Of a stretch of DNA of 64,000 bases, positions 1 through 64,000 are shown in pieces. Under the pieces are notes generated by a model. That model saw only the letters and a list, made by a program, of their open reading frames with translations. It was not told where the DNA came from and ran no database searches. Source of the stretch: a virus. The stretch lies in IMG/VR virus record IMGVR_UViG_3300027917_000040, positions 1-64,000 of that record. One strand, given 5' to 3'. Position 1 is the stretch's first letter; every line of letters begins with the position of its first letter. The position numbers and the translations under genes were made by a program.

Positions 1-4
1 CGAA

Positions 5-151
5 ATGTTGACTGCTCGTGAACAATTAATGGAGGACATTGATTGTATCATCAATAATTACTTTGAATACTTTGATGTTAATTATGACGAAGAACTTGTA
101 AAAGTCTTGTGTGATGCTGTCTGCCGCAACTTTCCTCTAACTGACACCTGA
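5..151 (+). CDS. Small acidic hypothetical protein, possibly cut at its 5' end
   Basis: A 48-codon frame from the first ATG to the TGA at 149-151. The frame is open to the left edge, so the true start may lie outside the window. I do not recognise a function. The peptide is acidic, and its pattern REQLMEDI followed by LCDAVCRNF resembles REQIQEDI and LCEIIVSNF in the gene at 2556-2750, so the two are probably distant paralogues. It is followed by an inverted repeat and the -10 element of the next gene. Confidence 0.55.
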   Translation: MLTAREQLMEDIDCIINNYFEYFDVNYDEELVKVLCDAVCRNFPLTDT

Positions 152-164
152 TTAACTGTCACAA

Positions 165-199
165 GGGGTCTTGTGTTCTCATAAGATCCCTGCCATACT
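165..199 (+). promoter_or_regulatory. Stem-loop plus -10 module before the gene at 224
   Basis: GGGGTCTT (165-172) can pair with AAGATCCC (183-190), with one G-T wobble. A -10-like CATACT follows at 194-199. TTGTGT (171-176) stands 17 bases before it and could serve as a weak -35 inside the stem-loop. First member of the recurrent module described under findings. Confidence 0.5.
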
Positions 200-223
200 T
201 CATTTGTTCACCACTCAGTTCTC

Positions 224-685
224 ATGTCTTACACTCAGTTTGTTGGAACTGCCAAGTGCCGTGTGGCACCAGATTTCGATCTGAACCAGTTTTTGATGTC
301 AACTGCCGATTGGATTGGCAACAATGTTGATGATCAAGAAAATGAGAATCTAAGTGCTAATGATAAAGAAGCACTGTGGCATTATGAAGATCGAACTCAC
401 GAAGCAGTTTGTGATGATCTTTCAGGTTATTTGCAACTTACTGGTGATCAACTACTGATCAATGTGGATTCTGAAGAACAGAATACCATGATTTGGGATT
501 GGTTGATTGATCAAGTGTTGCATTCTGCGATGGTAAGTAACATCATGGAGATCAATTCTGCCACCATTGATTCACGAATGGGGGTCGAATGCGGTGTTTC
601 TTATTACACCAAGGATGGTGATTTCATCGGTTCTGATGATGTATTTGACATCCTGGAGAAGACAGTTCTCAAACCGTCCACCTGA
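224..685 (+). CDS. Hypothetical protein, 153 aa
   Basis: An intact frame starting at the first ATG after the promoter-like module. The protein is acidic and soluble-looking, with no signal peptide or membrane segment. The N-terminus (residues 5-15) reads like a short beta strand, TQFVGTAKCRV, and Asp/Glu-rich helical stretches follow. I recognise no catalytic motif and give no function. It stands alone, with promoter-like modules on both sides, so it is probably transcribed as a single-gene unit in the early/accessory region. Codon use is moderately AT-rich compared with the genes at 4-7 kb. Confidence 0.8.
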   Translation: MSYTQFVGTAKCRVAPDFDLNQFLMSTADWIGNNVDDQENENLSANDKEALWHYEDRTHEAVCDDLSGYLQLTGDQLLINVDSEEQNTMIWDWLIDQVLHSAMVSNIMEINSATIDSRMGVECGVSYYTKDGDFIGSDDVFDILEKTVLKPST

Positions 686-718
686 GGGGTTGACTCCCTC
701 CCATTTCTGCCCTACACT
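684..718 (+). promoter_or_regulatory. Sigma70-like promoter with inverted repeat before the gene at 744
   Basis: TTGACT (690-695), a 17-base spacer and TACACT (713-718) make a good host sigma70 promoter. The -35 box lies in the loop of an inverted repeat, GAGGG (684-688) with CCCTC (696-700), which also overlaps the stop codon of the upstream gene. It is the copy in the cassette series where a recognisable -35 survives. Confidence 0.65.
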
Positions 719-743
719 GTCCAAGTAATCAAAAGAGGCACCA

Positions 744-989
744 ATGCTTTTCAAGTTCGACTCCACTGCCATCTACTCTGTCAAGTGTGAGAATGGCAAC
801 GGTGAGGTTTCTGTGACCTACCGCTCCAACCTCGACAAGTCTTATGACTTTGAGACGGGTGATTCCTTCATCATCGAAGCGTTCTGCACTGAGAACTGCA
901 TCGACGGCAATGCCGAAGAGAAGCAGTCCATCGGCAAGCAGATCGCCCAGTGGAAGAAGGATGGCATCCTGACCCCTGTGACGGTCTGA
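744..989 (+). CDS. Hypothetical protein, paralogue of the gene at 6804
   Basis: 81 codons starting at ATG 744, with AGAGG five bases upstream as a ribosome site. The segment VSVTYRSNLDKSYDF near residue 24, followed later by SIGKQIAQWKKDG, aligns with VEVIYQSNTEKAYGF and SLGRLIHQAKQNG in the gene at 6804-7094. Both therefore carry the same small alpha/beta domain: a two-stranded start with a conserved xxYxSNxxKxYxF, then an amphipathic helix near the C-terminus. No function is known to me. The two copies lie at opposite ends of the cassette region, which suggests duplication followed by divergence. Confidence 0.8.
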   Translation: MLFKFDSTAIYSVKCENGNGEVSVTYRSNLDKSYDFETGDSFIIEAFCTENCIDGNAEEKQSIGKQIAQWKKDGILTPVTV

Positions 990-1002
990 GGAGTGTCCAC
1001 CA

Positions 1003-1036
1003 GGGGGCAGCAATGCCCCCACCCTGCCCCTATACT
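1003..1036 (+). promoter_or_regulatory. Stem-loop plus -10 module before the gene at 1060
   Basis: A perfect 7-bp inverted repeat, GGGGGCA (1003-1009) and TGCCCCC (1014-1020), encloses GCAA, a GNRA-type tetraloop if made as RNA. TATACT lies at 1031-1036. No -35 is visible at the right spacing: the inverted repeat occupies that place. No T-tract follows the hairpin, so it is not a classical terminator. Confidence 0.6.
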
Positions 1037-1059
1037 GACATCAGTTCAAACAACCGGAC

Positions 1060-1353
1060 ATGTTCCACACTTTTGCCAACAAAGGTTTCCAAGTTACTTT
1101 TGCCAACGGGTGGAAGGTCAGCGTAATGTTTGGCGCGGGAAACTACTGCCAAAATCGGTTTGAGGATGTTGATTATCGTGCAACTGTTCCCGTTTGGGGA
1201 TCCTGGCACAGTGAAGATGCAGAAATTGCAGTGTTCACTCCTGATGATGATTTCTCTACCGATTTTCCAGGGTGTCCCGAAGGGGATCAAGTTCTGGGGT
1301 GGATCACCCCGGAAACTATGCTGGAGATTATGACCTGGGCTTCTAATCAGTGA
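1060..1353 (+). CDS. Conserved phage-type hypothetical protein, 97 aa
   Basis: Starts at ATG 1060, about 23 bases after the -10 element, with no clear Shine-Dalgarno. The N-terminus, FHTFANKGFQVTFANGWKVSV, is beta-rich and resembles small proteins I have seen annotated as hypothetical in unrelated phages and plasmids; this is recalled, not searched. A Trp/acidic C-terminal half includes VPVWGSWHSEDAEIAVF. There is no membrane segment. Function is unknown. It is a single-gene cassette whose spacers on both sides are related in sequence to each other. Confidence 0.8.
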   Translation: MFHTFANKGFQVTFANGWKVSVMFGAGNYCQNRFEDVDYRATVPVWGSWHSEDAEIAVFTPDDDFSTDFPGCPEGDQVLGWITPETMLEIMTWASNQ

Positions 1354-1406
1354 GTGTGACGGTTTGAGGAGTGTCCACTGGACCTAGGCATGTCCCAAAA
1401 CTGCCC

Positions 1407-1412
1407 TACACT
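1407..1412 (+). promoter_or_regulatory. -10 element before the gene at 1434
   Basis: TACACT in the context CCTACACTGTCTTCAG, aligned with the -10 elements of the neighbouring cassettes. Only weak 4-bp inverted repeats (GTCC/GGAC around 1373-1395) lie upstream, so this copy lacks the strong GC stem. It lies inside a frame open upstream of the ATG, so the gene should start downstream at 1434. Confidence 0.5.
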
Positions 1413-1433
1413 GTCTTCAGTCGCAACAAAGCA

Positions 1434-1604
1434 ATGGCATTTGTTTCCTGGTCTGTTCACCCGCTCTACGACGAGCAGGACAAGGAGTTCTTCACCAGTG
1501 AAGATCACGCCCTGGATGTTGCCTACGATTGGTCGGCACAGACCCATGGGCGGACAATGATCATCCAACGGGATGGTCAGGAGTGGATGTGGGTCACTGC
1601 CTGA
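1434..1604 (+). CDS. Small hypothetical protein, 56 aa
   Basis: The start at ATG 1434 is chosen because the earlier in-frame GTG (1371) precedes the -10 element at 1407. The protein reads AFVSWSVHPLYDEQDKEF at its start and ends in a short beta hairpin, RTMIIQRDGQEWMWV. It could be a small modulator or binding protein, but nothing specific identifies it. It has no Shine-Dalgarno. It is a single-gene cassette between the genes at 1060 and 1672, and the upstream spacer shares GAGGAGTGTCCAC with the spacer before 1060. Confidence 0.7.
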   Translation: MAFVSWSVHPLYDEQDKEFFTSEDHALDVAYDWSAQTHGRTMIIQRDGQEWMWVTA

Positions 1605-1614
1605 AGTGTCCACT

Positions 1615-1649
1615 GGGGGTCTCCGGATCCCCACTCCATGCCCTATACT
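1615..1649 (+). promoter_or_regulatory. Stem-loop plus -10 module before the gene at 1672
   Basis: GGGGGTC (1615-1621) pairs with GATCCCC (1626-1632) with one wobble, around TCCG, a UNCG-type tetraloop. TATACT is at 1644-1649. The same layout as the module at 1003-1036, and again no -35 hexamer. Confidence 0.6.
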
Positions 1650-1671
1650 GATTCCAGTCGCAACCAAGACC

Positions 1672-2058
1672 ATGCATCGCAATCAAAACGGCGAAGAAGT
1701 GCTCCACAAGGAAACCGTCAGGGTTTACCGCAACCTGCGTGATGGTTGCTGGAGCATCCAACGTAAGATCCCCGGCAAGGGTTGGAGGGTCTGGTTGCGT
1801 TGGGATTACGTTGTGCTCGACAATGCCCACTTCGTTGTAGACGAAAAGGGACGCAACCGTGTTCGCAAAGAGGGCAAAAAGTATGTTCATGCATACTGCT
1901 ATGGCACTCTCATGGCAAACACTTTAGGTTGCAATGAGAAGATGGTAAGGGTTAATTACAACCCATACCGTGATGATCACTTCAACACTCGACATGGTGA
2001 TGTGTATCAAGCAAACCGAGTTTGGTTAACTCACAAGGGTGAAGTCTTCTGCGAATGA
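1672..2058 (+). CDS. Conserved hypothetical protein, 128 aa
   Basis: Starts at ATG 1672, just after the -10/leader; in-frame codons upstream lie across the promoter and are not expected to be translated. The protein is basic. The block VRVYRNLRDGCWSIQ near residue 16, then VVLDNAHFVVDEKGRNRVRKEGKKYVHAY, matches a pattern I remember from small proteins in phages and bacterial plasmids (NxHA after a basic run). Its function is unknown to me. The high Lys/Arg content would suit nucleic-acid binding, but this is inference. A rho-independent terminator follows at once and closes the first cassette block. Confidence 0.8.
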   Translation: MHRNQNGEEVLHKETVRVYRNLRDGCWSIQRKIPGKGWRVWLRWDYVVLDNAHFVVDEKGRNRVRKEGKKYVHAYCYGTLMANTLGCNEKMVRVNYNPYRDDHFNTRHGDVYQANRVWLTHKGEVFCE

Positions 2059-2065
2059 TACATCA

Positions 2066-2087
2066 GGGGATCTTATGATCCCCTTTT
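2066..2087 (+). terminator. Rho-independent terminator after the gene at 1672
   Basis: GGGGATC (2066-2072), loop TTAT, GATCCCC (2077-2083), then TTTT. The word ATCTTATGA in its centre recurs at several other regulatory positions in the left region. Confidence 0.75.
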
Positions 2088-2307
2088 GTAATGTTTTTTT
2101 ATAATTATTTTTTAACAGGGTCGGTGTCGATGTATTTTCGTCTACGAGGATACCCCTGCCTCTCATTTGATTGTCCCCATAGTATAAGACCTCACAGGGT
2201 CTCATGGGGACACCTCGGGACAGTTTCACAAGTGTCACAAGGGGATGCGGACGGACTCCCCCCCCCCCCCCGACCAGTGCCAGTTCTCACAAGTGGCACA
2301 CACCCCC
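2088..2307. other. Structured gene-free stretch
   Basis: No credible gene. It holds a possible long hairpin, CAGGGT (2116-2121) with ACCCCTG (2152-2158, one bulge). A second nested hairpin follows: GTCCCCAT (2173-2180) with ATGGGGAC (2204-2211), inner stem AGACC/GGTCT. A run of 14 C lies at 2258-2271. A frame crosses it, but its composition is dominated by the C run and the hairpins, so I do not call it a gene. A small RNA or regulatory leader is possible. Confidence 0.5.
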
Positions 2308-2336
2308 TTGATCTCGACGAGATGTGCGTGTATCTT
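2308..2336 (+). promoter_or_regulatory. Sigma70 promoter for the operon starting at 2359
   Basis: TTGATC (2308-2313), a 17-base spacer and TATCTT (2331-2336). The leader carries a strong ribosome site, GGGAGG at 2349-2354, four bases before ATG 2359. This contrasts with the leaders of the stem-loop cassettes. Confidence 0.7.
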
Positions 2337-2358
2337 ATGAGAGTCAAAGGGAGGCATC

Positions 2359-2559
2359 ATGCTTTTCCAAATCACAGAAATCGAGTTTGATTTTGAGGAC
2401 TCCGAGGGTATTCTACCTGAGGAGCATCAGAAACCCATCATCGAAGATGTTATCGGTGAAATCTGGGAAGCAGAAGATGAAGATGATCTCGTAGAAGAGA
2501 TCACATGTGCCACAGGATGGTGCATCAAATCCCTCGACTATCGCATTGTTCTCTCATGA
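2359..2559 (+). CDS. Conserved cyanophage-type acidic protein, 66 aa
   Basis: The start is fixed by the GGGAGG ribosome site. The sequence runs MLFQITEIEFDF, then an acidic helix, then DDLVEEITCATGWCIKSLDY. I recall this small acidic domain with its ITCATGW block from cyanophage and cyanobacterial hypothetical proteins. The two Cys in CATGWC could bind metal or be redox-active; that is inference. It is first of a three-gene translationally coupled set: its stop overlaps the next start as ATGA (2556-2559). Confidence 0.8.
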   Translation: MLFQITEIEFDFEDSEGILPEEHQKPIIEDVIGEIWEAEDEDDLVEEITCATGWCIKSLDYRIVLS

Positions 2560-2750
2560 CATTCTCAGACATTTGCAAAATGGTTGATTCGATGGAGAAT
2601 GACATCATTTCAACAAGAGAACAAATCCAAGAAGACATTCTTGCATTTGCATCATCAATGGATGATGAAAAGATTTTCTTCACAGATGAAGTCTTAGATC
2701 AACTCTGTGAAATCATTGTTTCCAACTTCAACAATCTTCTCAACAAATGA
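2556..2750 (+). CDS. Small acidic hypothetical protein, 64 aa
   Basis: I chose ATG 2556 because it overlaps the previous stop as ATGA and gives coupling; an upstream in-frame ATG at 2505 would overlap the previous gene by about 50 bases. The protein is helical and acidic, with REQIQEDI in the middle and QLCEIIVSNF near the end. Both patterns recur in the partial gene at 5-151. No function is recognised. It overlaps the next gene by ATGA at 2747-2750. Confidence 0.7.
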   Translation: MTFSDICKMVDSMENDIISTREQIQEDILAFASSMDDEKIFFTDEVLDQLCEIIVSNFNNLLNK

Positions 2751-2980
2751 ATCTCACAACTGAACAACTCGATGAAATCATCGAGAAATATTGTGATCGT
2801 GTCGTTGATGAAATGGACACGAAATCAATGGAACAGATGCTCTATGATCTGCTGGTAGATTCTTTTCAATCTGCCAGTCAACATGACATGGAAGACCTCA
2901 TCACATCAATTTATGATGAGGAATACTGGCAGGATCTCGTAGAGGATGTGACACAAGAAAAAGTGTCACAAGATACTTGA
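2747..2980 (+). CDS. Small acidic hypothetical protein, 77 aa
   Basis: Third member of the coupled set, starting in an ATGA overlap. It is all-helical and strongly acidic, with pattern LTTEQLDEIIEKYCDRVVDEM and MEQMLYDLLVDSFQSA. The layout of an N-terminal helix followed by a MEDLITSIYDEEYW segment resembles other tiny phage proteins that act by protein contact, but no family is identified. Its stop codon TGA (2978-2980) lies inside the -35 box of the promoter for the next operon, a very compact arrangement. Confidence 0.75.
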   Translation: MNLTTEQLDEIIEKYCDRVVDEMDTKSMEQMLYDLLVDSFQSASQHDMEDLITSIYDEEYWQDLVEDVTQEKVSQDT

Positions 2981-3005
2981 CTTCTCATCAAATCTCGACT
3001 AGAAT
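2977..3005 (+). promoter_or_regulatory. Strong sigma70 promoter for the pair at 3030 and 3173
   Basis: TTGACT (2977-2982), exactly 17 bases, then TAGAAT (3000-3005). The -35 overlaps the stop codon of the upstream gene. One of the best host-type early promoters in the window. Confidence 0.8.
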
Positions 3006-3029
3006 ACACACGTTCATTCATTCATTCCA

Positions 3030-3173
3030 ATGACCAAATCCCTGATGCTCTCCATGCTCCGTCAAGGTTCCACTGGTGAAGAGATCCTTAAGATCCTCGA
3101 CACCATTGTTGCATCCCCTGAGGATGATGCTATCATTGAGAGTGAACCAACTCTAGAATGGATTGAGTTCTAA
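3030..3173 (+). CDS. Small conserved cyanophage-type protein, 47 aa
   Basis: ATG at 3030, 24 bases after the -10 element, stop TAA at 3171-3173. The peptide begins TKSLMLSMLRQGSTGEEILKI and ends PTLEWIEF, an N-terminal amphipathic helix with an acidic tail. I recall very similar short peptides (RQGNTGEEIL, with a terminal EF) from cyanophages and picocyanobacteria, always unnamed. It is joined to the next gene by a TAATG overlap, so the two are translationally coupled. Length and simplicity suggest a small binding protein; no function is known. Confidence 0.75.
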   Translation: MTKSLMLSMLRQGSTGEEILKILDTIVASPEDDAIIESEPTLEWIEF

Positions 3174-3361
3174 TGGAAAAAGCATTTGTCTTTCCCAAAT
3201 CTAAAAAGGCAAAGAATCGTTTCGCAAACTTGATGGATAATCTCGACGAGGTTATCATCGAACAAAACAAAGGTGATCGAGTTTTTGTTACATCAATCAA
3301 TGGTAAAAACCATTTTTGGGTGAACATCAATCACGACAAAGATTGGATCATCGAGTTTTGA
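3173..3361 (+). CDS. Small basic hypothetical protein, 62 aa
   Basis: Starts within the TAATG overlap with the upstream gene and ends just before a strong terminator, so the two form a short operon. Lys-rich N-terminal third (KAFVFPKSKKAKNRFANL), then an acidic LDEVIIEQ helix and a C-terminal beta segment, HFWVNINHDKDWIIEF. No known motif. The sandwich of basic and acidic parts gives no functional clue. Confidence 0.75.
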   Translation: MEKAFVFPKSKKAKNRFANLMDNLDEVIIEQNKGDRVFVTSINGKNHFWVNINHDKDWIIEF

Positions 3362-3367
3362 TCTTAT

Positions 3368-3392
3368 GAGGGGTTAGCACCCCTCTTTTTTT
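3368..3392 (+). terminator. Rho-independent terminator
   Basis: GAGGGGT (3368-3374), loop TAGC, ACCCCTC (3379-3385), then seven T. Directly preceded by ATCTTATGA. Ends the 3030-3361 operon. Confidence 0.85.
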
Positions 3393-3513
3393 ATGTCTAG
3401 TGGAGATGTGCCAGTTTGAGAGGTGGAACAAATCCCCTTGTGGTGTCTCAGGATCTGTGGGATCTTATGTGCATCGGAGGAACACACCCACCACACACCT
3501 CCCGAAACCAACC

Positions 3514-3960
3514 ATGTCCCAGATTGCTGCTCTTCAAACCGAAGTCATCAACCTGCAACAGTCGATGCAAACCATCCAAACTGCGATGGATGCCATCAAC
3601 AGCAAGATTAAAACTCTCACTGAAGCAGAAGAGTTTGATGTCTTTATGCTCAATGAGATGACTCCTTTCTTCGGTGATGATACCTCACGCAACATCATCA
3701 AAGTGTTGCAAAAGTGCCGGACTGAGGATCACAACTATTTCCACTTTTCCCCTGTTTATCAGTGGAAAGGCATCAAAGGTAATCTCGAAAAGCGTCAGTT
3801 GCTGAAACTTATCTCCGCAACTTATCGTGTTAAGTATTCTCGCAATGTGCCCCTGGTGTATTCTCTCCGCAGTGAGATTAAGTATGCCAAGGCATGTCCT
3901 GAGTGTGGTAAACTTGCCTCCGCTTTTTATGATCGTCTGGTGAAAGAAGGCAAGATTTGA
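3514..3960 (+). CDS. Hypothetical protein with N-terminal coiled coil, 148 aa
   Basis: The start is placed at ATG 3514, after a purine-poor leader like those of the other cassettes. An ATG at 3400 would add 38 residues of low-quality sequence. Residues 2-40 form a clear heptad-type helix (QIAALQTEVINLQQSMQTIQ), suggesting a coiled-coil oligomer. The middle part is alpha-helical. The C-terminus has a single CPEC pair followed by a basic helix, perhaps half of a zinc site completed by dimerisation (inference). No family is recognised. No obvious -10 of the cassette type is found upstream. Confidence 0.75.
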   Translation: MSQIAALQTEVINLQQSMQTIQTAMDAINSKIKTLTEAEEFDVFMLNEMTPFFGDDTSRNIIKVLQKCRTEDHNYFHFSPVYQWKGIKGNLEKRQLLKLISATYRVKYSRNVPLVYSLRSEIKYAKACPECGKLASAFYDRLVKEGKI

Positions 3961-3984
3961 TTATAGTGTGACAGTTTATGAACA

Positions 3985-4019
3985 GGGCACCCACGGTGGT
4001 GCCCACCATGCTGTAGGAT
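3985..4019 (+). promoter_or_regulatory. Stem-loop plus -10 module before the gene at 4045
   Basis: GGGCACC (3985-3991) pairs perfectly with GGTGCCC (3998-4004). TAGGAT lies at 4014-4019. An ATG inside this region (4018) overlaps the -10 and is therefore not the start. The upstream words GTGTGACAG and TATGAACAGGG resemble those in later cassette spacers. Confidence 0.6.
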
Positions 4020-4044
4020 GATCAAGTCGTCAGGGATTCCTCCC

Positions 4045-4302
4045 ATGCTGAACCTCACCGAACTGGCAACCGAAACCGCCTGGGTCTCCCAGATCGATCC
4101 CGACTTCCAACTGGACGTGTCTGGTCGTGCCCTGTGGGCAGTCTTCTCTGCTGAGTCCCCCGAGGGTATCCCCTCCGATGCCCTGGACTGCCTGGACGTG
4201 CTCACCCCCGAGCAGATGCCCGTCTGGACCCCCTGGATCGATGCCACTGATGAGCAGATCGCAGATGCCCGTTGCTTCCGTTACATTGTGTTGAGCAACT
4301 GA
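4045..4302 (+). CDS. Small acidic hypothetical protein, 85 aa
   Basis: ATG 4045 follows AGGGA at 4032-4036 and the module at 3985-4019. The protein is acidic and Trp/Pro-rich (ALWAVFSAESPEGIPSDALD, then MPVWTPWIDATDEQIADAR). It looks like a compact domain of two or three helices. Codons end strongly in C or G, unlike the late genes. No function is assigned. The composition change begins at this gene and continues to about 6.75 kb, which suggests a shared foreign origin. Confidence 0.75.
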   Translation: MLNLTELATETAWVSQIDPDFQLDVSGRALWAVFSAESPEGIPSDALDCLDVLTPEQMPVWTPWIDATDEQIADARCFRYIVLSN

Positions 4303-4308
4303 CGCAGT

Positions 4309-4339
4309 GGGGGGCACCGCCCCCCTCCCGTGCTACACT
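4309..4339 (+). promoter_or_regulatory. Stem-loop plus -10 module before the gene at 4365
   Basis: Perfect inverted repeat GGGGGGC (4309-4315), ACC, GCCCCCC (4319-4325), followed by TACACT at 4334-4339. The leader GATCGAGTCAACACGCAAC is nearly shared with the modules before 5752 and 6804. Confidence 0.65.
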
Positions 4340-4364
4340 GATCGAGTCAACACGCAACCGACCG

Positions 4365-4505
4365 ATGGATCGCTTCTGCACCACCGCCCAGATCGATGAG
4401 CATCCCCTGATCGACATCTCCCCCGAGGTGATGACCGACGAGCAACTAGCAGCACTGCTGGAGGTGACGGTGGATCAACTGCTGGGTCTCACGCCAACCA
4501 ACTAA
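4365..4505 (+). CDS. Very small acidic protein, 46 aa
   Basis: ATG 4365 is the first start after the conserved leader. The frame open upstream crosses the promoter and stem-loop and is not expected to be translated. The peptide is mainly one acidic helical domain, ISPEVMTDEQLAALLEVTVD. The pattern of a short helix, a turn and a second helix (TDEQLAALLEVTVDQLLGL) could be a degenerate helix-turn-helix, but it is too short to claim. GC-rich codons match the flanking cassettes. No Shine-Dalgarno is seen. Confidence 0.6.
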   Translation: MDRFCTTAQIDEHPLIDISPEVMTDEQLAALLEVTVDQLLGLTPTN

Positions 4506-4514
4506 CTGGCACAA

Positions 4515-4550
4515 GGGGCATCGACAGGATGCCCCACTACATGCAACAAT
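4515..4550 (+). promoter_or_regulatory. Stem-loop plus -10 module before the gene at 4574
   Basis: GGGGCAT (4515-4521) and ATGCCCC (4529-4535), perfect. AACAAT at 4545-4550 is the likely -10, then GGTTCAACCGC. Here a ribosome site AAAGGA (4563-4568) is present before ATG 4574. Confidence 0.55.
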
Positions 4551-4573
4551 AGGTTCAACCGCAAAGGACACCC

Positions 4574-5299
4574 ATGGCACTGCACTTCTCCACCGGCAAC
4601 GCCAAGATCAACAAAAACACCCTGATCTTCAACCTGCCCGCAGGCAAGACCTGCCCAGGTGCTATGTTCTGCAAATCCTTTGCAGTTGTGACACCTGAGG
4701 GTCGCAAGATTGCTGATGGTCCTCACACTGAGTTCCGTTGCTTTGCTGCATCTGGTGAGGTGCAGTTTGACCAGGTTTTCTTCAACCGTGCCGACAACTT
4801 TCAGCAGGTTTTGGATGTGATGAAGAATGGCAACCTTGCCGACTTTATCAACACCGAACTGCACAAAAACCTCAAGAAAAAGCACACCCGTGTTCGCATT
4901 CATGAGTCGGGTGACTTCTTCAATGCACACTATCTCCAGGCATGGATTATGGTGGCAATGGCAAATCCTACGATCAAGTTCTACTGCTACAGCAAATCCC
5001 TCAACCTTTTTGTAGGTTTGGATCTGCCCAGCAACTTCTACCTCACCGCATCTTATGGTGGCAAGTTTGACTACCTGATCGACGAAGGTTACTTCCCCAG
5101 GTATGCAAAGGTCGTCGAATCCGTGGAGGTTGCTGATGCTCTGGGTCTGCCCGTTGATGTAGACGAACGGCACTGTTTTACTCCCGGTCCTTACGCTCTG
5201 CTGGTCCACAATACCCAACCTAAGGGTTCCGAATGGGGCAAACATGCACGGGCAAACCGTACAGTGAAAAAGGAACTGCGAGCAGCACTGGGGGTGTGA
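4574..5299 (+). CDS. Gp88-domain protein
   Basis: A 241-aa protein that I recognise as the phage 'gene product 88' family. The marks are an N-terminal block, FNLPAGKTCPGAMFCKSF (about residues 18-35), with paired Cys; RVRIHESGDFFNAHYLQAW in the middle; and a C-terminal CFTPGPYALLVHN with another Cys. The Cys residues could form a metal or iron-sulphur site, but this is inference. No activity is established for the family as far as I know. Codon use is less extreme than in the two genes after 5700. It is the largest cassette gene and has its own module, so it is a cargo gene of the array. An antisense frame over it is a codon-bias shadow. Confidence 0.85.
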   Translation: MALHFSTGNAKINKNTLIFNLPAGKTCPGAMFCKSFAVVTPEGRKIADGPHTEFRCFAASGEVQFDQVFFNRADNFQQVLDVMKNGNLADFINTELHKNLKKKHTRVRIHESGDFFNAHYLQAWIMVAMANPTIKFYCYSKSLNLFVGLDLPSNFYLTASYGGKFDYLIDEGYFPRYAKVVESVEVADALGLPVDVDERHCFTPGPYALLVHNTQPKGSEWGKHARANRTVKKELRAALGV

Positions 5300-5319
5300 C
5301 AGTCGGACAACCTGCACAC

Positions 5320-5355
5320 GGGGGCGGGATCGCCCCCCCCTTCATGCCCCATAAT
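5320..5355 (+). promoter_or_regulatory. Stem-loop plus -10 module before the gene at 5400
   Basis: GGGGGCG (5320-5326), loop GGAT, CGCCCCC (5331-5337), perfect. CATAAT lies at 5350-5355, followed by GGTTTCAACGG as in other leaders. The distance from the -10 to ATG 5400 is longer than in other copies. Confidence 0.55.
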
Positions 5356-5399
5356 GGTTTCAACGGGGGGCAAACGGACCTCCCACCACCTCAAGGATT

Positions 5400-5669
5400 A
5401 TGACCACTTGGAACCCCTACAATCCCTGCAGCGTGGGCGACCTTCGCCTTCCCGCCCAGTTCCAACCGCTGCGGTGGACGCCTTTCTACTGTGACACGAA
5501 GGCAGGTCACCCTACCCGTGCCTGGGTTCACCTGCCTGCCGGTCTGGTGCTCTCCTGGGGATGCCCCGTAGAGCAGGGCGAGGAAGTGGAAGTCTGGTCT
5601 CTGGGATCGCTGCTGCTCACTCGCCCCATGACAGAGCAGGAGCGGATCGACTGGGAGTATGATCTGTAA
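5400..5669 (+). CDS. Hypothetical protein, 89 aa
   Basis: ATG 5400, preceded by AAGG as a weak ribosome site. Trp/Pro-rich beta-type sequence: PAQFQPLRWTPFYCDTKAG, then WVHLPAGLVLSWGCPVEQGE and a short C-terminal helix. It looks like a small beta-barrel or SH3-like domain, which I infer only from strand-turn patterning. No family is recognised. GC-rich codon use. It is followed immediately by the spacer TTGTGAACAAACGGGGGATC that recurs after two more genes. Confidence 0.75.
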   Translation: MTTWNPYNPCSVGDLRLPAQFQPLRWTPFYCDTKAGHPTRAWVHLPAGLVLSWGCPVEQGEEVEVWSLGSLLLTRPMTEQERIDWEYDL

Positions 5670-5685
5670 ACCTTTGTGAACAAAC

Positions 5686-5725
5686 GGGGGATCGCCCACG
5701 GTCCCCCCTCCCCAGACGCTACACT
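5686..5725 (+). promoter_or_regulatory. Stem-loop plus -10 module before the gene at 5752
   Basis: GGGGGA (5686-5691) pairs with TCCCCC (5702-5707). TACACT at 5720-5725 is followed by the shared leader GATTCAGTCAACACGCAAC. The upstream word TTGTGAACAAACGGGGGATC is repeated at 6045-6064. Confidence 0.6.
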
Positions 5726-5751
5726 GATTCAGTCAACACGCAACGCGACCC

Positions 5752-6033
5752 ATGATCGAACTGATCGCCAACGCTTACACCCGCCTGATCCGCATCGGTG
5801 CCCGCAGCATCCTGATTCAGCGTGGACCCCATACCTGCAGCGACCTCGCCCGTGCCATGGGGATCGACCCCGCCAAGCATAAGGGCACGCTGCACGCCAT
5901 CCTGGTGGATCTGGAGCGGGCAGGATCGCTCGCTGCCACCCGGAACGATGCCACCGGCAAGCGGGATCTGTGGTTTGCTGTCCCGGTCGCTGTCCGCAAG
6001 CGGGACGCACTCGCTGCTGCCATCCTGGGGTGA
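5752..6033 (+). CDS. Small winged-helix-like DNA-binding protein
   Basis: 93 aa. Residues about 26-70 (HTCSDLARAMGID, then KGTLHAILVDLERAG) have the spacing of a helix-turn-helix with a recognition helix. They are followed by SLAATRNDATGKRDLWFAV, which reads as the beta hairpin 'wing'. The protein is basic overall, fitting DNA binding. It is the only likely regulator in the cassette array, so it is a candidate to act at the inverted repeats near the promoters; that link is inference. No enzymatic part is present. The closest general families are small phage or archaeal-type winged helices. GC-rich codon use. Confidence 0.7.
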   Translation: MIELIANAYTRLIRIGARSILIQRGPHTCSDLARAMGIDPAKHKGTLHAILVDLERAGSLAATRNDATGKRDLWFAVPVAVRKRDALAAAILG

Positions 6034-6056
6034 TCTGTAACGGATTGTGAACAAAC

Positions 6057-6107
6057 GGGGGATCTTCCGGGATCCCCCACGCGATCCGCCCCTGGATGCT
6101 GTAGGAT
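6057..6107 (+). promoter_or_regulatory. Stem-loop plus -10 module before the gene at 6131
   Basis: Perfect 8-bp inverted repeat GGGGGATC (6057-6064) and GATCCCCC (6071-6078). TAGGAT lies at 6102-6107, followed by CAGTTCAAACGAAC. Here the gap to the -10 is longer than in other copies. An alternative repeat GGATC (6070-6074)/GATCC (6083-6087) would restore the usual distance. Confidence 0.55.
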
Positions 6108-6130
6108 TACCTCAGTTCAAACGAACCCCG

Positions 6131-6721
6131 ATGACCACCGCCACCCGCCAGATCACCATCCTGACCCGCGAGGGCGAGGTGACCTTTGCCACCGCCCTGA
6201 CCCTGCCCGAGGCAATCCAGATCCTGCAGGGTCTCCGGAGCAACTTCGCCCAGTCGCTCGCCCAGTCTGCTGCCCGTCGCGGTTTGTCCCCCAAGCAGGA
6301 GGCATGGGCGTTCAAACTGGCACAGGATGCCATCACCCCCGCTGCCCCTGCAGAGCGTAAGGTCGCAGGCGACCTGCAACCGATCCTGGATCTGTTTCAG
6401 CGTCAGAGGGAGCGTGGTGCCAAGCGATTCTCCCTGCGTCTCAACGGTGCCACCCTGTCGCCCTCCCGCGACGGTCGCAACGTGTGGGTTAAGCGTGGCG
6501 ACGCCTTCCTGGGGGGCATCCGTGAGGGCGGTCGCCCTGATCGCTCCATCCCCAGCGACGTGGTGAGCATCCTGCAGGGTGCTGCCAGCGATCCCCTGAG
6601 TGCTGCCGTCGCCTTCGGGCGTGAGACTGGGGAGTGCTCCTGCTGCGGGCGGGAACTGACCGATCCCCGCAGCATCGCCCTGGGGATCGGACCCATCTGC
6701 AAGGACAAGTGGGGACTGTGA
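6131..6721 (+). CDS. DUF6011-domain protein with C-terminal Cys motif
   Basis: 196 aa from ATG 6131; the frame open upstream crosses the -10 element and stem-loop. The C-terminus CSCCGRELTDPRSIALGIGP, then CKDKW, is the signature of the DUF6011 family, a short Cys4-type presumed zinc site found at the end of many phage and bacterial proteins. The N-terminal part is a helical TREGEVTFATALTLPEAIQI region followed by a basic, Gln/Arg-rich middle. Its role is unknown; a nucleic-acid-binding role is inferred from basic charge and the zinc site. Very GC-rich: 40 of 60 bases at 6241-6300 are G or C. Confidence 0.8.
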   Translation: MTTATRQITILTREGEVTFATALTLPEAIQILQGLRSNFAQSLAQSAARRGLSPKQEAWAFKLAQDAITPAAPAERKVAGDLQPILDLFQRQRERGAKRFSLRLNGATLSPSRDGRNVWVKRGDAFLGGIREGGRPDRSIPSDVVSILQGAASDPLSAAVAFGRETGECSCCGRELTDPRSIALGIGPICKDKWGL

Positions 6722-6738
6722 CGGATTGTGAACAAACA

Positions 6739-6778
6739 GGGGCATCCGCCACGGGTGCCCCACCCCAGTCGCTACAAT
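6739..6778 (+). promoter_or_regulatory. Stem-loop plus -10 module before the gene at 6804
   Basis: GGGGCATCC (6739-6747) pairs with GGGTGCCCC (6753-6761) with one wobble. TACAAT is at 6773-6778, followed by GATCGAGTCAACACGCCAC. An ATG inside the -10 (6777) is not a sensible start. Confidence 0.65.
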
Positions 6779-6803
6779 GATCGAGTCAACACGCCACCGC
6801 ATC

Positions 6804-7094
6804 ATGACCACCACCACCGCCCCCGTGTTCCGCACCTTTACCCGCGAGGAGTCTTCCGCTATCTACAACCTGCACATCGAGCAGGGCAACATCATCACCG
6901 GGATGCCCGGATTCGTGGAGGTTATCTATCAGTCCAACACTGAGAAGGCATACGGATTCACCGCAAATCCTGAGTTTGTGATGGATCTTATTGAGATCAT
7001 CTCCTGGACTGATTGCAAGGGAATCTCTCTGGGTCGTTTGATTCACCAAGCGAAACAGAATGGCAACCTTGAATCTATCGAATCCGCAGAGTGA
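6804..7094 (+). CDS. Hypothetical protein, paralogue of the gene at 744
   Basis: 96 aa starting at ATG 6804. Residues about 37-51 (VEVIYQSNTEKAYGF) and a C-terminal SLGRLIHQAKQNGNLESI match the corresponding blocks of the protein at 744-989, so the two share one small domain. The first 35 residues are an extra segment not present there. The reading frame begins GC-rich and becomes AT-richer towards the 3' end, as if the promoter and 5' part were joined to an older gene. It is the last gene of the cassette array, followed by a hairpin terminator. Confidence 0.75.
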   Translation: MTTTTAPVFRTFTREESSAIYNLHIEQGNIITGMPGFVEVIYQSNTEKAYGFTANPEFVMDLIEIISWTDCKGISLGRLIHQAKQNGNLESIESAE

Positions 7095-7108
7095 GTTAGG
7101 TATACTTA

Positions 7109-7130
7109 GGGGGCACACATTGCCCCCTTT
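7109..7130 (+). terminator. Hairpin terminator closing the cassette region
   Basis: GGGGGCA (7109-7115), loop CACAT, TGCCCCC (7121-7127), then TTTCCTT. Unlike the internal cassette hairpins, it has a short T-tract. Confidence 0.7.
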
Positions 7131-7276
7131 CCTTACACCTATAAGCAATTCTGATCGATCAGCAGTCCTTATCGGTCGTATTCTTACCGATAAGCAGTTC
7201 TTATGGGTGTGCCGGTTCGCCGCCCGGCGGGCGTAACGAAAAAAGATGGGTCCTTCTAACCTACAAATCTTGTCCT
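7131..7276. other. Repeat-bearing intergenic stretch at the composition boundary
   Basis: No gene. Three imperfect copies of AGCARTYCTTATSGG start at 7144, 7161 and 7193. TTATCGGT (7169-7176) pairs perfectly with ACCGATAA (7186-7193). A GC-rich CGCCC-GGC-GGGCG hairpin follows near 7210-7235. The stretch separates the GC-rich array from the AT-rich remainder. Confidence 0.55.
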
Positions 7277-7304
7277 TTGAGAGATATATAACAAACGCTA
7301 TATT
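7277..7304 (+). promoter_or_regulatory. Possible sigma70 promoter before the gene at 7314
   Basis: TTGAGA (7277-7282), 16 bases, TATATT (7299-7304). It would start transcription almost at the ATG, so the gene would be nearly leaderless or start later; uncertain. Confidence 0.35.
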
Positions 7305-7313
7305 ATTTTGAAA

Positions 7314-7541
7314 ATGAAATACATCGGACCTGTAAAAATTTCCCGCAATAAAAAATATATGAAAACCCCCTATTGGAACATATATCGTGCAGTTTTTGCA
7401 GGATGGTTAATAAGATACCCAAGGAACATATTAAGATACATATTAATTCTCATATTTCTCTTATGGATCGCCCCCCTGCCCTGGAAATTTCTCATAATAT
7501 TTCTGACACTCCTCATAATAATCGATAAGAAAAGAAGATAA
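7314..7541 (+). CDS. Small membrane protein, 75 aa
   Basis: ATG 7314 is preferred over the TTG two codons earlier. The N-terminal 30 residues are basic (KISRNKKYMKTPYWNIYRAV). They are followed by two adjacent hydrophobic stretches (ILRYILILIFLLWIAPL, then FLIIFLTLLIII) ending in DKKRR. This fits a hairpin of two membrane helices with both ends inside the cell. No holin or other family can be named from sequence alone. AT-rich codons match the rest of the genome, in contrast to the array upstream. Confidence 0.65.
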   Translation: MKYIGPVKISRNKKYMKTPYWNIYRAVFAGWLIRYPRNILRYILILIFLLWIAPLPWKFLIIFLTLLIIIDKKRR

Positions 7542-7565
7542 ATATGGCAGTGACTCGCATTGTGC

Positions 7566-7766
7566 ATGAATGAAACCAAGATTTATCACATATATTTAAA
7601 AGATAGGTGTGTATATCATAATCTACCAGAAGAAGAATTTAAGAATTATTGGGATAATTTGAAGTATCTCACAGATCTTATAGGGGGTAATAATTACAAG
7701 GTTTCTGATTTATCTTATGAGGAACTCACAGTAAATAAGAAAGCGGCGGCAGAATCGTCACACTGA
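7566..7766 (+). CDS. Conserved cyanophage-type small protein, 66 aa
   Basis: ATG 7566 is chosen over an in-frame TTG two codons upstream. The sequence KIYHIYLKDRCVYHNLPEEE, then FKNYWDNLK and YEELTVNK, follows the pattern of small proteins I remember from many cyanophages, always without a function. A short N-terminal beta hairpin and a central helix are likely. The -35 box of the promoter for the next operon begins two bases after its stop. Confidence 0.7.
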   Translation: MNETKIYHIYLKDRCVYHNLPEEEFKNYWDNLKYLTDLIGGNNYKVSDLSYEELTVNKKAAAESSH

Positions 7767-7767
7767 C

Positions 7768-7796
7768 TTGACCGTTATCATAAAGTGTATTAAAAT
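7768..7796 (+). promoter_or_regulatory. Strong sigma70 promoter for the glycosyltransferase operon
   Basis: TTGACC (7768-7773), exactly 17 bases, TAAAAT (7791-7796), 23 bases before ATG 7820. Near consensus. Confidence 0.8.
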
Positions 7797-7819
7797 AACA
7801 TTGAAGGTTTGAAAGAATT

Positions 7820-8728
7820 ATGGCAAAAGGATTTACAGTAAAAGCAAACCCCCCGAAGGTGGGTGGAGGAATTACCCAGTCTACTCAAGAGTGGGATTAT
7901 GCAAAGATCAAAGAGAGAATGAGAGGAAAGGCGATTGTCTTCTGCTTACCTGGCAGAGGATGTTCGTTTCAATTTCTCAAATCATTCGTACAACTTTGCT
8001 TCGATCTTGTGCAAAATGGGATGAACATTCAGATCTCACAAGATTACAGTTCAATGGTAAACTTCGCAAGATGTAAATGTCTTGGTGCGAATGTTCTGCG
8101 AGGACCTGATCAGATTCCGTGGGACGGTAAGTTACCTTATGATTATCAACTGTGGATTGACAGTGATATTGTGTTTGACACTAATAAGTTTTGGCAATTA
8201 TGTGATCTTGCATTCCCAGAGGACGCAGTGATTTATAGGGAAGAAGAAGGAGAAAACGGAGAAATTGAGAAGAAAGCAGTATTCATTGAAAAGCAAGATT
8301 TGAATGGAAATGTAATTGCCCGTAGTCTCAAAGCAGATCCAGAGAAGGACCGCCCTATTGCTGCTGGTTGGTATTGCACGGAAGACGGTAGGACAACTTC
8401 TGTGGCACATTGGTTAGATGAGGATGACTTCCGTAATAATGGTGGAGTCATGAATCATGAGATGGTTGATGGTATCAGTAAGCGTCGTAAACCATTTACA
8501 GTTGATTATACTGGATTTGGTTGGGTTATGATTAAGAACGGTGTCTTTGAGCATGAGGAAATGAAGTATCCATGGTTTGCTCCTAAGATGCAAGTCTTTG
8601 AGTCTGGTGCCGTACAAGATATGTGTGGAGAAGACGTATCGTTCTGTCTTGATGCCAAGGAAGCAGGTATGGAAATCTGGTGTGATCCTCGGATTCGTGT
8701 TGGACATGAGAAGACCAGGGTGATCTGA
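7820..8728 (+). CDS. GT-A type glycosyltransferase-like protein
   Basis: 302 aa. A Rossmann-like start, AIVFCLPGRGCSFQFLKSFV, then LWIDSDIVF (about residues 110-118), whose DSD is the expected metal/nucleotide-sugar DxD of GT-A enzymes. Near the C-terminus GEDVSFCLDAKEAG (about 272-285) and DPRIRVGHEK hold the acidic and His residues typical of these proteins. Such genes are common in cyanophages; substrates are unknown. Modification of phage DNA, virion protein or host surface are the usual guesses. It is first of a three-gene coupled operon with its own promoter (7768-7796) and terminator (9046-9071). The stop overlaps the next start as TGATG. Confidence 0.8.
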   Translation: MAKGFTVKANPPKVGGGITQSTQEWDYAKIKERMRGKAIVFCLPGRGCSFQFLKSFVQLCFDLVQNGMNIQISQDYSSMVNFARCKCLGANVLRGPDQIPWDGKLPYDYQLWIDSDIVFDTNKFWQLCDLAFPEDAVIYREEEGENGEIEKKAVFIEKQDLNGNVIARSLKADPEKDRPIAAGWYCTEDGRTTSVAHWLDEDDFRNNGGVMNHEMVDGISKRRKPFTVDYTGFGWVMIKNGVFEHEEMKYPWFAPKMQVFESGAVQDMCGEDVSFCLDAKEAGMEIWCDPRIRVGHEKTRVI

Positions 8729-8883
8729 TGGCAAAGTTCAACATCGTATATGACGGGGAGATTCTTTACAAAGCGATCTCTTATGAGAAATCTACAGAGA
8801 TACTTGACGAACTGGCAGAAAAGTTTTATAATGATGGAGAGTTCAATCCAGAACTCCTTGAACTAGAAGAGGTAACTGATTAA
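8728..8883 (+). CDS. Small acidic protein, 51 aa
   Basis: ATG 8728 shares a base with the stop of the glycosyltransferase gene, and its own stop TAA (8881-8883) shares a base with the next ATG. The peptide starts with a beta hairpin, KFNIVYDGEILYKAISYEKS, followed by an acidic helix, EILDELAEKFYNDG. Translational coupling suggests equal amounts and a common task with its neighbours. I recognise a cyanophage-like style but no family. Confidence 0.7.
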   Translation: MAKFNIVYDGEILYKAISYEKSTEILDELAEKFYNDGEFNPELLELEEVTD

Positions 8884-9029
8884 TGGCTGCGATTAAAAAA
8901 TCACTGCTTGGCACTGTATTCATCGAAAGTCAACCCAAAAAAACTCGACAGGGTTCTGGGCAACACACGAAGTATGCAGCATCTAGCAGAAACAAAGCTC
9001 GCAAACGCTATCGTGGGCAGGGTAAATAA
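8883..9029 (+). CDS. Tiny basic conserved cyanophage-type protein, 48 aa
   Basis: Starts in a TAATG overlap and ends 17 bases before the stem of a terminator. The sequence LLGTVFIESQPKKTRQG, then KYAASSRNKARKRYRGQGK, is strongly basic. I recall near-identical short proteins in many T4-like cyanophages, unnamed. The basic C-terminus implies RNA or DNA binding, by inference. It is last in the glycosyltransferase operon. Confidence 0.75.
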   Translation: MAAIKKSLLGTVFIESQPKKTRQGSGQHTKYAASSRNKARKRYRGQGK

Positions 9030-9045
9030 ATAACTCTACAAAGAT

Positions 9046-9071
9046 CCGGGGAGTAATCCCCGGTTTTTTTT
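9046..9071 (+). terminator. Rho-independent terminator of the glycosyltransferase operon
   Basis: CCGGGGA (9046-9052), loop GTAA, TCCCCGG (9057-9063), followed by eight T. Confidence 0.9.
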
Positions 9072-9077
9072 GTGTCT

Positions 9078-9116
9078 TATGAGATATTATGAGATCTTAT
9101 GGAAACTTATGAGATA
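9078..9116 (+). repeat. Tandem TTATGAGAT repeat
   Basis: TTATGAGAT occurs at 9078-9086, 9088-9096 and 9108-9116, with a partial copy (TTATGG) at 9098. Spacing is ten bases, or a multiple, about one helical turn. It lies directly downstream of a terminator and upstream of the gene at 9175, so it could be an operator. Confidence 0.65.
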
Positions 9117-9174
9117 TTATAAAATACGCTTTTAACGCTACTCTATGGAAAAAATCCGTTAAACTCTAAGTGCT

Positions 9175-9756
9175 ATGAAAGAATGGGAAGATTTACACAT
9201 TGATGACTTTTGGGTTTATAATAAACTGATTGTCGCCAAGAAAAATGGATACATTTGTGGTCCTGTAGGAGTTCCTGTCCCAAGTCCTGGGTATTATATC
9301 GTCAGACCCATGGTAAACCTTCTTGGAATGGGCATAAACGCACGTATAGAGTGGATTGAATCTGACACTGAGCACTACCATCCTGCAGAATTTTGGTGTG
9401 AAGTCCTTTCAGGTGAGCACATTAGTGTCGATTTTTACAAAAAAGACCCAAAATTAGTCGTCAGAGGAATAAGAGACCCTGATGATCCTCTATATAAATG
9501 GAAGAGGTGGGAAAAAATTGAGAAAAAAGTTGGATTTCCATCAATTTTAACAGAATTGAAAGGCAGTTATGACTGGATTAATTGTGAATTCATAGAAAAT
9601 CGTTTAATTGAAGTGCATTTTAGGCAAAATCCTGACTTTAGGCATGGAAATAGCATTGCAATTCCAGTTTGGAAAGGTGATAGACCCCAAAAAATAGAAA
9701 ATTATACCTTTGTTGAAGATAAAGACTACTTAAGAAGAGGATTTTTTGTCGATTAA
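9175..9756 (+). CDS. Conserved cyanophage-type hypothetical protein, 193 aa
   Basis: The start at ATG 9175 is the first in frame. Characteristic blocks are WVYNKLIVAKKNGYICGPVG, then VPSPGYYIVRPMVNLLGMG and HYHPAEFWCEVLSGEHIS. I recall this arrangement from cyanophage proteins annotated only as hypothetical. The GPxGVPVPxPGYYIVRP block is nucleotide-site-like in feel, but I cannot name a fold. No membrane segment. A short inverted repeat (ACGGG/CCCGT, 9756-9773) follows the stop. Confidence 0.75.
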   Translation: MKEWEDLHIDDFWVYNKLIVAKKNGYICGPVGVPVPSPGYYIVRPMVNLLGMGINARIEWIESDTEHYHPAEFWCEVLSGEHISVDFYKKDPKLVVRGIRDPDDPLYKWKRWEKIEKKVGFPSILTELKGSYDWINCEFIENRLIEVHFRQNPDFRHGNSIAIPVWKGDRPQKIENYTFVEDKDYLRRGFFVD

Positions 9757-9781
9757 CGGGATAGAAACCCCGTAAAAAGTT

Positions 9782-9802
9782 CTGATTTTACAAAATCAGG
9801 AG
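9782..9802 (+). promoter_or_regulatory. Hairpin touching the ribosome site of the gene at 9807
   Basis: CTGATTTT (9782-9789) and AAAATCAG (9792-9799) form an inverted repeat whose right arm includes the first bases of AGGAG (9798-9802), the ribosome site of the next gene. Pairing could hide the site. Confidence 0.5.
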
Positions 9803-9806
9803 AAAA

Positions 9807-10091
9807 ATGGCAAATTCACCAGTAGATCGTAATGTAAATATTATGAAAAATGAATTTGGCACGAACAAACTAGTAACAGACTATGGTTGGGAGGCAAAAA
9901 TGGAAGCAAATCATGATTTTTTGGATAACTTGGCAAATCATCAGCATCAAATCCTTTTGAGAGAGCTAGATTATGAAAAAAATCGTAAAAATTTGGATAA
10001 ATTCAAAAAAACTAACGATTTACATGAGAAAATTCGTAATGATGAAGATTATGATGATTGGGAATATGGCACAGAGCCACTTTTTGGGTGA
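9807..10091 (+). CDS. Hypothetical protein, 94 aa, helical
   Basis: ATG 9807 has a good ribosome site AGGAG four bases upstream. The protein is hydrophilic and almost wholly helical: residues 30-75 (EANHDFLDNLANHQHQILLR, then ELDYEKNRKNLDKFKKTND) look like a coiled coil, ending in an acidic DYDDWEYG tail. No family is recognised. It lies just before the late promoter of the baseplate operon, and could be a virion or assembly protein, but there is no direct evidence. Confidence 0.7.
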   Translation: MANSPVDRNVNIMKNEFGTNKLVTDYGWEAKMEANHDFLDNLANHQHQILLRELDYEKNRKNLDKFKKTNDLHEKIRNDEDYDDWEYGTEPLFG

Positions 10092-10107
10092 ATATCTTAA
10101 AAGTTTA

Positions 10108-10114
10108 CTAAATA
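10108..10114 (+). promoter_or_regulatory. Late promoter before gp25
   Basis: CTAAATA, the cyanophage form of the T4 late promoter, 24 bases before ATG 10139. Expected to be read by gp55-bearing polymerase. Confidence 0.65.
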
Positions 10115-10138
10115 ACGTAAGAATATCAGTATAGTTAA

Positions 10139-10540
10139 ATGCCGCTAGAGAGGATAAGTAAAAATTTTAAAGATATTAGTATGACCTTTAAATCAAGTCC
10201 TATTAATGGTGATATTTTGACTCTTAAAGACGCGGCGGCTATTGCAAGAGCTGTTAGGAACCTTGTTTCCACTTATCCGGGAGAAAGATTTTTTTCTCCC
10301 AATCTTGGAACTGATGTTCACCGAGTAACTTTTGAACAATTTGACCTTATAACAGCAAATGAGATTAAATCTCAGATTGAATCGACTCTAGAAATTTATG
10401 AACCTAGAATAAAGGTAATTGAAGTTGATGTTGCAAATGATTATGAAAATTTAGAGTTTAATGTAACCATAAGTTACCAAATAATTGGTCTTCAAGAAGA
10501 ACCAATAACAGTATCATTTGCACTTCAGCCAAATCGATAA
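10139..10540 (+). CDS. gp25: Baseplate wedge subunit gp25
   Basis: 133 aa, matching the usual length of T4 gp25 (132). The pattern LKDAAAIARAVRNLVSTYPG followed by ERFFSPNLGTDVHRVTFEQ is typical of the gp25/lysozyme-like wedge family that helps join baseplate wedge to the sheath start; despite the name, the phage members are structural. It heads a run of baseplate genes transcribed from the CTAAATA at 10108, and its stop abuts the ATG of gp6. Confidence 0.95.
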   Translation: MPLERISKNFKDISMTFKSSPINGDILTLKDAAAIARAVRNLVSTYPGERFFSPNLGTDVHRVTFEQFDLITANEIKSQIESTLEIYEPRIKVIEVDVANDYENLEFNVTISYQIIGLQEEPITVSFALQPNR

Positions 10541-12436
10541 ATGGCATTAGTAAATTTTTCCAATTTAGACTTTGATCAGATAAAAACTTCGATTAAAGAT
10601 TATTTAAGATCTAACTCAGAATTTACTGACTACGATTTTGAAGGATCTGCTTTATCCACAGTTATTGACATTCTTGCTTATAACACTTATATTAGTTCAT
10701 ACAATGCTAACATGGTTAGCAATGAAGTTTTTATTGACAGTGCAACTTTAAGAGAAAATATTGTTTCTTTGGCGAGAAATATTGGTTATGTACCAAGATC
10801 AAGAACTTGCTCTAGAGCAATCATCTCTTTTTCTGTGGATACATCAAGTTTGGCTGAACGTCCAATTACTTTAAACCTTAAAAAGGGATTGTGTGCAACC
10901 GGAGGAGGTTATTCTTTTAACACTCTAGAAGATGTTTTAGTTCCTGTTATTAACAATACTGCAAATTTTAAAGAAATTGAAATAGTAGAAGGAACTCAAA
11001 TTACACAAACGTTTACAGTAAATGCCAATAATCCAGAACAAAAATTTATTTTGGATAATGAAAATATAGATACATCAACAATTAGAGTTACAGTAAGAGA
11101 GGGAGAAACTAGTACAGTAACTAGAAGATATAATGTAGCAGATAGTTTATTCAATATAACAAAAAACTCTAAAGTATTTTTTATTCAAGAAATATCAGAC
11201 CAAAGATATGAACTTATTTTTGGTGATGGTGTATTTGGTTCAAAATTAGAAAATCTTAGTATTGTAGAAGTAGATTACTGCATATCAAATGGACCAGATA
11301 CTAATGGTGTTAATACATTTAATTATGCTGGTAGAACTTTTACTAATAATGATGAAATTATCACATCTGGATTTTCTATCATTTCGACAAATTCATCATC
11401 TAGGAATGCAAAAGAAATAGAGAGTGTAAACTCAATTCGTAAATATGCACCAAGAGTTTATGCTTCTCAATATAGAGCGGTAACTGCAACGGACTATGAA
11501 TCATTAGTACCACAAATTTATGCAGAAACTGAGTCTTTGTCAGTTTTTGGAGGAGAGACTTTAGATCCTCCTCAATATGGGAAAGTTTTTATAACTATAA
11601 AGCCTTTAAACGGTCAGTTTATTCCAAATTCAGTAAAAACAAATATTATAAATCAACTTCGCAGATATACTGTTGCTGGCATTGTTGTTGAAATTTTAGA
11701 TCTTAAATATCTTTATGTTGAATTTATATCAAATGTATATTACAATAGGTCAGAAGTTTCATCTACTTCCGGATTATTATCTGCTGTTGGAAATAGATTG
11801 AATACATATGCTAACTCTAGTGAACTCAATCAATATGGTGCTAGATTTAAATATAGCAAATTTTTAAATGTAATAGATACCTCAGATAGATCAATCACAT
11901 CAAATGTAACCAGCATTGTAATTAGAAGAGATATTAGAGCAGCATTAAATGAATTTGCCGGTTACGAGATCTGCTTTGGAAACCAATTTTTTATAGAATC
12001 TAAAGACGGATACAACTTAAAGTCATCTGGTTTTAAAGTTTCTGGAATTTCAAATACTGTTTATATTACGGATATACCAAATTCGGATTTAAAAAAAGGA
12101 AAATTAATATTATTTAAAATATCGGAAAGTAATAATGTAGTTATTGTTAGAAAAAACGTAGGGGAAATTGATTATATTAAAGGTGAGATCCTTTTATATC
12201 CAATAAATATTATTCAAACCAGTAAAGTAGTTGACAGTGAAAATCTTATAGAATTGTCTATAAGACCAAGATCCAATGATATTATCGCACTGCAAGATTT
12301 GTATTTACAACTTGATGTAGCTTCTTCAACAATTAATTTAATACCAGATACAATTTCTTCTGGTTCTGATACTTCTGGGACCATATTCAAAACATCATCC
12401 AGTTATACCGATAACAGCAAGTTAATAAGAAATTAA
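10541..12436 (+). CDS. gp6: Baseplate wedge subunit gp6
   Basis: 631 aa, close to T4 gp6 (660). The N-terminus, NFSNLDFDQIKTSIKDYLRS, then DYDFEGSALSTVIDILAYNT, is the diagnostic start of the gp6/gpJ-like baseplate family. The central part contains RKYAPRVYASQYRAVTATDY, a conserved core of this fold. gp6 dimers form the inner ring that holds the wedges together and signals sheath contraction. It starts directly at the end of gp25, so the two are coupled. Codon use is strongly AT-rich. Confidence 0.95.
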   Translation: MALVNFSNLDFDQIKTSIKDYLRSNSEFTDYDFEGSALSTVIDILAYNTYISSYNANMVSNEVFIDSATLRENIVSLARNIGYVPRSRTCSRAIISFSVDTSSLAERPITLNLKKGLCATGGGYSFNTLEDVLVPVINNTANFKEIEIVEGTQITQTFTVNANNPEQKFILDNENIDTSTIRVTVREGETSTVTRRYNVADSLFNITKNSKVFFIQEISDQRYELIFGDGVFGSKLENLSIVEVDYCISNGPDTNGVNTFNYAGRTFTNNDEIITSGFSIISTNSSSRNAKEIESVNSIRKYAPRVYASQYRAVTATDYESLVPQIYAETESLSVFGGETLDPPQYGKVFITIKPLNGQFIPNSVKTNIINQLRRYTVAGIVVEILDLKYLYVEFISNVYYNRSEVSSTSGLLSAVGNRLNTYANSSELNQYGARFKYSKFLNVIDTSDRSITSNVTSIVIRRDIRAALNEFAGYEICFGNQFFIESKDGYNLKSSGFKVSGISNTVYITDIPNSDLKKGKLILFKISESNNVVIVRKNVGEIDYIKGEILLYPINIIQTSKVVDSENLIELSIRPRSNDIIALQDLYLQLDVASSTINLIPDTISSGSDTSGTIFKTSSSYTDNSKLIRN

Positions 12437-12437
12437 T

Positions 12438-15400
12438 ATGAATAACTCTAATGTAAAAATCAGTTCTATTGTAGAATATCAATTACCTGAGTTTGTAAAC
12501 GTTGAATACCCACTTCTTGCTGAATTTTTAAAAGAATATTATAGATCTACAGAAGTAACTTTTGGTTCTAATGATCTTCTATCAAATATTGCCAATTACA
12601 TTAAGATTGATAATTTATCTGAAATAGTAGATACATTTTATCTTTATAATGATAAAACTTTTAATATAACTCGCATATTAAAAGATAGTACTACTATACT
12701 AGATGACCAAAGACTTGTAAAAATTACAACTTTGCAACCTCATAATTTTGTAGACGGAGATCTAGTAGATATTATTTTAGATAATCCAGATATTGGATCG
12801 GGTTTAAACGACTTGATTGATAATGATTCAAATCTTTCATTTAAAGGATCAAGATTTAAGGTAACAATTGTAAATGAAACTGAATTTTTTCTGAACAATA
12901 GTGGATCTGGAATTAGCGATAGAAATATTGAAGATCCTCAAGGGCTATTGGGAAAAGTAACAAAAAGTGATATTAATTTTGATGATGATGAAATAGTAAT
13001 TTACACTAAAGTTAATAGTAAAAAATCATTACCATTATTTTATGGTTTAGTTAGTATTGATGATGAAATAATTCTCTATAAATCTATTGAACCCAATCCT
13101 TTTACCGTTGTTGTGGATGGTGAGACTTATCCTGCGTATAAGTTGCTGGATTGTAGTAGAGGATTTTCTGGAGTAACTTCTTTAGGAGAAGGTCTTCAAG
13201 ATGAATTAATTTTTGAATCTACGGTTGCAAGTAGTCATTTAAATAGATCTGAAGTTATAAATTTAAGTTCTATTTTTCTTAAGCAATTTCTAAAAAAGAT
13301 AAAATATCAATATCTTCCTGGATTCGAGAATAGTGAATTAAATGAAGAGTTAAATGAAAATATCTTTATTAAGCAATCTAGAGACTTTTATTCTTCAAAG
13401 GGAACTGACACTTCATTTAAAATTTTATTTGCAGCTTTATATGGTGAAGATGTAAATATTATAAAACCAAGAGATTATTTAATTGAACCATCTGATGCAA
13501 ATTATAGAGTTGTAAAAGATCTAGTTGTTGAAGCTTTAGAAGGAAATCCAGAAGATCTTATCAATAGAACTTTATTTCAGGACTCTAACACTTTTATAAA
13601 AAGTGCAAAAGGAACAGTATCTTCAGTTGAAAGAATAGTAAGAAGTAATAAAGAATATTATGTTATAAGTATTGATGATGGATATGAAAGAGATATTAAT
13701 TTTAGAGGAACATTATTTAATGATTTTTCAATACATCCCAAGACACTATCAGTTCAATTCATAGAATCAGGTTCTACAGTAATTGATGTTGATAGTACTA
13801 TAGGGTTTCCAGAGTCTGGTAACTTAGTTGTAAAAACTATTGATCCATTCACAGATACTGAATTAACTTATAACATTTCTTATGAAAGTAAAACTTTAAA
13901 TCAATTTTTACAGTGTAAAACTATTGGCGAAGTTGTTAAAAATATTGTAAATCCAATTTATAGTAATAGTGAAGTTTATTCTGATGCATATGCTTATGGA
14001 TTTGTTGGGCAAAATTCTGATGAACTTGTTAGAGTTAGAATATCCGGAGTTATTTCTGAATTTGAACAACAAGAAAAAACATTTTTGTATGAAGCTGGAA
14101 ATAAAATTAGAATTAGATCTTTAGGATTAGAATCTACTTCTCTTAGAGATAATAAGTGGATATTCAATATACCCATTTCATATACAGTAAAAGAAGCTTT
14201 TCTAGAAGATTCTTTTAACTTGATATACAGAATTTCTTTTGAAGATGACATAGATTTTTACAAATATAATAATTTCATAGTAGAAGAAGATTCACAAGCT
14301 TTGGCTGAAATTACAGAAGTTGTATCAAATAAAACTGCATTATTCAGGTTTAACAAAGTTATGGGGACTCCTCTTGTAAATTTTTCTGTACCTGAACTTA
14401 TAAACAAAACTCTCACAAGAAAATATTCTAAAAGTTCTATATTAAACTATCCAGATTTAAACATTTACAATACAAATGTCCTTAACACTTACATAGATGA
14501 GGATAAGTCAACTATTGTAGCATCTGCATCTTTACCATCATATGCAGGAAATCTTGAAATAAAAGATCGTTCTATTATTGGAAGATTATATTTTGGAAAA
14601 AAAACAACTACAGGTCAAGATAAAAATGATAAATTATTTTCAGATGGAACTATAGATTATTCGTATTTTACAGTGTTTGCACCAAATGCTTCAGGTGTTG
14701 AAATTGCTGTAAAGCATGGATTTTACACTGGAGATGAAGTAGTTTTTAGATCTGTAGATCCAACTAATTCACCATTTCCCGATGGAGTTTACTATGTAAG
14801 AGATTTTAGATCTTTTGGAGATTTGTATGGATTACAATTATCCAGCAGTAAATCTAATATCTTAAATGAAAGATTTATTTTTCCACAAACATCAGAAAAT
14901 TCTAATGTTCCATTAGTATCTTTTAATAATATTTCTGGAGTTTCTGAAGGATCTATACAGATTTATGATTTTTCAATAGTAGATTTTAATTCGGAAGATA
15001 ATTTTCAACCTAAACTACTAGGACCACAAAATTTACTTAGAAAAATTTCCGATCCAATATTAGATTCTGTAAAATATGAGACAAATAGTGGTCCAGTTGG
15101 AATATTTGTTAATGGAACTGAGATTTTAAATTATAAATCTAATGATACAATTTTCTTTGGTCCAATTGAATCTGTTGAAGTAATATCTCCTGGGTATGGT
15201 TATGATGTAATTAATCCCCCAGAGCTTTCTATTAGAGATTTTGGAGGAGCAAAATTAAAATATGATGCTAAAAGATCAACACCTCCATCATTTCAAGGAA
15301 AACAAATAAAATTTGGTGTTACTGATGATTTAGATCCAATTACTTATGGTGGTACAGATGGGACACCAATTATAATAGGTGGAAAATCTTTAGTATTGGG

Positions 15401-18400
15401 AGAAGAACAACTTTTTGTCGGTCAAACCGATGGTAATTTTATAAGAATTAATAATTTAATTTTATCATTAGGTGGAGTTGGAGGAACTCCACTTTCGATT
15501 GGTGGAGAAGGGGGATTTGAAGCCAGAGTAGGGGCTGATAATGTTACTTTGGGTAATATTGGATCTGGGTGTGTAATTTATCCAACGGTTGTTGGTGAAT
15601 TGGAGAAAATTGATATTTTATATCAAGGATTTAATTATAGGGGCATTCCGAATATTCAAATTACCGGAGGAAACGGAAAAAATGCCATAGTTGAACCTAT
15701 AATGGAATCTTTTGAGTATTTTGCTGAATTTTTACCATCTTCAACATTTATAGATACTCAAAACTATACTATTGGGTTTAGTACCTACCATAATTTTGAA
15801 AATTTTGAGGAAGTTGTCTATATTCCACCAAAAAATAATTCTCTTGGTGGTTTAGAAGCAAAAAGTAGATACTTTATTAATGTTGTAGACCAATTTACAG
15901 TAAAATTACACAAATCAAAAGAAGAATCGGTTTCTGGAATTTCTACTGTAAACATTACATCAACTTCAATTGGATTACACTCTTTAAAATCTGTAAAGAA
16001 TAAATCAAAAATTGGATCTTTGAATGTGATTAATCCTGGAAAAGGATTTACAAATAGAAAAACAACAACTACACCCGAAAATGTAAATATTATTACTAAT
16101 ATAATAAAAGTTTTAAATCATGGATATTCTAGTGGAGAATTAATAGTTCATACTAGTAGTGGAACACCAATAGGAGGAATCGAAGAAAATAAATCATATT
16201 ATGTAACAAAAGTTGATGATAATAATTTTAAATTATCAAAAATTGCAACAGAAGGCAATATTCAAAAAAGTTTCTTTTACGATACTAAACAATTTGTAAA
16301 TCTTACTAGTACTGGTACTGGAACTCATTTCTTCAATTATGAACCAATAATAGTTTCTATCAAAGGATTTATAGGAGTATCCACTTCTGGAAATCAAGAT
16401 TTAAATGCAAAAATTAGACCTGTCTTTAGGGGATCTATTGAATCTATATTTGTTTCAGAATCTGGAGATAAATATGGAACAAATGAGATATTAAATTATA
16501 GTCGTCAACCGGAAATTGTAAATGTTAAAGGAAACAATGCTGTTCTACTTCCACTTTTAAACGAAGAAGATGGATCAATTAGAGAAGTTGTTATTTTAAA
16601 TCAAGGAAAAAATTATATTTCAACACCAGATTTAATTGTTAGAGGTGATGGAATAGGTGCAGTATTAACCCCTAATATTAAAGATGGTAAAATAATATCT
16701 GTAAATATAATTTATTCTGGAATAGGATATAATAAAAATAATATCAGTATTGATATTGTTACAAGAGGAGAAGGTTTAAAAGTATTTTGCTCTATAAAAG
16801 ATTGGAATGTAAATCTGCTAAAGAGATCTCAAGAAACTGGATTAGAAACTGATGATGCGGGATTTGTTTTTTCTGGATTAAATGAAAATTATGGATTGCA
16901 GTATACTCATATTCATTTACCAGATGATTTAAGAAAAATAGTATATACGAAAGATTTAGCAACTGGAAACAATACGGTTGATTTCAATGCAGATAGAGAT
17001 GTAATTAAAAAACACTCTCCTATTGTTGGGTGGGCTTACGACGGAAATCCAATATATGGTCCATATGGATATGGCAATGGAGAATCTGGATCAATAAGAG
17101 CAATGAAATCCAGTTATAGATTAAAACCTGGATTTGAACGTTCTAATGGACCTTCTTTCAATGTATATCCTAATGGATTTTTTGTAGAGGATTATATTTA
17201 TGATGAAAGTATCGGTGGCGATCTTGATGAAAGTAATGGTAGATACTGCATTACTCCAGACTATCCTAACGGCGTATATGCATATTTCTGTACTTTAGAT
17301 ACTAATTCTAGTTTAGAAGATGGTAAAGGATACTTACCCAAATTTCCATTTGTAATTGGAAATACTTTCAAATCTAGACCAATTGCATTTAATTTTGATA
17401 AAAAATCAAATCAAAATGATATAAACATCAACTCACTTCAATGGTATAGAAACACAAGTCCATATAAATTAGTAAATAAAATTGGATCAGATTACAAATA
17501 TCTTTTAATTCCAAATAAAATTAAAGATCCAATTAGTGAAGTAAAATTTGCTTCTTTTGGGGAGATTGAAACTGTTGATGTTATTGTTAGTGGAAATGAC
17601 TACAAAGTTGGTGAAAAAATTAAATTTAAAAATGCAGATGTAATAGGTCAAGATGCAACTGCCAACATATCAGCAATCGAAGGAAGGGAAATTAGAGAAG
17701 TTAGTATTGCTAGATCTACATTTACTAATGTAGAATTCACGAAGATTGATAATGGAACTGAACTAATTGGATTTACCGATAAACCACATAATTATACTTC
17801 TGGTGATATTGTTTCTATATCAACACCAATAGAAAGAATCGTATTTAAAGATATTAATTTTAATAATAATAATTTGTTTTTAAATAAACCAGTTCCAGTT
17901 CGTGCTGAAACAGGGATAACAACTTATTTTGAGGTTTCTGGAAATCTTTCATATCCAACTATTAGAGAAAATGACATTTATACGCTTCCATCTATTGGAT
18001 CTAATGATCCCGAGCAAGTAAAGGTTTTAAACATTGATCAAAAAAACAAAGTAATAAGAGTACAAAGAGAATATAATAATGTTTCTTCCAGTTCCGGGAT
18101 TGGAACTGGAGGTAGGTTAACTGAAAATTCTAGAAAATTTAGTTGTAATCTTGGTATTCAGACATACTATAATTATGGTATAAATTATCAAATTTATTTT
18201 GATTCTTCTCAAGTTGGTCTTGGAACCATATCAGGTCCAGGTATAACCTCATCAGTTAATCTTCCATATAGAGATACAACATTTATACCAATAAAATCAA
18301 TTTTCTTGCCGGAACATGGATTAATTACTAATGAAGAAATTGAATATAGTACAGAAGAATCAGACCCTCGCATCAGATTTAGTGTAGATGGGAATATTAC

Positions 18401-21400
18401 AAATGACATTTTACCTGAAAGAGTGTTCGTGGTAAAATTAAATGACGATGTAATTGGATTATCCACTGTAAAAGTTGGTTTGGCTACAACTGGTAATAAT
18501 TTTGAGTTTAGAAATATTGAAAATTTAAATGATAATAACGATCCCTTACTTTCATTTATAGAAGCTTCTGGAAATAACCATAAATTTAGTACATTAAGAA
18601 AAAATTTAATAAAAGCAAAAGTATCTCAAAATATAGTAAAAGTTTCTACATCTTCTACTCATGGACTTTCTACAAATGATATTATCACTATAGAAGTTCA
18701 ACCAAAAAACACTAAAGAAGTTGTGGTTGAATATAATGACAATTCTAGTCTTTTAGTTGTAAATCCAAGAACATTTTTACCATCCGATGTTGATATTGAA
18801 TCTAATACATTTACAGTAGTAAATCATGATTACACAACTGGAGATAAAGTTTTATATAAATCCGATTCTCCTATAGTTGGTTTATCTGACAATGAAATTT
18901 ATTATGTTGTTGCTATTAATAGAAATGAGTTTGGATTAGCAAATTCATTTTATGAATCTCAAAAAGAATTTCCAGAGTTTATTAGAATTACATCAGCAAC
19001 ACAGGGAACTTTTTATTCTATAAATCCAAAAATTAATGCGATTATTGGTCAAACTATTAAATTTGATCTTTCCAGTGAAACTTTATCGTTTACTCAAGGT
19101 TCTTCTCCTGTTAGAATACCTGCATTTAGTTTTGATCTATTCTATGATCTTAATTTTAATCACAAATATACATCTGCAAGTGATTCATCTTTCTTTGATG
19201 TAAATAAAATAGGTTCCATTGGTGTAGATGCTTCTGCTTCTTTAGAAGTAAAAATTAAAAATACGACTCCTTTGAATTTATATTATAAATTAACACCTTT
19301 AAATATTAGTGGAAACCCAACATCTAAATTAAAAATTTTTATAGATCAAGAACAACCAAATAATAATAAAATACAAATAGTAAAGAGTAAATATGACGGA
19401 ACTTACTCTATATTTGGTCCTATAGATAGAAATTCTTCTCTTCCTCCATTTTTATACCCAGAATTTAAATATCAAATACCAACGAACCCAGAAGAAGAAT
19501 CTTATGATTTAGATTCTGCTGTCATAAATTACACAACAACATCAAAAAATGCATTTGGTCCTATTTCTAAAGTAAAAATTGATAATAAAGGAAGATATTT
19601 CTATAGGTTACCATCAAAAACTGAAATTATTTCCTCATCAGGAACGGGGGGTATAGTTAGTGCTAATAGTAAGAATATCGGTACAATTAAAACAGTAAAT
19701 ATTAGAGATATTGGATTTGATTATCCATCAGATTTGAGTTTAAGACCGATTGTAAAGTTACCGACAATTTATAAAGTTGAACCATTATATTCTATTGATA
19801 ATATTTTAATTGTTAATAATGGTATTAATTATTTCCAATCTCCAAATATAGCAGTTGTTGATAGTAAAACGGGACAAGAGATTAAAGACATTTTATTAAG
19901 ATACTCTCTTGGTGATAATTTTGTAACTATCTTGCAAAATACTAAAAATCTTTCTAACGTTGTTCCGAGGTTGGTCCCAATTAACAATACAAATGGAATA
20001 CCTATACTATTAAATGCGGGAGAACCAATTATTTTAGATATTGCAAATAATTCAGATACTGCAGAAGTTATTGCTGCTACGGATAATGCAGAACTTGATG
20101 ATGATGCAGAAGAAAACGAATTTTCATTACCAGATAGTCTTCCTTTTACTAATTTAACAACAATTCAAGTATTTTTAGCAACTGAATATAGTAGCATATT
20201 CGATTTTCCATTTGAACTTGGTGATCTTGTTTTAATTGAAGATGTTGTGACAATTGAAGAAGTAAATGGTGGTACAAGTAAAGGATTTAACTCTTCATCA
20301 TATAATTATTCTTTCTATAAAGTCGTCAGAAGAGATCCAAATATTGGTGGTTCTGGTGGATCAATAACTTTAGATTTTTCTGGAAAAATAGCAGATGAAG
20401 ATCTTTTAATTGCATCTGACAGCGATTCATATAAAGTTGATGTCATATTTTCTCAAGCTTCTAAAGTAGTACCAGTAAAATATTTCCCAACATACAAAGT
20501 AACATTGCTCAAAAATAATTTTATTATTGATGAGGAACTTATAAATGATACTGGAAAATCTCTTGGTATTGTTGAACAATGGGACAATCAAAACGACTAT
20601 ATAAAAATTTCAGAAAGATTGATATTTAATGAAGGTGATACAATTATTGGCCAAACTTCAAAAACAAAAGCAAACTTACTTACTAAAATTGAATTTGATG
20701 CTGGATATAAAACCAATAGTAGTTCAACTGTAAATAAAGGATGGGAACTTGAAACTGGAAAATTAAATGAAGATTTGCAGAGGACTAATGACAGTGATTT
20801 TTATCAATATTTCTCATATGCATTAAAATCAAAAATACCCATTACCAAGTGGGATGAAACTGTTGGATCATTAAACCACACTGCAGGATTCAAGAGATTT
20901 TCACAATTAGAAATTGAATCTTCTTCTAAAGATTTTTCTGGAATAACCACATCCCAAAATGAAGGTGAAGTTTTTGGAATTAGTGATATCTCATCTGTAG
21001 TTAGTGTAAATTGTGTATATGATTTTGATTTGGTAAGAGAACTTAATTTTGGATCTAATCCCACTAAATCTAATGAATTAGTTTTTAATAGTAGAATATT
21101 ACAAGATTATATTGAATCAGTATCTAATAGAGTTTTGAGTATTGATGATATTAGTAAAAACTTTAATCCAATACCTAGAGATACTACTTTTTCTATTGTG
21201 GCTAGGTCTGATAGTACCGAAATAAGATCTAGAAAGTTCTTCTTTTATGCTCAGGATAGAAGATTTGTAAATGATAAGCAAATGTCATTGTTTACAACTA
21301 TTCATGATGATGTAAATGTTTATCATGGTCAGTATGGAAGACTTGAAACTAGATATGACTTGGCCTATTACGAATCTAATATTATTGGAACACAACAAAA

Positions 21401-23387
21401 TTTACTTTTTTATCCAACCCTGACAGAGATTAATAATTTCTTAGTTGATTTTATTGTACTTGAAATGACAGATGATCCTACTGATCTTGAAACTCTCACT
21501 TATGGTAATATTGGATATCTCTTCAATCAGGTTGGAGTTTTAACTGATGGAACTCTCGCAGGATCTGGAACATCTATTATTGGTATAGGTACTACTTTTG
21601 GAGCGGCTAAGATTCTTATTCAAACGGGAGCAGCAAATACATCATATTATCAATTTAATGAGATAACATTACTTAGAAATGGTCTTGATGGTAACAATTC
21701 TGCACTCATAGAATATGGAGAACTTACAACATTCAATGAAAATAATGAGGCAACTCGTGGTATAGTGTCATTTACATCAAATATTAATCCAGTTACTAAT
21801 GAAATAGATTTAATAATGACACCTTATAATGATTTAACTGATGATTATAATGTAAAAACAATTACAATAGGAATTGGAAACACTAATTTTACTCAAGTCG
21901 GAAGTTTAGCACTTGAAACCGGAGAAGCACAATCTTTTAAAGCAAGTGGTATTGGAACAGATATACCTGAACCAGTTAATATTTCTCTTTATAATACTCA
22001 ATATAAATGTTCTTACTTATTCCCATATATTGTTGGTGTTAATACTGGTTCTAAGCAGACTGTTAGATATGGTGAAAGAGAGCATGGAATATCAGATTGG
22101 TATGCTTTCGATGATGGCACTGTTACATATTCCGCAATATATCCTAATACTCAAATAGTTGGCGTAAACACTTTAGGATATAGAACAGTAGTTGTCGAAA
22201 CTGGAAATGACCCACAAAGAGGTACTATTGGAATAACATCAGGATTCTTCTATTATGGAACGAAGCCAATTCATTTAATTCCACAAGGAGAACAATGGAA
22301 AATGGCACCAGTTTCATACGCTGGTACAATATTTGGTAATTACATTAGAGATCGAGGATTTACAGGAGCAGCATCTTACTACATTTATTCACCATTTGAA
22401 GATGCCACTGTCAATCAATATGATGATGATCCAAATGGCATTCTTGGTATAGCATCTGATACTATAACTATTGAAAAAGGAGGTGTTGGTGTTGTAACAT
22501 CGGGTGTATTAGATGGATGGGTATACTTTGATTCGGATGCTGATGTTATAATAACTGCTGCTGGTCCTAGTGATAGAGATAAATCAATTTTAGCACCTTC
22601 ACAAACTGGAATAGGAACTACATCATATAAGTATTTTGTCGGACTTACTCAGATTCCTAGTACAGAAAACTTTATTACTGCTTATGGAAATTTCCCAACA
22701 GGAGTAACAACTTCTAATGCATATGTAGTTGGAGAGCCACTTATTGCTGTACAAGCATCTGATGGATCGGGAGATGATGATATCCAGGGAATTTTACCAG
22801 ATTTTATTTCATCTGCCTATTCATGGGGAGAAGTTTTATCAGATTATCAAATAGCAGCTCCATATGGAGATACAATTATAGAAGTTTCATATTGGAATGG
22901 ATCCGAATGGGTAGTTGGAGAAACACACAATTTGTTAGGTGGTGATTTTGAAACTCCCCAGCAGGTGATAAGAGACAGTGATTCTGGATTTGGAAAATGG
23001 GGAACAAATGTTAGCGGATCCTCGACAAATTTCGCGGATGATGCAAATCTCTGGAAATTTATAGGTACTAAACCATTTGCATTATTTGTGAATGATTCAA
23101 ATGATGATGAAGAAACTCTTCTCGGATTTAGCAGTACTACTTTAGAAAGACCTCTAAATATAGAATATAGGGCAAGTGAAATACAGATGATAAATGATCA
23201 AGTAAATTCATACATGTCCGAATACGGAGTTATTACAATTGAAGCGAAATCAAAAATATTCGGAGATGCTGGAATTGGATCATTTAGAACTCAATTAGTT
23301 GGATCAAATACTATTTTGCAGTTTGTACCGGCACCTCTATCCTCTTTTGAAATTCGTGGTTACCAAATTAACGTAGGTCGTTTCTAA
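12438..23387 (+). CDS. Giant virion structural protein with YHYH domain (gp7 position)
   Basis: 3649 codons, one of the largest phage genes I would expect in this group. Residues about 13-32 (LPEFVNVEYPLLAEFLKEYY) are the N-terminal baseplate-binding block shared by large cyanophage structural proteins. About residues 1520-1610 hold IVGWAYDGNPIYGPYGYG and a later YAYFCTLD, a YHYH-type domain. Between and after lie many copies of a short beta repeat with a GxGY core (for example near 910, 1060 and 1385) and Gly/Ser/Asn-rich beta sequence. By position after gp6 it corresponds to T4 gp7, but it is over three times longer, so a peripheral baseplate or fibre role is likely. Start ATG lies one base after the gp6 stop. 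No frameshift was noticed. Confidence 0.85.
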   Translation: MNNSNVKISSIVEYQLPEFVNVEYPLLAEFLKEYYRSTEVTFGSNDLLSNIANYIKIDNLSEIVDTFYLYNDKTFNITRILKDSTTILDDQRLVKITTLQPHNFVDGDLVDIILDNPDIGSGLNDLIDNDSNLSFKGSRFKVTIVNETEFFLNNSGSGISDRNIEDPQGLLGKVTKSDINFDDDEIVIYTKVNSKKSLPLFYGLVSIDDEIILYKSIEPNPFTVVVDGETYPAYKLLDCSRGFSGVTSLGEGLQDELIFESTVASSHLNRSEVINLSSIFLKQFLKKIKYQYLPGFENSELNEELNENIFIKQSRDFYSSKGTDTSFKILFAALYGEDVNIIKPRDYLIEPSDANYRVVKDLVVEALEGNPEDLINRTLFQDSNTFIKSAKGTVSSVERIVRSNKEYYVISIDDGYERDINFRGTLFNDFSIHPKTLSVQFIESGSTVIDVDSTIGFPESGNLVVKTIDPFTDTELTYNISYESKTLNQFLQCKTIGEVVKNIVNPIYSNSEVYSDAYAYGFVGQNSDELVRVRISGVISEFEQQEKTFLYEAGNKIRIRSLGLESTSLRDNKWIFNIPISYTVKEAFLEDSFNLIYRISFEDDIDFYKYNNFIVEEDSQALAEITEVVSNKTALFRFNKVMGTPLVNFSVPELINKTLTRKYSKSSILNYPDLNIYNTNVLNTYIDEDKSTIVASASLPSYAGNLEIKDRSIIGRLYFGKKTTTGQDKNDKLFSDGTIDYSYFTVFAPNASGVEIAVKHGFYTGDEVVFRSVDPTNSPFPDGVYYVRDFRSFGDLYGLQLSSSKSNILNERFIFPQTSENSNVPLVSFNNISGVSEGSIQIYDFSIVDFNSEDNFQPKLLGPQNLLRKISDPILDSVKYETNSGPVGIFVNGTEILNYKSNDTIFFGPIESVEVISPGYGYDVINPPELSIRDFGGAKLKYDAKRSTPPSFQGKQIKFGVTDDLDPITYGGTDGTPIIIGGKSLVLGEEQLFVGQTDGNFIRINNLILSLGGVGGTPLSIGGEGGFEARVGADNVTLGNIGSGCVIYPTVVGELEKIDILYQGFNYRGIPNIQITGGNGKNAIVEPIMESFEYFAEFLPSSTFIDTQNYTIGFSTYHNFENFEEVVYIPPKNNSLGGLEAKSRYFINVVDQFTVKLHKSKEESVSGISTVNITSTSIGLHSLKSVKNKSKIGSLNVINPGKGFTNRKTTTTPENVNIITNIIKVLNHGYSSGELIVHTSSGTPIGGIEENKSYYVTKVDDNNFKLSKIATEGNIQKSFFYDTKQFVNLTSTGTGTHFFNYEPIIVSIKGFIGVSTSGNQDLNAKIRPVFRGSIESIFVSESGDKYGTNEILNYSRQPEIVNVKGNNAVLLPLLNEEDGSIREVVILNQGKNYISTPDLIVRGDGIGAVLTPNIKDGKIISVNIIYSGIGYNKNNISIDIVTRGEGLKVFCSIKDWNVNLLKRSQETGLETDDAGFVFSGLNENYGLQYTHIHLPDDLRKIVYTKDLATGNNTVDFNADRDVIKKHSPIVGWAYDGNPIYGPYGYGNGESGSIRAMKSSYRLKPGFERSNGPSFNVYPNGFFVEDYIYDESIGGDLDESNGRYCITPDYPNGVYAYFCTLDTNSSLEDGKGYLPKFPFVIGNTFKSRPIAFNFDKKSNQNDININSLQWYRNTSPYKLVNKIGSDYKYLLIPNKIKDPISEVKFASFGEIETVDVIVSGNDYKVGEKIKFKNADVIGQDATANISAIEGREIREVSIARSTFTNVEFTKIDNGTELIGFTDKPHNYTSGDIVSISTPIERIVFKDINFNNNNLFLNKPVPVRAETGITTYFEVSGNLSYPTIRENDIYTLPSIGSNDPEQVKVLNIDQKNKVIRVQREYNNVSSSSGIGTGGRLTENSRKFSCNLGIQTYYNYGINYQIYFDSSQVGLGTISGPGITSSVNLPYRDTTFIPIKSIFLPEHGLITNEEIEYSTEESDPRIRFSVDGNITNDILPERVFVVKLNDDVIGLSTVKVGLATTGNNFEFRNIENLNDNNDPLLSFIEASGNNHKFSTLRKNLIKAKVSQNIVKVSTSSTHGLSTNDIITIEVQPKNTKEVVVEYNDNSSLLVVNPRTFLPSDVDIESNTFTVVNHDYTTGDKVLYKSDSPIVGLSDNEIYYVVAINRNEFGLANSFYESQKEFPEFIRITSATQGTFYSINPKINAIIGQTIKFDLSSETLSFTQGSSPVRIPAFSFDLFYDLNFNHKYTSASDSSFFDVNKIGSIGVDASASLEVKIKNTTPLNLYYKLTPLNISGNPTSKLKIFIDQEQPNNNKIQIVKSKYDGTYSIFGPIDRNSSLPPFLYPEFKYQIPTNPEEESYDLDSAVINYTTTSKNAFGPISKVKIDNKGRYFYRLPSKTEIISSSGTGGIVSANSKNIGTIKTVNIRDIGFDYPSDLSLRPIVKLPTIYKVEPLYSIDNILIVNNGINYFQSPNIAVVDSKTGQEIKDILLRYSLGDNFVTILQNTKNLSNVVPRLVPINNTNGIPILLNAGEPIILDIANNSDTAEVIAATDNAELDDDAEENEFSLPDSLPFTNLTTIQVFLATEYSSIFDFPFELGDLVLIEDVVTIEEVNGGTSKGFNSSSYNYSFYKVVRRDPNIGGSGGSITLDFSGKIADEDLLIASDSDSYKVDVIFSQASKVVPVKYFPTYKVTLLKNNFIIDEELINDTGKSLGIVEQWDNQNDYIKISERLIFNEGDTIIGQTSKTKANLLTKIEFDAGYKTNSSSTVNKGWELETGKLNEDLQRTNDSDFYQYFSYALKSKIPITKWDETVGSLNHTAGFKRFSQLEIESSSKDFSGITTSQNEGEVFGISDISSVVSVNCVYDFDLVRELNFGSNPTKSNELVFNSRILQDYIESVSNRVLSIDDISKNFNPIPRDTTFSIVARSDSTEIRSRKFFFYAQDRRFVNDKQMSLFTTIHDDVNVYHGQYGRLETRYDLAYYESNIIGTQQNLLFYPTLTEINNFLVDFIVLEMTDDPTDLETLTYGNIGYLFNQVGVLTDGTLAGSGTSIIGIGTTFGAAKILIQTGAANTSYYQFNEITLLRNGLDGNNSALIEYGELTTFNENNEATRGIVSFTSNINPVTNEIDLIMTPYNDLTDDYNVKTITIGIGNTNFTQVGSLALETGEAQSFKASGIGTDIPEPVNISLYNTQYKCSYLFPYIVGVNTGSKQTVRYGEREHGISDWYAFDDGTVTYSAIYPNTQIVGVNTLGYRTVVVETGNDPQRGTIGITSGFFYYGTKPIHLIPQGEQWKMAPVSYAGTIFGNYIRDRGFTGAASYYIYSPFEDATVNQYDDDPNGILGIASDTITIEKGGVGVVTSGVLDGWVYFDSDADVIITAAGPSDRDKSILAPSQTGIGTTSYKYFVGLTQIPSTENFITAYGNFPTGVTTSNAYVVGEPLIAVQASDGSGDDDIQGILPDFISSAYSWGEVLSDYQIAAPYGDTIIEVSYWNGSEWVVGETHNLLGGDFETPQQVIRDSDSGFGKWGTNVSGSSTNFADDANLWKFIGTKPFALFVNDSNDDEETLLGFSSTTLERPLNIEYRASEIQMINDQVNSYMSEYGVITIEAKSKIFGDAGIGSFRTQLVGSNTILQFVPAPLSSFEIRGYQINVGRF

Positions 23388-23406
23388 AAGGCAATAAAGA
23401 TTTAAA

Positions 23407-26400
23407 ATGACAATTATTAACAGCGGCACTGGTTTTTTTATCGGAAGAAAATTTGATGTCCAACTTAGTGCCGAATTGAGGCATAAGGGTGATCTAATTT
23501 TTGAACGAACTTTTAAGGGAAACGATTTATCCGTAGTAGATACTACTAATAATAGATTATTTTTAAATAATCATTTTTTCAAAACAGGAGAAAAATTAGA
23601 ATATCAGTTTCCAAACTTTGAAAACGCTACTGAATCAAACTCCAATGCTATTGGAATAGCAACAACAAGTATTATAAACGTTGGTGTTAGTTCAAGAGTT
23701 CCAAGAACAGTATTTGCAGTTGTTTTAGATGATCAATTTATTCAACTAGCACAGACAAAAGAAGAAGCACTAAGAAGAGAACCGAAAGTTTTAAACTTCA
23801 CAAATGCTGGAATTGGAGCATCTCATAGACTTATAGGTGAAAAGCAAAATACTAGAAGTTTAATTACTGTTGATAATGTAATACAAACACCATCAATTGA
23901 TACTGAAATAAAAACTACATTGTTAGAAGATTTTTCCGGTGCTTCTGATTTTCTTCTTGCCGTTGGTATAACATCATTCTTTACTGGTGATTTAATTAGA
24001 ATTGGTAAAGAATTGATGAAAATTGAATTAATTGGTGCTGGAAATACCACTAGTATGATTGTTAGAAGACCAATTTTGGGAACTGGTCTTGAAGATCATT
24101 TAGCGGGAGACGAAATTGTAAAACAAACTGGAGCATATCAAATTGTTGGAAGTACTATATATTTCCCAGTCCCTCCATTCGATAAATCACCAACAACTGA
24201 TTTAGAAAGAAGAGATCCAGAAGATAGAGATTATGTTGGTCTTGAAACTTTCTCATCATTTAATGGTAGAGTATTTTTAAGATCCGGTTTTGAAGATACT
24301 GAGATTGGACCATATGATAATAACTTCTTACTTGATGATATATCTAATCAATTTTTAGGAATTTCAACACAAGCAATATTGAAGGAAAAGGGGCAAAATA
24401 TATCTGGATTTTCTACTGGTGGAGCACTAGTATTAATTAATAACGTATTTCAGACACCAGATTTTATAGATTACGGATTAGGAGAATCTTCTGGAATAAC
24501 AACTATTAGCTTTACTGGATCCAAAAATAGTAATCTAGAGGATATTAATACTGCTTCGATACCAAGAGGTGGAATTATTATATCAGTAGGAACTAATGAA
24601 GCGTATGGATATCAACCTCTAGTTTCTGCGGGAGGAACAGCAAATGTTTCCGGTATTGGAACAATATCTAACATATCTATTGGTTATACTGGATCTGGAT
24701 ATAGAGCACCTGAAAAACTTGTTCTACCAACAAGAATAACATATCCAACATTTTCTGATAGTGGCGAGTTTTTCTTAGAAGATACTGAAGGACTTTTTAA
24801 GAAATTAAAATTATTATTAACTGGTAAAAAATCAAAATGTCTTTTATCTGTCGAAAATAGTGTCGGTATTACTAATGAAAATAAAAATGAATATACTTTA
24901 ATTACATCAATAGGTGCTGGAAATTCATCGGTAATTATTGGAAATCCAACTGATGCATGGGATGAAATTGAAGATTTTTCATCTTATCGATTTTTTGCAG
25001 ATACTACGGTAACTCAGTCATCTGGAATTGCTACTGATATTATAAAGGTTGCTGATATTGCTGGAATATCTACAGATATTGGAGAGCCCACTTACTATTT
25101 AAGTTTAACTAGTGTCGCTAATAATATAGAAATTATAGGTGTAGACGATACATTTAAAGAAATAAAATTAGATCAACTTACCGATGCAGGATTTGTAGAT
25201 AACTCAACAGTAACATATAGCACTTTTAGAGCTGGAATTACATCCACAAGAGTTGGTGATAATGCTATAATTACCGTAACTGAACCAAATTTAGGTTTGG
25301 TAAACATATATGTAAATGCGATAAAAGAATCTATTGCAACGCAAGCAGATTATACGCATCAAACTGGAATTGTAACCATTACTGCACCAGGATTATCAGT
25401 TAATGAAGGTGATATTGTTGATCTAAGAGACTTTATTTACAAATGTAATAGTGGTGGATCTCTTTTTGGTAGTGATGGTGGATCTAGTAATTTTAGAGTT
25501 GGAATTAATTCGATTACATCAAATGCTGTATCTTTTAGCGTGTTGAGTGCGGAATATGATCCAGTAAGTGGAATAGCAACTATTAACGTTGGTGTTGCTA
25601 CCGGATATTCAAGTGGTGATAAATTCTTTATTGAACCAGAATCTCTTGGATTCAGTTGTACTTTAGATGCTAATGAAACAGTTTCATATTATCCCGGACC
25701 AAATGATGCAAACTATAATACACAATATGAAATTATAGAAACAACTGCATCTACATTTGTTGTTGATGTTGGTCAAGCAGGATCAAATACATCTGAGCAC
25801 ACTTTTGAGAGGATTAGCCCTTCTTCTCTAAGTAATCCCTTAGAAGTTTCTACTGCAACATATGACTCTGCAAGTGGTCTTTCTACTATTACATTCACTT
25901 CTAGTCATGGTTTAGTTCCAAGTGATTCTTATGATGCTTTATATGTTGAATATACATCTGCTGGGGTAAATGCTGGTCTTACAACTATAGCGATTACTGA
26001 TACTTCTCACCCTTTACAGATAGGTGATAAAATTCTCCTCTCTCAAGACTCTCTCGGATTTACTTGTGATTTGGGGCCACAAGTTACTTATTACCCAAGA
26101 TCCACCGATCCACTAGCTGATACATTTGCAACGATTACTTCTATTGGTGCAACTACAATTGAATTTAATGCCGGTGCAAATGGTGGAGGAACACACGTCT
26201 TCGTTGGTGTAAATACGAATACACCCAAACCAATTAAAGTAAAAAATGGAGATTACATTTTCCTTAAAGAAGAAGGTTTAACATTTAGTTGCACCTACAG
26301 TGGAGGGGGTACAGGATCGTATCCAAGAGCAGTTGGTGGAGATGGACAACCTGATTATGCTTATAATAGACTTCTGGAGGTCTTAGAAACTCCTACAGCA

Positions 26401-29400
26401 AATCAAATTGTTGTTTACACCGGATTTACTGAAGATCCAACTTTCCACGCTCCACACACCTTTGTAAGCGCAGATACCGATGCAGTAAGAGCGTCTACTG
26501 GACAAGCAAGATATTCTTCAGGTATTGTTACATTTACTACTGACAGTGATGTAGATAATACATTAGTAACTGGCAATTTAGTTCTTTTCAAAGAGACGGG
26601 AACATTATTAGATGATAATATCTTTACAGTTACGGAGTCTCCATTTACATTTAATGGGTCTATTAATGCATTTAGTATTGATACTAATGAACTGAATTTA
26701 CCATCACCATTAACCGATTTAAATTCTTCTGGTGATTTTGTTTTAGCAACTATATCATTACCATCTCCTGGTTATGGTAATGAATATGAAATACTAGAGA
26801 AATTAAGTGATAACCAATTTATGGTAAATGTTGGAACTACAAAAAGGCGTCACATATATGTTGGTGGTGGTAAAGTTAAAAATTTAACCCGGTCTATAGA
26901 ACCTATTCACATTGGAATATCAACAATAAATGATGGACACATAACAGAACCAATTATAACAAATGTTGGATCCGGATTCACTCAATTTAATCTATTCAAA
27001 AGATTGAATGTTGTTGACGGATATACTTCAGGAAGCACAGAATTAAATGTTGCAGATGTATCAGGAATAGACACTTATAAAGATTATGTTACTTTTCCAG
27101 AAAGTGGAATACCAGAGTATAGAAGTAGAATACTTGATATTGATGAAGATAATAAAGTATTGACATTAGACCAGACTATAGCGTTTAATATTGCTCAAAA
27201 TGTTAAGGTAGATATTTTAAGATTTGATGAGTATGATTTGGATATTGATGATCCATTATCATACAATAATTTGGATTTAATATACAGCAATGAATCAGTT
27301 CCTGGAATTGGAAGTTATGCTAAATGTGACATAGTTATAGGAAATGATGGAAAATTAGAAGCATTTGAACTAACAAGATCCGGATATTCTTATGGACAAG
27401 GAGAAATTCTAACAGTTCGTACTGGAGGTGTAACTGGAATACCAACTTTTAGCGATATTAATGTTACTGGAATTAGCACTGCCATTGGAATATTTACTGG
27501 ATCAATAGCAACTTTAAACGATAGGTTTGGTTTTAGAGTTGCTACTAATGAAGATGGAACTCGAATAGCAGTTGGAGCACCATATGATGAACTCGATGAA
27601 TCTGAGACAGAATCCGGTGTTGTTTACATGTTTGATAGAGTTGGTGATACGTTCACTCAAGTTGGTATTTTGACTGGAGAATTTGCATCAAATCAAGACG
27701 ATAATTTTGGTTATTCTGTTGCTATGAATGCGGATGGAAGCAGGATTGTAGTTGGATCTCCTCTTGATGAAAATCCAGTATCTGGAATTCAAAGTGGTCA
27801 GGCATACGTATTCGATAGAACACCTGGACCAACATTTACGCAGGTGGGAATTTTAAGTGCTACTTTTGGTCAAGGGGAAGATAGACATGGTTGGAGTGTT
27901 GATATCTCTAGTGATGGTGAAGTAATTATAGTTGGAGCTTATCAAGATGAGTTTCCTGGATCAAGTACTTCCAGTGGCATTGTTTATGTTTACGACGGAA
28001 GTAATTTAGATTTTCCCTTAGTTGGAATTATAACAGGATCTCTTTCCGATGATATTGCCGATTTCTTTGGATATTCTTGCGCTATCAGTCCAGATGGTGG
28101 TTATATTGCAGTTGGAGCACTCTTTGATGAAGATACAAATGTGCCTTCCGATAATTTTGGAGTCGCATATGTATACACAAAAGTTGGAGTAGGTATAGCA
28201 CAGGTTGGTATTTTAACATCACCAAGATTGAGTTCTACAAAAGCTAATGATTATTTTGGATATAGTATTGATATTAGTAATAACGGAAATATAGTGGCTG
28301 TTGGTGCAATAGATGATGCTAGTGGTATTAGTGGTAATATTACAGGAAGAGTTTATATCTATGAAAAAATAAACAATGAATATTATTTTATCCAAACTTT
28401 GACTGGGGAGTTTGCTAACGATAATGGCGATAGATTTGGAGAATCTATTTCCATAAGTGATGATGGAAGAATTATTGCAATTGGTGCAATGAATGATGAA
28501 AATACACTTACCGAGAATGAATCTGGTATAACATATCTATTTGAAAGAAGAACACAAAATTACTTAGGTGCCGATTACATCCAAGTTGGAGTACAAACTG
28601 GAACTTATTCATATAGTTTAACTGATAATTTTGGTGTTTCCGTAGCATTATCGAATAATGGAAATAATTTAATAGTCGGTGCTCAATATGATTCTTATAA
28701 TGATGTTGGTATAGGAACTTCTGGGGTGGTTTATGCTTATGACCTTTTAAGTGGAAATATATTTGATGAATTCCAAGTATTAATTGATCAAACTTTTACT
28801 GATGATTTTGCTGGATATGTATTTGGTGATTTGGTAGTATTTGATGATATTAGTAGATTATTTAATGGAAAACGTGTAGAATTTCCAATAAGATTGAGAG
28901 GTATTCAAACTACATTAAGATCTCGTCAAGGTTCTAATCTTGATATTAATTATAACTTAATAATATTTGTTAATGACATATATCAAGTTCCTAAAGAATC
29001 TTATGTTTTCGATGGTGGAAGTATTTTAACTTTTACAGAACCACCAAAGCAAGGTGATAAATGTGTAATTGTTTTTTACTTTGGAACTACGGAAGTAGAT
29101 ACTAGAACTGTAGATATATTAGAAACTATAAAAATTGGAGACATAGTAACAGTAAATAGTGATAATTTTAGTCTGCAGCAAGATCCACGAACTGTAACCG
29201 ATGTAAGATCAACTGATATTATTGAGACAAACACTTATGTTTCTCCTGGATTAACTTTAGATGAATCTTTAAAAAGACCAATTACTTGGTGTAAGCAACT
29301 TGTTGATAAAGTTATTGATGGCAATGTGGTTGGAAAATCTAGAATTCCATATGAAGCGGAAATATATCCAAAAACTAAAATTATAAAGTCTGTAGGAGTT

Positions 29401-31653
29401 GGAACTACTGAAAACCAAATATTCTTGGAATCTGTAAGAACTTTCTTTGATAGTAATGATGAATACGAAAATATTGGGGTGAATAAACGACCTCAATATG
29501 ATGTTATTTTGATAGATTCGGATAGAGTTGCTATAGCAGCTAGTGCTACAGTTTCGGTTAATCCAAATAATCTTAGATTAAACAATATAACTTTAAATTA
29601 TGGGGGACTTGGTTATTCGCAGGTCCCAGATGTTTCAATATCGGCTCCTAATTTTGCGGGAATTGGAACAACTTCTAATGTAACAGCAAAAGCAAGTGCA
29701 ACAATTAAAAATGGAAGAGTTGTAAGTGTAACATTAGATGACGTTGGTTACGGATATACGACAACCGGATTTAGTCCAAAGGTTTTAATATCTCCGCCAA
29801 AAACAAGATACGAATTTATTGATGATGTTGTTTATAATGGAGATTTCGGTGTTATAACTGGTGTTGGAACTACCTCAGTTACAAGAGAACCAATTAGTGA
29901 AGTTGGATTTACAACAAGTTTCCATGCTACAGGTGCCGAACAATTTGGTTATAGGGTATCTGTAGATAGAAGTGGTTCTTCTTTTATTATTGGTTCACCA
30001 TTTGATGAATTTGTTGGATCGGATGCAACTGGATTGGCGTATGTTTTTGATTATGATCGAAATACAGAAACAATTACAGGAATTACCACTTTGAGTCCAA
30101 GTTATGGTGGTGGTGTAAATGAAAACTATGGGTGGGCAGTTTCGGTAAGTGGAGATGGAAATATATTTGCTGTTTCTGCTCCCGGTGATGAAATCGTAGG
30201 CATTGATAGTGGAATTTTATATGTTTACGAAAGAGTTGGAAATAACTTTAATGAACTAAATGCTTTTGAACCAACCACTCCTGGTGCTGGACCAAGAATG
30301 CTTGCGGAATCTATAGATATTAGTGACAATGGTTCTATAATAGTTGCAGGAGCAGCAAATGACGATGCTGGTCGTGTTTACTTATATGAAAGAGAAGGAG
30401 TTGGTGTAGGTAATACTTTCTTAAGTTTAACAACTATTGTTGGTTCAAATGCAGAATCTGGTGATAGATATGGTCAGTCTGTTGCTTTAAATGCCAATGG
30501 AAGTAGATTAGTTGTTGGGTCTCCTGGAGAAAACTCAATTTATATCTACAATAGAACAGATTCTACAACTTATAGAGAATCCAAAATTATAACAGATCCA
30601 AATTCAAACGATAATGAATTTGGTTTAGATGTTGATATTTCATCTGATGGAAATACTATCGTTGTGACAGAAGGAGTATTGGGTTCTCAATATGTCTACA
30701 TTTATAAATTTGATAACATTAACTTTAAATGGGTTCTATATCAAACTATTTTACTTGATGAAGAAACTCTTGGAAACCGTATTAGTGTCAGCATAACTGA
30801 TAACTCAAGAACAATTGTAGTTGGATACAGTGATGCTACAGTTTCAGGTGTAACACAAGCAGGTAAAACTCTTGTTTACACGCAAAATGGCAACTCTTAT
30901 ACCAATGTTGGAATATTAACTGGATCCGAATCAACAACATCTTCATCATTATTTGGATGGGATTCTGTAATAAGTGGAAATGGAGAAGTAATTATTATTG
31001 GATCACCTAGAAGTGAAATTCCAGGAAATCCTGCAGATTCAGGTGTTTCATATGTATTCAAAAATCCAACTCCAAACGTATTTGAAAAGAATATTGTGTT
31101 TGAATTATATATTCCTGAGGATTCATATTTAAGAAAGCAATTTGTTGGTGATCCAAGATCTGAGAGTCAAATACAAAAAAATTATTATTTCAAAGTATCT
31201 GAATCAAATTTAGGTCTTGTTGGATATGGCATTACTGGATTAAATTTATATGATGGATCTTCAACATTTAATGGAAGTCAAAATTTAGACTCTATCTATC
31301 AAGTTTCAAATGTAAGCATTGCAAGAACTGAAGTTTATAGTTTGGATCCAGCAAGAGTTGGAACATCAAGAACAGACGTTGTTCGTGTTACAGTTCCTGT
31401 GCTTGATTGGAATGGAATAGACATTCCAAGCGGTGGTGTTGCCGGAGAAGTGGGTGGACCAGTTGGATTTGGTTATACATATAATAATTATTTTGGAAAT
31501 TATTCTTGGGGACTTATTTTCGACTTTAAGAGGGGAGGTAGAACCACATTTGAATTATATAAAGATGGTGATTCGGGATTATCTACTTCTCCAGATATGT
31601 TAAGAGTGAATCCTTTAAAATATGAACAATATACTCCCAATCCTACTGAATAA
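23407..31653 (+). CDS. Giant virion protein with two seven-bladed FG-GAP propellers
   Basis: 2748 aa. Residues about 1372-1782 contain seven repeats of the type DRFGFRVATNEDGTRIAVGA, each with an FG start, a DG turn and a VGAPxDE core. Residues about 2178-2562 contain seven more, more diverged. These are integrin-like FG-GAP repeats, so I predict two complete beta-propellers. Between them lies RPITWCKQLVDKVIDG (about 1957), a block shared with other cyanophage virion proteins. The rest is Gly/Ser-rich beta sequence with GxGY repeats. Propellers of this type usually bind protein or sugar, so a host-contact role is inferred. It follows the 3649-aa gene by 19 bases, in the same operon. Confidence 0.85.
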   Translation: MTIINSGTGFFIGRKFDVQLSAELRHKGDLIFERTFKGNDLSVVDTTNNRLFLNNHFFKTGEKLEYQFPNFENATESNSNAIGIATTSIINVGVSSRVPRTVFAVVLDDQFIQLAQTKEEALRREPKVLNFTNAGIGASHRLIGEKQNTRSLITVDNVIQTPSIDTEIKTTLLEDFSGASDFLLAVGITSFFTGDLIRIGKELMKIELIGAGNTTSMIVRRPILGTGLEDHLAGDEIVKQTGAYQIVGSTIYFPVPPFDKSPTTDLERRDPEDRDYVGLETFSSFNGRVFLRSGFEDTEIGPYDNNFLLDDISNQFLGISTQAILKEKGQNISGFSTGGALVLINNVFQTPDFIDYGLGESSGITTISFTGSKNSNLEDINTASIPRGGIIISVGTNEAYGYQPLVSAGGTANVSGIGTISNISIGYTGSGYRAPEKLVLPTRITYPTFSDSGEFFLEDTEGLFKKLKLLLTGKKSKCLLSVENSVGITNENKNEYTLITSIGAGNSSVIIGNPTDAWDEIEDFSSYRFFADTTVTQSSGIATDIIKVADIAGISTDIGEPTYYLSLTSVANNIEIIGVDDTFKEIKLDQLTDAGFVDNSTVTYSTFRAGITSTRVGDNAIITVTEPNLGLVNIYVNAIKESIATQADYTHQTGIVTITAPGLSVNEGDIVDLRDFIYKCNSGGSLFGSDGGSSNFRVGINSITSNAVSFSVLSAEYDPVSGIATINVGVATGYSSGDKFFIEPESLGFSCTLDANETVSYYPGPNDANYNTQYEIIETTASTFVVDVGQAGSNTSEHTFERISPSSLSNPLEVSTATYDSASGLSTITFTSSHGLVPSDSYDALYVEYTSAGVNAGLTTIAITDTSHPLQIGDKILLSQDSLGFTCDLGPQVTYYPRSTDPLADTFATITSIGATTIEFNAGANGGGTHVFVGVNTNTPKPIKVKNGDYIFLKEEGLTFSCTYSGGGTGSYPRAVGGDGQPDYAYNRLLEVLETPTANQIVVYTGFTEDPTFHAPHTFVSADTDAVRASTGQARYSSGIVTFTTDSDVDNTLVTGNLVLFKETGTLLDDNIFTVTESPFTFNGSINAFSIDTNELNLPSPLTDLNSSGDFVLATISLPSPGYGNEYEILEKLSDNQFMVNVGTTKRRHIYVGGGKVKNLTRSIEPIHIGISTINDGHITEPIITNVGSGFTQFNLFKRLNVVDGYTSGSTELNVADVSGIDTYKDYVTFPESGIPEYRSRILDIDEDNKVLTLDQTIAFNIAQNVKVDILRFDEYDLDIDDPLSYNNLDLIYSNESVPGIGSYAKCDIVIGNDGKLEAFELTRSGYSYGQGEILTVRTGGVTGIPTFSDINVTGISTAIGIFTGSIATLNDRFGFRVATNEDGTRIAVGAPYDELDESETESGVVYMFDRVGDTFTQVGILTGEFASNQDDNFGYSVAMNADGSRIVVGSPLDENPVSGIQSGQAYVFDRTPGPTFTQVGILSATFGQGEDRHGWSVDISSDGEVIIVGAYQDEFPGSSTSSGIVYVYDGSNLDFPLVGIITGSLSDDIADFFGYSCAISPDGGYIAVGALFDEDTNVPSDNFGVAYVYTKVGVGIAQVGILTSPRLSSTKANDYFGYSIDISNNGNIVAVGAIDDASGISGNITGRVYIYEKINNEYYFIQTLTGEFANDNGDRFGESISISDDGRIIAIGAMNDENTLTENESGITYLFERRTQNYLGADYIQVGVQTGTYSYSLTDNFGVSVALSNNGNNLIVGAQYDSYNDVGIGTSGVVYAYDLLSGNIFDEFQVLIDQTFTDDFAGYVFGDLVVFDDISRLFNGKRVEFPIRLRGIQTTLRSRQGSNLDINYNLIIFVNDIYQVPKESYVFDGGSILTFTEPPKQGDKCVIVFYFGTTEVDTRTVDILETIKIGDIVTVNSDNFSLQQDPRTVTDVRSTDIIETNTYVSPGLTLDESLKRPITWCKQLVDKVIDGNVVGKSRIPYEAEIYPKTKIIKSVGVGTTENQIFLESVRTFFDSNDEYENIGVNKRPQYDVILIDSDRVAIAASATVSVNPNNLRLNNITLNYGGLGYSQVPDVSISAPNFAGIGTTSNVTAKASATIKNGRVVSVTLDDVGYGYTTTGFSPKVLISPPKTRYEFIDDVVYNGDFGVITGVGTTSVTREPISEVGFTTSFHATGAEQFGYRVSVDRSGSSFIIGSPFDEFVGSDATGLAYVFDYDRNTETITGITTLSPSYGGGVNENYGWAVSVSGDGNIFAVSAPGDEIVGIDSGILYVYERVGNNFNELNAFEPTTPGAGPRMLAESIDISDNGSIIVAGAANDDAGRVYLYEREGVGVGNTFLSLTTIVGSNAESGDRYGQSVALNANGSRLVVGSPGENSIYIYNRTDSTTYRESKIITDPNSNDNEFGLDVDISSDGNTIVVTEGVLGSQYVYIYKFDNINFKWVLYQTILLDEETLGNRISVSITDNSRTIVVGYSDATVSGVTQAGKTLVYTQNGNSYTNVGILTGSESTTSSSLFGWDSVISGNGEVIIIGSPRSEIPGNPADSGVSYVFKNPTPNVFEKNIVFELYIPEDSYLRKQFVGDPRSESQIQKNYYFKVSESNLGLVGYGITGLNLYDGSSTFNGSQNLDSIYQVSNVSIARTEVYSLDPARVGTSRTDVVRVTVPVLDWNGIDIPSGGVAGEVGGPVGFGYTYNNYFGNYSWGLIFDFKRGGRTTFELYKDGDSGLSTSPDMLRVNPLKYEQYTPNPTE

Positions 31654-31674
31654 TTTCACATAATCAAATAGTCT

Positions 31675-31682
31675 CATAAATA
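31675..31682 (+). promoter_or_regulatory. Late promoter before gp8
   Basis: CATAAATA, 18 bases before ATG 31701, matches the NATAAATA late consensus and lies in the gap after the 2748-aa gene. Confidence 0.6.
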
Positions 31683-31700
31683 CATATAAAAACAAAACAA

Positions 31701-33299
31701 ATGGCTGCAATAATTACTGATCAATTAAGAATATTGAATGCTAGTAGCTTTTTGGATAAGGTAACTAATCCATCCAATTCTTACTATGCTTTTGTTGGAT
31801 TGCCAAACCCATTTGATTATAGTTCTACTTGGGATGTAAATCCACTTTCTCCCAAAGATAGTTTTCAACAAGAGCATATATCATGGGATACAATGATTGC
31901 TTTAAAAAAAATTAAAAATGAAGATACTAAGCAAGTAATTAGAAAAATTGATTGGATATCTGGTGTAACTTTCGATAGATATCGAAATAATATAGATCGT
32001 GATAATCTTTCAGATCAAACGTCAGCTACAAGTTTATATTCTTCAAATTATTATGTTGTAAATAGTGATTTTAGAGTTTATATTTGCTTAGAAAATGGAG
32101 AAGATCCTGAAAATCCAAGCGGAAAACCATCATTAGATGAACCAAGATTTACAGATTTAGAACCAAGATCAGCAGGAAATAGCGGTGATGGATATGTTTG
32201 GAAGTATCTTTATACTATATCTGCTTCTGATGTAATAAAGTTTGATTCTACTCAATATGTGCCAGTACCAAGAGATTGGAAAAACAATATAGATGTTTCT
32301 CTAATTAGAGAAAATGCATCTGAAGGTGGTCAATTAAAAACAGTCATTGTAAAAAATAGAGGTGTTGGTGTAGGAGAACCTAATAAAGTTTATAGTAATA
32401 TTCCTATAAAGGGAGATGGAACTGGTGGAACAGTAACCATTGTTATCAATAATGATCAAAAGGTAGAAAGTGTTACCGTATCTAATGGCGGATCAGGGTA
32501 TACATTTGGAACAGTTGATGTAGATGCCATATCTTTAAATTATACTGCTATTCCAGAGTTTGAAGTTGTTATTCCACCTAAAGGTGGTCATGGTGCTGAT
32601 ATTTATAGAGAGCTTGGTGCAACAAATGTACTTATATACTCTAGAATTGAAAATGATGATCAAGATCCAGATTTTATAGTAGGAAATGAAATATCACAAA
32701 TTGGTATAGTTGTAAATCCACTAGCATTTAATTCTAATGAAATTTTAACAAAAGATAAAGCAAGTGCTGTTGGCGCAATAAAATTGGACCCAACAAATAT
32801 AGATGATGCAATATATGATGCAGATACATATATTACACAAACTGTAGGACTTGGACAAACAGCTATTGCAAGGGTTATTTCTTTCGATAGAGTTACTGGT
32901 GTTATAAAATATTGGAAAGATAGAACCAATTATGGTTTTGATTATTCTGGAAATTCAGCGAGCACAATATTTGGATTTTCAGACATAGACTTTACATCCG
33001 ATCCAGGACCTGGTGGAACATTAAATATTAGAAATTATACTAATACGGATGCGATAATTGCCGGAGATACATCAGGTTCTGTTGTTGCAATAGATTCCAA
33101 TTTTGGAACCAGTTTAGAACCAGGTATAAGTACCTCAATAAATAATAGAACATATTACTTAGGTCAACCATTTGTAAAGGGTTTATCGAATCCAGAAGTT
33201 CAAAAGTATTCTGGAGACATAATTTATGTAGATAATAGACCTCCAATTACAAGGTCTAAAAACCAAAAGGAAGATATTAAAGTTATTTTGCAATTCTAA
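31701..33299 (+). CDS. gp8: Baseplate wedge subunit gp8
   Basis: 532 aa, longer than T4 gp8 (334). Two blocks match the T4 protein as I remember it: SGDGYVWKYLYTIS (T4 GDGYVWEYLFEIP) and the C-terminal SGDIIYVDNRPPITRS (T4 SGEMIYMENRPPIIMA). The extra length is mainly a central beta-rich part with a GxGY element (VSNGGSGYTFGTVDVDA). gp8 forms part of the wedge between gp7 and gp10. It has its own late promoter and is followed six bases later by the next giant gene. Confidence 0.93.
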   Translation: MAAIITDQLRILNASSFLDKVTNPSNSYYAFVGLPNPFDYSSTWDVNPLSPKDSFQQEHISWDTMIALKKIKNEDTKQVIRKIDWISGVTFDRYRNNIDRDNLSDQTSATSLYSSNYYVVNSDFRVYICLENGEDPENPSGKPSLDEPRFTDLEPRSAGNSGDGYVWKYLYTISASDVIKFDSTQYVPVPRDWKNNIDVSLIRENASEGGQLKTVIVKNRGVGVGEPNKVYSNIPIKGDGTGGTVTIVINNDQKVESVTVSNGGSGYTFGTVDVDAISLNYTAIPEFEVVIPPKGGHGADIYRELGATNVLIYSRIENDDQDPDFIVGNEISQIGIVVNPLAFNSNEILTKDKASAVGAIKLDPTNIDDAIYDADTYITQTVGLGQTAIARVISFDRVTGVIKYWKDRTNYGFDYSGNSASTIFGFSDIDFTSDPGPGGTLNIRNYTNTDAIIAGDTSGSVVAIDSNFGTSLEPGISTSINNRTYYLGQPFVKGLSNPEVQKYSGDIIYVDNRPPITRSKNQKEDIKVILQF

Positions 33300-33305
33300 A
33301 AAGCC

Positions 33306-36300
33306 ATGCCACAGGAAACTAATTTCAACGTATCTCCATATTTTGATGATTTTGATAGGAATAATAACTATTATCGGGTTTTATTTAAACCTGGTTATCC
33401 TGTCCAGGCAAGAGAATTAACTACTGCTCAATCAATCTTACAAAATCAAATTGAGCAATTTGGGTCAAAGTTTTTTAAAGAAGGGCAGATAGTTGTACCT
33501 GGATCTTTAATTTATGATAATCCAACATATGCAGTCGAAATTGATCCAAGCTACAATGGATTGCCAATTTCTTTATATTTCAATTCTTTAATTGGAAAAA
33601 AAATTAAAGGATTAAGTAGTGGTGTTACCGCAGAAATTTTTGCATTACTAGACGAATCTGTATCCGAAAGAGGCAATAATACATTATACGTTAAGTATCT
33701 TGAGAGTGGTGGTGAAGATTTAACTATAAAAAGGTTCCAGGATGGAGAAACATTAATTGCTATTGATTCAATAACTTATGGAACAAATAATAAATTTTCA
33801 ATTCAAATAAATCAAGGAATTTGCAATACAATTTCATCAAATTCTACCAGTGAAGGAAGTGTAATATCAATATCTGAAGGTGTTTGTTTCACTAGAGGAT
33901 TGTTCGTTAATTTCAACAAGCAAACTTTAATATTAGATCAGTATAGTGTTGAACCTTCATATAAAATTGGATTTGATATTGTAGAAAGAGTTGTAACTTC
34001 AGATGAAGATGAATCATTATACGATAATGCTAGAAATTTTTCTAACTTTACAGCACCAGGGGCAGATAGATTAAGAGTAGAATTATTTTTAGCGAAAAAA
34101 GATTTAGAAAGTATAGAAAATGATAGTTTCATCGAATTGATGAAAGTAGTTGACGGCATACCTTTATTTTCAGACTCAACTTCAGATAAATCCGATGTAA
34201 TTAATACTGCAAAAACGGAAACATCAAGAGCGATATCTGATATTAGTGGTGACTTTTTTGTTAAGTCATTTGATGTATATGTAAGAGATAGTTTGAATGA
34301 TGGATTATTGAATAATGGTATATTTTTTGAGGATCAATCAACAGTTGCTGGAAATACTCCCACGGAAGATAAAATAGTTTATCAAATAGGTCCAGGAAAA
34401 GCATATATTAATGGATTTGTAGTAGAAACAACATCGGCAAGAATTTTAGATGCTTCAAAACCAAGATCTAGTGATACATGTACGAAAGAAGTTGTATCTT
34501 ATAATGCAGGCGCTTTATATGTTCTGAATAACACTTATGGTTCTGCAAATATTGGACTTTCAACAAACGCTGTTGTAAGTCTTATGAATGAGCGAATTGG
34601 AGATGATGCTCATGTTGCAGCAGGAACTACAATTGGATTGGCAAGAGTTTATGACTATGTTCCAGAATCCGAATATGAAGATGATTTGAGTAGAATGCAT
34701 CTGAGATTATTTGATGCACAAACATTTACAGAATTAGAGTTTGCTAAACCAGTTGTTGTTGAAAGACCTTCTTACTTTAAAGGCAAAAAAACTGGTGCAA
34801 GTGCATATGCTTATGATACATTTTCAGAAGTAACAGATATACAAAATATTGTATTTTCAGATAGTGTTGGTATTAGTACAATATTGTTTGAATTTGATAA
34901 GTTAGGAACTGGTAGCGTTGGTGTCGCCACTATTGGTTTGGGCGATAATACGCCAATAGAAAGTGGAATTAACAATGGTGATTTTATCTATATTGATGGA
35001 ACTGGAATTCGAGAACTTGATTTTTCAACAGCAGGAAGATTTCAAGTATCTAATATAGGTGTTACAACTTCTGGTGATTTTGAAATCAGTTTACAATCTT
35101 ATCCAGATATAACAGGTGCAACCCTAAATTCACCATTCCAAAATGGTTATCAAATTGAAAATCTAGGATCCGTTGTAAATGTATCAGTTGCAGCTACTAT
35201 AAACTCCACATCCCATGGTTTAACTCCTGGTAAAAAAATAGTCATAAGAGAAACTTCAAATAATAAATTTAATAAGTCTTGGGTAGTTGACCAAGTTTTT
35301 GATGCGAATACATTTAGTTTAGTAGGTGTAACTGCTGAGAATTATTTTGAAGGTTTTGTTTCATCTATTGGAGGAGAACATCTTACACTTCTCGATAAAG
35401 TAACTCTTTATGAAGTAAGCGGACAATTTGCAAAAGGAGAACAAATAAACATTAATGGTATTGATGATGGTAGATTAATTACAGACATTGTTGATTATGA
35501 TCTTAATGATGTAAAATCAATTTTTTCTGATAAAATTGGAATATCAACTTTTAATGGTGATGTAGTTCTTGAAAGAACTTCTTCTTTGGCACCTCCAGGA
35601 ACATTATTTGAAATTACACCCGCAATTGATACGGCAGGAAATCCAATCGGCGTTTCTACAATATTTGTAACTTCTCAAACAAAAATAACAAGTAATTTAA
35701 AGGTTGGGGATATTATAAGTTGGCCAGATGAGACAAAACCATTGAATTCTGATGGATCTTTCTCACCAACATTTAATAGAGTTACTAGTATCAATCCAAA
35801 TGGAAAAGAATTTCAAGTTGGAGCGGTTTCTACGGTAACAAATTATGTAAATGGTGGTCTTTATGATGGCGGTGAGGGTGGGTTCTCTAATAACTCCCAG
35901 AGAACTAACGTAAATAAAGTTTCTAATGCTGTATATGGTTCTCCCGATGATGAATCTTTATTAGTTAGTTTTAATAATACAGTTTTATCTTCTGTAGATT
36001 TAGAAAATAATCAAATACTACAAAGAAGATTATTTAAAAATATTGGTTATTCTCAAAACACATTAGAAATAACAATTGACCCTGCTGAAGATAGCATTTT
36101 CTTTGCATCTTTTGATGAAGACAGATATGTAATAACATATCAAGATGGAAGAATAGAGACAATAAGATTTGATAGATTTAATATTTCCGGAGATGGAAAA
36201 ACTGCAACATTTATTGATTTAAGACAATGTGATCCATCTGGTTCTGGATTTGCAGATGTAATTGCGACTGTAGATAATTTTAAACCAAATTCTAAAATTA

Positions 36301-39300
36301 AGAACTTCAATTCGGCTTCCGTATTAACAGTTAACAGATCTAAATTAAAGTCTTCCGGTACTGGAGAAGGTACTTTAAATGATGGATTAACATATAGTAA
36401 TGTTTATGGAACGAGAGTTCAAGATGAGATAATTTCATTAAATGTACCAGATTGTATAAGAGTTATCGGAGTATTTGAATCTTCAAATACCTTAGAAGCA
36501 TCTCTTCCAAATGTTCAGTTAATAGGATCAACAAATATCAACTTCCTTGAAGGAGAACATATCAAAGGATCTACTAGTGGTGCAATTGCAGTTTTAGTTA
36601 AGAAAAAGAATAGTGATATTTTAGAATATGTTTACCTAAATTCAAAAACATTTGAAATAAATGAAACAATAACTGGTAAAGAAAGTTCAGCTTCTGCTAC
36701 CATAAATTCTATCGCAATTGGGGATAAAAATATTACTCAAAATTATTCCTTTGATGATGGGCAAAGATCTCAATTCTATGATTATTCAAGAATTGTAAGG
36801 GCAAGAAATGTAGAACCACCTAAAGGAAAATTAAAAATAGTTTTCCAAAATTATGAAGTAAAACCAACAGATAATGGGGAATATTTTACTGTAAATAGTT
36901 ATCCAAACAGAAACTATAAGCATGATGTTTTATCTTATGATGGTAAAAGATTAACAGATTATGTAGATATTAGACCAAGAGTTAATAAATACAATTTATC
37001 ATCACAAAAATCACCATTTGAATTTGGACAAAGAGACTTTAGTGGTCAAGGACAATCATCAACTTATACTTTAGCTCCTGGTGAAAATTTAAATGTTTGC
37101 TACAAATATTATGTTGGAAGAATTGATAAAGTTATTTTAAATCCAAATGGAGAATTTTCAGTTCTCGAAGGTATTCCATCTATTGATCCTAAAGAACCAA
37201 CAGAACCAGATGGATCTTTAGTTATTGCAACGGTAAATATACCTCCATATCTCTTCAACGTTAGTTCTGTCGAAGTTGATGTCGAAAGTCATAGAACATA
37301 TTCAATGAGAGATATTGCTTCACTTGAAGATAGAATTAAACGACTTGAAGAATTTGTTGTTCTTAATACTTTAGAGGTAAAAACTGAGAATCTAAAACTT
37401 ACTGATGCTGAAACTGGATTAGATAGATTAAAGTGTGGATTTTTTGTTGATACATTTGCAAATACAAATCTTCATGATGAAGAGGATCCAGAATATAAAA
37501 TTGCAATTGATGATGAAACCAATGTTTTAAGACCAACTCATTATACGACAGCAATTGACATGCAGTTGGGATCTGAAGTTATTGCTGGAGTTGGCGCTAC
37601 ATTTGAACAATTCAAAGATCACGATTTTGTTACAGATTTGGGGTCTAATGGCATAAGAAAAACGGGCGATCTCATTACATTAAATTATGAAGATGTTGAA
37701 TATTTCCAGCAACCGTATGCAACAAGAACAGAAAGCGTTACACCATTCTTAGTCAAATACTGGACTGGAAGTATAGATTTAAGACCTCCATCCGATAGTT
37801 GGATTGAAGAAAGAGAGGAAGTTAACCGATCTTTTAATACGGAAGTAGAAACACTTCCAAGACTTCCAGATATTAACATTGTAAGAGTTAATAATGTAAC
37901 TAGAACTAGAAGAGTCTTTAGAAACAGAGTTGTAGTACAAAGAGGCATTTGGAGAAGAAGATGGATTACTTCAAGAGGTACTTGGTGGAGACGTGGAAGA
38001 TGGTTGGGAACGAGAAGAAGAAACTGGACGAACAGTAGATTATGGAACAGAAGCACAAGAGGATTGTCATCTAGTATTAGACGTGTCAATGGTAGACAAG
38101 TAGTACAATTTAGAGCAATAAGAGGTAGACTATCGGATGCAGATGCATCTTGGTTGAGAAGAGTTTTACCTAGAGATGTTGCTGATGGTTTTATAACTCA
38201 AATTAGGACAAGAAGCAGCAATAGAGCAGTATTCTTACAATTTGCTCCAGGTGTAGGAAGAGATGTTTTAAGAACGACCACAACTACTTCAACTAGTGTA
38301 AGAACCTCATCAAATACAGTAACAACTACAATACCACCTGAAATTAATGTTTCAGAAACTGTATCCGAAACATCTTCTAACTTTACAGAACCAACAAGGT
38401 TCTTGAGAAGCAGAAATATTGAGTTTGATGTAAAAGGATTACGCCCCAGAACAAGATTTTATCCTTTCTTTGAAGGTATCGATGTAAAAAATTACATCAT
38501 ACCAAAACTTCTTGAAGTAGAAATGATTCAAGGAAGATTTGAGATAGGCGAAACTGTAGAAAGTGATCCACAATTTACTTCTAAAAAAATTAGATTTAGA
38601 CTTTGTAGACCTGATCACAAAACTGGACCATCTGTGAACCCAGAAGAAACATTTACAACAATTCCTTACAGACAGACAGAACCTCCTGAAAATTATACAG
38701 AATCTTCTGATTATTTAAATGTAGACACAAGATCACTTCAATTAAATTCTGAGGTTGATTTTTATGGTGAAGTTGCAGTAAATATGAAGATTATCGGTAA
38801 GACATCGGGAGCAGTAGCAAGAATTAATAGCATTAGATTAGTTTCCGATAATGGTGGAAGATTGATTGGAAGTTTGTTCATCCCAGACTCAAAAATACAA
38901 GGAAATCCATCTTGGACAAATGGTGATAATACATTTACTGTTATTGATACGCCTTCGTTGTCTGAAGCCGCTTCTGGCGATGACAACGTTGTAAGTGAGA
39001 GTTCAGCAGAAGAAGAGTTTACTTCAAGTTCTACTACTAATGTTACAGTAAGAAATATTCTTACTACAAGAAATATTAGAATTAGACCTGCTAGAAATAT
39101 TAATACAACAACAGTCACAAATATAAGAACAAATACCACCACTACGACAAGAAATCGTATCCGCAGAAGAACTGGAAGAATTGTAAGAAGATGGGAAGTT
39201 AGAGATCCATTAGCACAGTCGTTCTTCGTAAAAGACGAGACGGGAATATTCCTGACAGGTGTAGACGTTTATTTTGAAACAAAAGATGAATCTAATCTTC

Positions 39301-41765
39301 CAGTAACACTTCAACTTCGTGCAATGGAAAATGGAATACCAACAACAACAGTATTCCCATTCTCTGAAGTTACTTTAACACCGGATGAAATAAATCTTTC
39401 TACTGATGGAAGCGTTCCAACTAGATTTACTTTCCAGTCTCCAGTTTACCTTTCTGGACCACAAGGTCAGCAAGTAAGAGGGGCACCTATAGGAAGTGAG
39501 GCAACTGCTGAATATGCAGTCGTATTACTTTCAAATAGTTCAAATTATAGAGTTTTCATAAGTAGACTTGGTGAAAATGATATTATTACAAACATTAGGG
39601 TTGGTTCTCAACCTACTCTCGGAAGTTTGTTTAAATCTCAAAATGGATCAACTTGGACTCCATCCCAACTTGAAGACTTGAAATATAAACTTTACAGAGC
39701 AGATTTTGTTGATCAAGGTGTTGTAAGATATTATAATCCAATTCTTGCATTAAAAAATGAGAAGGTAACTGTTCTTGGACCAAATCAAATTACTACTTTA
39801 GATCAAAGAGCAATTATTAAACTAACAGAAGGGTCTGACATTAAGTCGGAAGTTACTCCAGGATCAACAATTATACAGAAAGATAATGCTCAAGGAAAAC
39901 TAGTTTCTATTGGAGGAAGCATTTCTCCGGGATTGGGAGTAACAATATCAAATGTTGGGTCTGGTTACACAAATGGAACATTTACAAATGGTGGAACTGG
40001 ATTTGAACTTATCACTTTAACTGGAAATGGTTCTGGTGCAAAAGCAAATATTACTGTAACTAATGGATCTATTAGTGATGTTAGTATTGTAACTGGAGGA
40101 TTTGGTTATGTTGAAGGCGATGTTCTTAGATTGCCTCCAATAGGACAAAACGTTGGATTCGGTGGTCAGGTTATAGTTGATAATATTTCACTGAAAAACA
40201 CATTAATTATTGATAACATTGTAAAGGGACCAAAACCTGGAGATAGTGCATCATTCTTCAACGACAAAATTATGTTCTTTGTAAATGCAGGAATTCAAAC
40301 ATATGTTGGATTTAGCTCATTTACATCATTACCTTCAAAATCAGAACTTGTAGTCTTTGACAATATTAATGATGGTCTTCATTTTAAAATTGATGCGGTT
40401 AACCACGGAATGCATTCATCTCAAAATTATGTAAGAATTAGTAATGTTAGACCTGAAGAAGATGAGCCAAACACATTATTAACTTCATCAATAACAAATA
40501 CTGAAACAAGTGTAATAAATGTTGAGAGTACTAGTGGATTTGAAACTTTTGAAGGATTACCTGTCAGCGGTGAAAATCCGGGATACATTATTATTGGTGA
40601 TGAAGTTGTTGGATATACAACTTTTACATCAACAAGTCTCGGTGCTGGAACTCCAACAATTACTAGAGGTGTTATTGGAGAATCTCAATCTTATGATGCA
40701 GGTACACCAATATACAGATATGAATTTAATGGAATTTCTCTAAGAAGAATTAACAAAATTCATTCACTATCAATCGTTGATCAAGATGTCCATTCAACAA
40801 AATTAAATTCTTTCTACGTTAAAATAGAAACTGGAAATAATGATTTTGAAGGTAATGAAATTGGAAGAAATAGACCAGATAATTTGGTATTTAACAGAAA
40901 TGCAACTTTAGGAGACGCAGGTGCAATTGTATCAACAAATATTAATTTTGATATATTAACACCCAATTTTGCAACTATTAAACCAGCACAAACTTCAATA
41001 AAGTCCCAAGTAAGAACATATTCTGGAACTAGTATTGATGGAAATGAAACTTCTTTCGTAGATCAAGGTTATACCGAGATGAGTTTAGAGGAACCAACAG
41101 TATTCTCAAATCCTAGAATTATTGGTTCTAAAGTTAATGAATTAAGAAATATTGAAGACTCTCCCGGAAATCGGAGTTTAACGATGGAATTTAATCTTGA
41201 AACTGAAGATAGTAGAGTTTCTCCAGTTATTGATGATATAACAACTGGTGCTATTTTAACCTCTAACTTAATTAATGCTCCTGCCGGAATTGGAGATGAT
41301 TCCAGATTTGCGGATGTTGAATATATTAGAGGAGGAGACGATGAACATGAGGCAATTTACATATCAAAACCAATATCACTTAAGTTGCCAGCTAATTCAA
41401 TTAAAGTATTTTTAAATGCTGCCAGAACTGAAAATAATGATCTTAGAGTTTTATATAAACTCATAAGAGAAGATGGATCTGAATTTAATTCAAACTTTGA
41501 ACCATTCCCAGGATATGCAAATTATAAAACTGGCTCATCTGGATTACTTGAAGTTATCGATCCATCAAAAAATGACGGATCTTCTGATACAAATATTTCG
41601 ATAAATTCAAATACAAATTATCAAGAGTATGAATATACAATCGATAATTTACCAGAATTTACACAATTTGCAATAAAAATAATATTTGCATCTAAAAATC
41701 AGTCAGAACCTCCAATAGTTAAAGCATTAAGAGCTATAGCAACACTTAAACCATCTTTACAATGA
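33306..41765 (+). CDS. Giant DUF4815 virion protein, probable tail fibre or baseplate fibre
   Basis: 2819 aa. The N-terminus FNVSPYFDDFDRNNNYYRVL, then GYPVQARELTTAQSILQNQI, is the DUF4815 signature of cyanophage virion proteins. Residues about 1335-1360 (RDIASLEDRIKRLEEFVVL) form a short coiled coil. Residues about 1525-1600 are exceptionally rich in Arg and Trp, and another Arg/Thr-rich segment lies near 1913-1963. Next comes RDPLAQSFFVKDETGIFLTG (about 1965), a block conserved in the family. GxGY repeats recur near 2215-2290. By position it stands where T4 gp9/gp10 lie. A long fibre or connector is likely; its receptor is unknown. Confidence 0.85.
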   Translation: MPQETNFNVSPYFDDFDRNNNYYRVLFKPGYPVQARELTTAQSILQNQIEQFGSKFFKEGQIVVPGSLIYDNPTYAVEIDPSYNGLPISLYFNSLIGKKIKGLSSGVTAEIFALLDESVSERGNNTLYVKYLESGGEDLTIKRFQDGETLIAIDSITYGTNNKFSIQINQGICNTISSNSTSEGSVISISEGVCFTRGLFVNFNKQTLILDQYSVEPSYKIGFDIVERVVTSDEDESLYDNARNFSNFTAPGADRLRVELFLAKKDLESIENDSFIELMKVVDGIPLFSDSTSDKSDVINTAKTETSRAISDISGDFFVKSFDVYVRDSLNDGLLNNGIFFEDQSTVAGNTPTEDKIVYQIGPGKAYINGFVVETTSARILDASKPRSSDTCTKEVVSYNAGALYVLNNTYGSANIGLSTNAVVSLMNERIGDDAHVAAGTTIGLARVYDYVPESEYEDDLSRMHLRLFDAQTFTELEFAKPVVVERPSYFKGKKTGASAYAYDTFSEVTDIQNIVFSDSVGISTILFEFDKLGTGSVGVATIGLGDNTPIESGINNGDFIYIDGTGIRELDFSTAGRFQVSNIGVTTSGDFEISLQSYPDITGATLNSPFQNGYQIENLGSVVNVSVAATINSTSHGLTPGKKIVIRETSNNKFNKSWVVDQVFDANTFSLVGVTAENYFEGFVSSIGGEHLTLLDKVTLYEVSGQFAKGEQININGIDDGRLITDIVDYDLNDVKSIFSDKIGISTFNGDVVLERTSSLAPPGTLFEITPAIDTAGNPIGVSTIFVTSQTKITSNLKVGDIISWPDETKPLNSDGSFSPTFNRVTSINPNGKEFQVGAVSTVTNYVNGGLYDGGEGGFSNNSQRTNVNKVSNAVYGSPDDESLLVSFNNTVLSSVDLENNQILQRRLFKNIGYSQNTLEITIDPAEDSIFFASFDEDRYVITYQDGRIETIRFDRFNISGDGKTATFIDLRQCDPSGSGFADVIATVDNFKPNSKIKNFNSASVLTVNRSKLKSSGTGEGTLNDGLTYSNVYGTRVQDEIISLNVPDCIRVIGVFESSNTLEASLPNVQLIGSTNINFLEGEHIKGSTSGAIAVLVKKKNSDILEYVYLNSKTFEINETITGKESSASATINSIAIGDKNITQNYSFDDGQRSQFYDYSRIVRARNVEPPKGKLKIVFQNYEVKPTDNGEYFTVNSYPNRNYKHDVLSYDGKRLTDYVDIRPRVNKYNLSSQKSPFEFGQRDFSGQGQSSTYTLAPGENLNVCYKYYVGRIDKVILNPNGEFSVLEGIPSIDPKEPTEPDGSLVIATVNIPPYLFNVSSVEVDVESHRTYSMRDIASLEDRIKRLEEFVVLNTLEVKTENLKLTDAETGLDRLKCGFFVDTFANTNLHDEEDPEYKIAIDDETNVLRPTHYTTAIDMQLGSEVIAGVGATFEQFKDHDFVTDLGSNGIRKTGDLITLNYEDVEYFQQPYATRTESVTPFLVKYWTGSIDLRPPSDSWIEEREEVNRSFNTEVETLPRLPDINIVRVNNVTRTRRVFRNRVVVQRGIWRRRWITSRGTWWRRGRWLGTRRRNWTNSRLWNRSTRGLSSSIRRVNGRQVVQFRAIRGRLSDADASWLRRVLPRDVADGFITQIRTRSSNRAVFLQFAPGVGRDVLRTTTTTSTSVRTSSNTVTTTIPPEINVSETVSETSSNFTEPTRFLRSRNIEFDVKGLRPRTRFYPFFEGIDVKNYIIPKLLEVEMIQGRFEIGETVESDPQFTSKKIRFRLCRPDHKTGPSVNPEETFTTIPYRQTEPPENYTESSDYLNVDTRSLQLNSEVDFYGEVAVNMKIIGKTSGAVARINSIRLVSDNGGRLIGSLFIPDSKIQGNPSWTNGDNTFTVIDTPSLSEAASGDDNVVSESSAEEEFTSSSTTNVTVRNILTTRNIRIRPARNINTTTVTNIRTNTTTTTRNRIRRRTGRIVRRWEVRDPLAQSFFVKDETGIFLTGVDVYFETKDESNLPVTLQLRAMENGIPTTTVFPFSEVTLTPDEINLSTDGSVPTRFTFQSPVYLSGPQGQQVRGAPIGSEATAEYAVVLLSNSSNYRVFISRLGENDIITNIRVGSQPTLGSLFKSQNGSTWTPSQLEDLKYKLYRADFVDQGVVRYYNPILALKNEKVTVLGPNQITTLDQRAIIKLTEGSDIKSEVTPGSTIIQKDNAQGKLVSIGGSISPGLGVTISNVGSGYTNGTFTNGGTGFELITLTGNGSGAKANITVTNGSISDVSIVTGGFGYVEGDVLRLPPIGQNVGFGGQVIVDNISLKNTLIIDNIVKGPKPGDSASFFNDKIMFFVNAGIQTYVGFSSFTSLPSKSELVVFDNINDGLHFKIDAVNHGMHSSQNYVRISNVRPEEDEPNTLLTSSITNTETSVINVESTSGFETFEGLPVSGENPGYIIIGDEVVGYTTFTSTSLGAGTPTITRGVIGESQSYDAGTPIYRYEFNGISLRRINKIHSLSIVDQDVHSTKLNSFYVKIETGNNDFEGNEIGRNRPDNLVFNRNATLGDAGAIVSTNINFDILTPNFATIKPAQTSIKSQVRTYSGTSIDGNETSFVDQGYTEMSLEEPTVFSNPRIIGSKVNELRNIEDSPGNRSLTMEFNLETEDSRVSPVIDDITTGAILTSNLINAPAGIGDDSRFADVEYIRGGDDEHEAIYISKPISLKLPANSIKVFLNAARTENNDLRVLYKLIREDGSEFNSNFEPFPGYANYKTGSSGLLEVIDPSKNDGSSDTNISINSNTNYQEYEYTIDNLPEFTQFAIKIIFASKNQSEPPIVKALRAIATLKPSLQ

Positions 41766-41766
41766 T

Positions 41767-42030
41767 ATGGAAGATCAATTTAGAATTTATGAGGAATATG
41801 ATGATGAGGATTACCAAAAAGTAGAAGGTAATCCTCATCTTTTAAAGGAAAAAAATACAGGAGCTGTAGTAAATATAGATCAACAACAATATGATTCATA
41901 CATCAAAAATTATAAAAAAATTTACAATGAAAAGAAAATAATTAAAAATTTTGAAAATGAAATGAATGAAATGAAAAATGACATAAATGAAATCAAAGAT
42001 TTGTTAAGATCTTTGATGCAAAATAAATAG
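41767..42030 (+). CDS. Hypothetical coiled-coil protein, 87 aa
   Basis: Starts one base after the stop of the giant fibre gene. The N-terminal half is acidic (QFRIYEEYDDEDYQKVEGN); the C-terminal half (FENEMNEMKNDINEIKDLLR) is a regular heptad coiled coil with Lys/Glu pairs. I remember small coiled-coil proteins at this place, before gp13, in other cyanophages. It may be a fibre chaperone or a small virion part, by inference from place and fold. Its last codons overlap a late promoter for gp13. Confidence 0.75.
   Translation: MEDQFRIYEEYDDEDYQKVEGNPHLLKEKNTGAVVNIDQQQYDSYIKNYKKIYNEKKIIKNFENEMNEMKNDINEIKDLLRSLMQNK
42022..42029 (+). promoter_or_regulatory. Late promoter before gp13
   Basis: AATAAATA overlapping the stop of the upstream gene, 24 bases before ATG 42054. 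Confidence 0.55.
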
Positions 42031-42053
42031 TAGTATAGGAACCATAAAATCAA

Positions 42054-42872
42054 ATGGCACAACCAGCTACAAGAGAAGAATTTATTGATTATTGCTTGAG
42101 AAAACTTGGTGCTCCTGTTCTTGAGATTAACGTTGCTGAGGAGCAGATCGAGGATCTTGTAGATGATGCTTTACAACTTTTTAATGAAAGGTGTTATGAC
42201 GGTTCATACTCAACATTTTTAAAGTATCAAGTAACACAGGATGATATTGATAGGGGATTAGCAAGACCACCTTCTGGTGTAGGAATATCAACATATTCAG
42301 AAAGCACATATGATTATCATGAAAACTCAAATTACATTCCCCTACCTCCTCAAGTTTTAGGTGTAAGAAGAATATTTAAGTTTGAAGGCGAAAACTCCAT
42401 ATCTTCGGGAATGTTCAGTGTTAAATATCAGTTGTTTTTAAATGATGTTTATCATTGGGGTTCTCTAGATCTTTTAACATATGCAATGACAAAATCATAT
42501 CTTTCCGACATTGATTTTCTTCTTACGACTCAAAAACAGATTCGTTTTAATAAAAGACAAGGAAGATTGTATTTGGATGTTGACTATAATCAACTTTCCG
42601 CAGGAAATTACTTAATTATTGATTGCGATAGGTTAATGAACCCCGCAGATTATTCATTAGTTTGGAATGATAATTTTTTAAAGCAGTACGCAACTTCATT
42701 GATTAAGCGTCAATGGGGACAAAATCTGATTAAGTTCCAAGGTGTAAAACTTCCAGGTGGACTTGAATTTAATGGAAGAACTCTTTATGAAGATGCTCAA
42801 CGTGAAATAGATGCTCTTATGGATAAGATGTCTTCTACATACGAACTCCCACCACTAGACATGATTGGATAA
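42054..42872 (+). CDS. gp13: Neck protein gp13
   Basis: 272 aa; T4 gp13 is 309. The N-terminus TREEFIDYCLRKLGAPVLEI, followed by VAEEQIEDLVDDALQLFNE, is diagnostic for this head-completion protein in cyanophages. gp13 forms the ring that closes the head and joins it to gp14. The stop TAA (42870-42872) is followed one base later by the ATG of gp14, so the pair is tightly coupled. Confidence 0.93.
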   Translation: MAQPATREEFIDYCLRKLGAPVLEINVAEEQIEDLVDDALQLFNERCYDGSYSTFLKYQVTQDDIDRGLARPPSGVGISTYSESTYDYHENSNYIPLPPQVLGVRRIFKFEGENSISSGMFSVKYQLFLNDVYHWGSLDLLTYAMTKSYLSDIDFLLTTQKQIRFNKRQGRLYLDVDYNQLSAGNYLIIDCDRLMNPADYSLVWNDNFLKQYATSLIKRQWGQNLIKFQGVKLPGGLEFNGRTLYEDAQREIDALMDKMSSTYELPPLDMIG

Positions 42873-42873
42873 T

Positions 42874-44340
42874 ATGTTAAATCCATTTTTTCTCAACGGC
42901 AGCAAATCAGAACAGGGTCTTATACAGGATCTAGTCAACGAACAGTTGAGGATGTATGGTGTCGATGTTTATTATATACCTAGATTTTTCTTAAAGGAAG
43001 ATACTATTGTTAGGGAAGTTGTAGATTCCGAATTTGAAAACGCATATCCTATTGAGGCATATGTAAGTGATTATGAAGGATATGGAGGACAGGGAACTAT
43101 ATTATCTAAGTTTGGTCTTCAAGATATGGATGACTTAACTTTAGTTATTTCTAGAGAAAGATTTGAAACTTATATTACACCATTAATTAAAAATCTTCCA
43201 ACTATAAAAGTTTCAGATAGACCAAAAGAAGGAGATTTGATTTGGTTCCCATTGGGAGATAGATTATTTGAAATTAAGTTTGTTGAACATGAAAAACCAT
43301 TCTATCAACTCAGAAAGAATTATGTCTATGAACTTAGATGTGAACTTTACAGACCAGAGTCTGGAGAGGTTCTTGATACTGGAATAAACTACATTGATGA
43401 TAACTTAATTGATCAATCGTATATCCAAACATTACAGATGGTTGGAGCAGGAGTAACTGCTCTTGCTGTTACGGGTAGATGTGCTACTGGTGGAATTAGA
43501 CTTATTGAAGTTATTAGTATGGGAAATGGATATACATCTAATCCTGATGTTAATATCTCACAAGCACCTGCAGGAGGTATAACTGCAATAGCAACAGCAA
43601 CTTTACAAAAAAATCTTCCCGATTTCTGCGAACCAAATAAAGATCTGTCTAAAGTTACTGAAATTAATTTAATAGATCCCGGATGTGGATACAGAAAAAC
43701 AACATCCACAGACTTTTTAGAGGTTGAAGATACAACACCTATAGTTTCAATCTCTGGAGGAGGTGGTCAAGGTGCTGCCGGAATAGCATCTCTAGCAAAT
43801 GGAACGATAGGAATAGTTACGATTACAAATCCGGGTTCTGGATATGTAATTAGACCAAGTGTAACATTTATAGGTGGCGGAGGAGTTGGTGCTGCTGCAA
43901 CTGTGAGACTTACTCAGAGTGGTGCTATTAGTGCAATTTACATTACAGACGCTGGCACAGGATATACATCACCGCCAACAATTGTAATTAGTGATCCAGT
44001 TGATGCTGGTATAGGAACGTATAAATTTAACGAAGTTGTCGTTGGAACCATAAGTAGTACAACAGCAAGAGTTAAAAGATGGAATGTTAAATCCTACATT
44101 CTTGAAGTTGGATCTCTTAGTGGAAGTTTTACAGAAGGGGATATTTTAGTTGGACAAGACTCTGGTGCTAGATATCCAATAAGGATTATAAATACAGATA
44201 ATTTGGAAGATCCACAATCTCTCAAACCTCTTAGTACTCCCGAAAATGAAGAGGACAAGCAAGGTGATAATAGAGATATTCAAATTGAAGCTTCTGAAAC
44301 TTTAGATCAATCAGAAACAAATCCATTCGGAATACCATAA
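42874..44340 (+). CDS. gp14: Neck protein gp14 with inserted GxGY repeats
   Basis: 488 aa if started at ATG 42874, chosen over the TTG at 42865 because it directly follows the gp13 stop. T4 gp14 is 256 aa. The N-terminus NPFFLNGSKSEQGLIQDLVN, then GVDVYYIPRFFLKEDTIVRE, is the gp14 core. Residues about 195-375 are an insertion of at least three beta repeats with GxGY followed by a Pro-Val strand (VISMGNGYTSNPDVNISQAP and two more). The same repeat type is found in giant virion proteins nearby. gp14 sits between gp13 and the tail end gp15. Confidence 0.92.
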   Translation: MLNPFFLNGSKSEQGLIQDLVNEQLRMYGVDVYYIPRFFLKEDTIVREVVDSEFENAYPIEAYVSDYEGYGGQGTILSKFGLQDMDDLTLVISRERFETYITPLIKNLPTIKVSDRPKEGDLIWFPLGDRLFEIKFVEHEKPFYQLRKNYVYELRCELYRPESGEVLDTGINYIDDNLIDQSYIQTLQMVGAGVTALAVTGRCATGGIRLIEVISMGNGYTSNPDVNISQAPAGGITAIATATLQKNLPDFCEPNKDLSKVTEINLIDPGCGYRKTTSTDFLEVEDTTPIVSISGGGGQGAAGIASLANGTIGIVTITNPGSGYVIRPSVTFIGGGGVGAAATVRLTQSGAISAIYITDAGTGYTSPPTIVISDPVDAGIGTYKFNEVVVGTISSTTARVKRWNVKSYILEVGSLSGSFTEGDILVGQDSGARYPIRIINTDNLEDPQSLKPLSTPENEEDKQGDNRDIQIEASETLDQSETNPFGIP

Positions 44341-45363
44341 ATGTTTAAATATTTTTATCACGAAAATATTAGAAAAACATTAGTGTCTTTTGCGACACTA
44401 TTTAATAATATTTATGTTAGAGAAACTGATTCGGATGGTAATATCACAAAAAATAATAAGGTTCCTATTAGGTATGGACCTCGCTCAAAATTTTTATCAA
44501 GAATAGAAGAAGCACCAAATGATTTGAATAATCCAGTTCAAATTACATTGCCAGTAATGTCTTTTGAACATGGAGCACCACAATATGACCCAGAAAGAAA
44601 AGCAGTAACAACCGAGTATTTTACAGTAGAAGACCCAAACAATCCGCAAGGGTGTTTAAAGTCTTTTATGCCAGTTCCCTATACTATTCCATTTGAATTA
44701 AATATTATGGCAAAATTGGAAAAAGATGCTTGGCAGATTGTTGAGCAAATTTTACCATATTTTCAACCAGCATATACTTTAACAATTAAATTTACAGGAA
44801 TACAAGAATTAAAAGATGTTCCTATTCAACTAGATTCTATAGAAAAACAGGATGATTATGATGGTAACTTTGAATCTAGAAGAACTATAATATACACTTT
44901 AAGATTTTCGGTAAAAACGTGGATGTTTGGTCCAGAAGAAGTAATTACTGACAGCATAATTAGAAAATCTATTATTGGATTTGTCGCGGGAACTTCGGCC
45001 CATCCTCCCGATTTTGATGCAATATTTAGAGACATTACAATAACTTCTACACCAGTAGCTGTAATTCCATATACAGAAACTGTCTTAGGTACTTTAACTA
45101 AAGATTTTACTTTAGAAGATACAGTTCTATTTTTAAATACAGTAGATGATGTAACATTAAATACGATAATTGGAATTGGTGATGAGATATTAAAGATTAC
45201 ATATATAGATGAAAATAATAAATCTTTAACTGTTTTAAGAGCAAATTATAATACTAAATCTGCTATTCATGTCTTAGGTTCTGAAGTTTATAAAGTTGTT
45301 GAAGCGGACAATGATTTGATTGAACCTGGTGATCCATTTGAAATTAATAGAGAAATTACATGA
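44341..45363 (+). CDS. gp15: Tail terminator / sheath stabiliser gp15
   Basis: 340 aa (T4 272). YFYHENIRKTLVSFATLFNN, then RYGPRSKFLSRIEEAPNDLN and LPVMSFEHGAPQYDPERK, are conserved blocks of gp15, the hexameric ring that caps tail tube and sheath before head joining. The C-terminal extension from about residue 235 is beta-rich. ATG follows the gp14 stop directly, and the end overlaps gp16 by four bases (ATGA). Confidence 0.93.
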   Translation: MFKYFYHENIRKTLVSFATLFNNIYVRETDSDGNITKNNKVPIRYGPRSKFLSRIEEAPNDLNNPVQITLPVMSFEHGAPQYDPERKAVTTEYFTVEDPNNPQGCLKSFMPVPYTIPFELNIMAKLEKDAWQIVEQILPYFQPAYTLTIKFTGIQELKDVPIQLDSIEKQDDYDGNFESRRTIIYTLRFSVKTWMFGPEEVITDSIIRKSIIGFVAGTSAHPPDFDAIFRDITITSTPVAVIPYTETVLGTLTKDFTLEDTVLFLNTVDDVTLNTIIGIGDEILKITYIDENNKSLTVLRANYNTKSAIHVLGSEVYKVVEADNDLIEPGDPFEINREIT

Positions 45364-45791
45364 AAAACGACAAATTTGACGAAACATTTAACATAGAAAG
45401 CACTGAGATTACTCACGAAGTTGAGGTAGAATCTTTGCGTCCTGTTGAAGTTGAGAATGAATTGAATATTAAAAGAGATATAAGGAAGGATTATCAGTAT
45501 AGTAGAGGAAATATATACTCAATTATTGAAAAAGGTCAAGAAGCAATCAATGGTGCTTTGGAGATGGCACAAGAAACAGAATCCCCAAGAGCATACGAAG
45601 TCACTGGACAACTTATTAAGAGTGTTGCAGATGCAACAGAGAAACTTTTAGACATTCAAAAGAAGTTAAAAGATATCGAAGAGATCAAAGATACAGGTCC
45701 ATCAAATGTTACAAATGCATTGTTTGTTGGATCAACAGCAGAACTTACAAAGTTTATAAAACAACAGAAAAATAAGTCAGATACTAAATAA
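45360..45791 (+). CDS. gp16: Terminase small subunit gp16
   Basis: 143 aa (T4 164). A long central coiled coil (SIIEKGQEAINGALEMAQET, then VTGQLIKSVADATEKLLDIQ) is the core of the small terminase, which makes a ring and stimulates gp17. The N-terminal acidic tail and C-terminal KFIKQQKN are as in cyanophage relatives. Overlaps gp15 by four bases. Its stop is part of a CTAAATA late promoter for the next genes. Confidence 0.93.
   Translation: MKNDKFDETFNIESTEITHEVEVESLRPVEVENELNIKRDIRKDYQYSRGNIYSIIEKGQEAINGALEMAQETESPRAYEVTGQLIKSVADATEKLLDIQKKLKDIEEIKDTGPSNVTNALFVGSTAELTKFIKQQKNKSDTK
45784..45790 (+). promoter_or_regulatory. Late promoter before the gene at 45817
   Basis: CTAAATA overlapping the stop codon of gp16, 26 bases before ATG 45817. 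Confidence 0.6.
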
Positions 45792-45816
45792 GAATATAAA
45801 GTAGTATCTGTTAAAA

Positions 45817-47019
45817 ATGAGTCATTCTGATATCAAATCTGGAAAGAAAAAAGACGAAGAAGGTTACATGGCCCATTCCCAGATGGGAACTATGAGAAAT
45901 GCTATTGGAAGACTGAAGAAGAATATTAAAAAGAAAGATCAACAGATTCCTGCTTGGGTGCAATCAAAAATAACAAAAGCATCAGATTACGTAGACACTG
46001 CGGCAGATTACATGGACTCAAACGAATCATTCAAAATGCCCTCGGCAATAGACCCTAAAGAGCATAAAAAAACACAAAAAGATCGAAAGATAAGAAACAT
46101 GACTCAATCTTCCAATGAGAATGAGGCGGCAGTTGCAAAGAAAAAAACAAAAGGTCCCGAATGGCAAAGACCAACTTTGCAGAAAAATTCGTTTTCTCTT
46201 GTAGATCAAATTCTTTCAGAAATCGATCTCAATGAAGATCTTTCTATTCAAGGTGCAAAAGGTAATGAAATGTATCAGGTAGTTGACCTGATCAAACCAG
46301 AACCAATGATTTCAGAGCAAGGTGCTTGTGGGGAATGTGGATGTAGAGAATGTGTTTGTGAAACAGGTGAAGTGGAAAAATGGGAGGATTATGAAGAAGC
46401 ACACGAAGATCTTGAAGAAAGTGAGCACAAAGGAGAAAAGAAATATTGCAAGAAGTGTAAGAAAAAAGAAACTAGAGATGAGTGCAAATATGGTGGAAAA
46501 GTTTGGGACAGAATGACTTCTGATGATGACGATGATGACGATGATGACGATGATTCTGGTGATGTAAGTGAAGCAGTAAGAATGAAGGCAAGAACTGGAA
46601 ATTTAATTGCAGTAATTCTTACTTGGAGAGGTAAGTCATTGATGGTTAGAATGTTCTTCCCATCATTAAACTATCCAAGCAGATCCGAAGTCGAGGCAGA
46701 GGTTATCAAGATTTATCCAGGTGCAAGAGTCATTAACTATAGAAGAATCGAAGTAACTCCAGGAGCACCAGTTGTTCATGTTAATGAAGCAAAGCACACG
46801 GCAACAAAGTCTGATTTAGAAGGACATATTGGTGGTGGGAATCTTAAAAAATTAGCGACAAAGGCAGTAAAAAGAATAGATTATGATGTTGATGGTGATG
46901 TAGATCCTAATGATGCTGTTGAAAAGAAAACTGGAGAATATGGAGAAGTAGTTCCAACTCCATTTGGAAAGTTCAAAACTGGAATAGAAAAATCTTCATC
47001 CAAAAGGACAAAGAAATGA
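45817..47019 (+). CDS. Hypothetical protein between gp16 and gp17 with Cys clusters and Asp run
   Basis: 400 aa. The N-terminal part (YMAHSQMGTMRNAIGRLKKN, then IPAWVQSKITKASDYVDTAA) is a block I remember from cyanophages and pelagiphages. Residues about 169-223 hold two Cys clusters (CGECGCRECVC, and CKKCKKKETRDEC), likely zinc sites. A run of eleven Asp follows (about 236-246), coded by a GATGATGAC microsatellite. About residues 258-325 (LIAVILTWRGKSLMVRMFFP) is another conserved small domain. No activity is known. Place and metal sites suggest a DNA-packaging or virion accessory role, by inference. Overlaps the next gene by ATGA. Confidence 0.8.
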   Translation: MSHSDIKSGKKKDEEGYMAHSQMGTMRNAIGRLKKNIKKKDQQIPAWVQSKITKASDYVDTAADYMDSNESFKMPSAIDPKEHKKTQKDRKIRNMTQSSNENEAAVAKKKTKGPEWQRPTLQKNSFSLVDQILSEIDLNEDLSIQGAKGNEMYQVVDLIKPEPMISEQGACGECGCRECVCETGEVEKWEDYEEAHEDLEESEHKGEKKYCKKCKKKETRDECKYGGKVWDRMTSDDDDDDDDDDDSGDVSEAVRMKARTGNLIAVILTWRGKSLMVRMFFPSLNYPSRSEVEAEVIKIYPGARVINYRRIEVTPGAPVVHVNEAKHTATKSDLEGHIGGGNLKKLATKAVKRIDYDVDGDVDPNDAVEKKTGEYGEVVPTPFGKFKTGIEKSSSKRTKK

Positions 47020-47315
47020 AAAGTTTTAATGAATTTTTAAACGAAGCAGATAAGTCCAGTATGCAGTGCAATAAACCAAAAGCACAGGCAGTAGGTGATT
47101 CAAAAACTGGAAAGTCTCATGTCGTAAAGGCATGTTCTGGTGGAAAAGAAAAACTTATCCGTTTCGGACAAAGAGGTGTAAAGGGGTCACCTGCTAAAAA
47201 GGGGGAGTCTGAAGGATATAAGAAACGTCGTAAGTCCTTCCAAGCAAGACATGCTAAAAATATAGCAAAAGGTAAAATGAGTGCTGCTTATTGGGCAAAT
47301 AAAGTTAAATGGTGA
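47016..47315 (+). CDS. Small basic DUF5872-like protein, 99 aa
   Basis: Starts in an ATGA overlap. The N-terminus KSFNEFLNEADKSS is a start seen on many T4-like virion or internal proteins. The rest is basic: HVVKACSGGKEKLIRFGQRG, then KKRRKSFQARHAKNIAKGKM and AAYWANKVKW. That end, with a basic helix RARH and a final W, resembles what I recall as DUF5872, which is found in phages and giant viruses. It probably binds DNA. It lies directly before gp17, suggesting a packaging or internal head role. Confidence 0.75.
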   Translation: MKSFNEFLNEADKSSMQCNKPKAQAVGDSKTGKSHVVKACSGGKEKLIRFGQRGVKGSPAKKGESEGYKKRRKSFQARHAKNIAKGKMSAAYWANKVKW

Positions 47316-47323
47316 GGTAATTT

Positions 47324-48976
47324 ATGGGGAGTGAAGAACATTATCTAGGTAATCCACTTTTAAAAAAAGCAAATACCGCAATTGAATTTACAGCAGAACA
47401 AATAGAAGAAATTGGGAGATGTTATGATGATCCCCTATATTTTGCAGAGCATTATGTCCAGATTGTAACTTTGGACAAGGGATTACAACCCTTTAAAATG
47501 TATCCATTTCAAAAGAAAATGGTAACACGGTTTCATAAAAACCGTTTCAATATATGTAAACTTCCACGACAGTCTGGAAAATCAACAACTGTTTGTGCAT
47601 ACTTATTGCACTATGCCATTTTTAATGATAATGTAAATATTGCTATTCTTGCAAACAAAGCAAATACTGCAAGAGACTTGTTGCAGAGATTGCAAACTGG
47701 TTACGAAAATTTACCAAAATGGTTACAGCAAGGTGTTTTATCTTGGAACAAAGGTTCTTTAGAGTTAGAAAATAAATCTAGAATCTTTGCTGCTTCTACT
47801 TCAGCATCATCTGTCCGAGGAAGTACCTTCAACATTATTTTTCTAGACGAATTTGCTTTCGTTCCAAATAGTGTTGCCGACAATTTCTTTAGTTCGGTAT
47901 ATCCAACAATTACTTCTGGTCAATCATCCAAAGTTATAATTGTTTCAACTCCTTTTGGAATGAATCATTTTTATAAACTTTGGGATGATGCACAAAAGAA
48001 AAGAAACAGTTATGTTCCAACAGAAGTCCACTGGATGGATGTTCCTGGAAGAGATGAGAAATTTAAAGAGACTACCATTGCAAACACTTCAGAATCTCAG
48101 TGGAGACAAGAGTTTGAATGTCAGTTCCTCGGTTCTACGGACACATTAATATCGGGTGCAAAATTAAACACTCTTACATTCGATACACCATTGCAGTCTC
48201 ATAATGGTTTAGATGTTTATGAGTTTCCTCAAAAAGATCACAATTACGTATTAACAGTTGATGTTGCGAGGGGAGTTGAAAAAGATTATTCTGCATTTAC
48301 AGTTATAGATGTATCTCAATTTCCTCACAAGTTAGTAGCGAAGTATAGAAGCAATCAAATAAGACCCATAGTTTTTCCACAAACTATAAGAGAAATAGCA
48401 AAAAGTTATAATAAAGCATATGTATTATGCGAAGTTAACGACGTAGGTGATCAAGTTGCTGCTGGTCTTTTTTACGATCTTGAGTATGAGAATGTTCTTA
48501 TGTCATCTATGAGAGGACGAGCAGGACAAGTTCTTGGACAAGGATTTTCTGGAAAGAAAGTGCAACTTGGCGTAAAGATGTCCAAGGCGACTAAAAAAGT
48601 AGGATGTCTTAACTTAAAGGCGTTAATAGAAGAAGATAAATTGTTAATTTCAGATTTTGACACTATTGCCGAGTTGACTACTTTTATTCAAAAACATGGG
48701 TCATTTGAAGCAGAAGAAGGAAGAAACGATGATCTTGTAATGTGTTTAGTCATCTACTCTTGGTTGATTCAACAGGACTATTTTAGGGAACTTACTGATC
48801 AGGATATCAGAAAAAGATTATATGAAGAGCAAAAAAATCAAATAGAACAAGACATGGCACCGTTTGGATTTGTTACTGATGGCATCTCCGATGAAGGATC
48901 TTTTGTAGATGATAGTGGGGATAGATGGCACACTGATGAATATGGTGATATGTCTTATATGTGGGATTATATGTAG
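47324..48976 (+). CDS. gp17: Terminase large subunit gp17
   Basis: 550 aa (T4 610). The ATPase has Walker A LPRQSGKSTT (about residues 80-89) and Walker B IIFLDEFAF (about 171-180), with a following STPFGMNHFYKLW coupling motif. The nuclease has TVDVARGVEKDYSAF (first metal Asp, about 312), CEVNDVGDQ (about 369) and NDDLVM (about 468), giving the acidic residues of an RNase H fold. It drives DNA into the head and cuts the concatemer. The small subunit gp16 lies just upstream, with two small genes between. Confidence 0.96.
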   Translation: MGSEEHYLGNPLLKKANTAIEFTAEQIEEIGRCYDDPLYFAEHYVQIVTLDKGLQPFKMYPFQKKMVTRFHKNRFNICKLPRQSGKSTTVCAYLLHYAIFNDNVNIAILANKANTARDLLQRLQTGYENLPKWLQQGVLSWNKGSLELENKSRIFAASTSASSVRGSTFNIIFLDEFAFVPNSVADNFFSSVYPTITSGQSSKVIIVSTPFGMNHFYKLWDDAQKKRNSYVPTEVHWMDVPGRDEKFKETTIANTSESQWRQEFECQFLGSTDTLISGAKLNTLTFDTPLQSHNGLDVYEFPQKDHNYVLTVDVARGVEKDYSAFTVIDVSQFPHKLVAKYRSNQIRPIVFPQTIREIAKSYNKAYVLCEVNDVGDQVAAGLFYDLEYENVLMSSMRGRAGQVLGQGFSGKKVQLGVKMSKATKKVGCLNLKALIEEDKLLISDFDTIAELTTFIQKHGSFEAEEGRNDDLVMCLVIYSWLIQQDYFRELTDQDIRKRLYEEQKNQIEQDMAPFGFVTDGISDEGSFVDDSGDRWHTDEYGDMSYMWDYM

Positions 48977-48996
48977 TCTCTGAAAATACTCATTTT

Positions 48997-49004
48997 AATA
49001 AATA
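48997..49004 (+). promoter_or_regulatory. Late promoter before gp18
   Basis: AATAAATA, 32 bases before ATG 49037; the leader has ribosome site AGGAG (49027-49031). Confidence 0.6.
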
Positions 49005-49036
49005 TTTTTAGATAAACTGAGTCTTAGGAGAAAAAA

Positions 49037-51748
49037 ATGGCGACTCCTCAATTGTCTCCTGGTGTATTAATCAGGGAAGTTGATTTAACTGTAGGAAGAA
49101 TTGATAATGTTGTTGATAACATTGGTGCAATCGCAGGTCCTTTTGTAAAAGGTCCTGTTGAAGATCCCATCACTATTGAAACAGAAGATGAATTACTTAA
49201 AGTTTTTGGTCAACCAGTAAGTTCTGATGGACAGTATGAGTACTGGATGACAGCATCATCATTTCTTTCTTATGGCGGCATTCTTAAAGTCGTAAGAACA
49301 GATTCTGATGTAATCACTAACTCTAGCACAAGAACACAATTTGTCGGAGAAGTTGCTGCAATTGGAGCAGACGACGATATTCTTGTAGGTGCTGCACTTA
49401 CTATAACATCCGGTCAAGACGACAGTGCTAGAACTGTTTCAGACACAACTCTGATTCTTGGCGAAATTGGTGCTGGTAACACAACTGGTTATGGATACAC
49501 ATATTCTGGTTCTGGAAACGGTCTGATCATTTCAGTTGGTCTTGGAACATCTGGTTCTGTAGAATCACTTGGAATTATTAATCCCGGTGAAGGATACTCC
49601 GCTGGTGATCAACTTAACATCAATGATATCATCCTCGGAAATCCAGCTGGTGATAATCCAGTAGTTATTACTGTTAATGCTGGTGCAGTAACTACCGAAG
49701 CACTTGAAAACGTTGTTGCTGATCCTGATCTGAAGATCAAGAATGATAATGATTATGCTGGACAAGAAGAAGAAGTATCAACAGCATATCTCTGGGCAGG
49801 TAAAAATCCCGGATCATGGTCAAACGGACTTGTAGTTGCGGTAATCGACGACCTTGCTGATCAAATTCTCGATCTTACTGGGTCATTTACTGCTGGCACT
49901 ATCAACGACATCGAAGTTGGTTGTGGCGTTACTGTTACTCTCGACCAAGTAAGAAGACCAGTAAGAAGAACTGGAAGAAATGATTCGGGTGGTGGATTCT
50001 TCACTGAAGATGGATTCCTGAAAGGAATTGTAACTGGAGTTAACACCGAAACACAAGAAGTATCTGTAAGAGTTGTTTCTAAGGTTGCTCTCGACGGAAC
50101 AGAAACTCCTGTTGAATATAAGAACAGATCTAGACACTCTTCGTTCAAACCAAATACCGAAATCGTATTCGTCGATGATGCTGGTGTTGGTCTTGCAACT
50201 TGTCAAATTCTTCAAGGAAACAAGGTTAAAGATTGGTATAACGAACAGGTTATTTCTCTTGAGACCGGAAGCATTCTCTGGAAATCTATTGCACAAAAAC
50301 CATCCACTAATCAGTGGGTAGCAGAAAGAAAAGGAAGAAATGATGGTCTGCATGTTGCAGTATTTGATGAACTTGGAAATGTAACAGGAATCAAAGGAAA
50401 TCTTCTTGAGAAGTTCACTGGTCTTTCTAAGGCAAAAGATGCAATCTCTGCAGTCAATCCTCCACAAAGACTTTTCTGGAAAGATTATATTGCACAGTAT
50501 TCAAAGTATGTTTTTGCTGGAGATAATCCATCTGATATTTCCAACCAAGAAGACACATATGCTTCTGGATTTGATCTCGATACAGTAGTCGCAGGTTTTG
50601 GTAATCTTACTCCTCTGTCTCAGGCAGCAGGTCTTTGGAATCAAAGTGGTAAAGAAGTAGTTTTTGCAGTTCAAGGCGCAAAACTTTATAGACTTTCCGG
50701 TGGTAAAGACTATACCCCAGTTCTTTCAACAACAACTGCTGGTGCTTCTTCTACTATTGTTTCTTCAATTGTTGAAACACAAAACGCGAATACAGTAACA
50801 ATTACTGAAACAACTACAATTGGATCCTTCAAGGCAACTCTTGGAGAACTTCTAAATGCATACGATTACTTCGCAGATGAAGATGAAATTGCAATCGATT
50901 ACCTGCTGATGGGACCAGGACTTGAGGACAAAGAAGAATCTCAAGCAAAAGCTCAAAACTTAATTGCAATTGCTAATGAAAGAAAGGATTGCATCGCATG
51001 TATCTCCCCACATAGAGGAGATGTTGTATCCGATGGATTCTCATTCAAGAGCACTGATGATATAACTGATGACGTGGTTGAGTTCTTCTCAACACTGGCA
51101 TCTTCATCTTATGCAATCTTTGATAGTGGTTATAAGTATACTTACGATAGATTTAATGATACCTTCAGATACGTTCCATGTAATGGAGATATCGCCGGTC
51201 TTTGCGTAAGAACTTCAATCGAAAGATATCCTTGGTTCTCCCCTGCTGGACAGCAAAGAGGTATCATCAACAATGCAGTTAAACTTGCATACAATCCAAA
51301 TAAAGCACAAAGAGATCGTCTCTATGTTGCAAGAGTAAACCCAGTTATTACTCAGCAAGGTCTTGGAACACTTCTCTTCGGAGATAAGACCGCTCTCGGA
51401 TATGCTTCTGCGTTTGACAGAATCAATGTTCGTAGATTGTTCCTCTATGTTGAACAAGCACTCAAGTCTCTTGCAGATGCTCAACTGTTTGAACTGAATG
51501 ATGAAATTACAAGAGCAAACTTTGTTTCTGTCGTGGAACCATTCCTCGCAGATATCCAAACGAAGAGAGGTCTTTATGGTTACTTAGTTGTTTGTGACGA
51601 GTCGAATAATACACCAGATATTATCGACAATAATGAGTTCAGAGCAGATATTTATCTGCAACCAACCAAGTCTATCAACTACGTAACATTAACGTTTGTT
51701 GCCACTAGAACTGGAATTAGCTTCGGTGAAATTGCTGGCACCGTCTGA
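49037..51748 (+). CDS. gp18: Tail sheath protein gp18, enlarged
   Basis: 903 aa, against 659 in T4. The N-terminus TPQLSPGVLIREVDLTVGRI is diagnostic of contractile sheath proteins. A segment at about residues 150-225 (GIINPGEGYSAGDQLNINDI) is of the GxGY beta-repeat type found in neck and baseplate proteins here, and probably decorates the outside of the sheath. The conserved C-terminal core includes RRLFLYVEQALKSLADAQLF and ends YVTLTFVATRTGISFGEIAG. Codons lean towards C-ending forms compared with the fibre genes, as expected for an abundant protein. Confidence 0.95.
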   Translation: MATPQLSPGVLIREVDLTVGRIDNVVDNIGAIAGPFVKGPVEDPITIETEDELLKVFGQPVSSDGQYEYWMTASSFLSYGGILKVVRTDSDVITNSSTRTQFVGEVAAIGADDDILVGAALTITSGQDDSARTVSDTTLILGEIGAGNTTGYGYTYSGSGNGLIISVGLGTSGSVESLGIINPGEGYSAGDQLNINDIILGNPAGDNPVVITVNAGAVTTEALENVVADPDLKIKNDNDYAGQEEEVSTAYLWAGKNPGSWSNGLVVAVIDDLADQILDLTGSFTAGTINDIEVGCGVTVTLDQVRRPVRRTGRNDSGGGFFTEDGFLKGIVTGVNTETQEVSVRVVSKVALDGTETPVEYKNRSRHSSFKPNTEIVFVDDAGVGLATCQILQGNKVKDWYNEQVISLETGSILWKSIAQKPSTNQWVAERKGRNDGLHVAVFDELGNVTGIKGNLLEKFTGLSKAKDAISAVNPPQRLFWKDYIAQYSKYVFAGDNPSDISNQEDTYASGFDLDTVVAGFGNLTPLSQAAGLWNQSGKEVVFAVQGAKLYRLSGGKDYTPVLSTTTAGASSTIVSSIVETQNANTVTITETTTIGSFKATLGELLNAYDYFADEDEIAIDYLLMGPGLEDKEESQAKAQNLIAIANERKDCIACISPHRGDVVSDGFSFKSTDDITDDVVEFFSTLASSSYAIFDSGYKYTYDRFNDTFRYVPCNGDIAGLCVRTSIERYPWFSPAGQQRGIINNAVKLAYNPNKAQRDRLYVARVNPVITQQGLGTLLFGDKTALGYASAFDRINVRRLFLYVEQALKSLADAQLFELNDEITRANFVSVVEPFLADIQTKRGLYGYLVVCDESNNTPDIIDNNEFRADIYLQPTKSINYVTLTFVATRTGISFGEIAGTV

Positions 51749-51793
51749 TTATTTTAAAAATATTAACTAATTTCAATTTCGGAGAAAAAGAAA

Positions 51794-52510
51794 ATGGCAT
51801 TCAATAGTTTCGCGGACAAAAACGTAAGTCCATTAAAGAACCTAACCCAGTTCAAAAATCGCCTCCGTGGTGGAGGTGCAAGACCTAATCTCTTTGAGGT
51901 TAGAATTGATAGCTTCCCCGCTCCAATTACTGAATATTGGAATGCTGCAGATAGAGAAGACTTTCAGTTCATGTGTAAGTCTGCTGCACTGCCAGCATCT
52001 AACATCGCAGCAGTTGATGTTCCCTTCAGAGGTCGTATTTTAAAGGTTGCTGGCGACAGAACCTTTGATACTTGGACAGTTACCGTCATTAATGATGAAG
52101 ACTTTAACCTCAGACACGCATTTGAGCAGTGGATGAACCACATGGCAAAACTTGATAATGCTTCTGGTGCTGTTAATCCTCAGTCTTATATGACTGATGC
52201 GATTGTAAGACAACTCGGAAGAGCGAATAAGAGAAATGGTATCAACGTAATGGCTGATGGTGAAGATAGGAATCAATCTGGACCACCAAACACTGGTTCT
52301 TATACACCACCAGTTCTGAGAGCATATAAGATGCATGACATCTTCCCAACTAATGTTTCTCAAATTGATCTTTCTTATGATACTGGTGATACCATTGAAG
52401 AGTTTACCGTAGAGTTCCAAATCAACTGGTTTGAGATTGAAGATGATAAGGCATTTAACGGTGCTGAAGGTTCAGTCGGAACTAACGGTGATAACGGTAG
52501 AGTCACCTAA
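51794..52510 (+). CDS. gp19: Tail tube protein gp19
   Basis: 238 aa (T4 163). ARPNLFEVRIDSF and AGDRTFDTWTVTVINDEDF match the T4 protein (ARPNLFQVEI, AGDRTFDDWTVTVMNDE) closely. Extra residues fall in the middle loop and at the C-terminus. It forms the hexameric inner tube through which DNA passes. The leader has GGAGAAAAAGAAA before ATG; no late promoter is obvious in the 45-base gap, so it is probably co-transcribed with gp18. Codon use suggests high expression. Confidence 0.96.
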   Translation: MAFNSFADKNVSPLKNLTQFKNRLRGGGARPNLFEVRIDSFPAPITEYWNAADREDFQFMCKSAALPASNIAAVDVPFRGRILKVAGDRTFDTWTVTVINDEDFNLRHAFEQWMNHMAKLDNASGAVNPQSYMTDAIVRQLGRANKRNGINVMADGEDRNQSGPPNTGSYTPPVLRAYKMHDIFPTNVSQIDLSYDTGDTIEEFTVEFQINWFEIEDDKAFNGAEGSVGTNGDNGRVT

Positions 52511-52521
52511 TAGAGTTGTCT

Positions 52522-52528
52522 AAATAGT
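52522..52528 (+). promoter_or_regulatory. Late promoter before gp20
   Basis: CTAAATA, 24 bases before ATG 52553. Confidence 0.65.
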
Positions 52529-52552
52529 AGGAAACACCACGTAATTTTAATA

Positions 52553-54253
52553 ATGGCAAAGTTGTTCGGGTTTTCTATTGAAGACGACGATAAGTTACCA
52601 AAATCTGCGTTATCCCCCGTCCCCGTTAATAACGAGGATGGGGTTGACCACTATTTAACTAGTGGTTTTTTTGGTTCTTATGTTGATATTGAAGGTGTAT
52701 ATAGAAATGAGTTTGAGTTAATAAAGAGATATAGAGAGATGGCACTGCATCCAGAAGTGGACAGTGCCATTGAAGATATTGTGAATGAGGCAATAGTATC
52801 AGATACAAATGATAGTCCTGTTCAAGTAGAACTTTCTAATCTTAATGCTAGTGATGGTATTAAGAAAAAAATAAGAGAAGAGTTTAAACATATTTTAAAT
52901 TTATTGGATTTTGATAAGAAGTGCCATGAAATTTACAGAAATTGGTATATTGATGGACGTATTTTTTATCATAAAGTAATCGATTTAAAAAATCCCGAAG
53001 AGGGTATTTTGGAGTTAAGATATATTGACTCCATGAAAATGCGTTATGTGAGACAAGAGAAGCAGAACAAAGCAAAGAACGGTGTTTCTCCAATCATGAT
53101 GAATTCTGGACAACAACAAGATCCTATGGATTTTAAGTTTCCGGAGATAGAAGAATATTTTATTTACACTCCTAAAACTACATATCCAGTTGGAAAGGGA
53201 AATCCAGCAACTTCTGGAGGTGCAAAAGGTGGTGGAGTTAAGATTGCAAGAGATGCTATTGCATATTGTACATCTGGATTGGTAGACAGAAATAAAGGAA
53301 CTACACTTTCTTATCTCAATAAAGCAATTAAATCACTCAATCAACTCCGTATGATTGAGGATTCTCTTGTAATTTACAGACTTTCAAGGGCACCAGAACG
53401 TAGAATTTTTTATATTGATGTTGGCAATCTGCCAAAAATGAAGGCAGAACAATATCTTCGTGATGTCATGATGCGTTATCGTAACAAGTTGGTTTACGAT
53501 TCAAACACTGGTGAAATCCGTGATGATAAAAAGTTTATGGCAATGCTTGAAGATTATTGGTTGCCACGTAGAGAAGGTGGTAGAGGAACAGAAATCTCCA
53601 CTCTTCCCGGTGGTCAAAATCTTGGTGAAATCACAGATATTAACTATTTTCAAAAGAAACTTTATCGTTCACTGAATGTTCCACCATCAAGAATGGATGG
53701 TGAAGGTGGATTTAACTTAGGACGTTCCTCTGAAATCTTAAGAGACGAACTGAAATTTACCAAGTTTGTTGGGCGTTTAAGAAAGAGATTCTCCAATCTT
53801 TTCAATGATCTTCTAAGAACTCAACTACTTCTAAAGAACATTATTACTCCGGAAGATTGGGAAGTAATGTCTGAGCACATTCAATATGATTTCTTATATG
53901 ACAATCACTTCTCAGAACTTAAAGATGCTGAGTTGATGACTGAAAGACTGAATCTTGCAGCAACAGCAGAACCTTATATTGGTAAGTATTTCTCTTCGGA
54001 GTATGTAAGAACTCAAATTCTTAGGCAAACTGATGGTGAGATTATCGAAGAAGATAAGAAAATTAAAAAAGAAATTGCTAAAGGAATTATCCCAGATCCC
54101 AATGCACCCGTAGATCCAGAAACTGGACTCCCAATGGAACCATCTGTTGCTCCTGGAGCAGATAACATGAATGGAGCATCTGGAAAAGTTCCTCTTGATG
54201 GGAAGGTTCCAGAAGTTGATGGGAAAATTGCAGAACCCCCAACTGCTAAATAA
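52553..54253 (+). CDS. gp20: Portal vertex protein gp20
   Basis: 566 aa (T4 524). Blocks such as LIKRYREMALHPEVDSAIED, then DGRIFYHKVIDLKNP, and RIFYIDVGNLPKMKAEQYL are typical of the T4-like portal. LPRREGGRGTEISTLPGG is the usual region targeted by cyanophage g20 surveys. The dodecameric portal forms the head vertex for packaging and tail attachment. The C-terminal 50 residues are Pro/Gly-rich and probably disordered. Confidence 0.96.
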   Translation: MAKLFGFSIEDDDKLPKSALSPVPVNNEDGVDHYLTSGFFGSYVDIEGVYRNEFELIKRYREMALHPEVDSAIEDIVNEAIVSDTNDSPVQVELSNLNASDGIKKKIREEFKHILNLLDFDKKCHEIYRNWYIDGRIFYHKVIDLKNPEEGILELRYIDSMKMRYVRQEKQNKAKNGVSPIMMNSGQQQDPMDFKFPEIEEYFIYTPKTTYPVGKGNPATSGGAKGGGVKIARDAIAYCTSGLVDRNKGTTLSYLNKAIKSLNQLRMIEDSLVIYRLSRAPERRIFYIDVGNLPKMKAEQYLRDVMMRYRNKLVYDSNTGEIRDDKKFMAMLEDYWLPRREGGRGTEISTLPGGQNLGEITDINYFQKKLYRSLNVPPSRMDGEGGFNLGRSSEILRDELKFTKFVGRLRKRFSNLFNDLLRTQLLLKNIITPEDWEVMSEHIQYDFLYDNHFSELKDAELMTERLNLAATAEPYIGKYFSSEYVRTQILRQTDGEIIEEDKKIKKEIAKGIIPDPNAPVDPETGLPMEPSVAPGADNMNGASGKVPLDGKVPEVDGKIAEPPTAK

Positions 54254-54273
54254 CAAAAAAACATGTAAAAACT

Positions 54274-54441
54274 ATGGATAACATTATCGATTTAATTACT
54301 CAAGATGAGTCACCTTCCGAAATCAGTGACGCAATCAAAGATACTCTTTTCTCAAAGGCAGCAGAAAAGATTGATATGATAAGACCAGAGATTGCGTCTG
54401 TACTCTTTAATGGTGTTCAAGAAACATCAGAAGAAGAATAA
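54274..54441 (+). CDS. gp67: Prohead core protein gp67
   Basis: 55 aa, found between portal and protease as in T4. DNIIDLITQDESPSEISDAI, then FSKAAEKIDMIRPEIASVLF and an acidic tail, follow the pattern of T4 gp67 (MENLIEAI, two helices, acidic end). It is a scaffold-core component that the gp21 protease degrades during head maturation. No strong ribosome site is seen. The stop lies directly before two late promoters. Confidence 0.8.
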   Translation: MDNIIDLITQDESPSEISDAIKDTLFSKAAEKIDMIRPEIASVLFNGVQETSEEE

Positions 54442-54443
54442 TT

Positions 54444-54467
54444 TATAAATACACTGCTTCATAAATA
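54444..54467 (+). promoter_or_regulatory. Pair of late promoters before the gene at 54492
   Basis: TATAAATA (54444-54451), a perfect T4 late consensus, and CATAAATA (54460-54467), 16 bases apart. Confidence 0.65.
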
Positions 54468-54491
54468 ATATTATAAATTAGTAAAATAGTC

Positions 54492-54752
54492 ATGATCATC
54501 AAACCTAAAGGTGTTGCTGTAAATATTGTTGGTATTGCCTCAACTGTTGCCGATCTTGGTGGGGTTGGAGCAACTTTAGTGTCTGTTGTAAATACACAAT
54601 CTGCTCCTGCTTTAGTATCTTTAAATCCCGATGGAACTAATGTTTATCTTGCGGCTGGAGAAAGAGCACTAATTCAAAAATTAGCAACAACTACGCTTAC
54701 AGCTGGATCTGGTGATCCTGTTTATGCAACTAACGTAGGATTTACAAACTAA
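54492..54752 (+). CDS. Hypothetical protein, 86 aa, in the head cluster
   Basis: ATG 54492. A low-charge, beta-rich peptide: VAVNIVGIASTVADLGGVGA, then LVSLNPDGTNVYLAAGERAL and a Thr/Ala-rich end. It has no resemblance to T4 gp68, which occupies this place in T4. Its own pair of late promoters implies strong late expression, as for a virion protein. A small head decoration protein is one possibility, inferred only from place, promoter strength and beta-rich content. gp21 begins four bases after its stop. Confidence 0.7.
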   Translation: MIIKPKGVAVNIVGIASTVADLGGVGATLVSVVNTQSAPALVSLNPDGTNVYLAAGERALIQKLATTTLTAGSGDPVYATNVGFTN

Positions 54753-54756
54753 TCTC

Positions 54757-55401
54757 ATGAAACTAATCAAAGAAGAAATCGAATCAGTAAATTTTATTAC
54801 TGAGGAAAAAAACGGAAAGAAGTCACTTCATATTGAAGGAACTTTCCTCCAAGGAAACATTAAGAATCGTAATGGTCGTATGTATCCTATGGAGACTCTT
54901 CAGAGAGAAGTCAAGAGATACAATTCGGAATATGTTGAAAAAGGACGTGCTCTTGGTGAACTTGGTCACCCAGACGGTCCAACTGTAAATCTTGACAGAG
55001 TTTCTCACATGATCACCTCTTTAAAGGAGGATGGAACAAACTTTGTTGGTAAGGCAAAAATCCTTGACACACCAATGGGTAAAATTGCATCCTCACTGAT
55101 CGGTGAAGGTGTAAAACTTGGAGTTTCTTCAAGAGGAGTTGGTTCTCTTGTTGAAAAAAATGGGGTTAAAGTTGTCAATGATGACTTCATGTTGGCAACT
55201 GCTGCCGACATTGTTGCCGATCCATCTGCACCTGATGCCTTTGTAAATGGCATCATGGAAGGTGTTGAGTGGGTCTGGAATAATGGCGTTTCTGAGCAAA
55301 AAGTAGAAAGTCTTCAAAAAAAGATTGATAAATATGCCAGAGAACGTGCTTTAAACGAGCAGGCACTTAGTCTTTTCAATGAGTTTCTTAACTCGTTGTA
55401 A
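54757..55401 (+). CDS. gp21: Prohead core protease gp21
   Basis: 214 aa, almost the same as T4 (212). GELGHPDGP (about residues 67-75) carries the likely catalytic His, and GVSSRGVG (about 122-129) the Ser, in the herpesvirus-like serine protease fold (family S77). NRNGRMYPMETL near residue 37 is another conserved block. It is made inside the prohead, activates itself and trims gp23, gp22 and gp67. It lies between scaffold genes, as in all T4-like phages. Confidence 0.95.
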   Translation: MKLIKEEIESVNFITEEKNGKKSLHIEGTFLQGNIKNRNGRMYPMETLQREVKRYNSEYVEKGRALGELGHPDGPTVNLDRVSHMITSLKEDGTNFVGKAKILDTPMGKIASSLIGEGVKLGVSSRGVGSLVEKNGVKVVNDDFMLATAADIVADPSAPDAFVNGIMEGVEWVWNNGVSEQKVESLQKKIDKYARERALNEQALSLFNEFLNSL

Positions 55402-55411
55402 TTAATTAATT

Positions 55412-55419
55412 TATAAATA
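55412..55419 (+). promoter_or_regulatory. Late promoter before gp22
   Basis: TATAAATA, perfect T4 late consensus, 39 bases before ATG 55458; the leader has ribosome site GGAGAG (55447-55452). Confidence 0.7.
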
Positions 55420-55457
55420 AATATAGTTTAACTTATAAGAGTTTACGGAGAGTCCAA

Positions 55458-56666
55458 ATGTCCCGTGGTAAAAATTTACAGGAAATGGAAGCAGGCACTA
55501 CACAATCCAAAACTGCTGTCAATGCTGGAGCAAAAGGTGCAGATCCAATGCAGAAACTGACTACAGGTATTCCTGATGGTCAATCAACAAGTTGGCAAGA
55601 TCTTGGTGGTCCTACACCAGATAATTATAAGCCCGATGATTCTTCTGCGGAACTGAAGGATGCTTCAGGTCCACTTAAGCAAGTTAAAGATGTAGTTACA
55701 AAGGGTTCAAAAGCAGCAGAAGGAATGCAAAAAGCTCCTGCTTACTCTACTACTGGTGGAACATCAGTTTCCCGTGGTGGTGGAGATGCCATGCAGAAAA
55801 TGGCAAACCCTGTTAAGGAAGAAGAAGAATTGGAAGATGAAGTAATTGCAGAGGATGAAGTCGAAGAGACCACCGATGTAGTTGCGGAAGAAGAGACAGT
55901 AGAAGAAGAAGAAGTAACTGAAGAAGTTACTGAAGAAGAAGAGTTTGACATCGAAGAAGATGTTCATGCACTTCTTGATGGTGAAGAACTCTCCGAGGAC
56001 TTCCAAGAGAAAGCACGTACAATTTTTGAGGCAGCACTTCGTTCTAAAGTAACTGAAGTCCGCGAATCTCTCGCAGCAGCATACGATGAAAGACTCGTAG
56101 AAGAAGTTGCTGAGATCAAGTCTGTTCTTGAAGAGCGTGTTGACGCATATCTTGAGTATGTTGCTCAAGAATGGTTAGAAGAAAATGCACTTGCAGTTGA
56201 GCAAGGCATCAGAACAGAAATGACTGAATCCTTCATTCAAGGTATGAAGGGACTTTTTGAAGCACATTATGTAGAAATCCCTGACGAAAAATATGATGTC
56301 CTTGAGAGCATGGTAGAAAAACTTGATGACATGGAGACAAAACTCAACGAGCAGATTGAGAAGAACGTTTCCCTTAACAAGCGTCTCGCAGAGTCGGTTG
56401 CTGATGGAATCTTTGATGATGTTGCTGAGGGACTTGCCCTGAGCCAGAAAGAAAAGCTCGCTTCACTTGCTGAAAGTGTTGAGTTTGAAAGTGAGATACA
56501 ATATCGTGAAAAACTGGAGATGCTGAGGGAATCTTATTTTTCAGCGCAGAAAACTCCAAAAGCAACATCTGAGTCCCTCTCCGAGGGTGTAGATACTACT
56601 CCTGAATCCGTTTCACCTGGAATGGAATCCTATATGAGAGCACTCAATTCAGTTGCAAAAAACTGA
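55458..56666 (+). CDS. gp22: Major prohead scaffold protein gp22
   Basis: 402 aa, longer than T4 gp22 (269). Residues 1-110 are Gly/Ser/Thr-rich and probably disordered. Residues about 115-170 form a very acidic Glu-rich segment. The rest is long helices (AAYDERLVEEVAEIKSVLEE, then MESMVEKLDDMETKLN-like coiled coils) typical of the core protein that shapes the prohead and is later cut to small internal peptides by gp21. Gene order and late promoter support the call. Antisense frames over the Glu-rich part are artefacts. Confidence 0.93.
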   Translation: MSRGKNLQEMEAGTTQSKTAVNAGAKGADPMQKLTTGIPDGQSTSWQDLGGPTPDNYKPDDSSAELKDASGPLKQVKDVVTKGSKAAEGMQKAPAYSTTGGTSVSRGGGDAMQKMANPVKEEEELEDEVIAEDEVEETTDVVAEEETVEEEEVTEEVTEEEEFDIEEDVHALLDGEELSEDFQEKARTIFEAALRSKVTEVRESLAAAYDERLVEEVAEIKSVLEERVDAYLEYVAQEWLEENALAVEQGIRTEMTESFIQGMKGLFEAHYVEIPDEKYDVLESMVEKLDDMETKLNEQIEKNVSLNKRLAESVADGIFDDVAEGLALSQKEKLASLAESVEFESEIQYREKLEMLRESYFSAQKTPKATSESLSEGVDTTPESVSPGMESYMRALNSVAKN

Positions 56667-56711
56667 ATTTAATATTAAAAACAAACGCACTTTAGTAAAA
56701 GGTAAAAAGCA

Positions 56712-58148
56712 ATGTTTCAATCAGAAGCACTGCAGAAAAAGTGGGCACCTCTTCTGGAGCACGAAGGTTGCGAAGCAATCAAAGACTCCCACAGAAAGGC
56801 TGTAACCGCTGTTCTGCTTGAGAACCAAGAAAGATTTTTAAGAGAGCAATCTGCTTTCAATGCAGGTGGACTCCTGACCGAGACTCCAACCGTTAATACT
56901 AACTCCGGCCCCGTAGGTGGAGATGGTGTTGGTGGTCCTGGTTTTGGTGGATCCGCTGATGCTGCTGGTCCAGTAGCAGGTTTCGACCCCGTACTGATCT
57001 CACTGATCCGTCGTTCAATGCCTAACCTGGTCGCTTATGACCTCGCAGGCGTTCAACCAATGAACGGTCCAACTGGTCTCATCTTTGCGATGAGAGCACG
57101 TTATGAGGATCAGGCAGGAGCAGAAGCACTGTTCAACGAACCAGATACTGCATTCTCTGGACAAGGCGACCAATTCAACCATGGACTTGGTGATTACACC
57201 AGAAATCCAGGAAACGGAGCAGCCGTTGGTCTGGGAACAACTGCAGCATCGGGAGACAACCCAGGTCTGTTGAATCCAAACGGAACCGAGACTGACTACA
57301 GCGTTGGTCAGGGCATGGCAACTGCTGATGCTGAGGCACTTGGAGTTGATGGTGGAAACCAGTTCAACGAGATGGCATTCTCCATCGAGAAAGTTCTCGT
57401 TGAAGCAAAGTCAAGAGCACTGAAGGCGGAATACAGCCTTGAGCTCGCTCAGGATCTGAAGGCAATCCACGGTCTGAACGCAGAAGCAGAACTCGCCAAC
57501 ATTCTCTCCACAGAGATTCTGGCAGAGATTAACCGTGAAGTCATCAGAACCATCTATAAGGTTGCTGAACCTGGCGCACAACTTAACACTGCAACTGCTG
57601 GTGTATTTGACCTCGACATCGACTCCAACGGTCGTTGGTCAGTTGAGAAGTTCAAGGGCCTTCTGTTCCAAATCGAAAGAGATGCGAACCAGATTGCACA
57701 AAGAACTCGTAGAGGAAAGGGCAACGTAATCATGTGCTCTGCTGACGTTGCTTCGGCACTCACAATGGCAGGAGTACTTGACTACACCCCAGCACTCAAC
57801 GCTAACCTCAATGTTGATGACACTGGCAACACCTTCGCAGGTGTGCTGATGGGCAAATTCCGCGTCTACATTGACCCATATTCTGCAAACAACGCTGCTA
57901 ACCAGTATTACGTTGTTGGTTATAAGGGTTCCTCACCTTATGATGCAGGTCTCTTCTATTGCCCATATGTTCCTCTCCAAATGGTTCGTGCCGTTGGTGA
58001 GAACACCTTCCAGCCAAAAATCGGATTTAAGACCCGCTACGGCATGGTCGCTAATCCATTCGCTGAGGGTACAAATCAAGGTCTCGGTAGACTCCAGACC
58101 AACCAAAACCGCTACTACAGAAGAGTTAGAGTTCAGAACCTCATGTGA
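56712..58148 (+). CDS. gp23: Major capsid protein gp23
   Basis: 478 aa (T4 521). PVLISLIRRSMPNLVAYDLA, then GVQPMNGPTGLIFAMRARY, and a C-terminal region with AGLFYCPYVPLQMVRAVGEN and FKTRYGMVANPF are the classic cyanophage g23 blocks. The gp21 cleavage site is expected before residue 65 or so. Codons are strongly biased to C-ending forms (AAC, ATC, TTC), unlike the AT-rich fibre genes, matching very high expression. It ends the head operon with a strong terminator. Confidence 0.97.
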   Translation: MFQSEALQKKWAPLLEHEGCEAIKDSHRKAVTAVLLENQERFLREQSAFNAGGLLTETPTVNTNSGPVGGDGVGGPGFGGSADAAGPVAGFDPVLISLIRRSMPNLVAYDLAGVQPMNGPTGLIFAMRARYEDQAGAEALFNEPDTAFSGQGDQFNHGLGDYTRNPGNGAAVGLGTTAASGDNPGLLNPNGTETDYSVGQGMATADAEALGVDGGNQFNEMAFSIEKVLVEAKSRALKAEYSLELAQDLKAIHGLNAEAELANILSTEILAEINREVIRTIYKVAEPGAQLNTATAGVFDLDIDSNGRWSVEKFKGLLFQIERDANQIAQRTRRGKGNVIMCSADVASALTMAGVLDYTPALNANLNVDDTGNTFAGVLMGKFRVYIDPYSANNAANQYYVVGYKGSSPYDAGLFYCPYVPLQMVRAVGENTFQPKIGFKTRYGMVANPFAEGTNQGLGRLQTNQNRYYRRVRVQNLM

Positions 58149-58173
58149 TCCATTCGGTTCACACGAAATACTC

Positions 58174-58197
58174 GGGGGTCTTCGGACCCCTTTTTTT
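58174..58197 (+). terminator. Rho-independent terminator after gp23
   Basis: GGGGTC (58175-58180), UUCG-type loop TTCG, GACCCC (58185-58190), then seven T. Confidence 0.92.
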
Positions 58198-58200
58198 ATT

Positions 58201-58207
58201 CTAAATA
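58201..58207 (+). promoter_or_regulatory. Late promoter before gp3
   Basis: CTAAATA directly after the gp23 terminator, 19 bases before ATG 58220. Confidence 0.65.
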
Positions 58208-58219
58208 TTTAAAAAAGTC

Positions 58220-58798
58220 ATGGCAGCTTCAAGAAGAGGTCAATTAACAAATAGAAATTATCTTTCAAGCACTGGGTTTAAGTTTGTTTTGAATAGGTCT
58301 CCCAAAACAGCTTTTCTTTGCAACAAAGCAAATATACCAGGAATAACTTTAGGAGTTGCAGAGCAATCAAACTACCTAACGAATCCAATTCCTCATCCTG
58401 GGGATAATATGGTTTTTGAAGACTTTGAAATTGATTTTATTGTTGATGAGGATATGGAAAATTATATGGAAATCCAATTTTGGATGAGGGGTCTGGGATT
58501 TCCAGAAACTTTAGAAGAAATATATGATTGGCAAAATGATCCAAATAGTTATTTGTATGGTGGATTAGATGCAAATATGAATCTTTATTCTGATGGAACA
58601 TTATTCATTTTGAATAGCAATCTTAGATTAAATCATCAAATAAGATTCAGAAAAATGTTCCCATATAGATTATCGGACCTTTCTTTTGATGCAACAAATA
58701 CTGAAGAAGAATATTTCACTGCTACTGTCAGTTTTAAATATATGATGTATAATATAGCAGATGAAAAGGGATACATCAAACCAAAACGATATAGTTAA
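58220..58798 (+). CDS. gp3: Tail completion protein gp3 by position
   Basis: 192 aa (T4 gp3 176). In T4-like cyanophages the gene between gp23 and uvsY is annotated gp3, the tail-tip completion and sheath-stabiliser protein. The sequence (FKFVLNRSPKTAFLCNKANI, then GITLGVAEQSNYLTN and DFEIDFIVDEDMENYMEI) has the strand pattern of a tail-tube-type fold, so a tube-cap or initiator role is also possible. Late promoter and terminator on its left make it a new transcription unit. Assignment rests on order more than on motif. Confidence 0.75.
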   Translation: MAASRRGQLTNRNYLSSTGFKFVLNRSPKTAFLCNKANIPGITLGVAEQSNYLTNPIPHPGDNMVFEDFEIDFIVDEDMENYMEIQFWMRGLGFPETLEEIYDWQNDPNSYLYGGLDANMNLYSDGTLFILNSNLRLNHQIRFRKMFPYRLSDLSFDATNTEEEYFTATVSFKYMMYNIADEKGYIKPKRYS

Positions 58799-58800
58799 TT

Positions 58801-59238
58801 ATGGCAATTGATTTAGACATTATACAGTCTATGTGGGAAAAAGATTCTAAAATAGATCCAGATAATTTACATACAGAATCTTTAAATATACCCAGACTAC
58901 ATGCAAAATATTATGAGATTTATAATACACTAACACTTTTAAGAGCAAAAGCAGAAAATAAAAAAAGAATCGTGAGGAAAGATCAACATGAGTATTATAC
59001 TGGAAAAGCAGATCCTGATGTTTATGTGGAGAATCCATTTCCTAAAAAAATCCGTGACAAAGAAACTCTCAAACAATATCTGGATGCCGATGAAACGATT
59101 ACTCAGTGTTCGTTGAAGGTGGAGTATTATGATGTTATGCTTCGTTATTTGGAAGATATAATTAAAACAATACACAACCGCACATATCAAATTAAGAATG
59201 CTATTGAGTATCAGAAGTTTATGAGCGGTATGGGATAG
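58801..59238 (+). CDS. uvsY: Recombination mediator UvsY
   Basis: 145 aa (T4 137). DLDIIQSMWEKDSKIDPDNL at the start, then IPRLHAKYYEIYNTLTLLRA and KVEYYDVMLRYLEDIIKTIH, are the conserved helices of UvsY, which loads the UvsX recombinase on gp32-coated single-stranded DNA. It begins two bases after the upstream stop, and uvsW follows, as in related phages. No Walker motif is present or expected. Confidence 0.93.
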   Translation: MAIDLDIIQSMWEKDSKIDPDNLHTESLNIPRLHAKYYEIYNTLTLLRAKAENKKRIVRKDQHEYYTGKADPDVYVENPFPKKIRDKETLKQYLDADETITQCSLKVEYYDVMLRYLEDIIKTIHNRTYQIKNAIEYQKFMSGMG

Positions 59239-59241
59239 AAT

Positions 59242-59248
59242 CTAAATA
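59242..59248 (+). promoter_or_regulatory. Late promoter before uvsW
   Basis: CTAAATA, 21 bases before ATG 59270. UvsW is a late product in T4, which fits. Confidence 0.65.
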
Positions 59249-59269
59249 CATTAGTTGTAGCAATGCTTT

Positions 59270-60736
59270 ATGACTAATGTGACTATAAGCAAAAAGAATG
59301 AGGTTTACATTAAGTTAGAATGTGAACCTCATGTTTTGTATGATCTTGAACCCCATTTCACATTTGATGTAGAGGGGGCAAAGTTCATGCCGCATATGAG
59401 AAATAAGCATTGGGACGGAAAGATAAGATTGCTTAGCACTCATACAGGAGAGATTTATGCAGGTCTTCTGGATAGAGTTGTAGCAAAGTTAAAGAAATAT
59501 GATTACGAATATACATTTAAAGATAGTAAGTACTATGGTCTTCCGTTTGAAATAAACGAGGAGATATGTCCAGAAGGCGTTGCAGACTACATGAAAAGCA
59601 TTTGTAGTCATGAACCCTATGATTACCAAGTAGACGCTGTTTACGAGTGTCTGAGATACAATAGAAAACTTATATTGAGTCCTACTGCATCTGGCAAATC
59701 TTTAATGATTTATTCGATCATAAGATATTATGTTGCAAAGGGTAAAAAGATTCTTATTGTATTCCCAACTACATCTCTTGTTCGTCAGATGTTTAATGAC
59801 TTCAAGGACTATGGATGGGATGCCGATGAGTATTGTCATTTGATTTATTCGGGTAAAGAGAAGAATACTGATATGCCCGTTACTCTCTCTACATGGCAAT
59901 CTTTATATACTCTTCCTAAAAAATATTTTGAAAACTTTGATTGTGTGATTGTTGATGAAGCACACGGAGCAAAGTCAAAGTCATTGATTGACATTATGAA
60001 AAAGTGTCACAATGCAAAATACCGTTTTGGGTTTACAGGAACTCTTTCTGGGAGTAATACTCATGAGTGGGTTGTTTGTGGATTGTTTGGTCCGCAATAT
60101 AAGACCATTGGGACTTCTGAGATGATTGAGAAGGGAAGAGCATCTCAGTTGGATATTAACTGTTTACTTCTCAAGCATAAACCTCAGAAGTTTGAGACTT
60201 ATGAAGATGAGATTCAGTTTCTTATTACCAATGAAAAAAGAAATAAGTTTGTTAGAAATTTGGCGCTTAGTCTCAATGGTAACACTCTTGTGTTATTTTC
60301 AAGAGTAGAAACTCATGGACAGATACTATTTGATTTAATAAATAATCGTAAGGAAGAAGGTCGAAAGGTTTTCTTCGTTCACGGTGGAGTTGATACAGAC
60401 GAAAGAGAAGCAATTCGACAGATTACTGAGAAAGAAAATAATGCAATCATCGTTGCTTCTTATGGTGTTTTTAGTACAGGAATTTCTATTAAAAGACTTC
60501 ATAATATAGTCTTTGCATCACCTAGTAAGTCTAGAATAAGAAATCTCCAAAGTATTGGAAGGGTATTGAGAAAAGGAAAGAACAAAGATAAAGCTACCCT
60601 CTATGATATTGCTGATGATACCACTTATAATTCAAAGAAAAATTATACATTAAATCACTTTATAGAAAGGATTAAAATTTACGTCGAAGAAGATTTTAAC
60701 TATGAAATAATACCAATAAATATCGGAGGAATTTAG
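59270..60736 (+). CDS. uvsW: RNA-DNA helicase UvsW
   Basis: 488 aa (T4 503). Superfamily 2 motifs in order: Walker A SPTASGKSLM (about residue 139), DEAH box VIVDEAHGAK (about 227), FGFTGTLSG (motif III), SYGVFSTGISIKRL (motif V) and IGRVLRKGKNKDKA (motif VI, about 430). The N-terminal domain binds DNA. It unwinds R-loops and branched DNA and so switches replication from origin to recombination mode. Starts in the leader of its own late promoter and is followed one base after its stop by the next gene. Confidence 0.96.
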   Translation: MTNVTISKKNEVYIKLECEPHVLYDLEPHFTFDVEGAKFMPHMRNKHWDGKIRLLSTHTGEIYAGLLDRVVAKLKKYDYEYTFKDSKYYGLPFEINEEICPEGVADYMKSICSHEPYDYQVDAVYECLRYNRKLILSPTASGKSLMIYSIIRYYVAKGKKILIVFPTTSLVRQMFNDFKDYGWDADEYCHLIYSGKEKNTDMPVTLSTWQSLYTLPKKYFENFDCVIVDEAHGAKSKSLIDIMKKCHNAKYRFGFTGTLSGSNTHEWVVCGLFGPQYKTIGTSEMIEKGRASQLDINCLLLKHKPQKFETYEDEIQFLITNEKRNKFVRNLALSLNGNTLVLFSRVETHGQILFDLINNRKEEGRKVFFVHGGVDTDEREAIRQITEKENNAIIVASYGVFSTGISIKRLHNIVFASPSKSRIRNLQSIGRVLRKGKNKDKATLYDIADDTTYNSKKNYTLNHFIERIKIYVEEDFNYEIIPINIGGI

Positions 60737-60737
60737 C

Positions 60738-61163
60738 ATGGAAGATGATTTTTATGCTTCAATAAAATTAATAACAGGAGAAGAGATTTTTGCTAGAGTA
60801 ATGCCTTGCATTCAAAAAACTAATTTTACTTTAATTTTAAATAATCCTGTAACATTTTCTGAATTTAAAAGTAGAAATGGAATAACCGGATACAAAATTG
60901 AACCATGGTTAAAAACTAATCATGAGGATTTAATAGTTATAAGTATGGAAAGAGTGATTACTATATCCGAAACAACTGATGCTGAAATAATTGAAATGCA
61001 TCAATCATTTGTTAATAAATTTTATACTATGAAAAATAAAAAGATTAAAGGTGGAAATATAACTAAAAAAATGGGATACCTTGGAACTGTAAAAGATGCT
61101 AAGAACCTTTTAGAAAGAATATACAAAAAGTCTCCTGATGTAGATATACATAAAGATAATTAG
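60738..61163 (+). CDS. Sm-like conserved cyanophage protein, 141 aa
   Basis: Begins almost directly after uvsW. The N-terminal 75 residues (IKLITGEEIFARVMPC, then NFTLILNNPVTF and LIVISMERVITI) have the five-strand pattern of an Sm/Lsm fold, as in cyanophage proteins between uvsW and gp55. The C-terminal part is basic and helical. RNA binding is possible but inferred from the fold only. The gp55 promoter lies in the gap after it. Confidence 0.75.
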   Translation: MEDDFYASIKLITGEEIFARVMPCIQKTNFTLILNNPVTFSEFKSRNGITGYKIEPWLKTNHEDLIVISMERVITISETTDAEIIEMHQSFVNKFYTMKNKKIKGGNITKKMGYLGTVKDAKNLLERIYKKSPDVDIHKDN

Positions 61164-61228
61164 ATATTAATATTTCTCAAAGGGCAACAAACCCAGTCTA
61201 CTTAAATTACAATATCTTGTCAAGCCCC

Positions 61229-61257
61229 TTGATTTTATTTCGTAAAAGTGTTATCAT
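61229..61257 (+). promoter_or_regulatory. Sigma70 promoter for gp55
   Basis: TTGATT (61229-61234), exactly 17 bases, TATCAT (61252-61257) with an extended -10 TG two bases before it. It places transcription start after the in-frame GTG 61248 and therefore decides the gp55 start. Confidence 0.8.
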
Positions 61258-61304
61258 GTCTACATAATAGATTAGATAATTTTATGATATACAATCCTGG
61301 CGTT

Positions 61305-61784
61305 ATGGCTAAAAGAAAAAGATCGGTCCATTACGTTAACAATAAAGATTTTCTTGATGCTCTGATAAAGTATAGAGAAGAAGTTGAGTTAGCGGAAAAA
61401 AGGGGAGACCCTAAACCAAGAATAAGTAATTATCTTGGGGAGTGTTTTTTAAAGATTGCGACACACTTGTCATTTAAACCAAACTTTGTAAACTATATCT
61501 TCAAAGATGATATGGTTTCCGATGGCATTGAAAACTGCGTTCAATACATTCACAATTTTAATCCAGAGAAATCAAAAAATCCTTTTGCATACTTTACCCA
61601 AATTATTCATTACGCATTTCTTAGAAGAATTCAGAGAGAAAAGCGTCAATTAGATATTAAAAATAAAATCCTCGAACGCACCGGATTTGACGAAGTGTTT
61701 CATGATGACTCCGGTATTGACGGAATGAACTACAGCGACTATAATTCCATCAAAGACTCTGTGCATTCTAAACTCCGTAACTGA
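61305..61784 (+). CDS. gp55: Late sigma factor gp55
   Basis: 159 aa from ATG 61305 (T4 gp55 185). The frame is open upstream to a GTG at 61248, but that codon lies inside the promoter, so it cannot be the start. ATG 61284 is possible but has no ribosome site. NPFAYFTQIIHYAFLRRI is the sigma region 2 helix of gp55 family proteins. It replaces the host sigma on RNA polymerase and, with gp33 and gp45, opens late promoters such as CTAAATA in this window. The stop overlaps the gp47 start by one base (TGATG). Confidence 0.94.
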   Translation: MAKRKRSVHYVNNKDFLDALIKYREEVELAEKRGDPKPRISNYLGECFLKIATHLSFKPNFVNYIFKDDMVSDGIENCVQYIHNFNPEKSKNPFAYFTQIIHYAFLRRIQREKRQLDIKNKILERTGFDEVFHDDSGIDGMNYSDYNSIKDSVHSKLRN

Positions 61785-62818
61785 TGAAGGTAGCAATCAT
61801 AACTGATCAGCACTTTGGTGCTAGAAAAAACTCAAAACTTTTTCATGACTACTTTCTCAACTTTTATGAGAATGTGTTTTTTCCAACTTTAGAAAAAGAG
61901 GGTATCACCACTGTCATCGATATGGGTGATACCTTTGATAGTAGAAAGGGTATTGACTTTGCTGCTTTAGCATGGGCAAAGAATCATTACTATGATCGAC
62001 TATCTGATATGGGCATTGAAGTTCATACTATTGTTGGAAATCACACTGCCTACTATAAAAATACGAATGATATTAATGCAGTAGATCTTCTTTTACGAGA
62101 ATATTCCAATATAAAAATATACAGTGAACCTACTGAAATCAAACTTGGAAATCTCGATGTTTTACTTTTACCTTGGATAAATCCCGAAAATGAAAGCAAT
62201 ACTTATTCACTTATTAAAACTACAACTTGCTTATGTGCGATGGGGCACCTTGAGTTGGCAGGATTTAGAGTTAATTCGCAAATCATCATGGAGCATGGTT
62301 TGGAGAGCAAACTATTTGAGAAGTTCACCAAGGTCTTCTCGGGACACTATCACACTAGATCGAATGACGGACGAGTCTTCTACTTAGGTAATCCCTATGA
62401 AATGTATTGGTCTGATTGGAATGATACTAGAGGATTCACAATCTTTGATACGGAAACTTTAGATCATCATCACATTGATAATCCTTACAACATGTTTGAG
62501 ATTATTAACTATGATGAAGATACTACAGAGTTAGATTCAGACTACGAAAATAATATCGTAAAGGTTGTAATAAAAAATAAAAACAATCAACTTAAATACG
62601 AAAAATTTCTAGACAAACTTTACTCACAAAATCCTGCTGAAGTAAAGATTGTGGAAAACTTTGAAATCAATATAAAAGATTTTGAAGAAGACATAGAGTC
62701 AGAAGACACCATTTCTATCTTAGATAGATATATTCAAGAGTCTGAAACTGACATGGACAAAACTGAGATCATGTCAATCATCAGAGAAATCTATCAGGAG
62801 TCGTGCGAGATGGTGTAA
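61784..62818 (+). CDS. gp47: Recombination nuclease subunit gp47 (Mre11-like)
   Basis: 344 aa (T4 339). Metallophosphoesterase motifs: ITDQHFGARK (residues 6-15), DMGDTFDSRK (about 46-55), VGNHTAYY (about 84) and SGHYHTRS (about 185-192), supplying the Asp/His/Asn ligands. It pairs with gp46 (Rad50-like) to resect DNA ends for recombination-dependent replication. The ATG overlaps the gp55 stop, so the two are coupled; a small gene separates it from gp46, as in other cyanophages. Confidence 0.96.
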   Translation: MKVAIITDQHFGARKNSKLFHDYFLNFYENVFFPTLEKEGITTVIDMGDTFDSRKGIDFAALAWAKNHYYDRLSDMGIEVHTIVGNHTAYYKNTNDINAVDLLLREYSNIKIYSEPTEIKLGNLDVLLLPWINPENESNTYSLIKTTTCLCAMGHLELAGFRVNSQIIMEHGLESKLFEKFTKVFSGHYHTRSNDGRVFYLGNPYEMYWSDWNDTRGFTIFDTETLDHHHIDNPYNMFEIINYDEDTTELDSDYENNIVKVVIKNKNNQLKYEKFLDKLYSQNPAEVKIVENFEINIKDFEEDIESEDTISILDRYIQESETDMDKTEIMSIIREIYQESCEMV

Positions 62819-62819
62819 C

Positions 62820-63098
62820 ATGTATATCATAACATTAGAGGGTAGGGAAGAGGAAGGAGCTTATTCAGTAACAAACGAAGTCGGTGATCAAGTCCTTTAC
62901 ATGTTTGAGGATGAAGATGATGCACTTCGATTTGCTATGATGCTTGAAGACGATAGGGATTACCCTCCAATGCATGTGATAGAAGTTGACGATGATGCTA
63001 TACTGAAAGCATGTAGAGAAAATTCATACGAATACAATATTTTCTCTGAGCATGAATTTGTAATTCCCCCTGAAGAAGACGGTAATGATTTTATTTGA
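62820..63098 (+). CDS. DUF3110-like cyanophage protein, 92 aa
   Basis: Lies between gp47 and gp46. YIITLEGREEEGAYSVTNEV, then LYMFEDEDDALRFAMMLEDD and PMHVIEVDDDAI, follows the pattern of DUF3110, a family shared by cyanobacteria and their phages and of unknown function. Its ferredoxin-like alternation of strand, helix and strand is inferred. It is acidic. The last 14 bases overlap the gp46 start in another frame, so translation is coupled. Confidence 0.8.
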   Translation: MYIITLEGREEEGAYSVTNEVGDQVLYMFEDEDDALRFAMMLEDDRDYPPMHVIEVDDDAILKACRENSYEYNIFSEHEFVIPPEEDGNDFI

Positions 63099-64000
63099 AA
63101 AGATTCGATGGAAAAACTTTTTAAGCACCGGAAACCAATTTATTGAGATTGACTTTTTAAAATCTGAATCAACCCTAATTGTTGGGCAAAACGGAGCAGG
63201 TAAGAGCACCCTTCTTGATGCTCTTACTTTTGTGCTGTTTGGTAAATCTTTTAGAGGAATCAACAAACCACAACTTATTAACTCGTCGAATGAGAAAGAT
63301 TGTGTTGTAGAGATTGAGTTTAAGATTGGATCTGTTGAATGGAAAGTTGTAAGAGGTATAAAACCAAGTTTGTTTACGATTTCTAGAAACGGAAAGGAAA
63401 TAGATCAGCAGTCGTCGGCAGCAGATCAACAAAAGTGGTTTGAGCAAACAGTTCTGAAAATGAACTACAAATCATTTACTCAAGTTGTTATTATTGGTAG
63501 TAGTAACTTTACTCCTTTTATGCAACTTACTGCAGCAAGTAGAAGAGAAGTAATTGAAGATCTTCTTGACATTAAAGTGTTTTCTTCTATGAATTCTTTA
63601 ATTAAAGAAAAAATAAAATTACAAAAAGATGAAGTTAAAACTTTAGATCTTAAGAAAGATTCTCTTAAAGATAAAGTCGAAATGCAGTCAAGTTTTATTG
63701 AAAAAATTAAAAATGAGGGGAAAGGCAAAATTCAATCATTAAATAATGATAATGAAAAGTTTATGAAAGAATGTGATTCTTACATAAGTGCAAATGATTC
63801 TCTTGAGGAAGAACTTTTTGAAAATAATAAGCAAATAGAAGAACTTTCTGATTGTAAACCAAAACTTAAAAAGTTTGCAAATATGAGAGGAAAGTTTTCT
63901 CAAAAAATTGCCACAGCAAAGGAAGACAAGAAGTTTTTTGAAGAAAATTCGGTTTGCCCTACCTGTAGACAAGATATAGAAGATCGTCATAAGTTAAATA
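63085..64000 (+). CDS. gp46: Recombination nuclease subunit gp46 (Rad50-like), 3' end outside window
   Basis: Begins at ATG 63085 inside the end of the DUF3110-like gene and stays open for 305 codons to the window edge; T4 gp46 is 560 aa. MILFEKIRWKNFLSTGNQFI leads to Walker A GQNGAGKST (about residues 34-42). A long coiled coil starts near residue 165. CPTC at about 291-294 is the zinc hook that joins two Rad50-type arms. The signature and Walker B motifs lie beyond the window. It forms a complex with gp47. Confidence 0.96.
   Translation, partial: MILFEKIRWKNFLSTGNQFIEIDFLKSESTLIVGQNGAGKSTLLDALTFVLFGKSFRGINKPQLINSSNEKDCVVEIEFKIGSVEWKVVRGIKPSLFTISRNGKEIDQQSSAADQQKWFEQTVLKMNYKSFTQVVIIGSSNFTPFMQLTAASRREVIEDLLDIKVFSSMNSLIKEKIKLQKDEVKTLDLKKDSLKDKVEMQSSFIEKIKNEGKGKIQSLNNDNEKFMKECDSYISANDSLEEELFENNKQIEELSDCKPKLKKFANMRGKFSQKIATAKEDKKFFEENSVCPTCRQDIEDRHKLN

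Follow-up and report, generated by a model that had tools for sequence, protein, structure and literature searches.

Small genes at the beginning of this cyanophage contig are probably served by compact end-plus-start modules, in which a hairpin of the preceding gene is joined to the promoter of the next gene and, in most copies, an operator stands in for the -35 element. The same compact switch sits on small genes here and in many related viruses. The window, i.e. the whole 64,000-nucleotide stretch that was analysed, comprises bases 1-64000 of a 72,943-base IMG/VR viral contig, whose neck and terminase matches to S-SM2, S-SKS1, P-TIM68 and S-SRM01 identify the source virus as a T4-like cyanophage. 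The array is located upstream of the baseplate region, as are the small-gene regions of S-SRM01, DSL-LC03 and S-PM2, and the G+C content is 43-58% in window bases 1-8000 and 27-39% across most of the remainder.

Architecture of the module array

The initial annotation described a shared layout of stop codon, inverted repeat (IR), -10-like hexamer, leader and ATG, which is present at every position that it listed. Of the 12 spacers between 165 and 6773, 11 contain an IR, and the annotation's statement that the IR centres lie 16.5-23.5 bases 5' of the first base of the hexamer, with only the copy at 6057 farther away, agrees with our measurements (10 copies within this range, 34.5 for 6057). The box seen 5' of the GC-rich IR is a half-site (AACTGGCACA/AAGTGTCCAC) that constitutes the right half of what is often a full 24-bp palindrome, TGTGnCAGTT-N4-AACTGnCACA. 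The features are as follows, with distances given from the IR centre to the first base of the hexamer:

154-223 (+), module before gene 224-685: half-site AACTGTCACA 154-163, IR 164-191, CATACT 194-199, distance 16.5
672-743 (+), module before gene 744-989: half-site AACCGTCCAC 672-681, IR 684-700, TACACT 713-718, distance 21
991-1059 (+), module before gene 1060-1353: half-site GAGTGTCCAC 991-1000, left half TGTGACGGTC, IR 1003-1020, TATACT 1031-1036, distance 19.5
1369-1433 (+), module before gene 1434-1604: half-site GAGTGTCCAC 1369-1378, left half TGTGACGGTT, weak IR, TACACT 1407-1412
1604-1671 (+), module before gene 1672-2058 (Phage_L5_gp82 family): half-site AAGTGTCCAC 1604-1613, IR 1614-1633, TATACT 1644-1649, distance 20.5
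2059-2100 (+), hairpin and T-run 3' of gene 1672-2058, no module next: canonical terminator, in contrast to the module hairpins
3362-3396 (+), hairpin and T7 run 3' of gene 3173-3361, no module next
3985-4044 (+), module before gene 4045-4302: IR 3985-4004, TAGGAT 4014-4019, distance 19.5; no recognisable half-site
4309-4364 (+), module before gene 4365-4505: IR 4309-4325, TACACT 4334-4339, distance 17; half-site 4297-4306 weak and off-register
4504-4573 (+), module before gene 4574-5299 (GP88 family): half-site AACTGGCACA 4504-4513, IR 4515-4535, AACAAT 4545-4550, distance 20
5295-5399 (+), module before gene 5400-5669: palindrome 5295-5318 (3 mismatches), IR 5320-5337, CATAAT 5350-5355, distance 21.5
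5686-5751 (+), module before gene 5752-6033: IR 5686-5707, TACACT 5720-5725, distance 23.5; upstream box TTGTGAACAAAC, a degenerate palindrome
6057-6130 (+), module before gene 6131-6721 (DUF6011): IR 6057-6078, TAGGAT 6102-6107, exceptional distance 34.5
6739-6803 (+), module before gene 6804-7094: IR 6739-6761, TACAAT 6773-6778, distance 23; left half TGTGACGGAT upstream
7095-7140 (+), hairpin and T-rich tail 3' of the last gene of the array

The spacer 1354-1433 (hexamer 1407) holds a promoter core with a weak IR only, and among the array spacers inspected the gene at 3514 is without a module. In the module at 672-743, the IR encloses a -35 element (TTGACT, 690-695) at a 17-bp spacing. The module at 154-223 has the weakest core of the array and an atypical leader.

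Recurrence of the module before unrelated genes

A core profile was built from 11 window cores and iterated over 207 loci (2.07 Mb), the relatives having been gathered by pattern scans of viral contigs (in the case of the TATACTGANNTCAGTTCAAAC scan, from among the matches listed). The profile finds 799 matches in the 2.07 Mb and 0 in the reversed control, of which 379 are non-redundant within a contig set of related sequences, where redundancy filters and within-contig tests lessen the effect of kinship and do not remove it. Altogether, 768 modules precede 122 protein clusters (gene families), and S-PM2 and S-SRM01 are among the carriers. Contig position 67,878 holds an additional module that was not among the training cores; it precedes a core cobS/AAA gene and has a profile score of 32.7, compared with 14.7 for the best non-module site in the window. 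The complete S-PM2 genome contains 13 modules at 8.6-24.6 kb and one weak match elsewhere.

The consensus runs from a C-rich tract through TGACCCCC, TATACT and GATCTC to an A (possibly +1) followed by GTTCAAACGAAC and the ATG. The -10 element is conserved as TANNNT together with a CA initiator, and the A of this conserved CA, which lies 12 bases past the hexamer start at the position expected for initiation by RNA polymerase, is the probable +1; the conserved leader (AGTTCAAAC...) is short, with ~17-20 nt to the ATG. An ATG open reading frame begins within 90 bases after 373 of the 379 non-redundant modules, in 331 cases at 27-32 bases past the hexamer start. Scans of 84,980 species genomes for the long core and leader as a host signature returned no match in one case and a single match, in Aliidiomarina, in the other, and a host-derived promoter was rejected since no host match was obtained. 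A BLAST of one whole spacer against phages gave no match, and the box pattern TTGTGAACAAACNGGGG gave only coding or chance matches except in L009, a near-identical contig.

Modules that are at least 90% identical occur in 44 pairs of unrelated families, such that the spacers are indeed common to related phages around different genes, the point on which the initial annotation had staked its reading. In 21 of these pairs the modules share their upstream flank as well, and in 17 both flanks are unrelated, although flank identity is ungapped and some flanks near 0.45-0.49 may hide indels. The presence of the same module before non-homologous genes supports the proposal of a PeSL-like dispersed cassette in cyanophages, and we infer that the modules spread between such genes by recombination.

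The inverted repeat follows the end of the preceding gene

An IR scoring at least 18 is present in the 55 upstream bases of 48% of the 379 non-redundant modules, compared with 10% of shuffles, and 102 of these 182 IRs have their centre 18-21 bases 5' of the hexamer, where the shuffles are flat. A second peak of IR centres in the 379 modules, at 41-42.5 bases before the hexamer, is a separate object, namely the 24-bp palindrome. The first figures for the half-site and the IR included modules found by patterns containing these elements; the half-site, IR and TTGAC results all hold after the pattern-selected modules are removed, and near IRs are present in 32% vs 2.7% once all modules selectable by a search pattern are excluded.

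The IR is present in 110 of 176 modules (62%) when the upstream stop codon lies 29-50 bases before the hexamer, in 8 of 108 (7%) when coding runs through to within 18 bases of the hexamer, and in 3 of 38 (8%) when the upstream stop is >75 bases away or there is none. This dependence remains when pattern-selectable modules are excluded (90/154 vs 3/38, P=5e-9). The half-site is kept at 68-90% in modules whose stop is >75 bases away or missing (74% for this group). Thus, the IR tracks the upstream stop while the half-site persists, which indicates that the former is part of the preceding gene's end and that the latter is a promoter element. The IR is most likely a hairpin of the upstream transcript, and the G-rich arm resides on the 5' side of the transcript in 108 of 115 near hairpins (108:6), as fits such a hairpin. 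The dependence on the stop codon also lends support to the earlier suggestion of a terminator-like hairpin fused to the next promoter. Four or more T within the following 8 bases are found in only 13 of the 115 near hairpins; most module hairpins thus do not appear to be canonical intrinsic terminators, in contrast to the stand-alone hairpins at 2059, 3362 and 7095 with their T-run or T-rich tail. Rho is lacking in S. elongatus and Synechocystis (PMC3219970), which makes a hairpin-based transcript end plausible.

Although IR centres are most frequent 18-21 bases before the hexamer, and a weak dyad excess near 19-21 persists where coding runs through or the stop is far, it is quite improbable that the IR is itself a DNA operator or activator site in place of the -35 element, as the initial annotation alternatively proposed. 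The IR sequences differ between modules, the IR vanishes when the upstream stop is distant (3/38), a TTGAC -35 co-occurs in 19 of 49 IR modules without a half-site, and the one-sidedness of the G-rich arm is that of a transcript. The IR was rejected as a -35 substitute on the grounds of its upstream-stop dependence and its co-occurrence with TTGAC inside the repeat.

A half-site at a fixed distance is largely exclusive with the -35 element

A half-site matching at least 8 of 10 positions is present in 216 of 379 modules, compared with 4.5% of shuffles, and starts 39-41 bases before the -10 hexamer in 195 of the 216. This distance stays at 38-42 across IR lengths of 17-34 (r=-0.10). Where the full palindrome is present, the gap between the left and right halves is exactly 4 in 69 of 71 cases, and the centre lies near -54 relative to the inferred +1.

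Such geometry might stem from descent only, if the palindrome and hairpin were recombination or RNA-end elements of one mobile sequence and no protein bound to them, a reading compatible with the near-identical modules before unrelated genes and with the left half of the palindrome, which in many cases extends into the end of the upstream gene. We consider this unlikely, because the sequence between the half-site and the -10 is hypervariable, yet the distance is constant within ~1 bp and the gap of 4 is almost invariant; moreover, the ends of the S-PM2 ORFanage deletion (5799/15339, breakpoints from PMC4503421) are not in modules. In the modules at 5686 and 6739, looping out of the repeat would place a TTGTGA box 17-18 bp from the -10, but a hairpin-dependent promoter, in which the extruded repeat brings an upstream box to -35 distance, is extremely improbable, given that numerous modules share this core and lack an IR and that looping out would scramble a spacing that is constant at any IR length. 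A looped-out or cruciform spacing was rejected on the basis of this constancy.

A TTGAC -35 at a spacing of 16-18 bp is found in 10.6% of modules, compared with 1.1% of shuffles, and its position falls within the IR. It is present in 7 of 206 modules with a half-site, compared with 33 of 173 without (Fisher P=9e-7), and the exclusion is also observed at 55% redundancy (P=0.006), within contigs (Mantel-Haenszel OR 0.10, P=4e-4) and among IR-bearing modules only (P=9e-7). About 37% of non-redundant modules have neither a good half-site nor a -35. That the half-site and the -35 exclude each other is the pattern expected of an activator site replacing the -35. A symmetric 24-bp site with the same geometry would suit a dimeric repressor equally, e.g. 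for silencing accessory genes after the early phase; this is somewhat unlikely, since a repressor site would be expected in both promoter classes, whereas the exclusion is predicted by an activator. We infer that the newly recognised half-site or palindrome is likely an activator site rather than a repressor site. The MotA-like idea of the initial annotation is not supported for the IR and may hold for the half-site or palindrome just 5' of it, which had not been singled out.

Candidate regulators and a model for the module

The gene at 5752-6033 (+), inside the array, encodes a 93-aa winged-helix, MarR-like protein, the AlphaFold model of which (pLDDT 83) has MarR family members as its nearest PDB folds. 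There are 17 tblastn matches (E<=1e-4) to this protein among the loci, and it is a possible regulator. The family is absent from S-PM2 and two other module-bearing records, and the protein was rejected as a universal reader of the palindrome for this reason. MotA was sought by PF09114 in four sequences (the window's contig, G001, S-PM2 and S-SRM01) and has no match there, which rules it out as their regulator; cyanomyoviruses are described as being without MotA (PMC2984593).

We suggest that the preceding transcript carries, at its 3' end, a hairpin folded from the GC-rich IR, by which it would be stopped or protected, and that the promoter of the next gene, with its TANNNT -10, +1 at the CA and short conserved leader, follows directly. 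At most promoters, a dimeric DNA-binding protein would occupy the half-site or 24-bp palindrome and help RNA polymerase in place of a -35, whereas a minority would use a canonical TTGAC -35 without the operator. The hairpin would sit at the -35 position because neighbouring genes leave it no other space than the ~30 bp that separate the operator from the -10. Such modules would move between non-homologous genes through recombination. More tentatively, and with somewhat less than an even chance of being right, the modules may constitute a cyanomyovirus regulon, in which one dimeric non-MotA regulator, of phage or host, acts on the -54 palindrome to replace the -35 at scores of accessory genes as well as some core genes, beside a regulator-free -35 class, i.e. 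a two-class early/middle programme carried on mobile modules.

The control of early and middle transcription in T4-like cyanophages (cyanomyoviruses) has been stated to be unclear (PMC2984593). The two promoter classes and their predicted 5' ends provide a concrete, testable sequence model for what may be early gene control in cyanophages, and the operator sequence can be used as bait for the regulator. In addition, the modules mark putative separate transcription units among many uncharacterised small cyanophage genes.

Comparison with known systems

In cyanobacteria, a TANNNT -10 without a strong -35 consensus is usual (PMC3219970), and in this respect the modules resemble the SigA promoters of their picocyanobacterial hosts; they differ in their long core and conserved leader, which are no host signature. 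The sequence CCTATACTGATCTCAGTTC has been given as a putative Pho box of S-PM2d250, with no PhoB binding reported (PMC10976474). It coincides with the -10 and leader of the S-PM2 module with hexamer 22069, and is better read as promoter core than as a Pho box because it recurs before >100 unrelated gene families.

The MotA box of T4 sits near -30. As in T4 middle promoters, which combine a MotA box with a -10, an upstream element may be used instead of the -35, and here the two are mutually exclusive. The cyanophage palindrome differs in being centred near -54, and the modules have no extended -10 and no detected MotA gene.

The PeSL (promoter early stem-loop) elements of RB49 and phi1, described by Arbiol and colleagues in 2010, are said to combine a Sigma70-like promoter with a stem-loop in short spacers of hyperplastic regions, next to non-homologous genes. 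The cyanophage modules likewise place a Sigma70-like promoter (TANNNT, CA initiator, TTGAC in ~10%) in the spacer, with a stem-loop adjoining it (in 62% of cases with an upstream stop 29-50 bases away), and the same cassette surrounds non-homologous genes, the S-PM2 modules being confined to one region. In contrast to PeSL, they add a fixed-distance operator half-site or palindrome and a conserved transcribed leader, mostly lack a -35 and a T-run after the stem, and occur in phages of cyanobacterial hosts. A previous search for PeSL in S-PM2 reported one early promoter and two stem-loops (11369-11391 and 16829-16854), a density considered too low, and judged the mechanism unlikely (PMC4503421). 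The first of these stem-loops lies just 5' of the module hexamer at 11400, and with the 13 modules counted in the present analysis, PeSL-like modules are present in the very genome for which they had been dismissed as too rare to be important.

The promoter module, in which a putative operator half-site or palindrome is followed by a GC-rich inverted repeat, a -10 hexamer and a short leader, also occurs outside the accessory array, where it precedes a cobS-like AAA ATPase core gene (locus L004:5879, contig 67878) and carries the palindrome halves TGTGCCAGTC (left) and GAGTGTCCAC (right). In all modules, the predicted first transcribed bases, AGTTCAAAC (+12 to +21 relative to the first base of the hexamer), are very strongly conserved, to a degree that exceeds the needs of initiation, and possibly represent a translation or stability signal within the short leader.

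Within the window, the operator-like palindrome at 3407-3430 (TGTGCCAGTTTGAGAGGTGGAACA, three mismatches) lies upstream of the gene at 3514-3960, and no recognisable promoter core is present at the usual distance from it. Another such palindrome, at 2216-2239, adjoins a run of 14 consecutive C (2257-2270) that is located within a possible inverted repeat (GGGGATGCGGACGGACTCCCCC...) and is possibly an assembly or homopolymer error.

An unannotated ORF of S-SRM01 (90334-90636; L056:15335-15637) has the module upstream. The encoded product, which has an RKRER tail and 16% identity to the winged-helix protein of the window, may be distantly related to that protein; the profile of the winged-helix family does not detect this ORF. 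The S-SRM01 spacers at L056:17098-17673, which perhaps constitute a further module type, comprise in order a TACACT-like box, a GGGG..CCCC hairpin whose tail is rich in T, and another box resembling TACA(C/T)T.

The tag S-PM2d250 is found at two loci. A putative Pho box has been published for S-PM2d250 (PMC10976474, Table 2), and its sequence corresponds to the -10 hexamer and leader of an S-PM2 module (AJ630128, hexamer at 22069).
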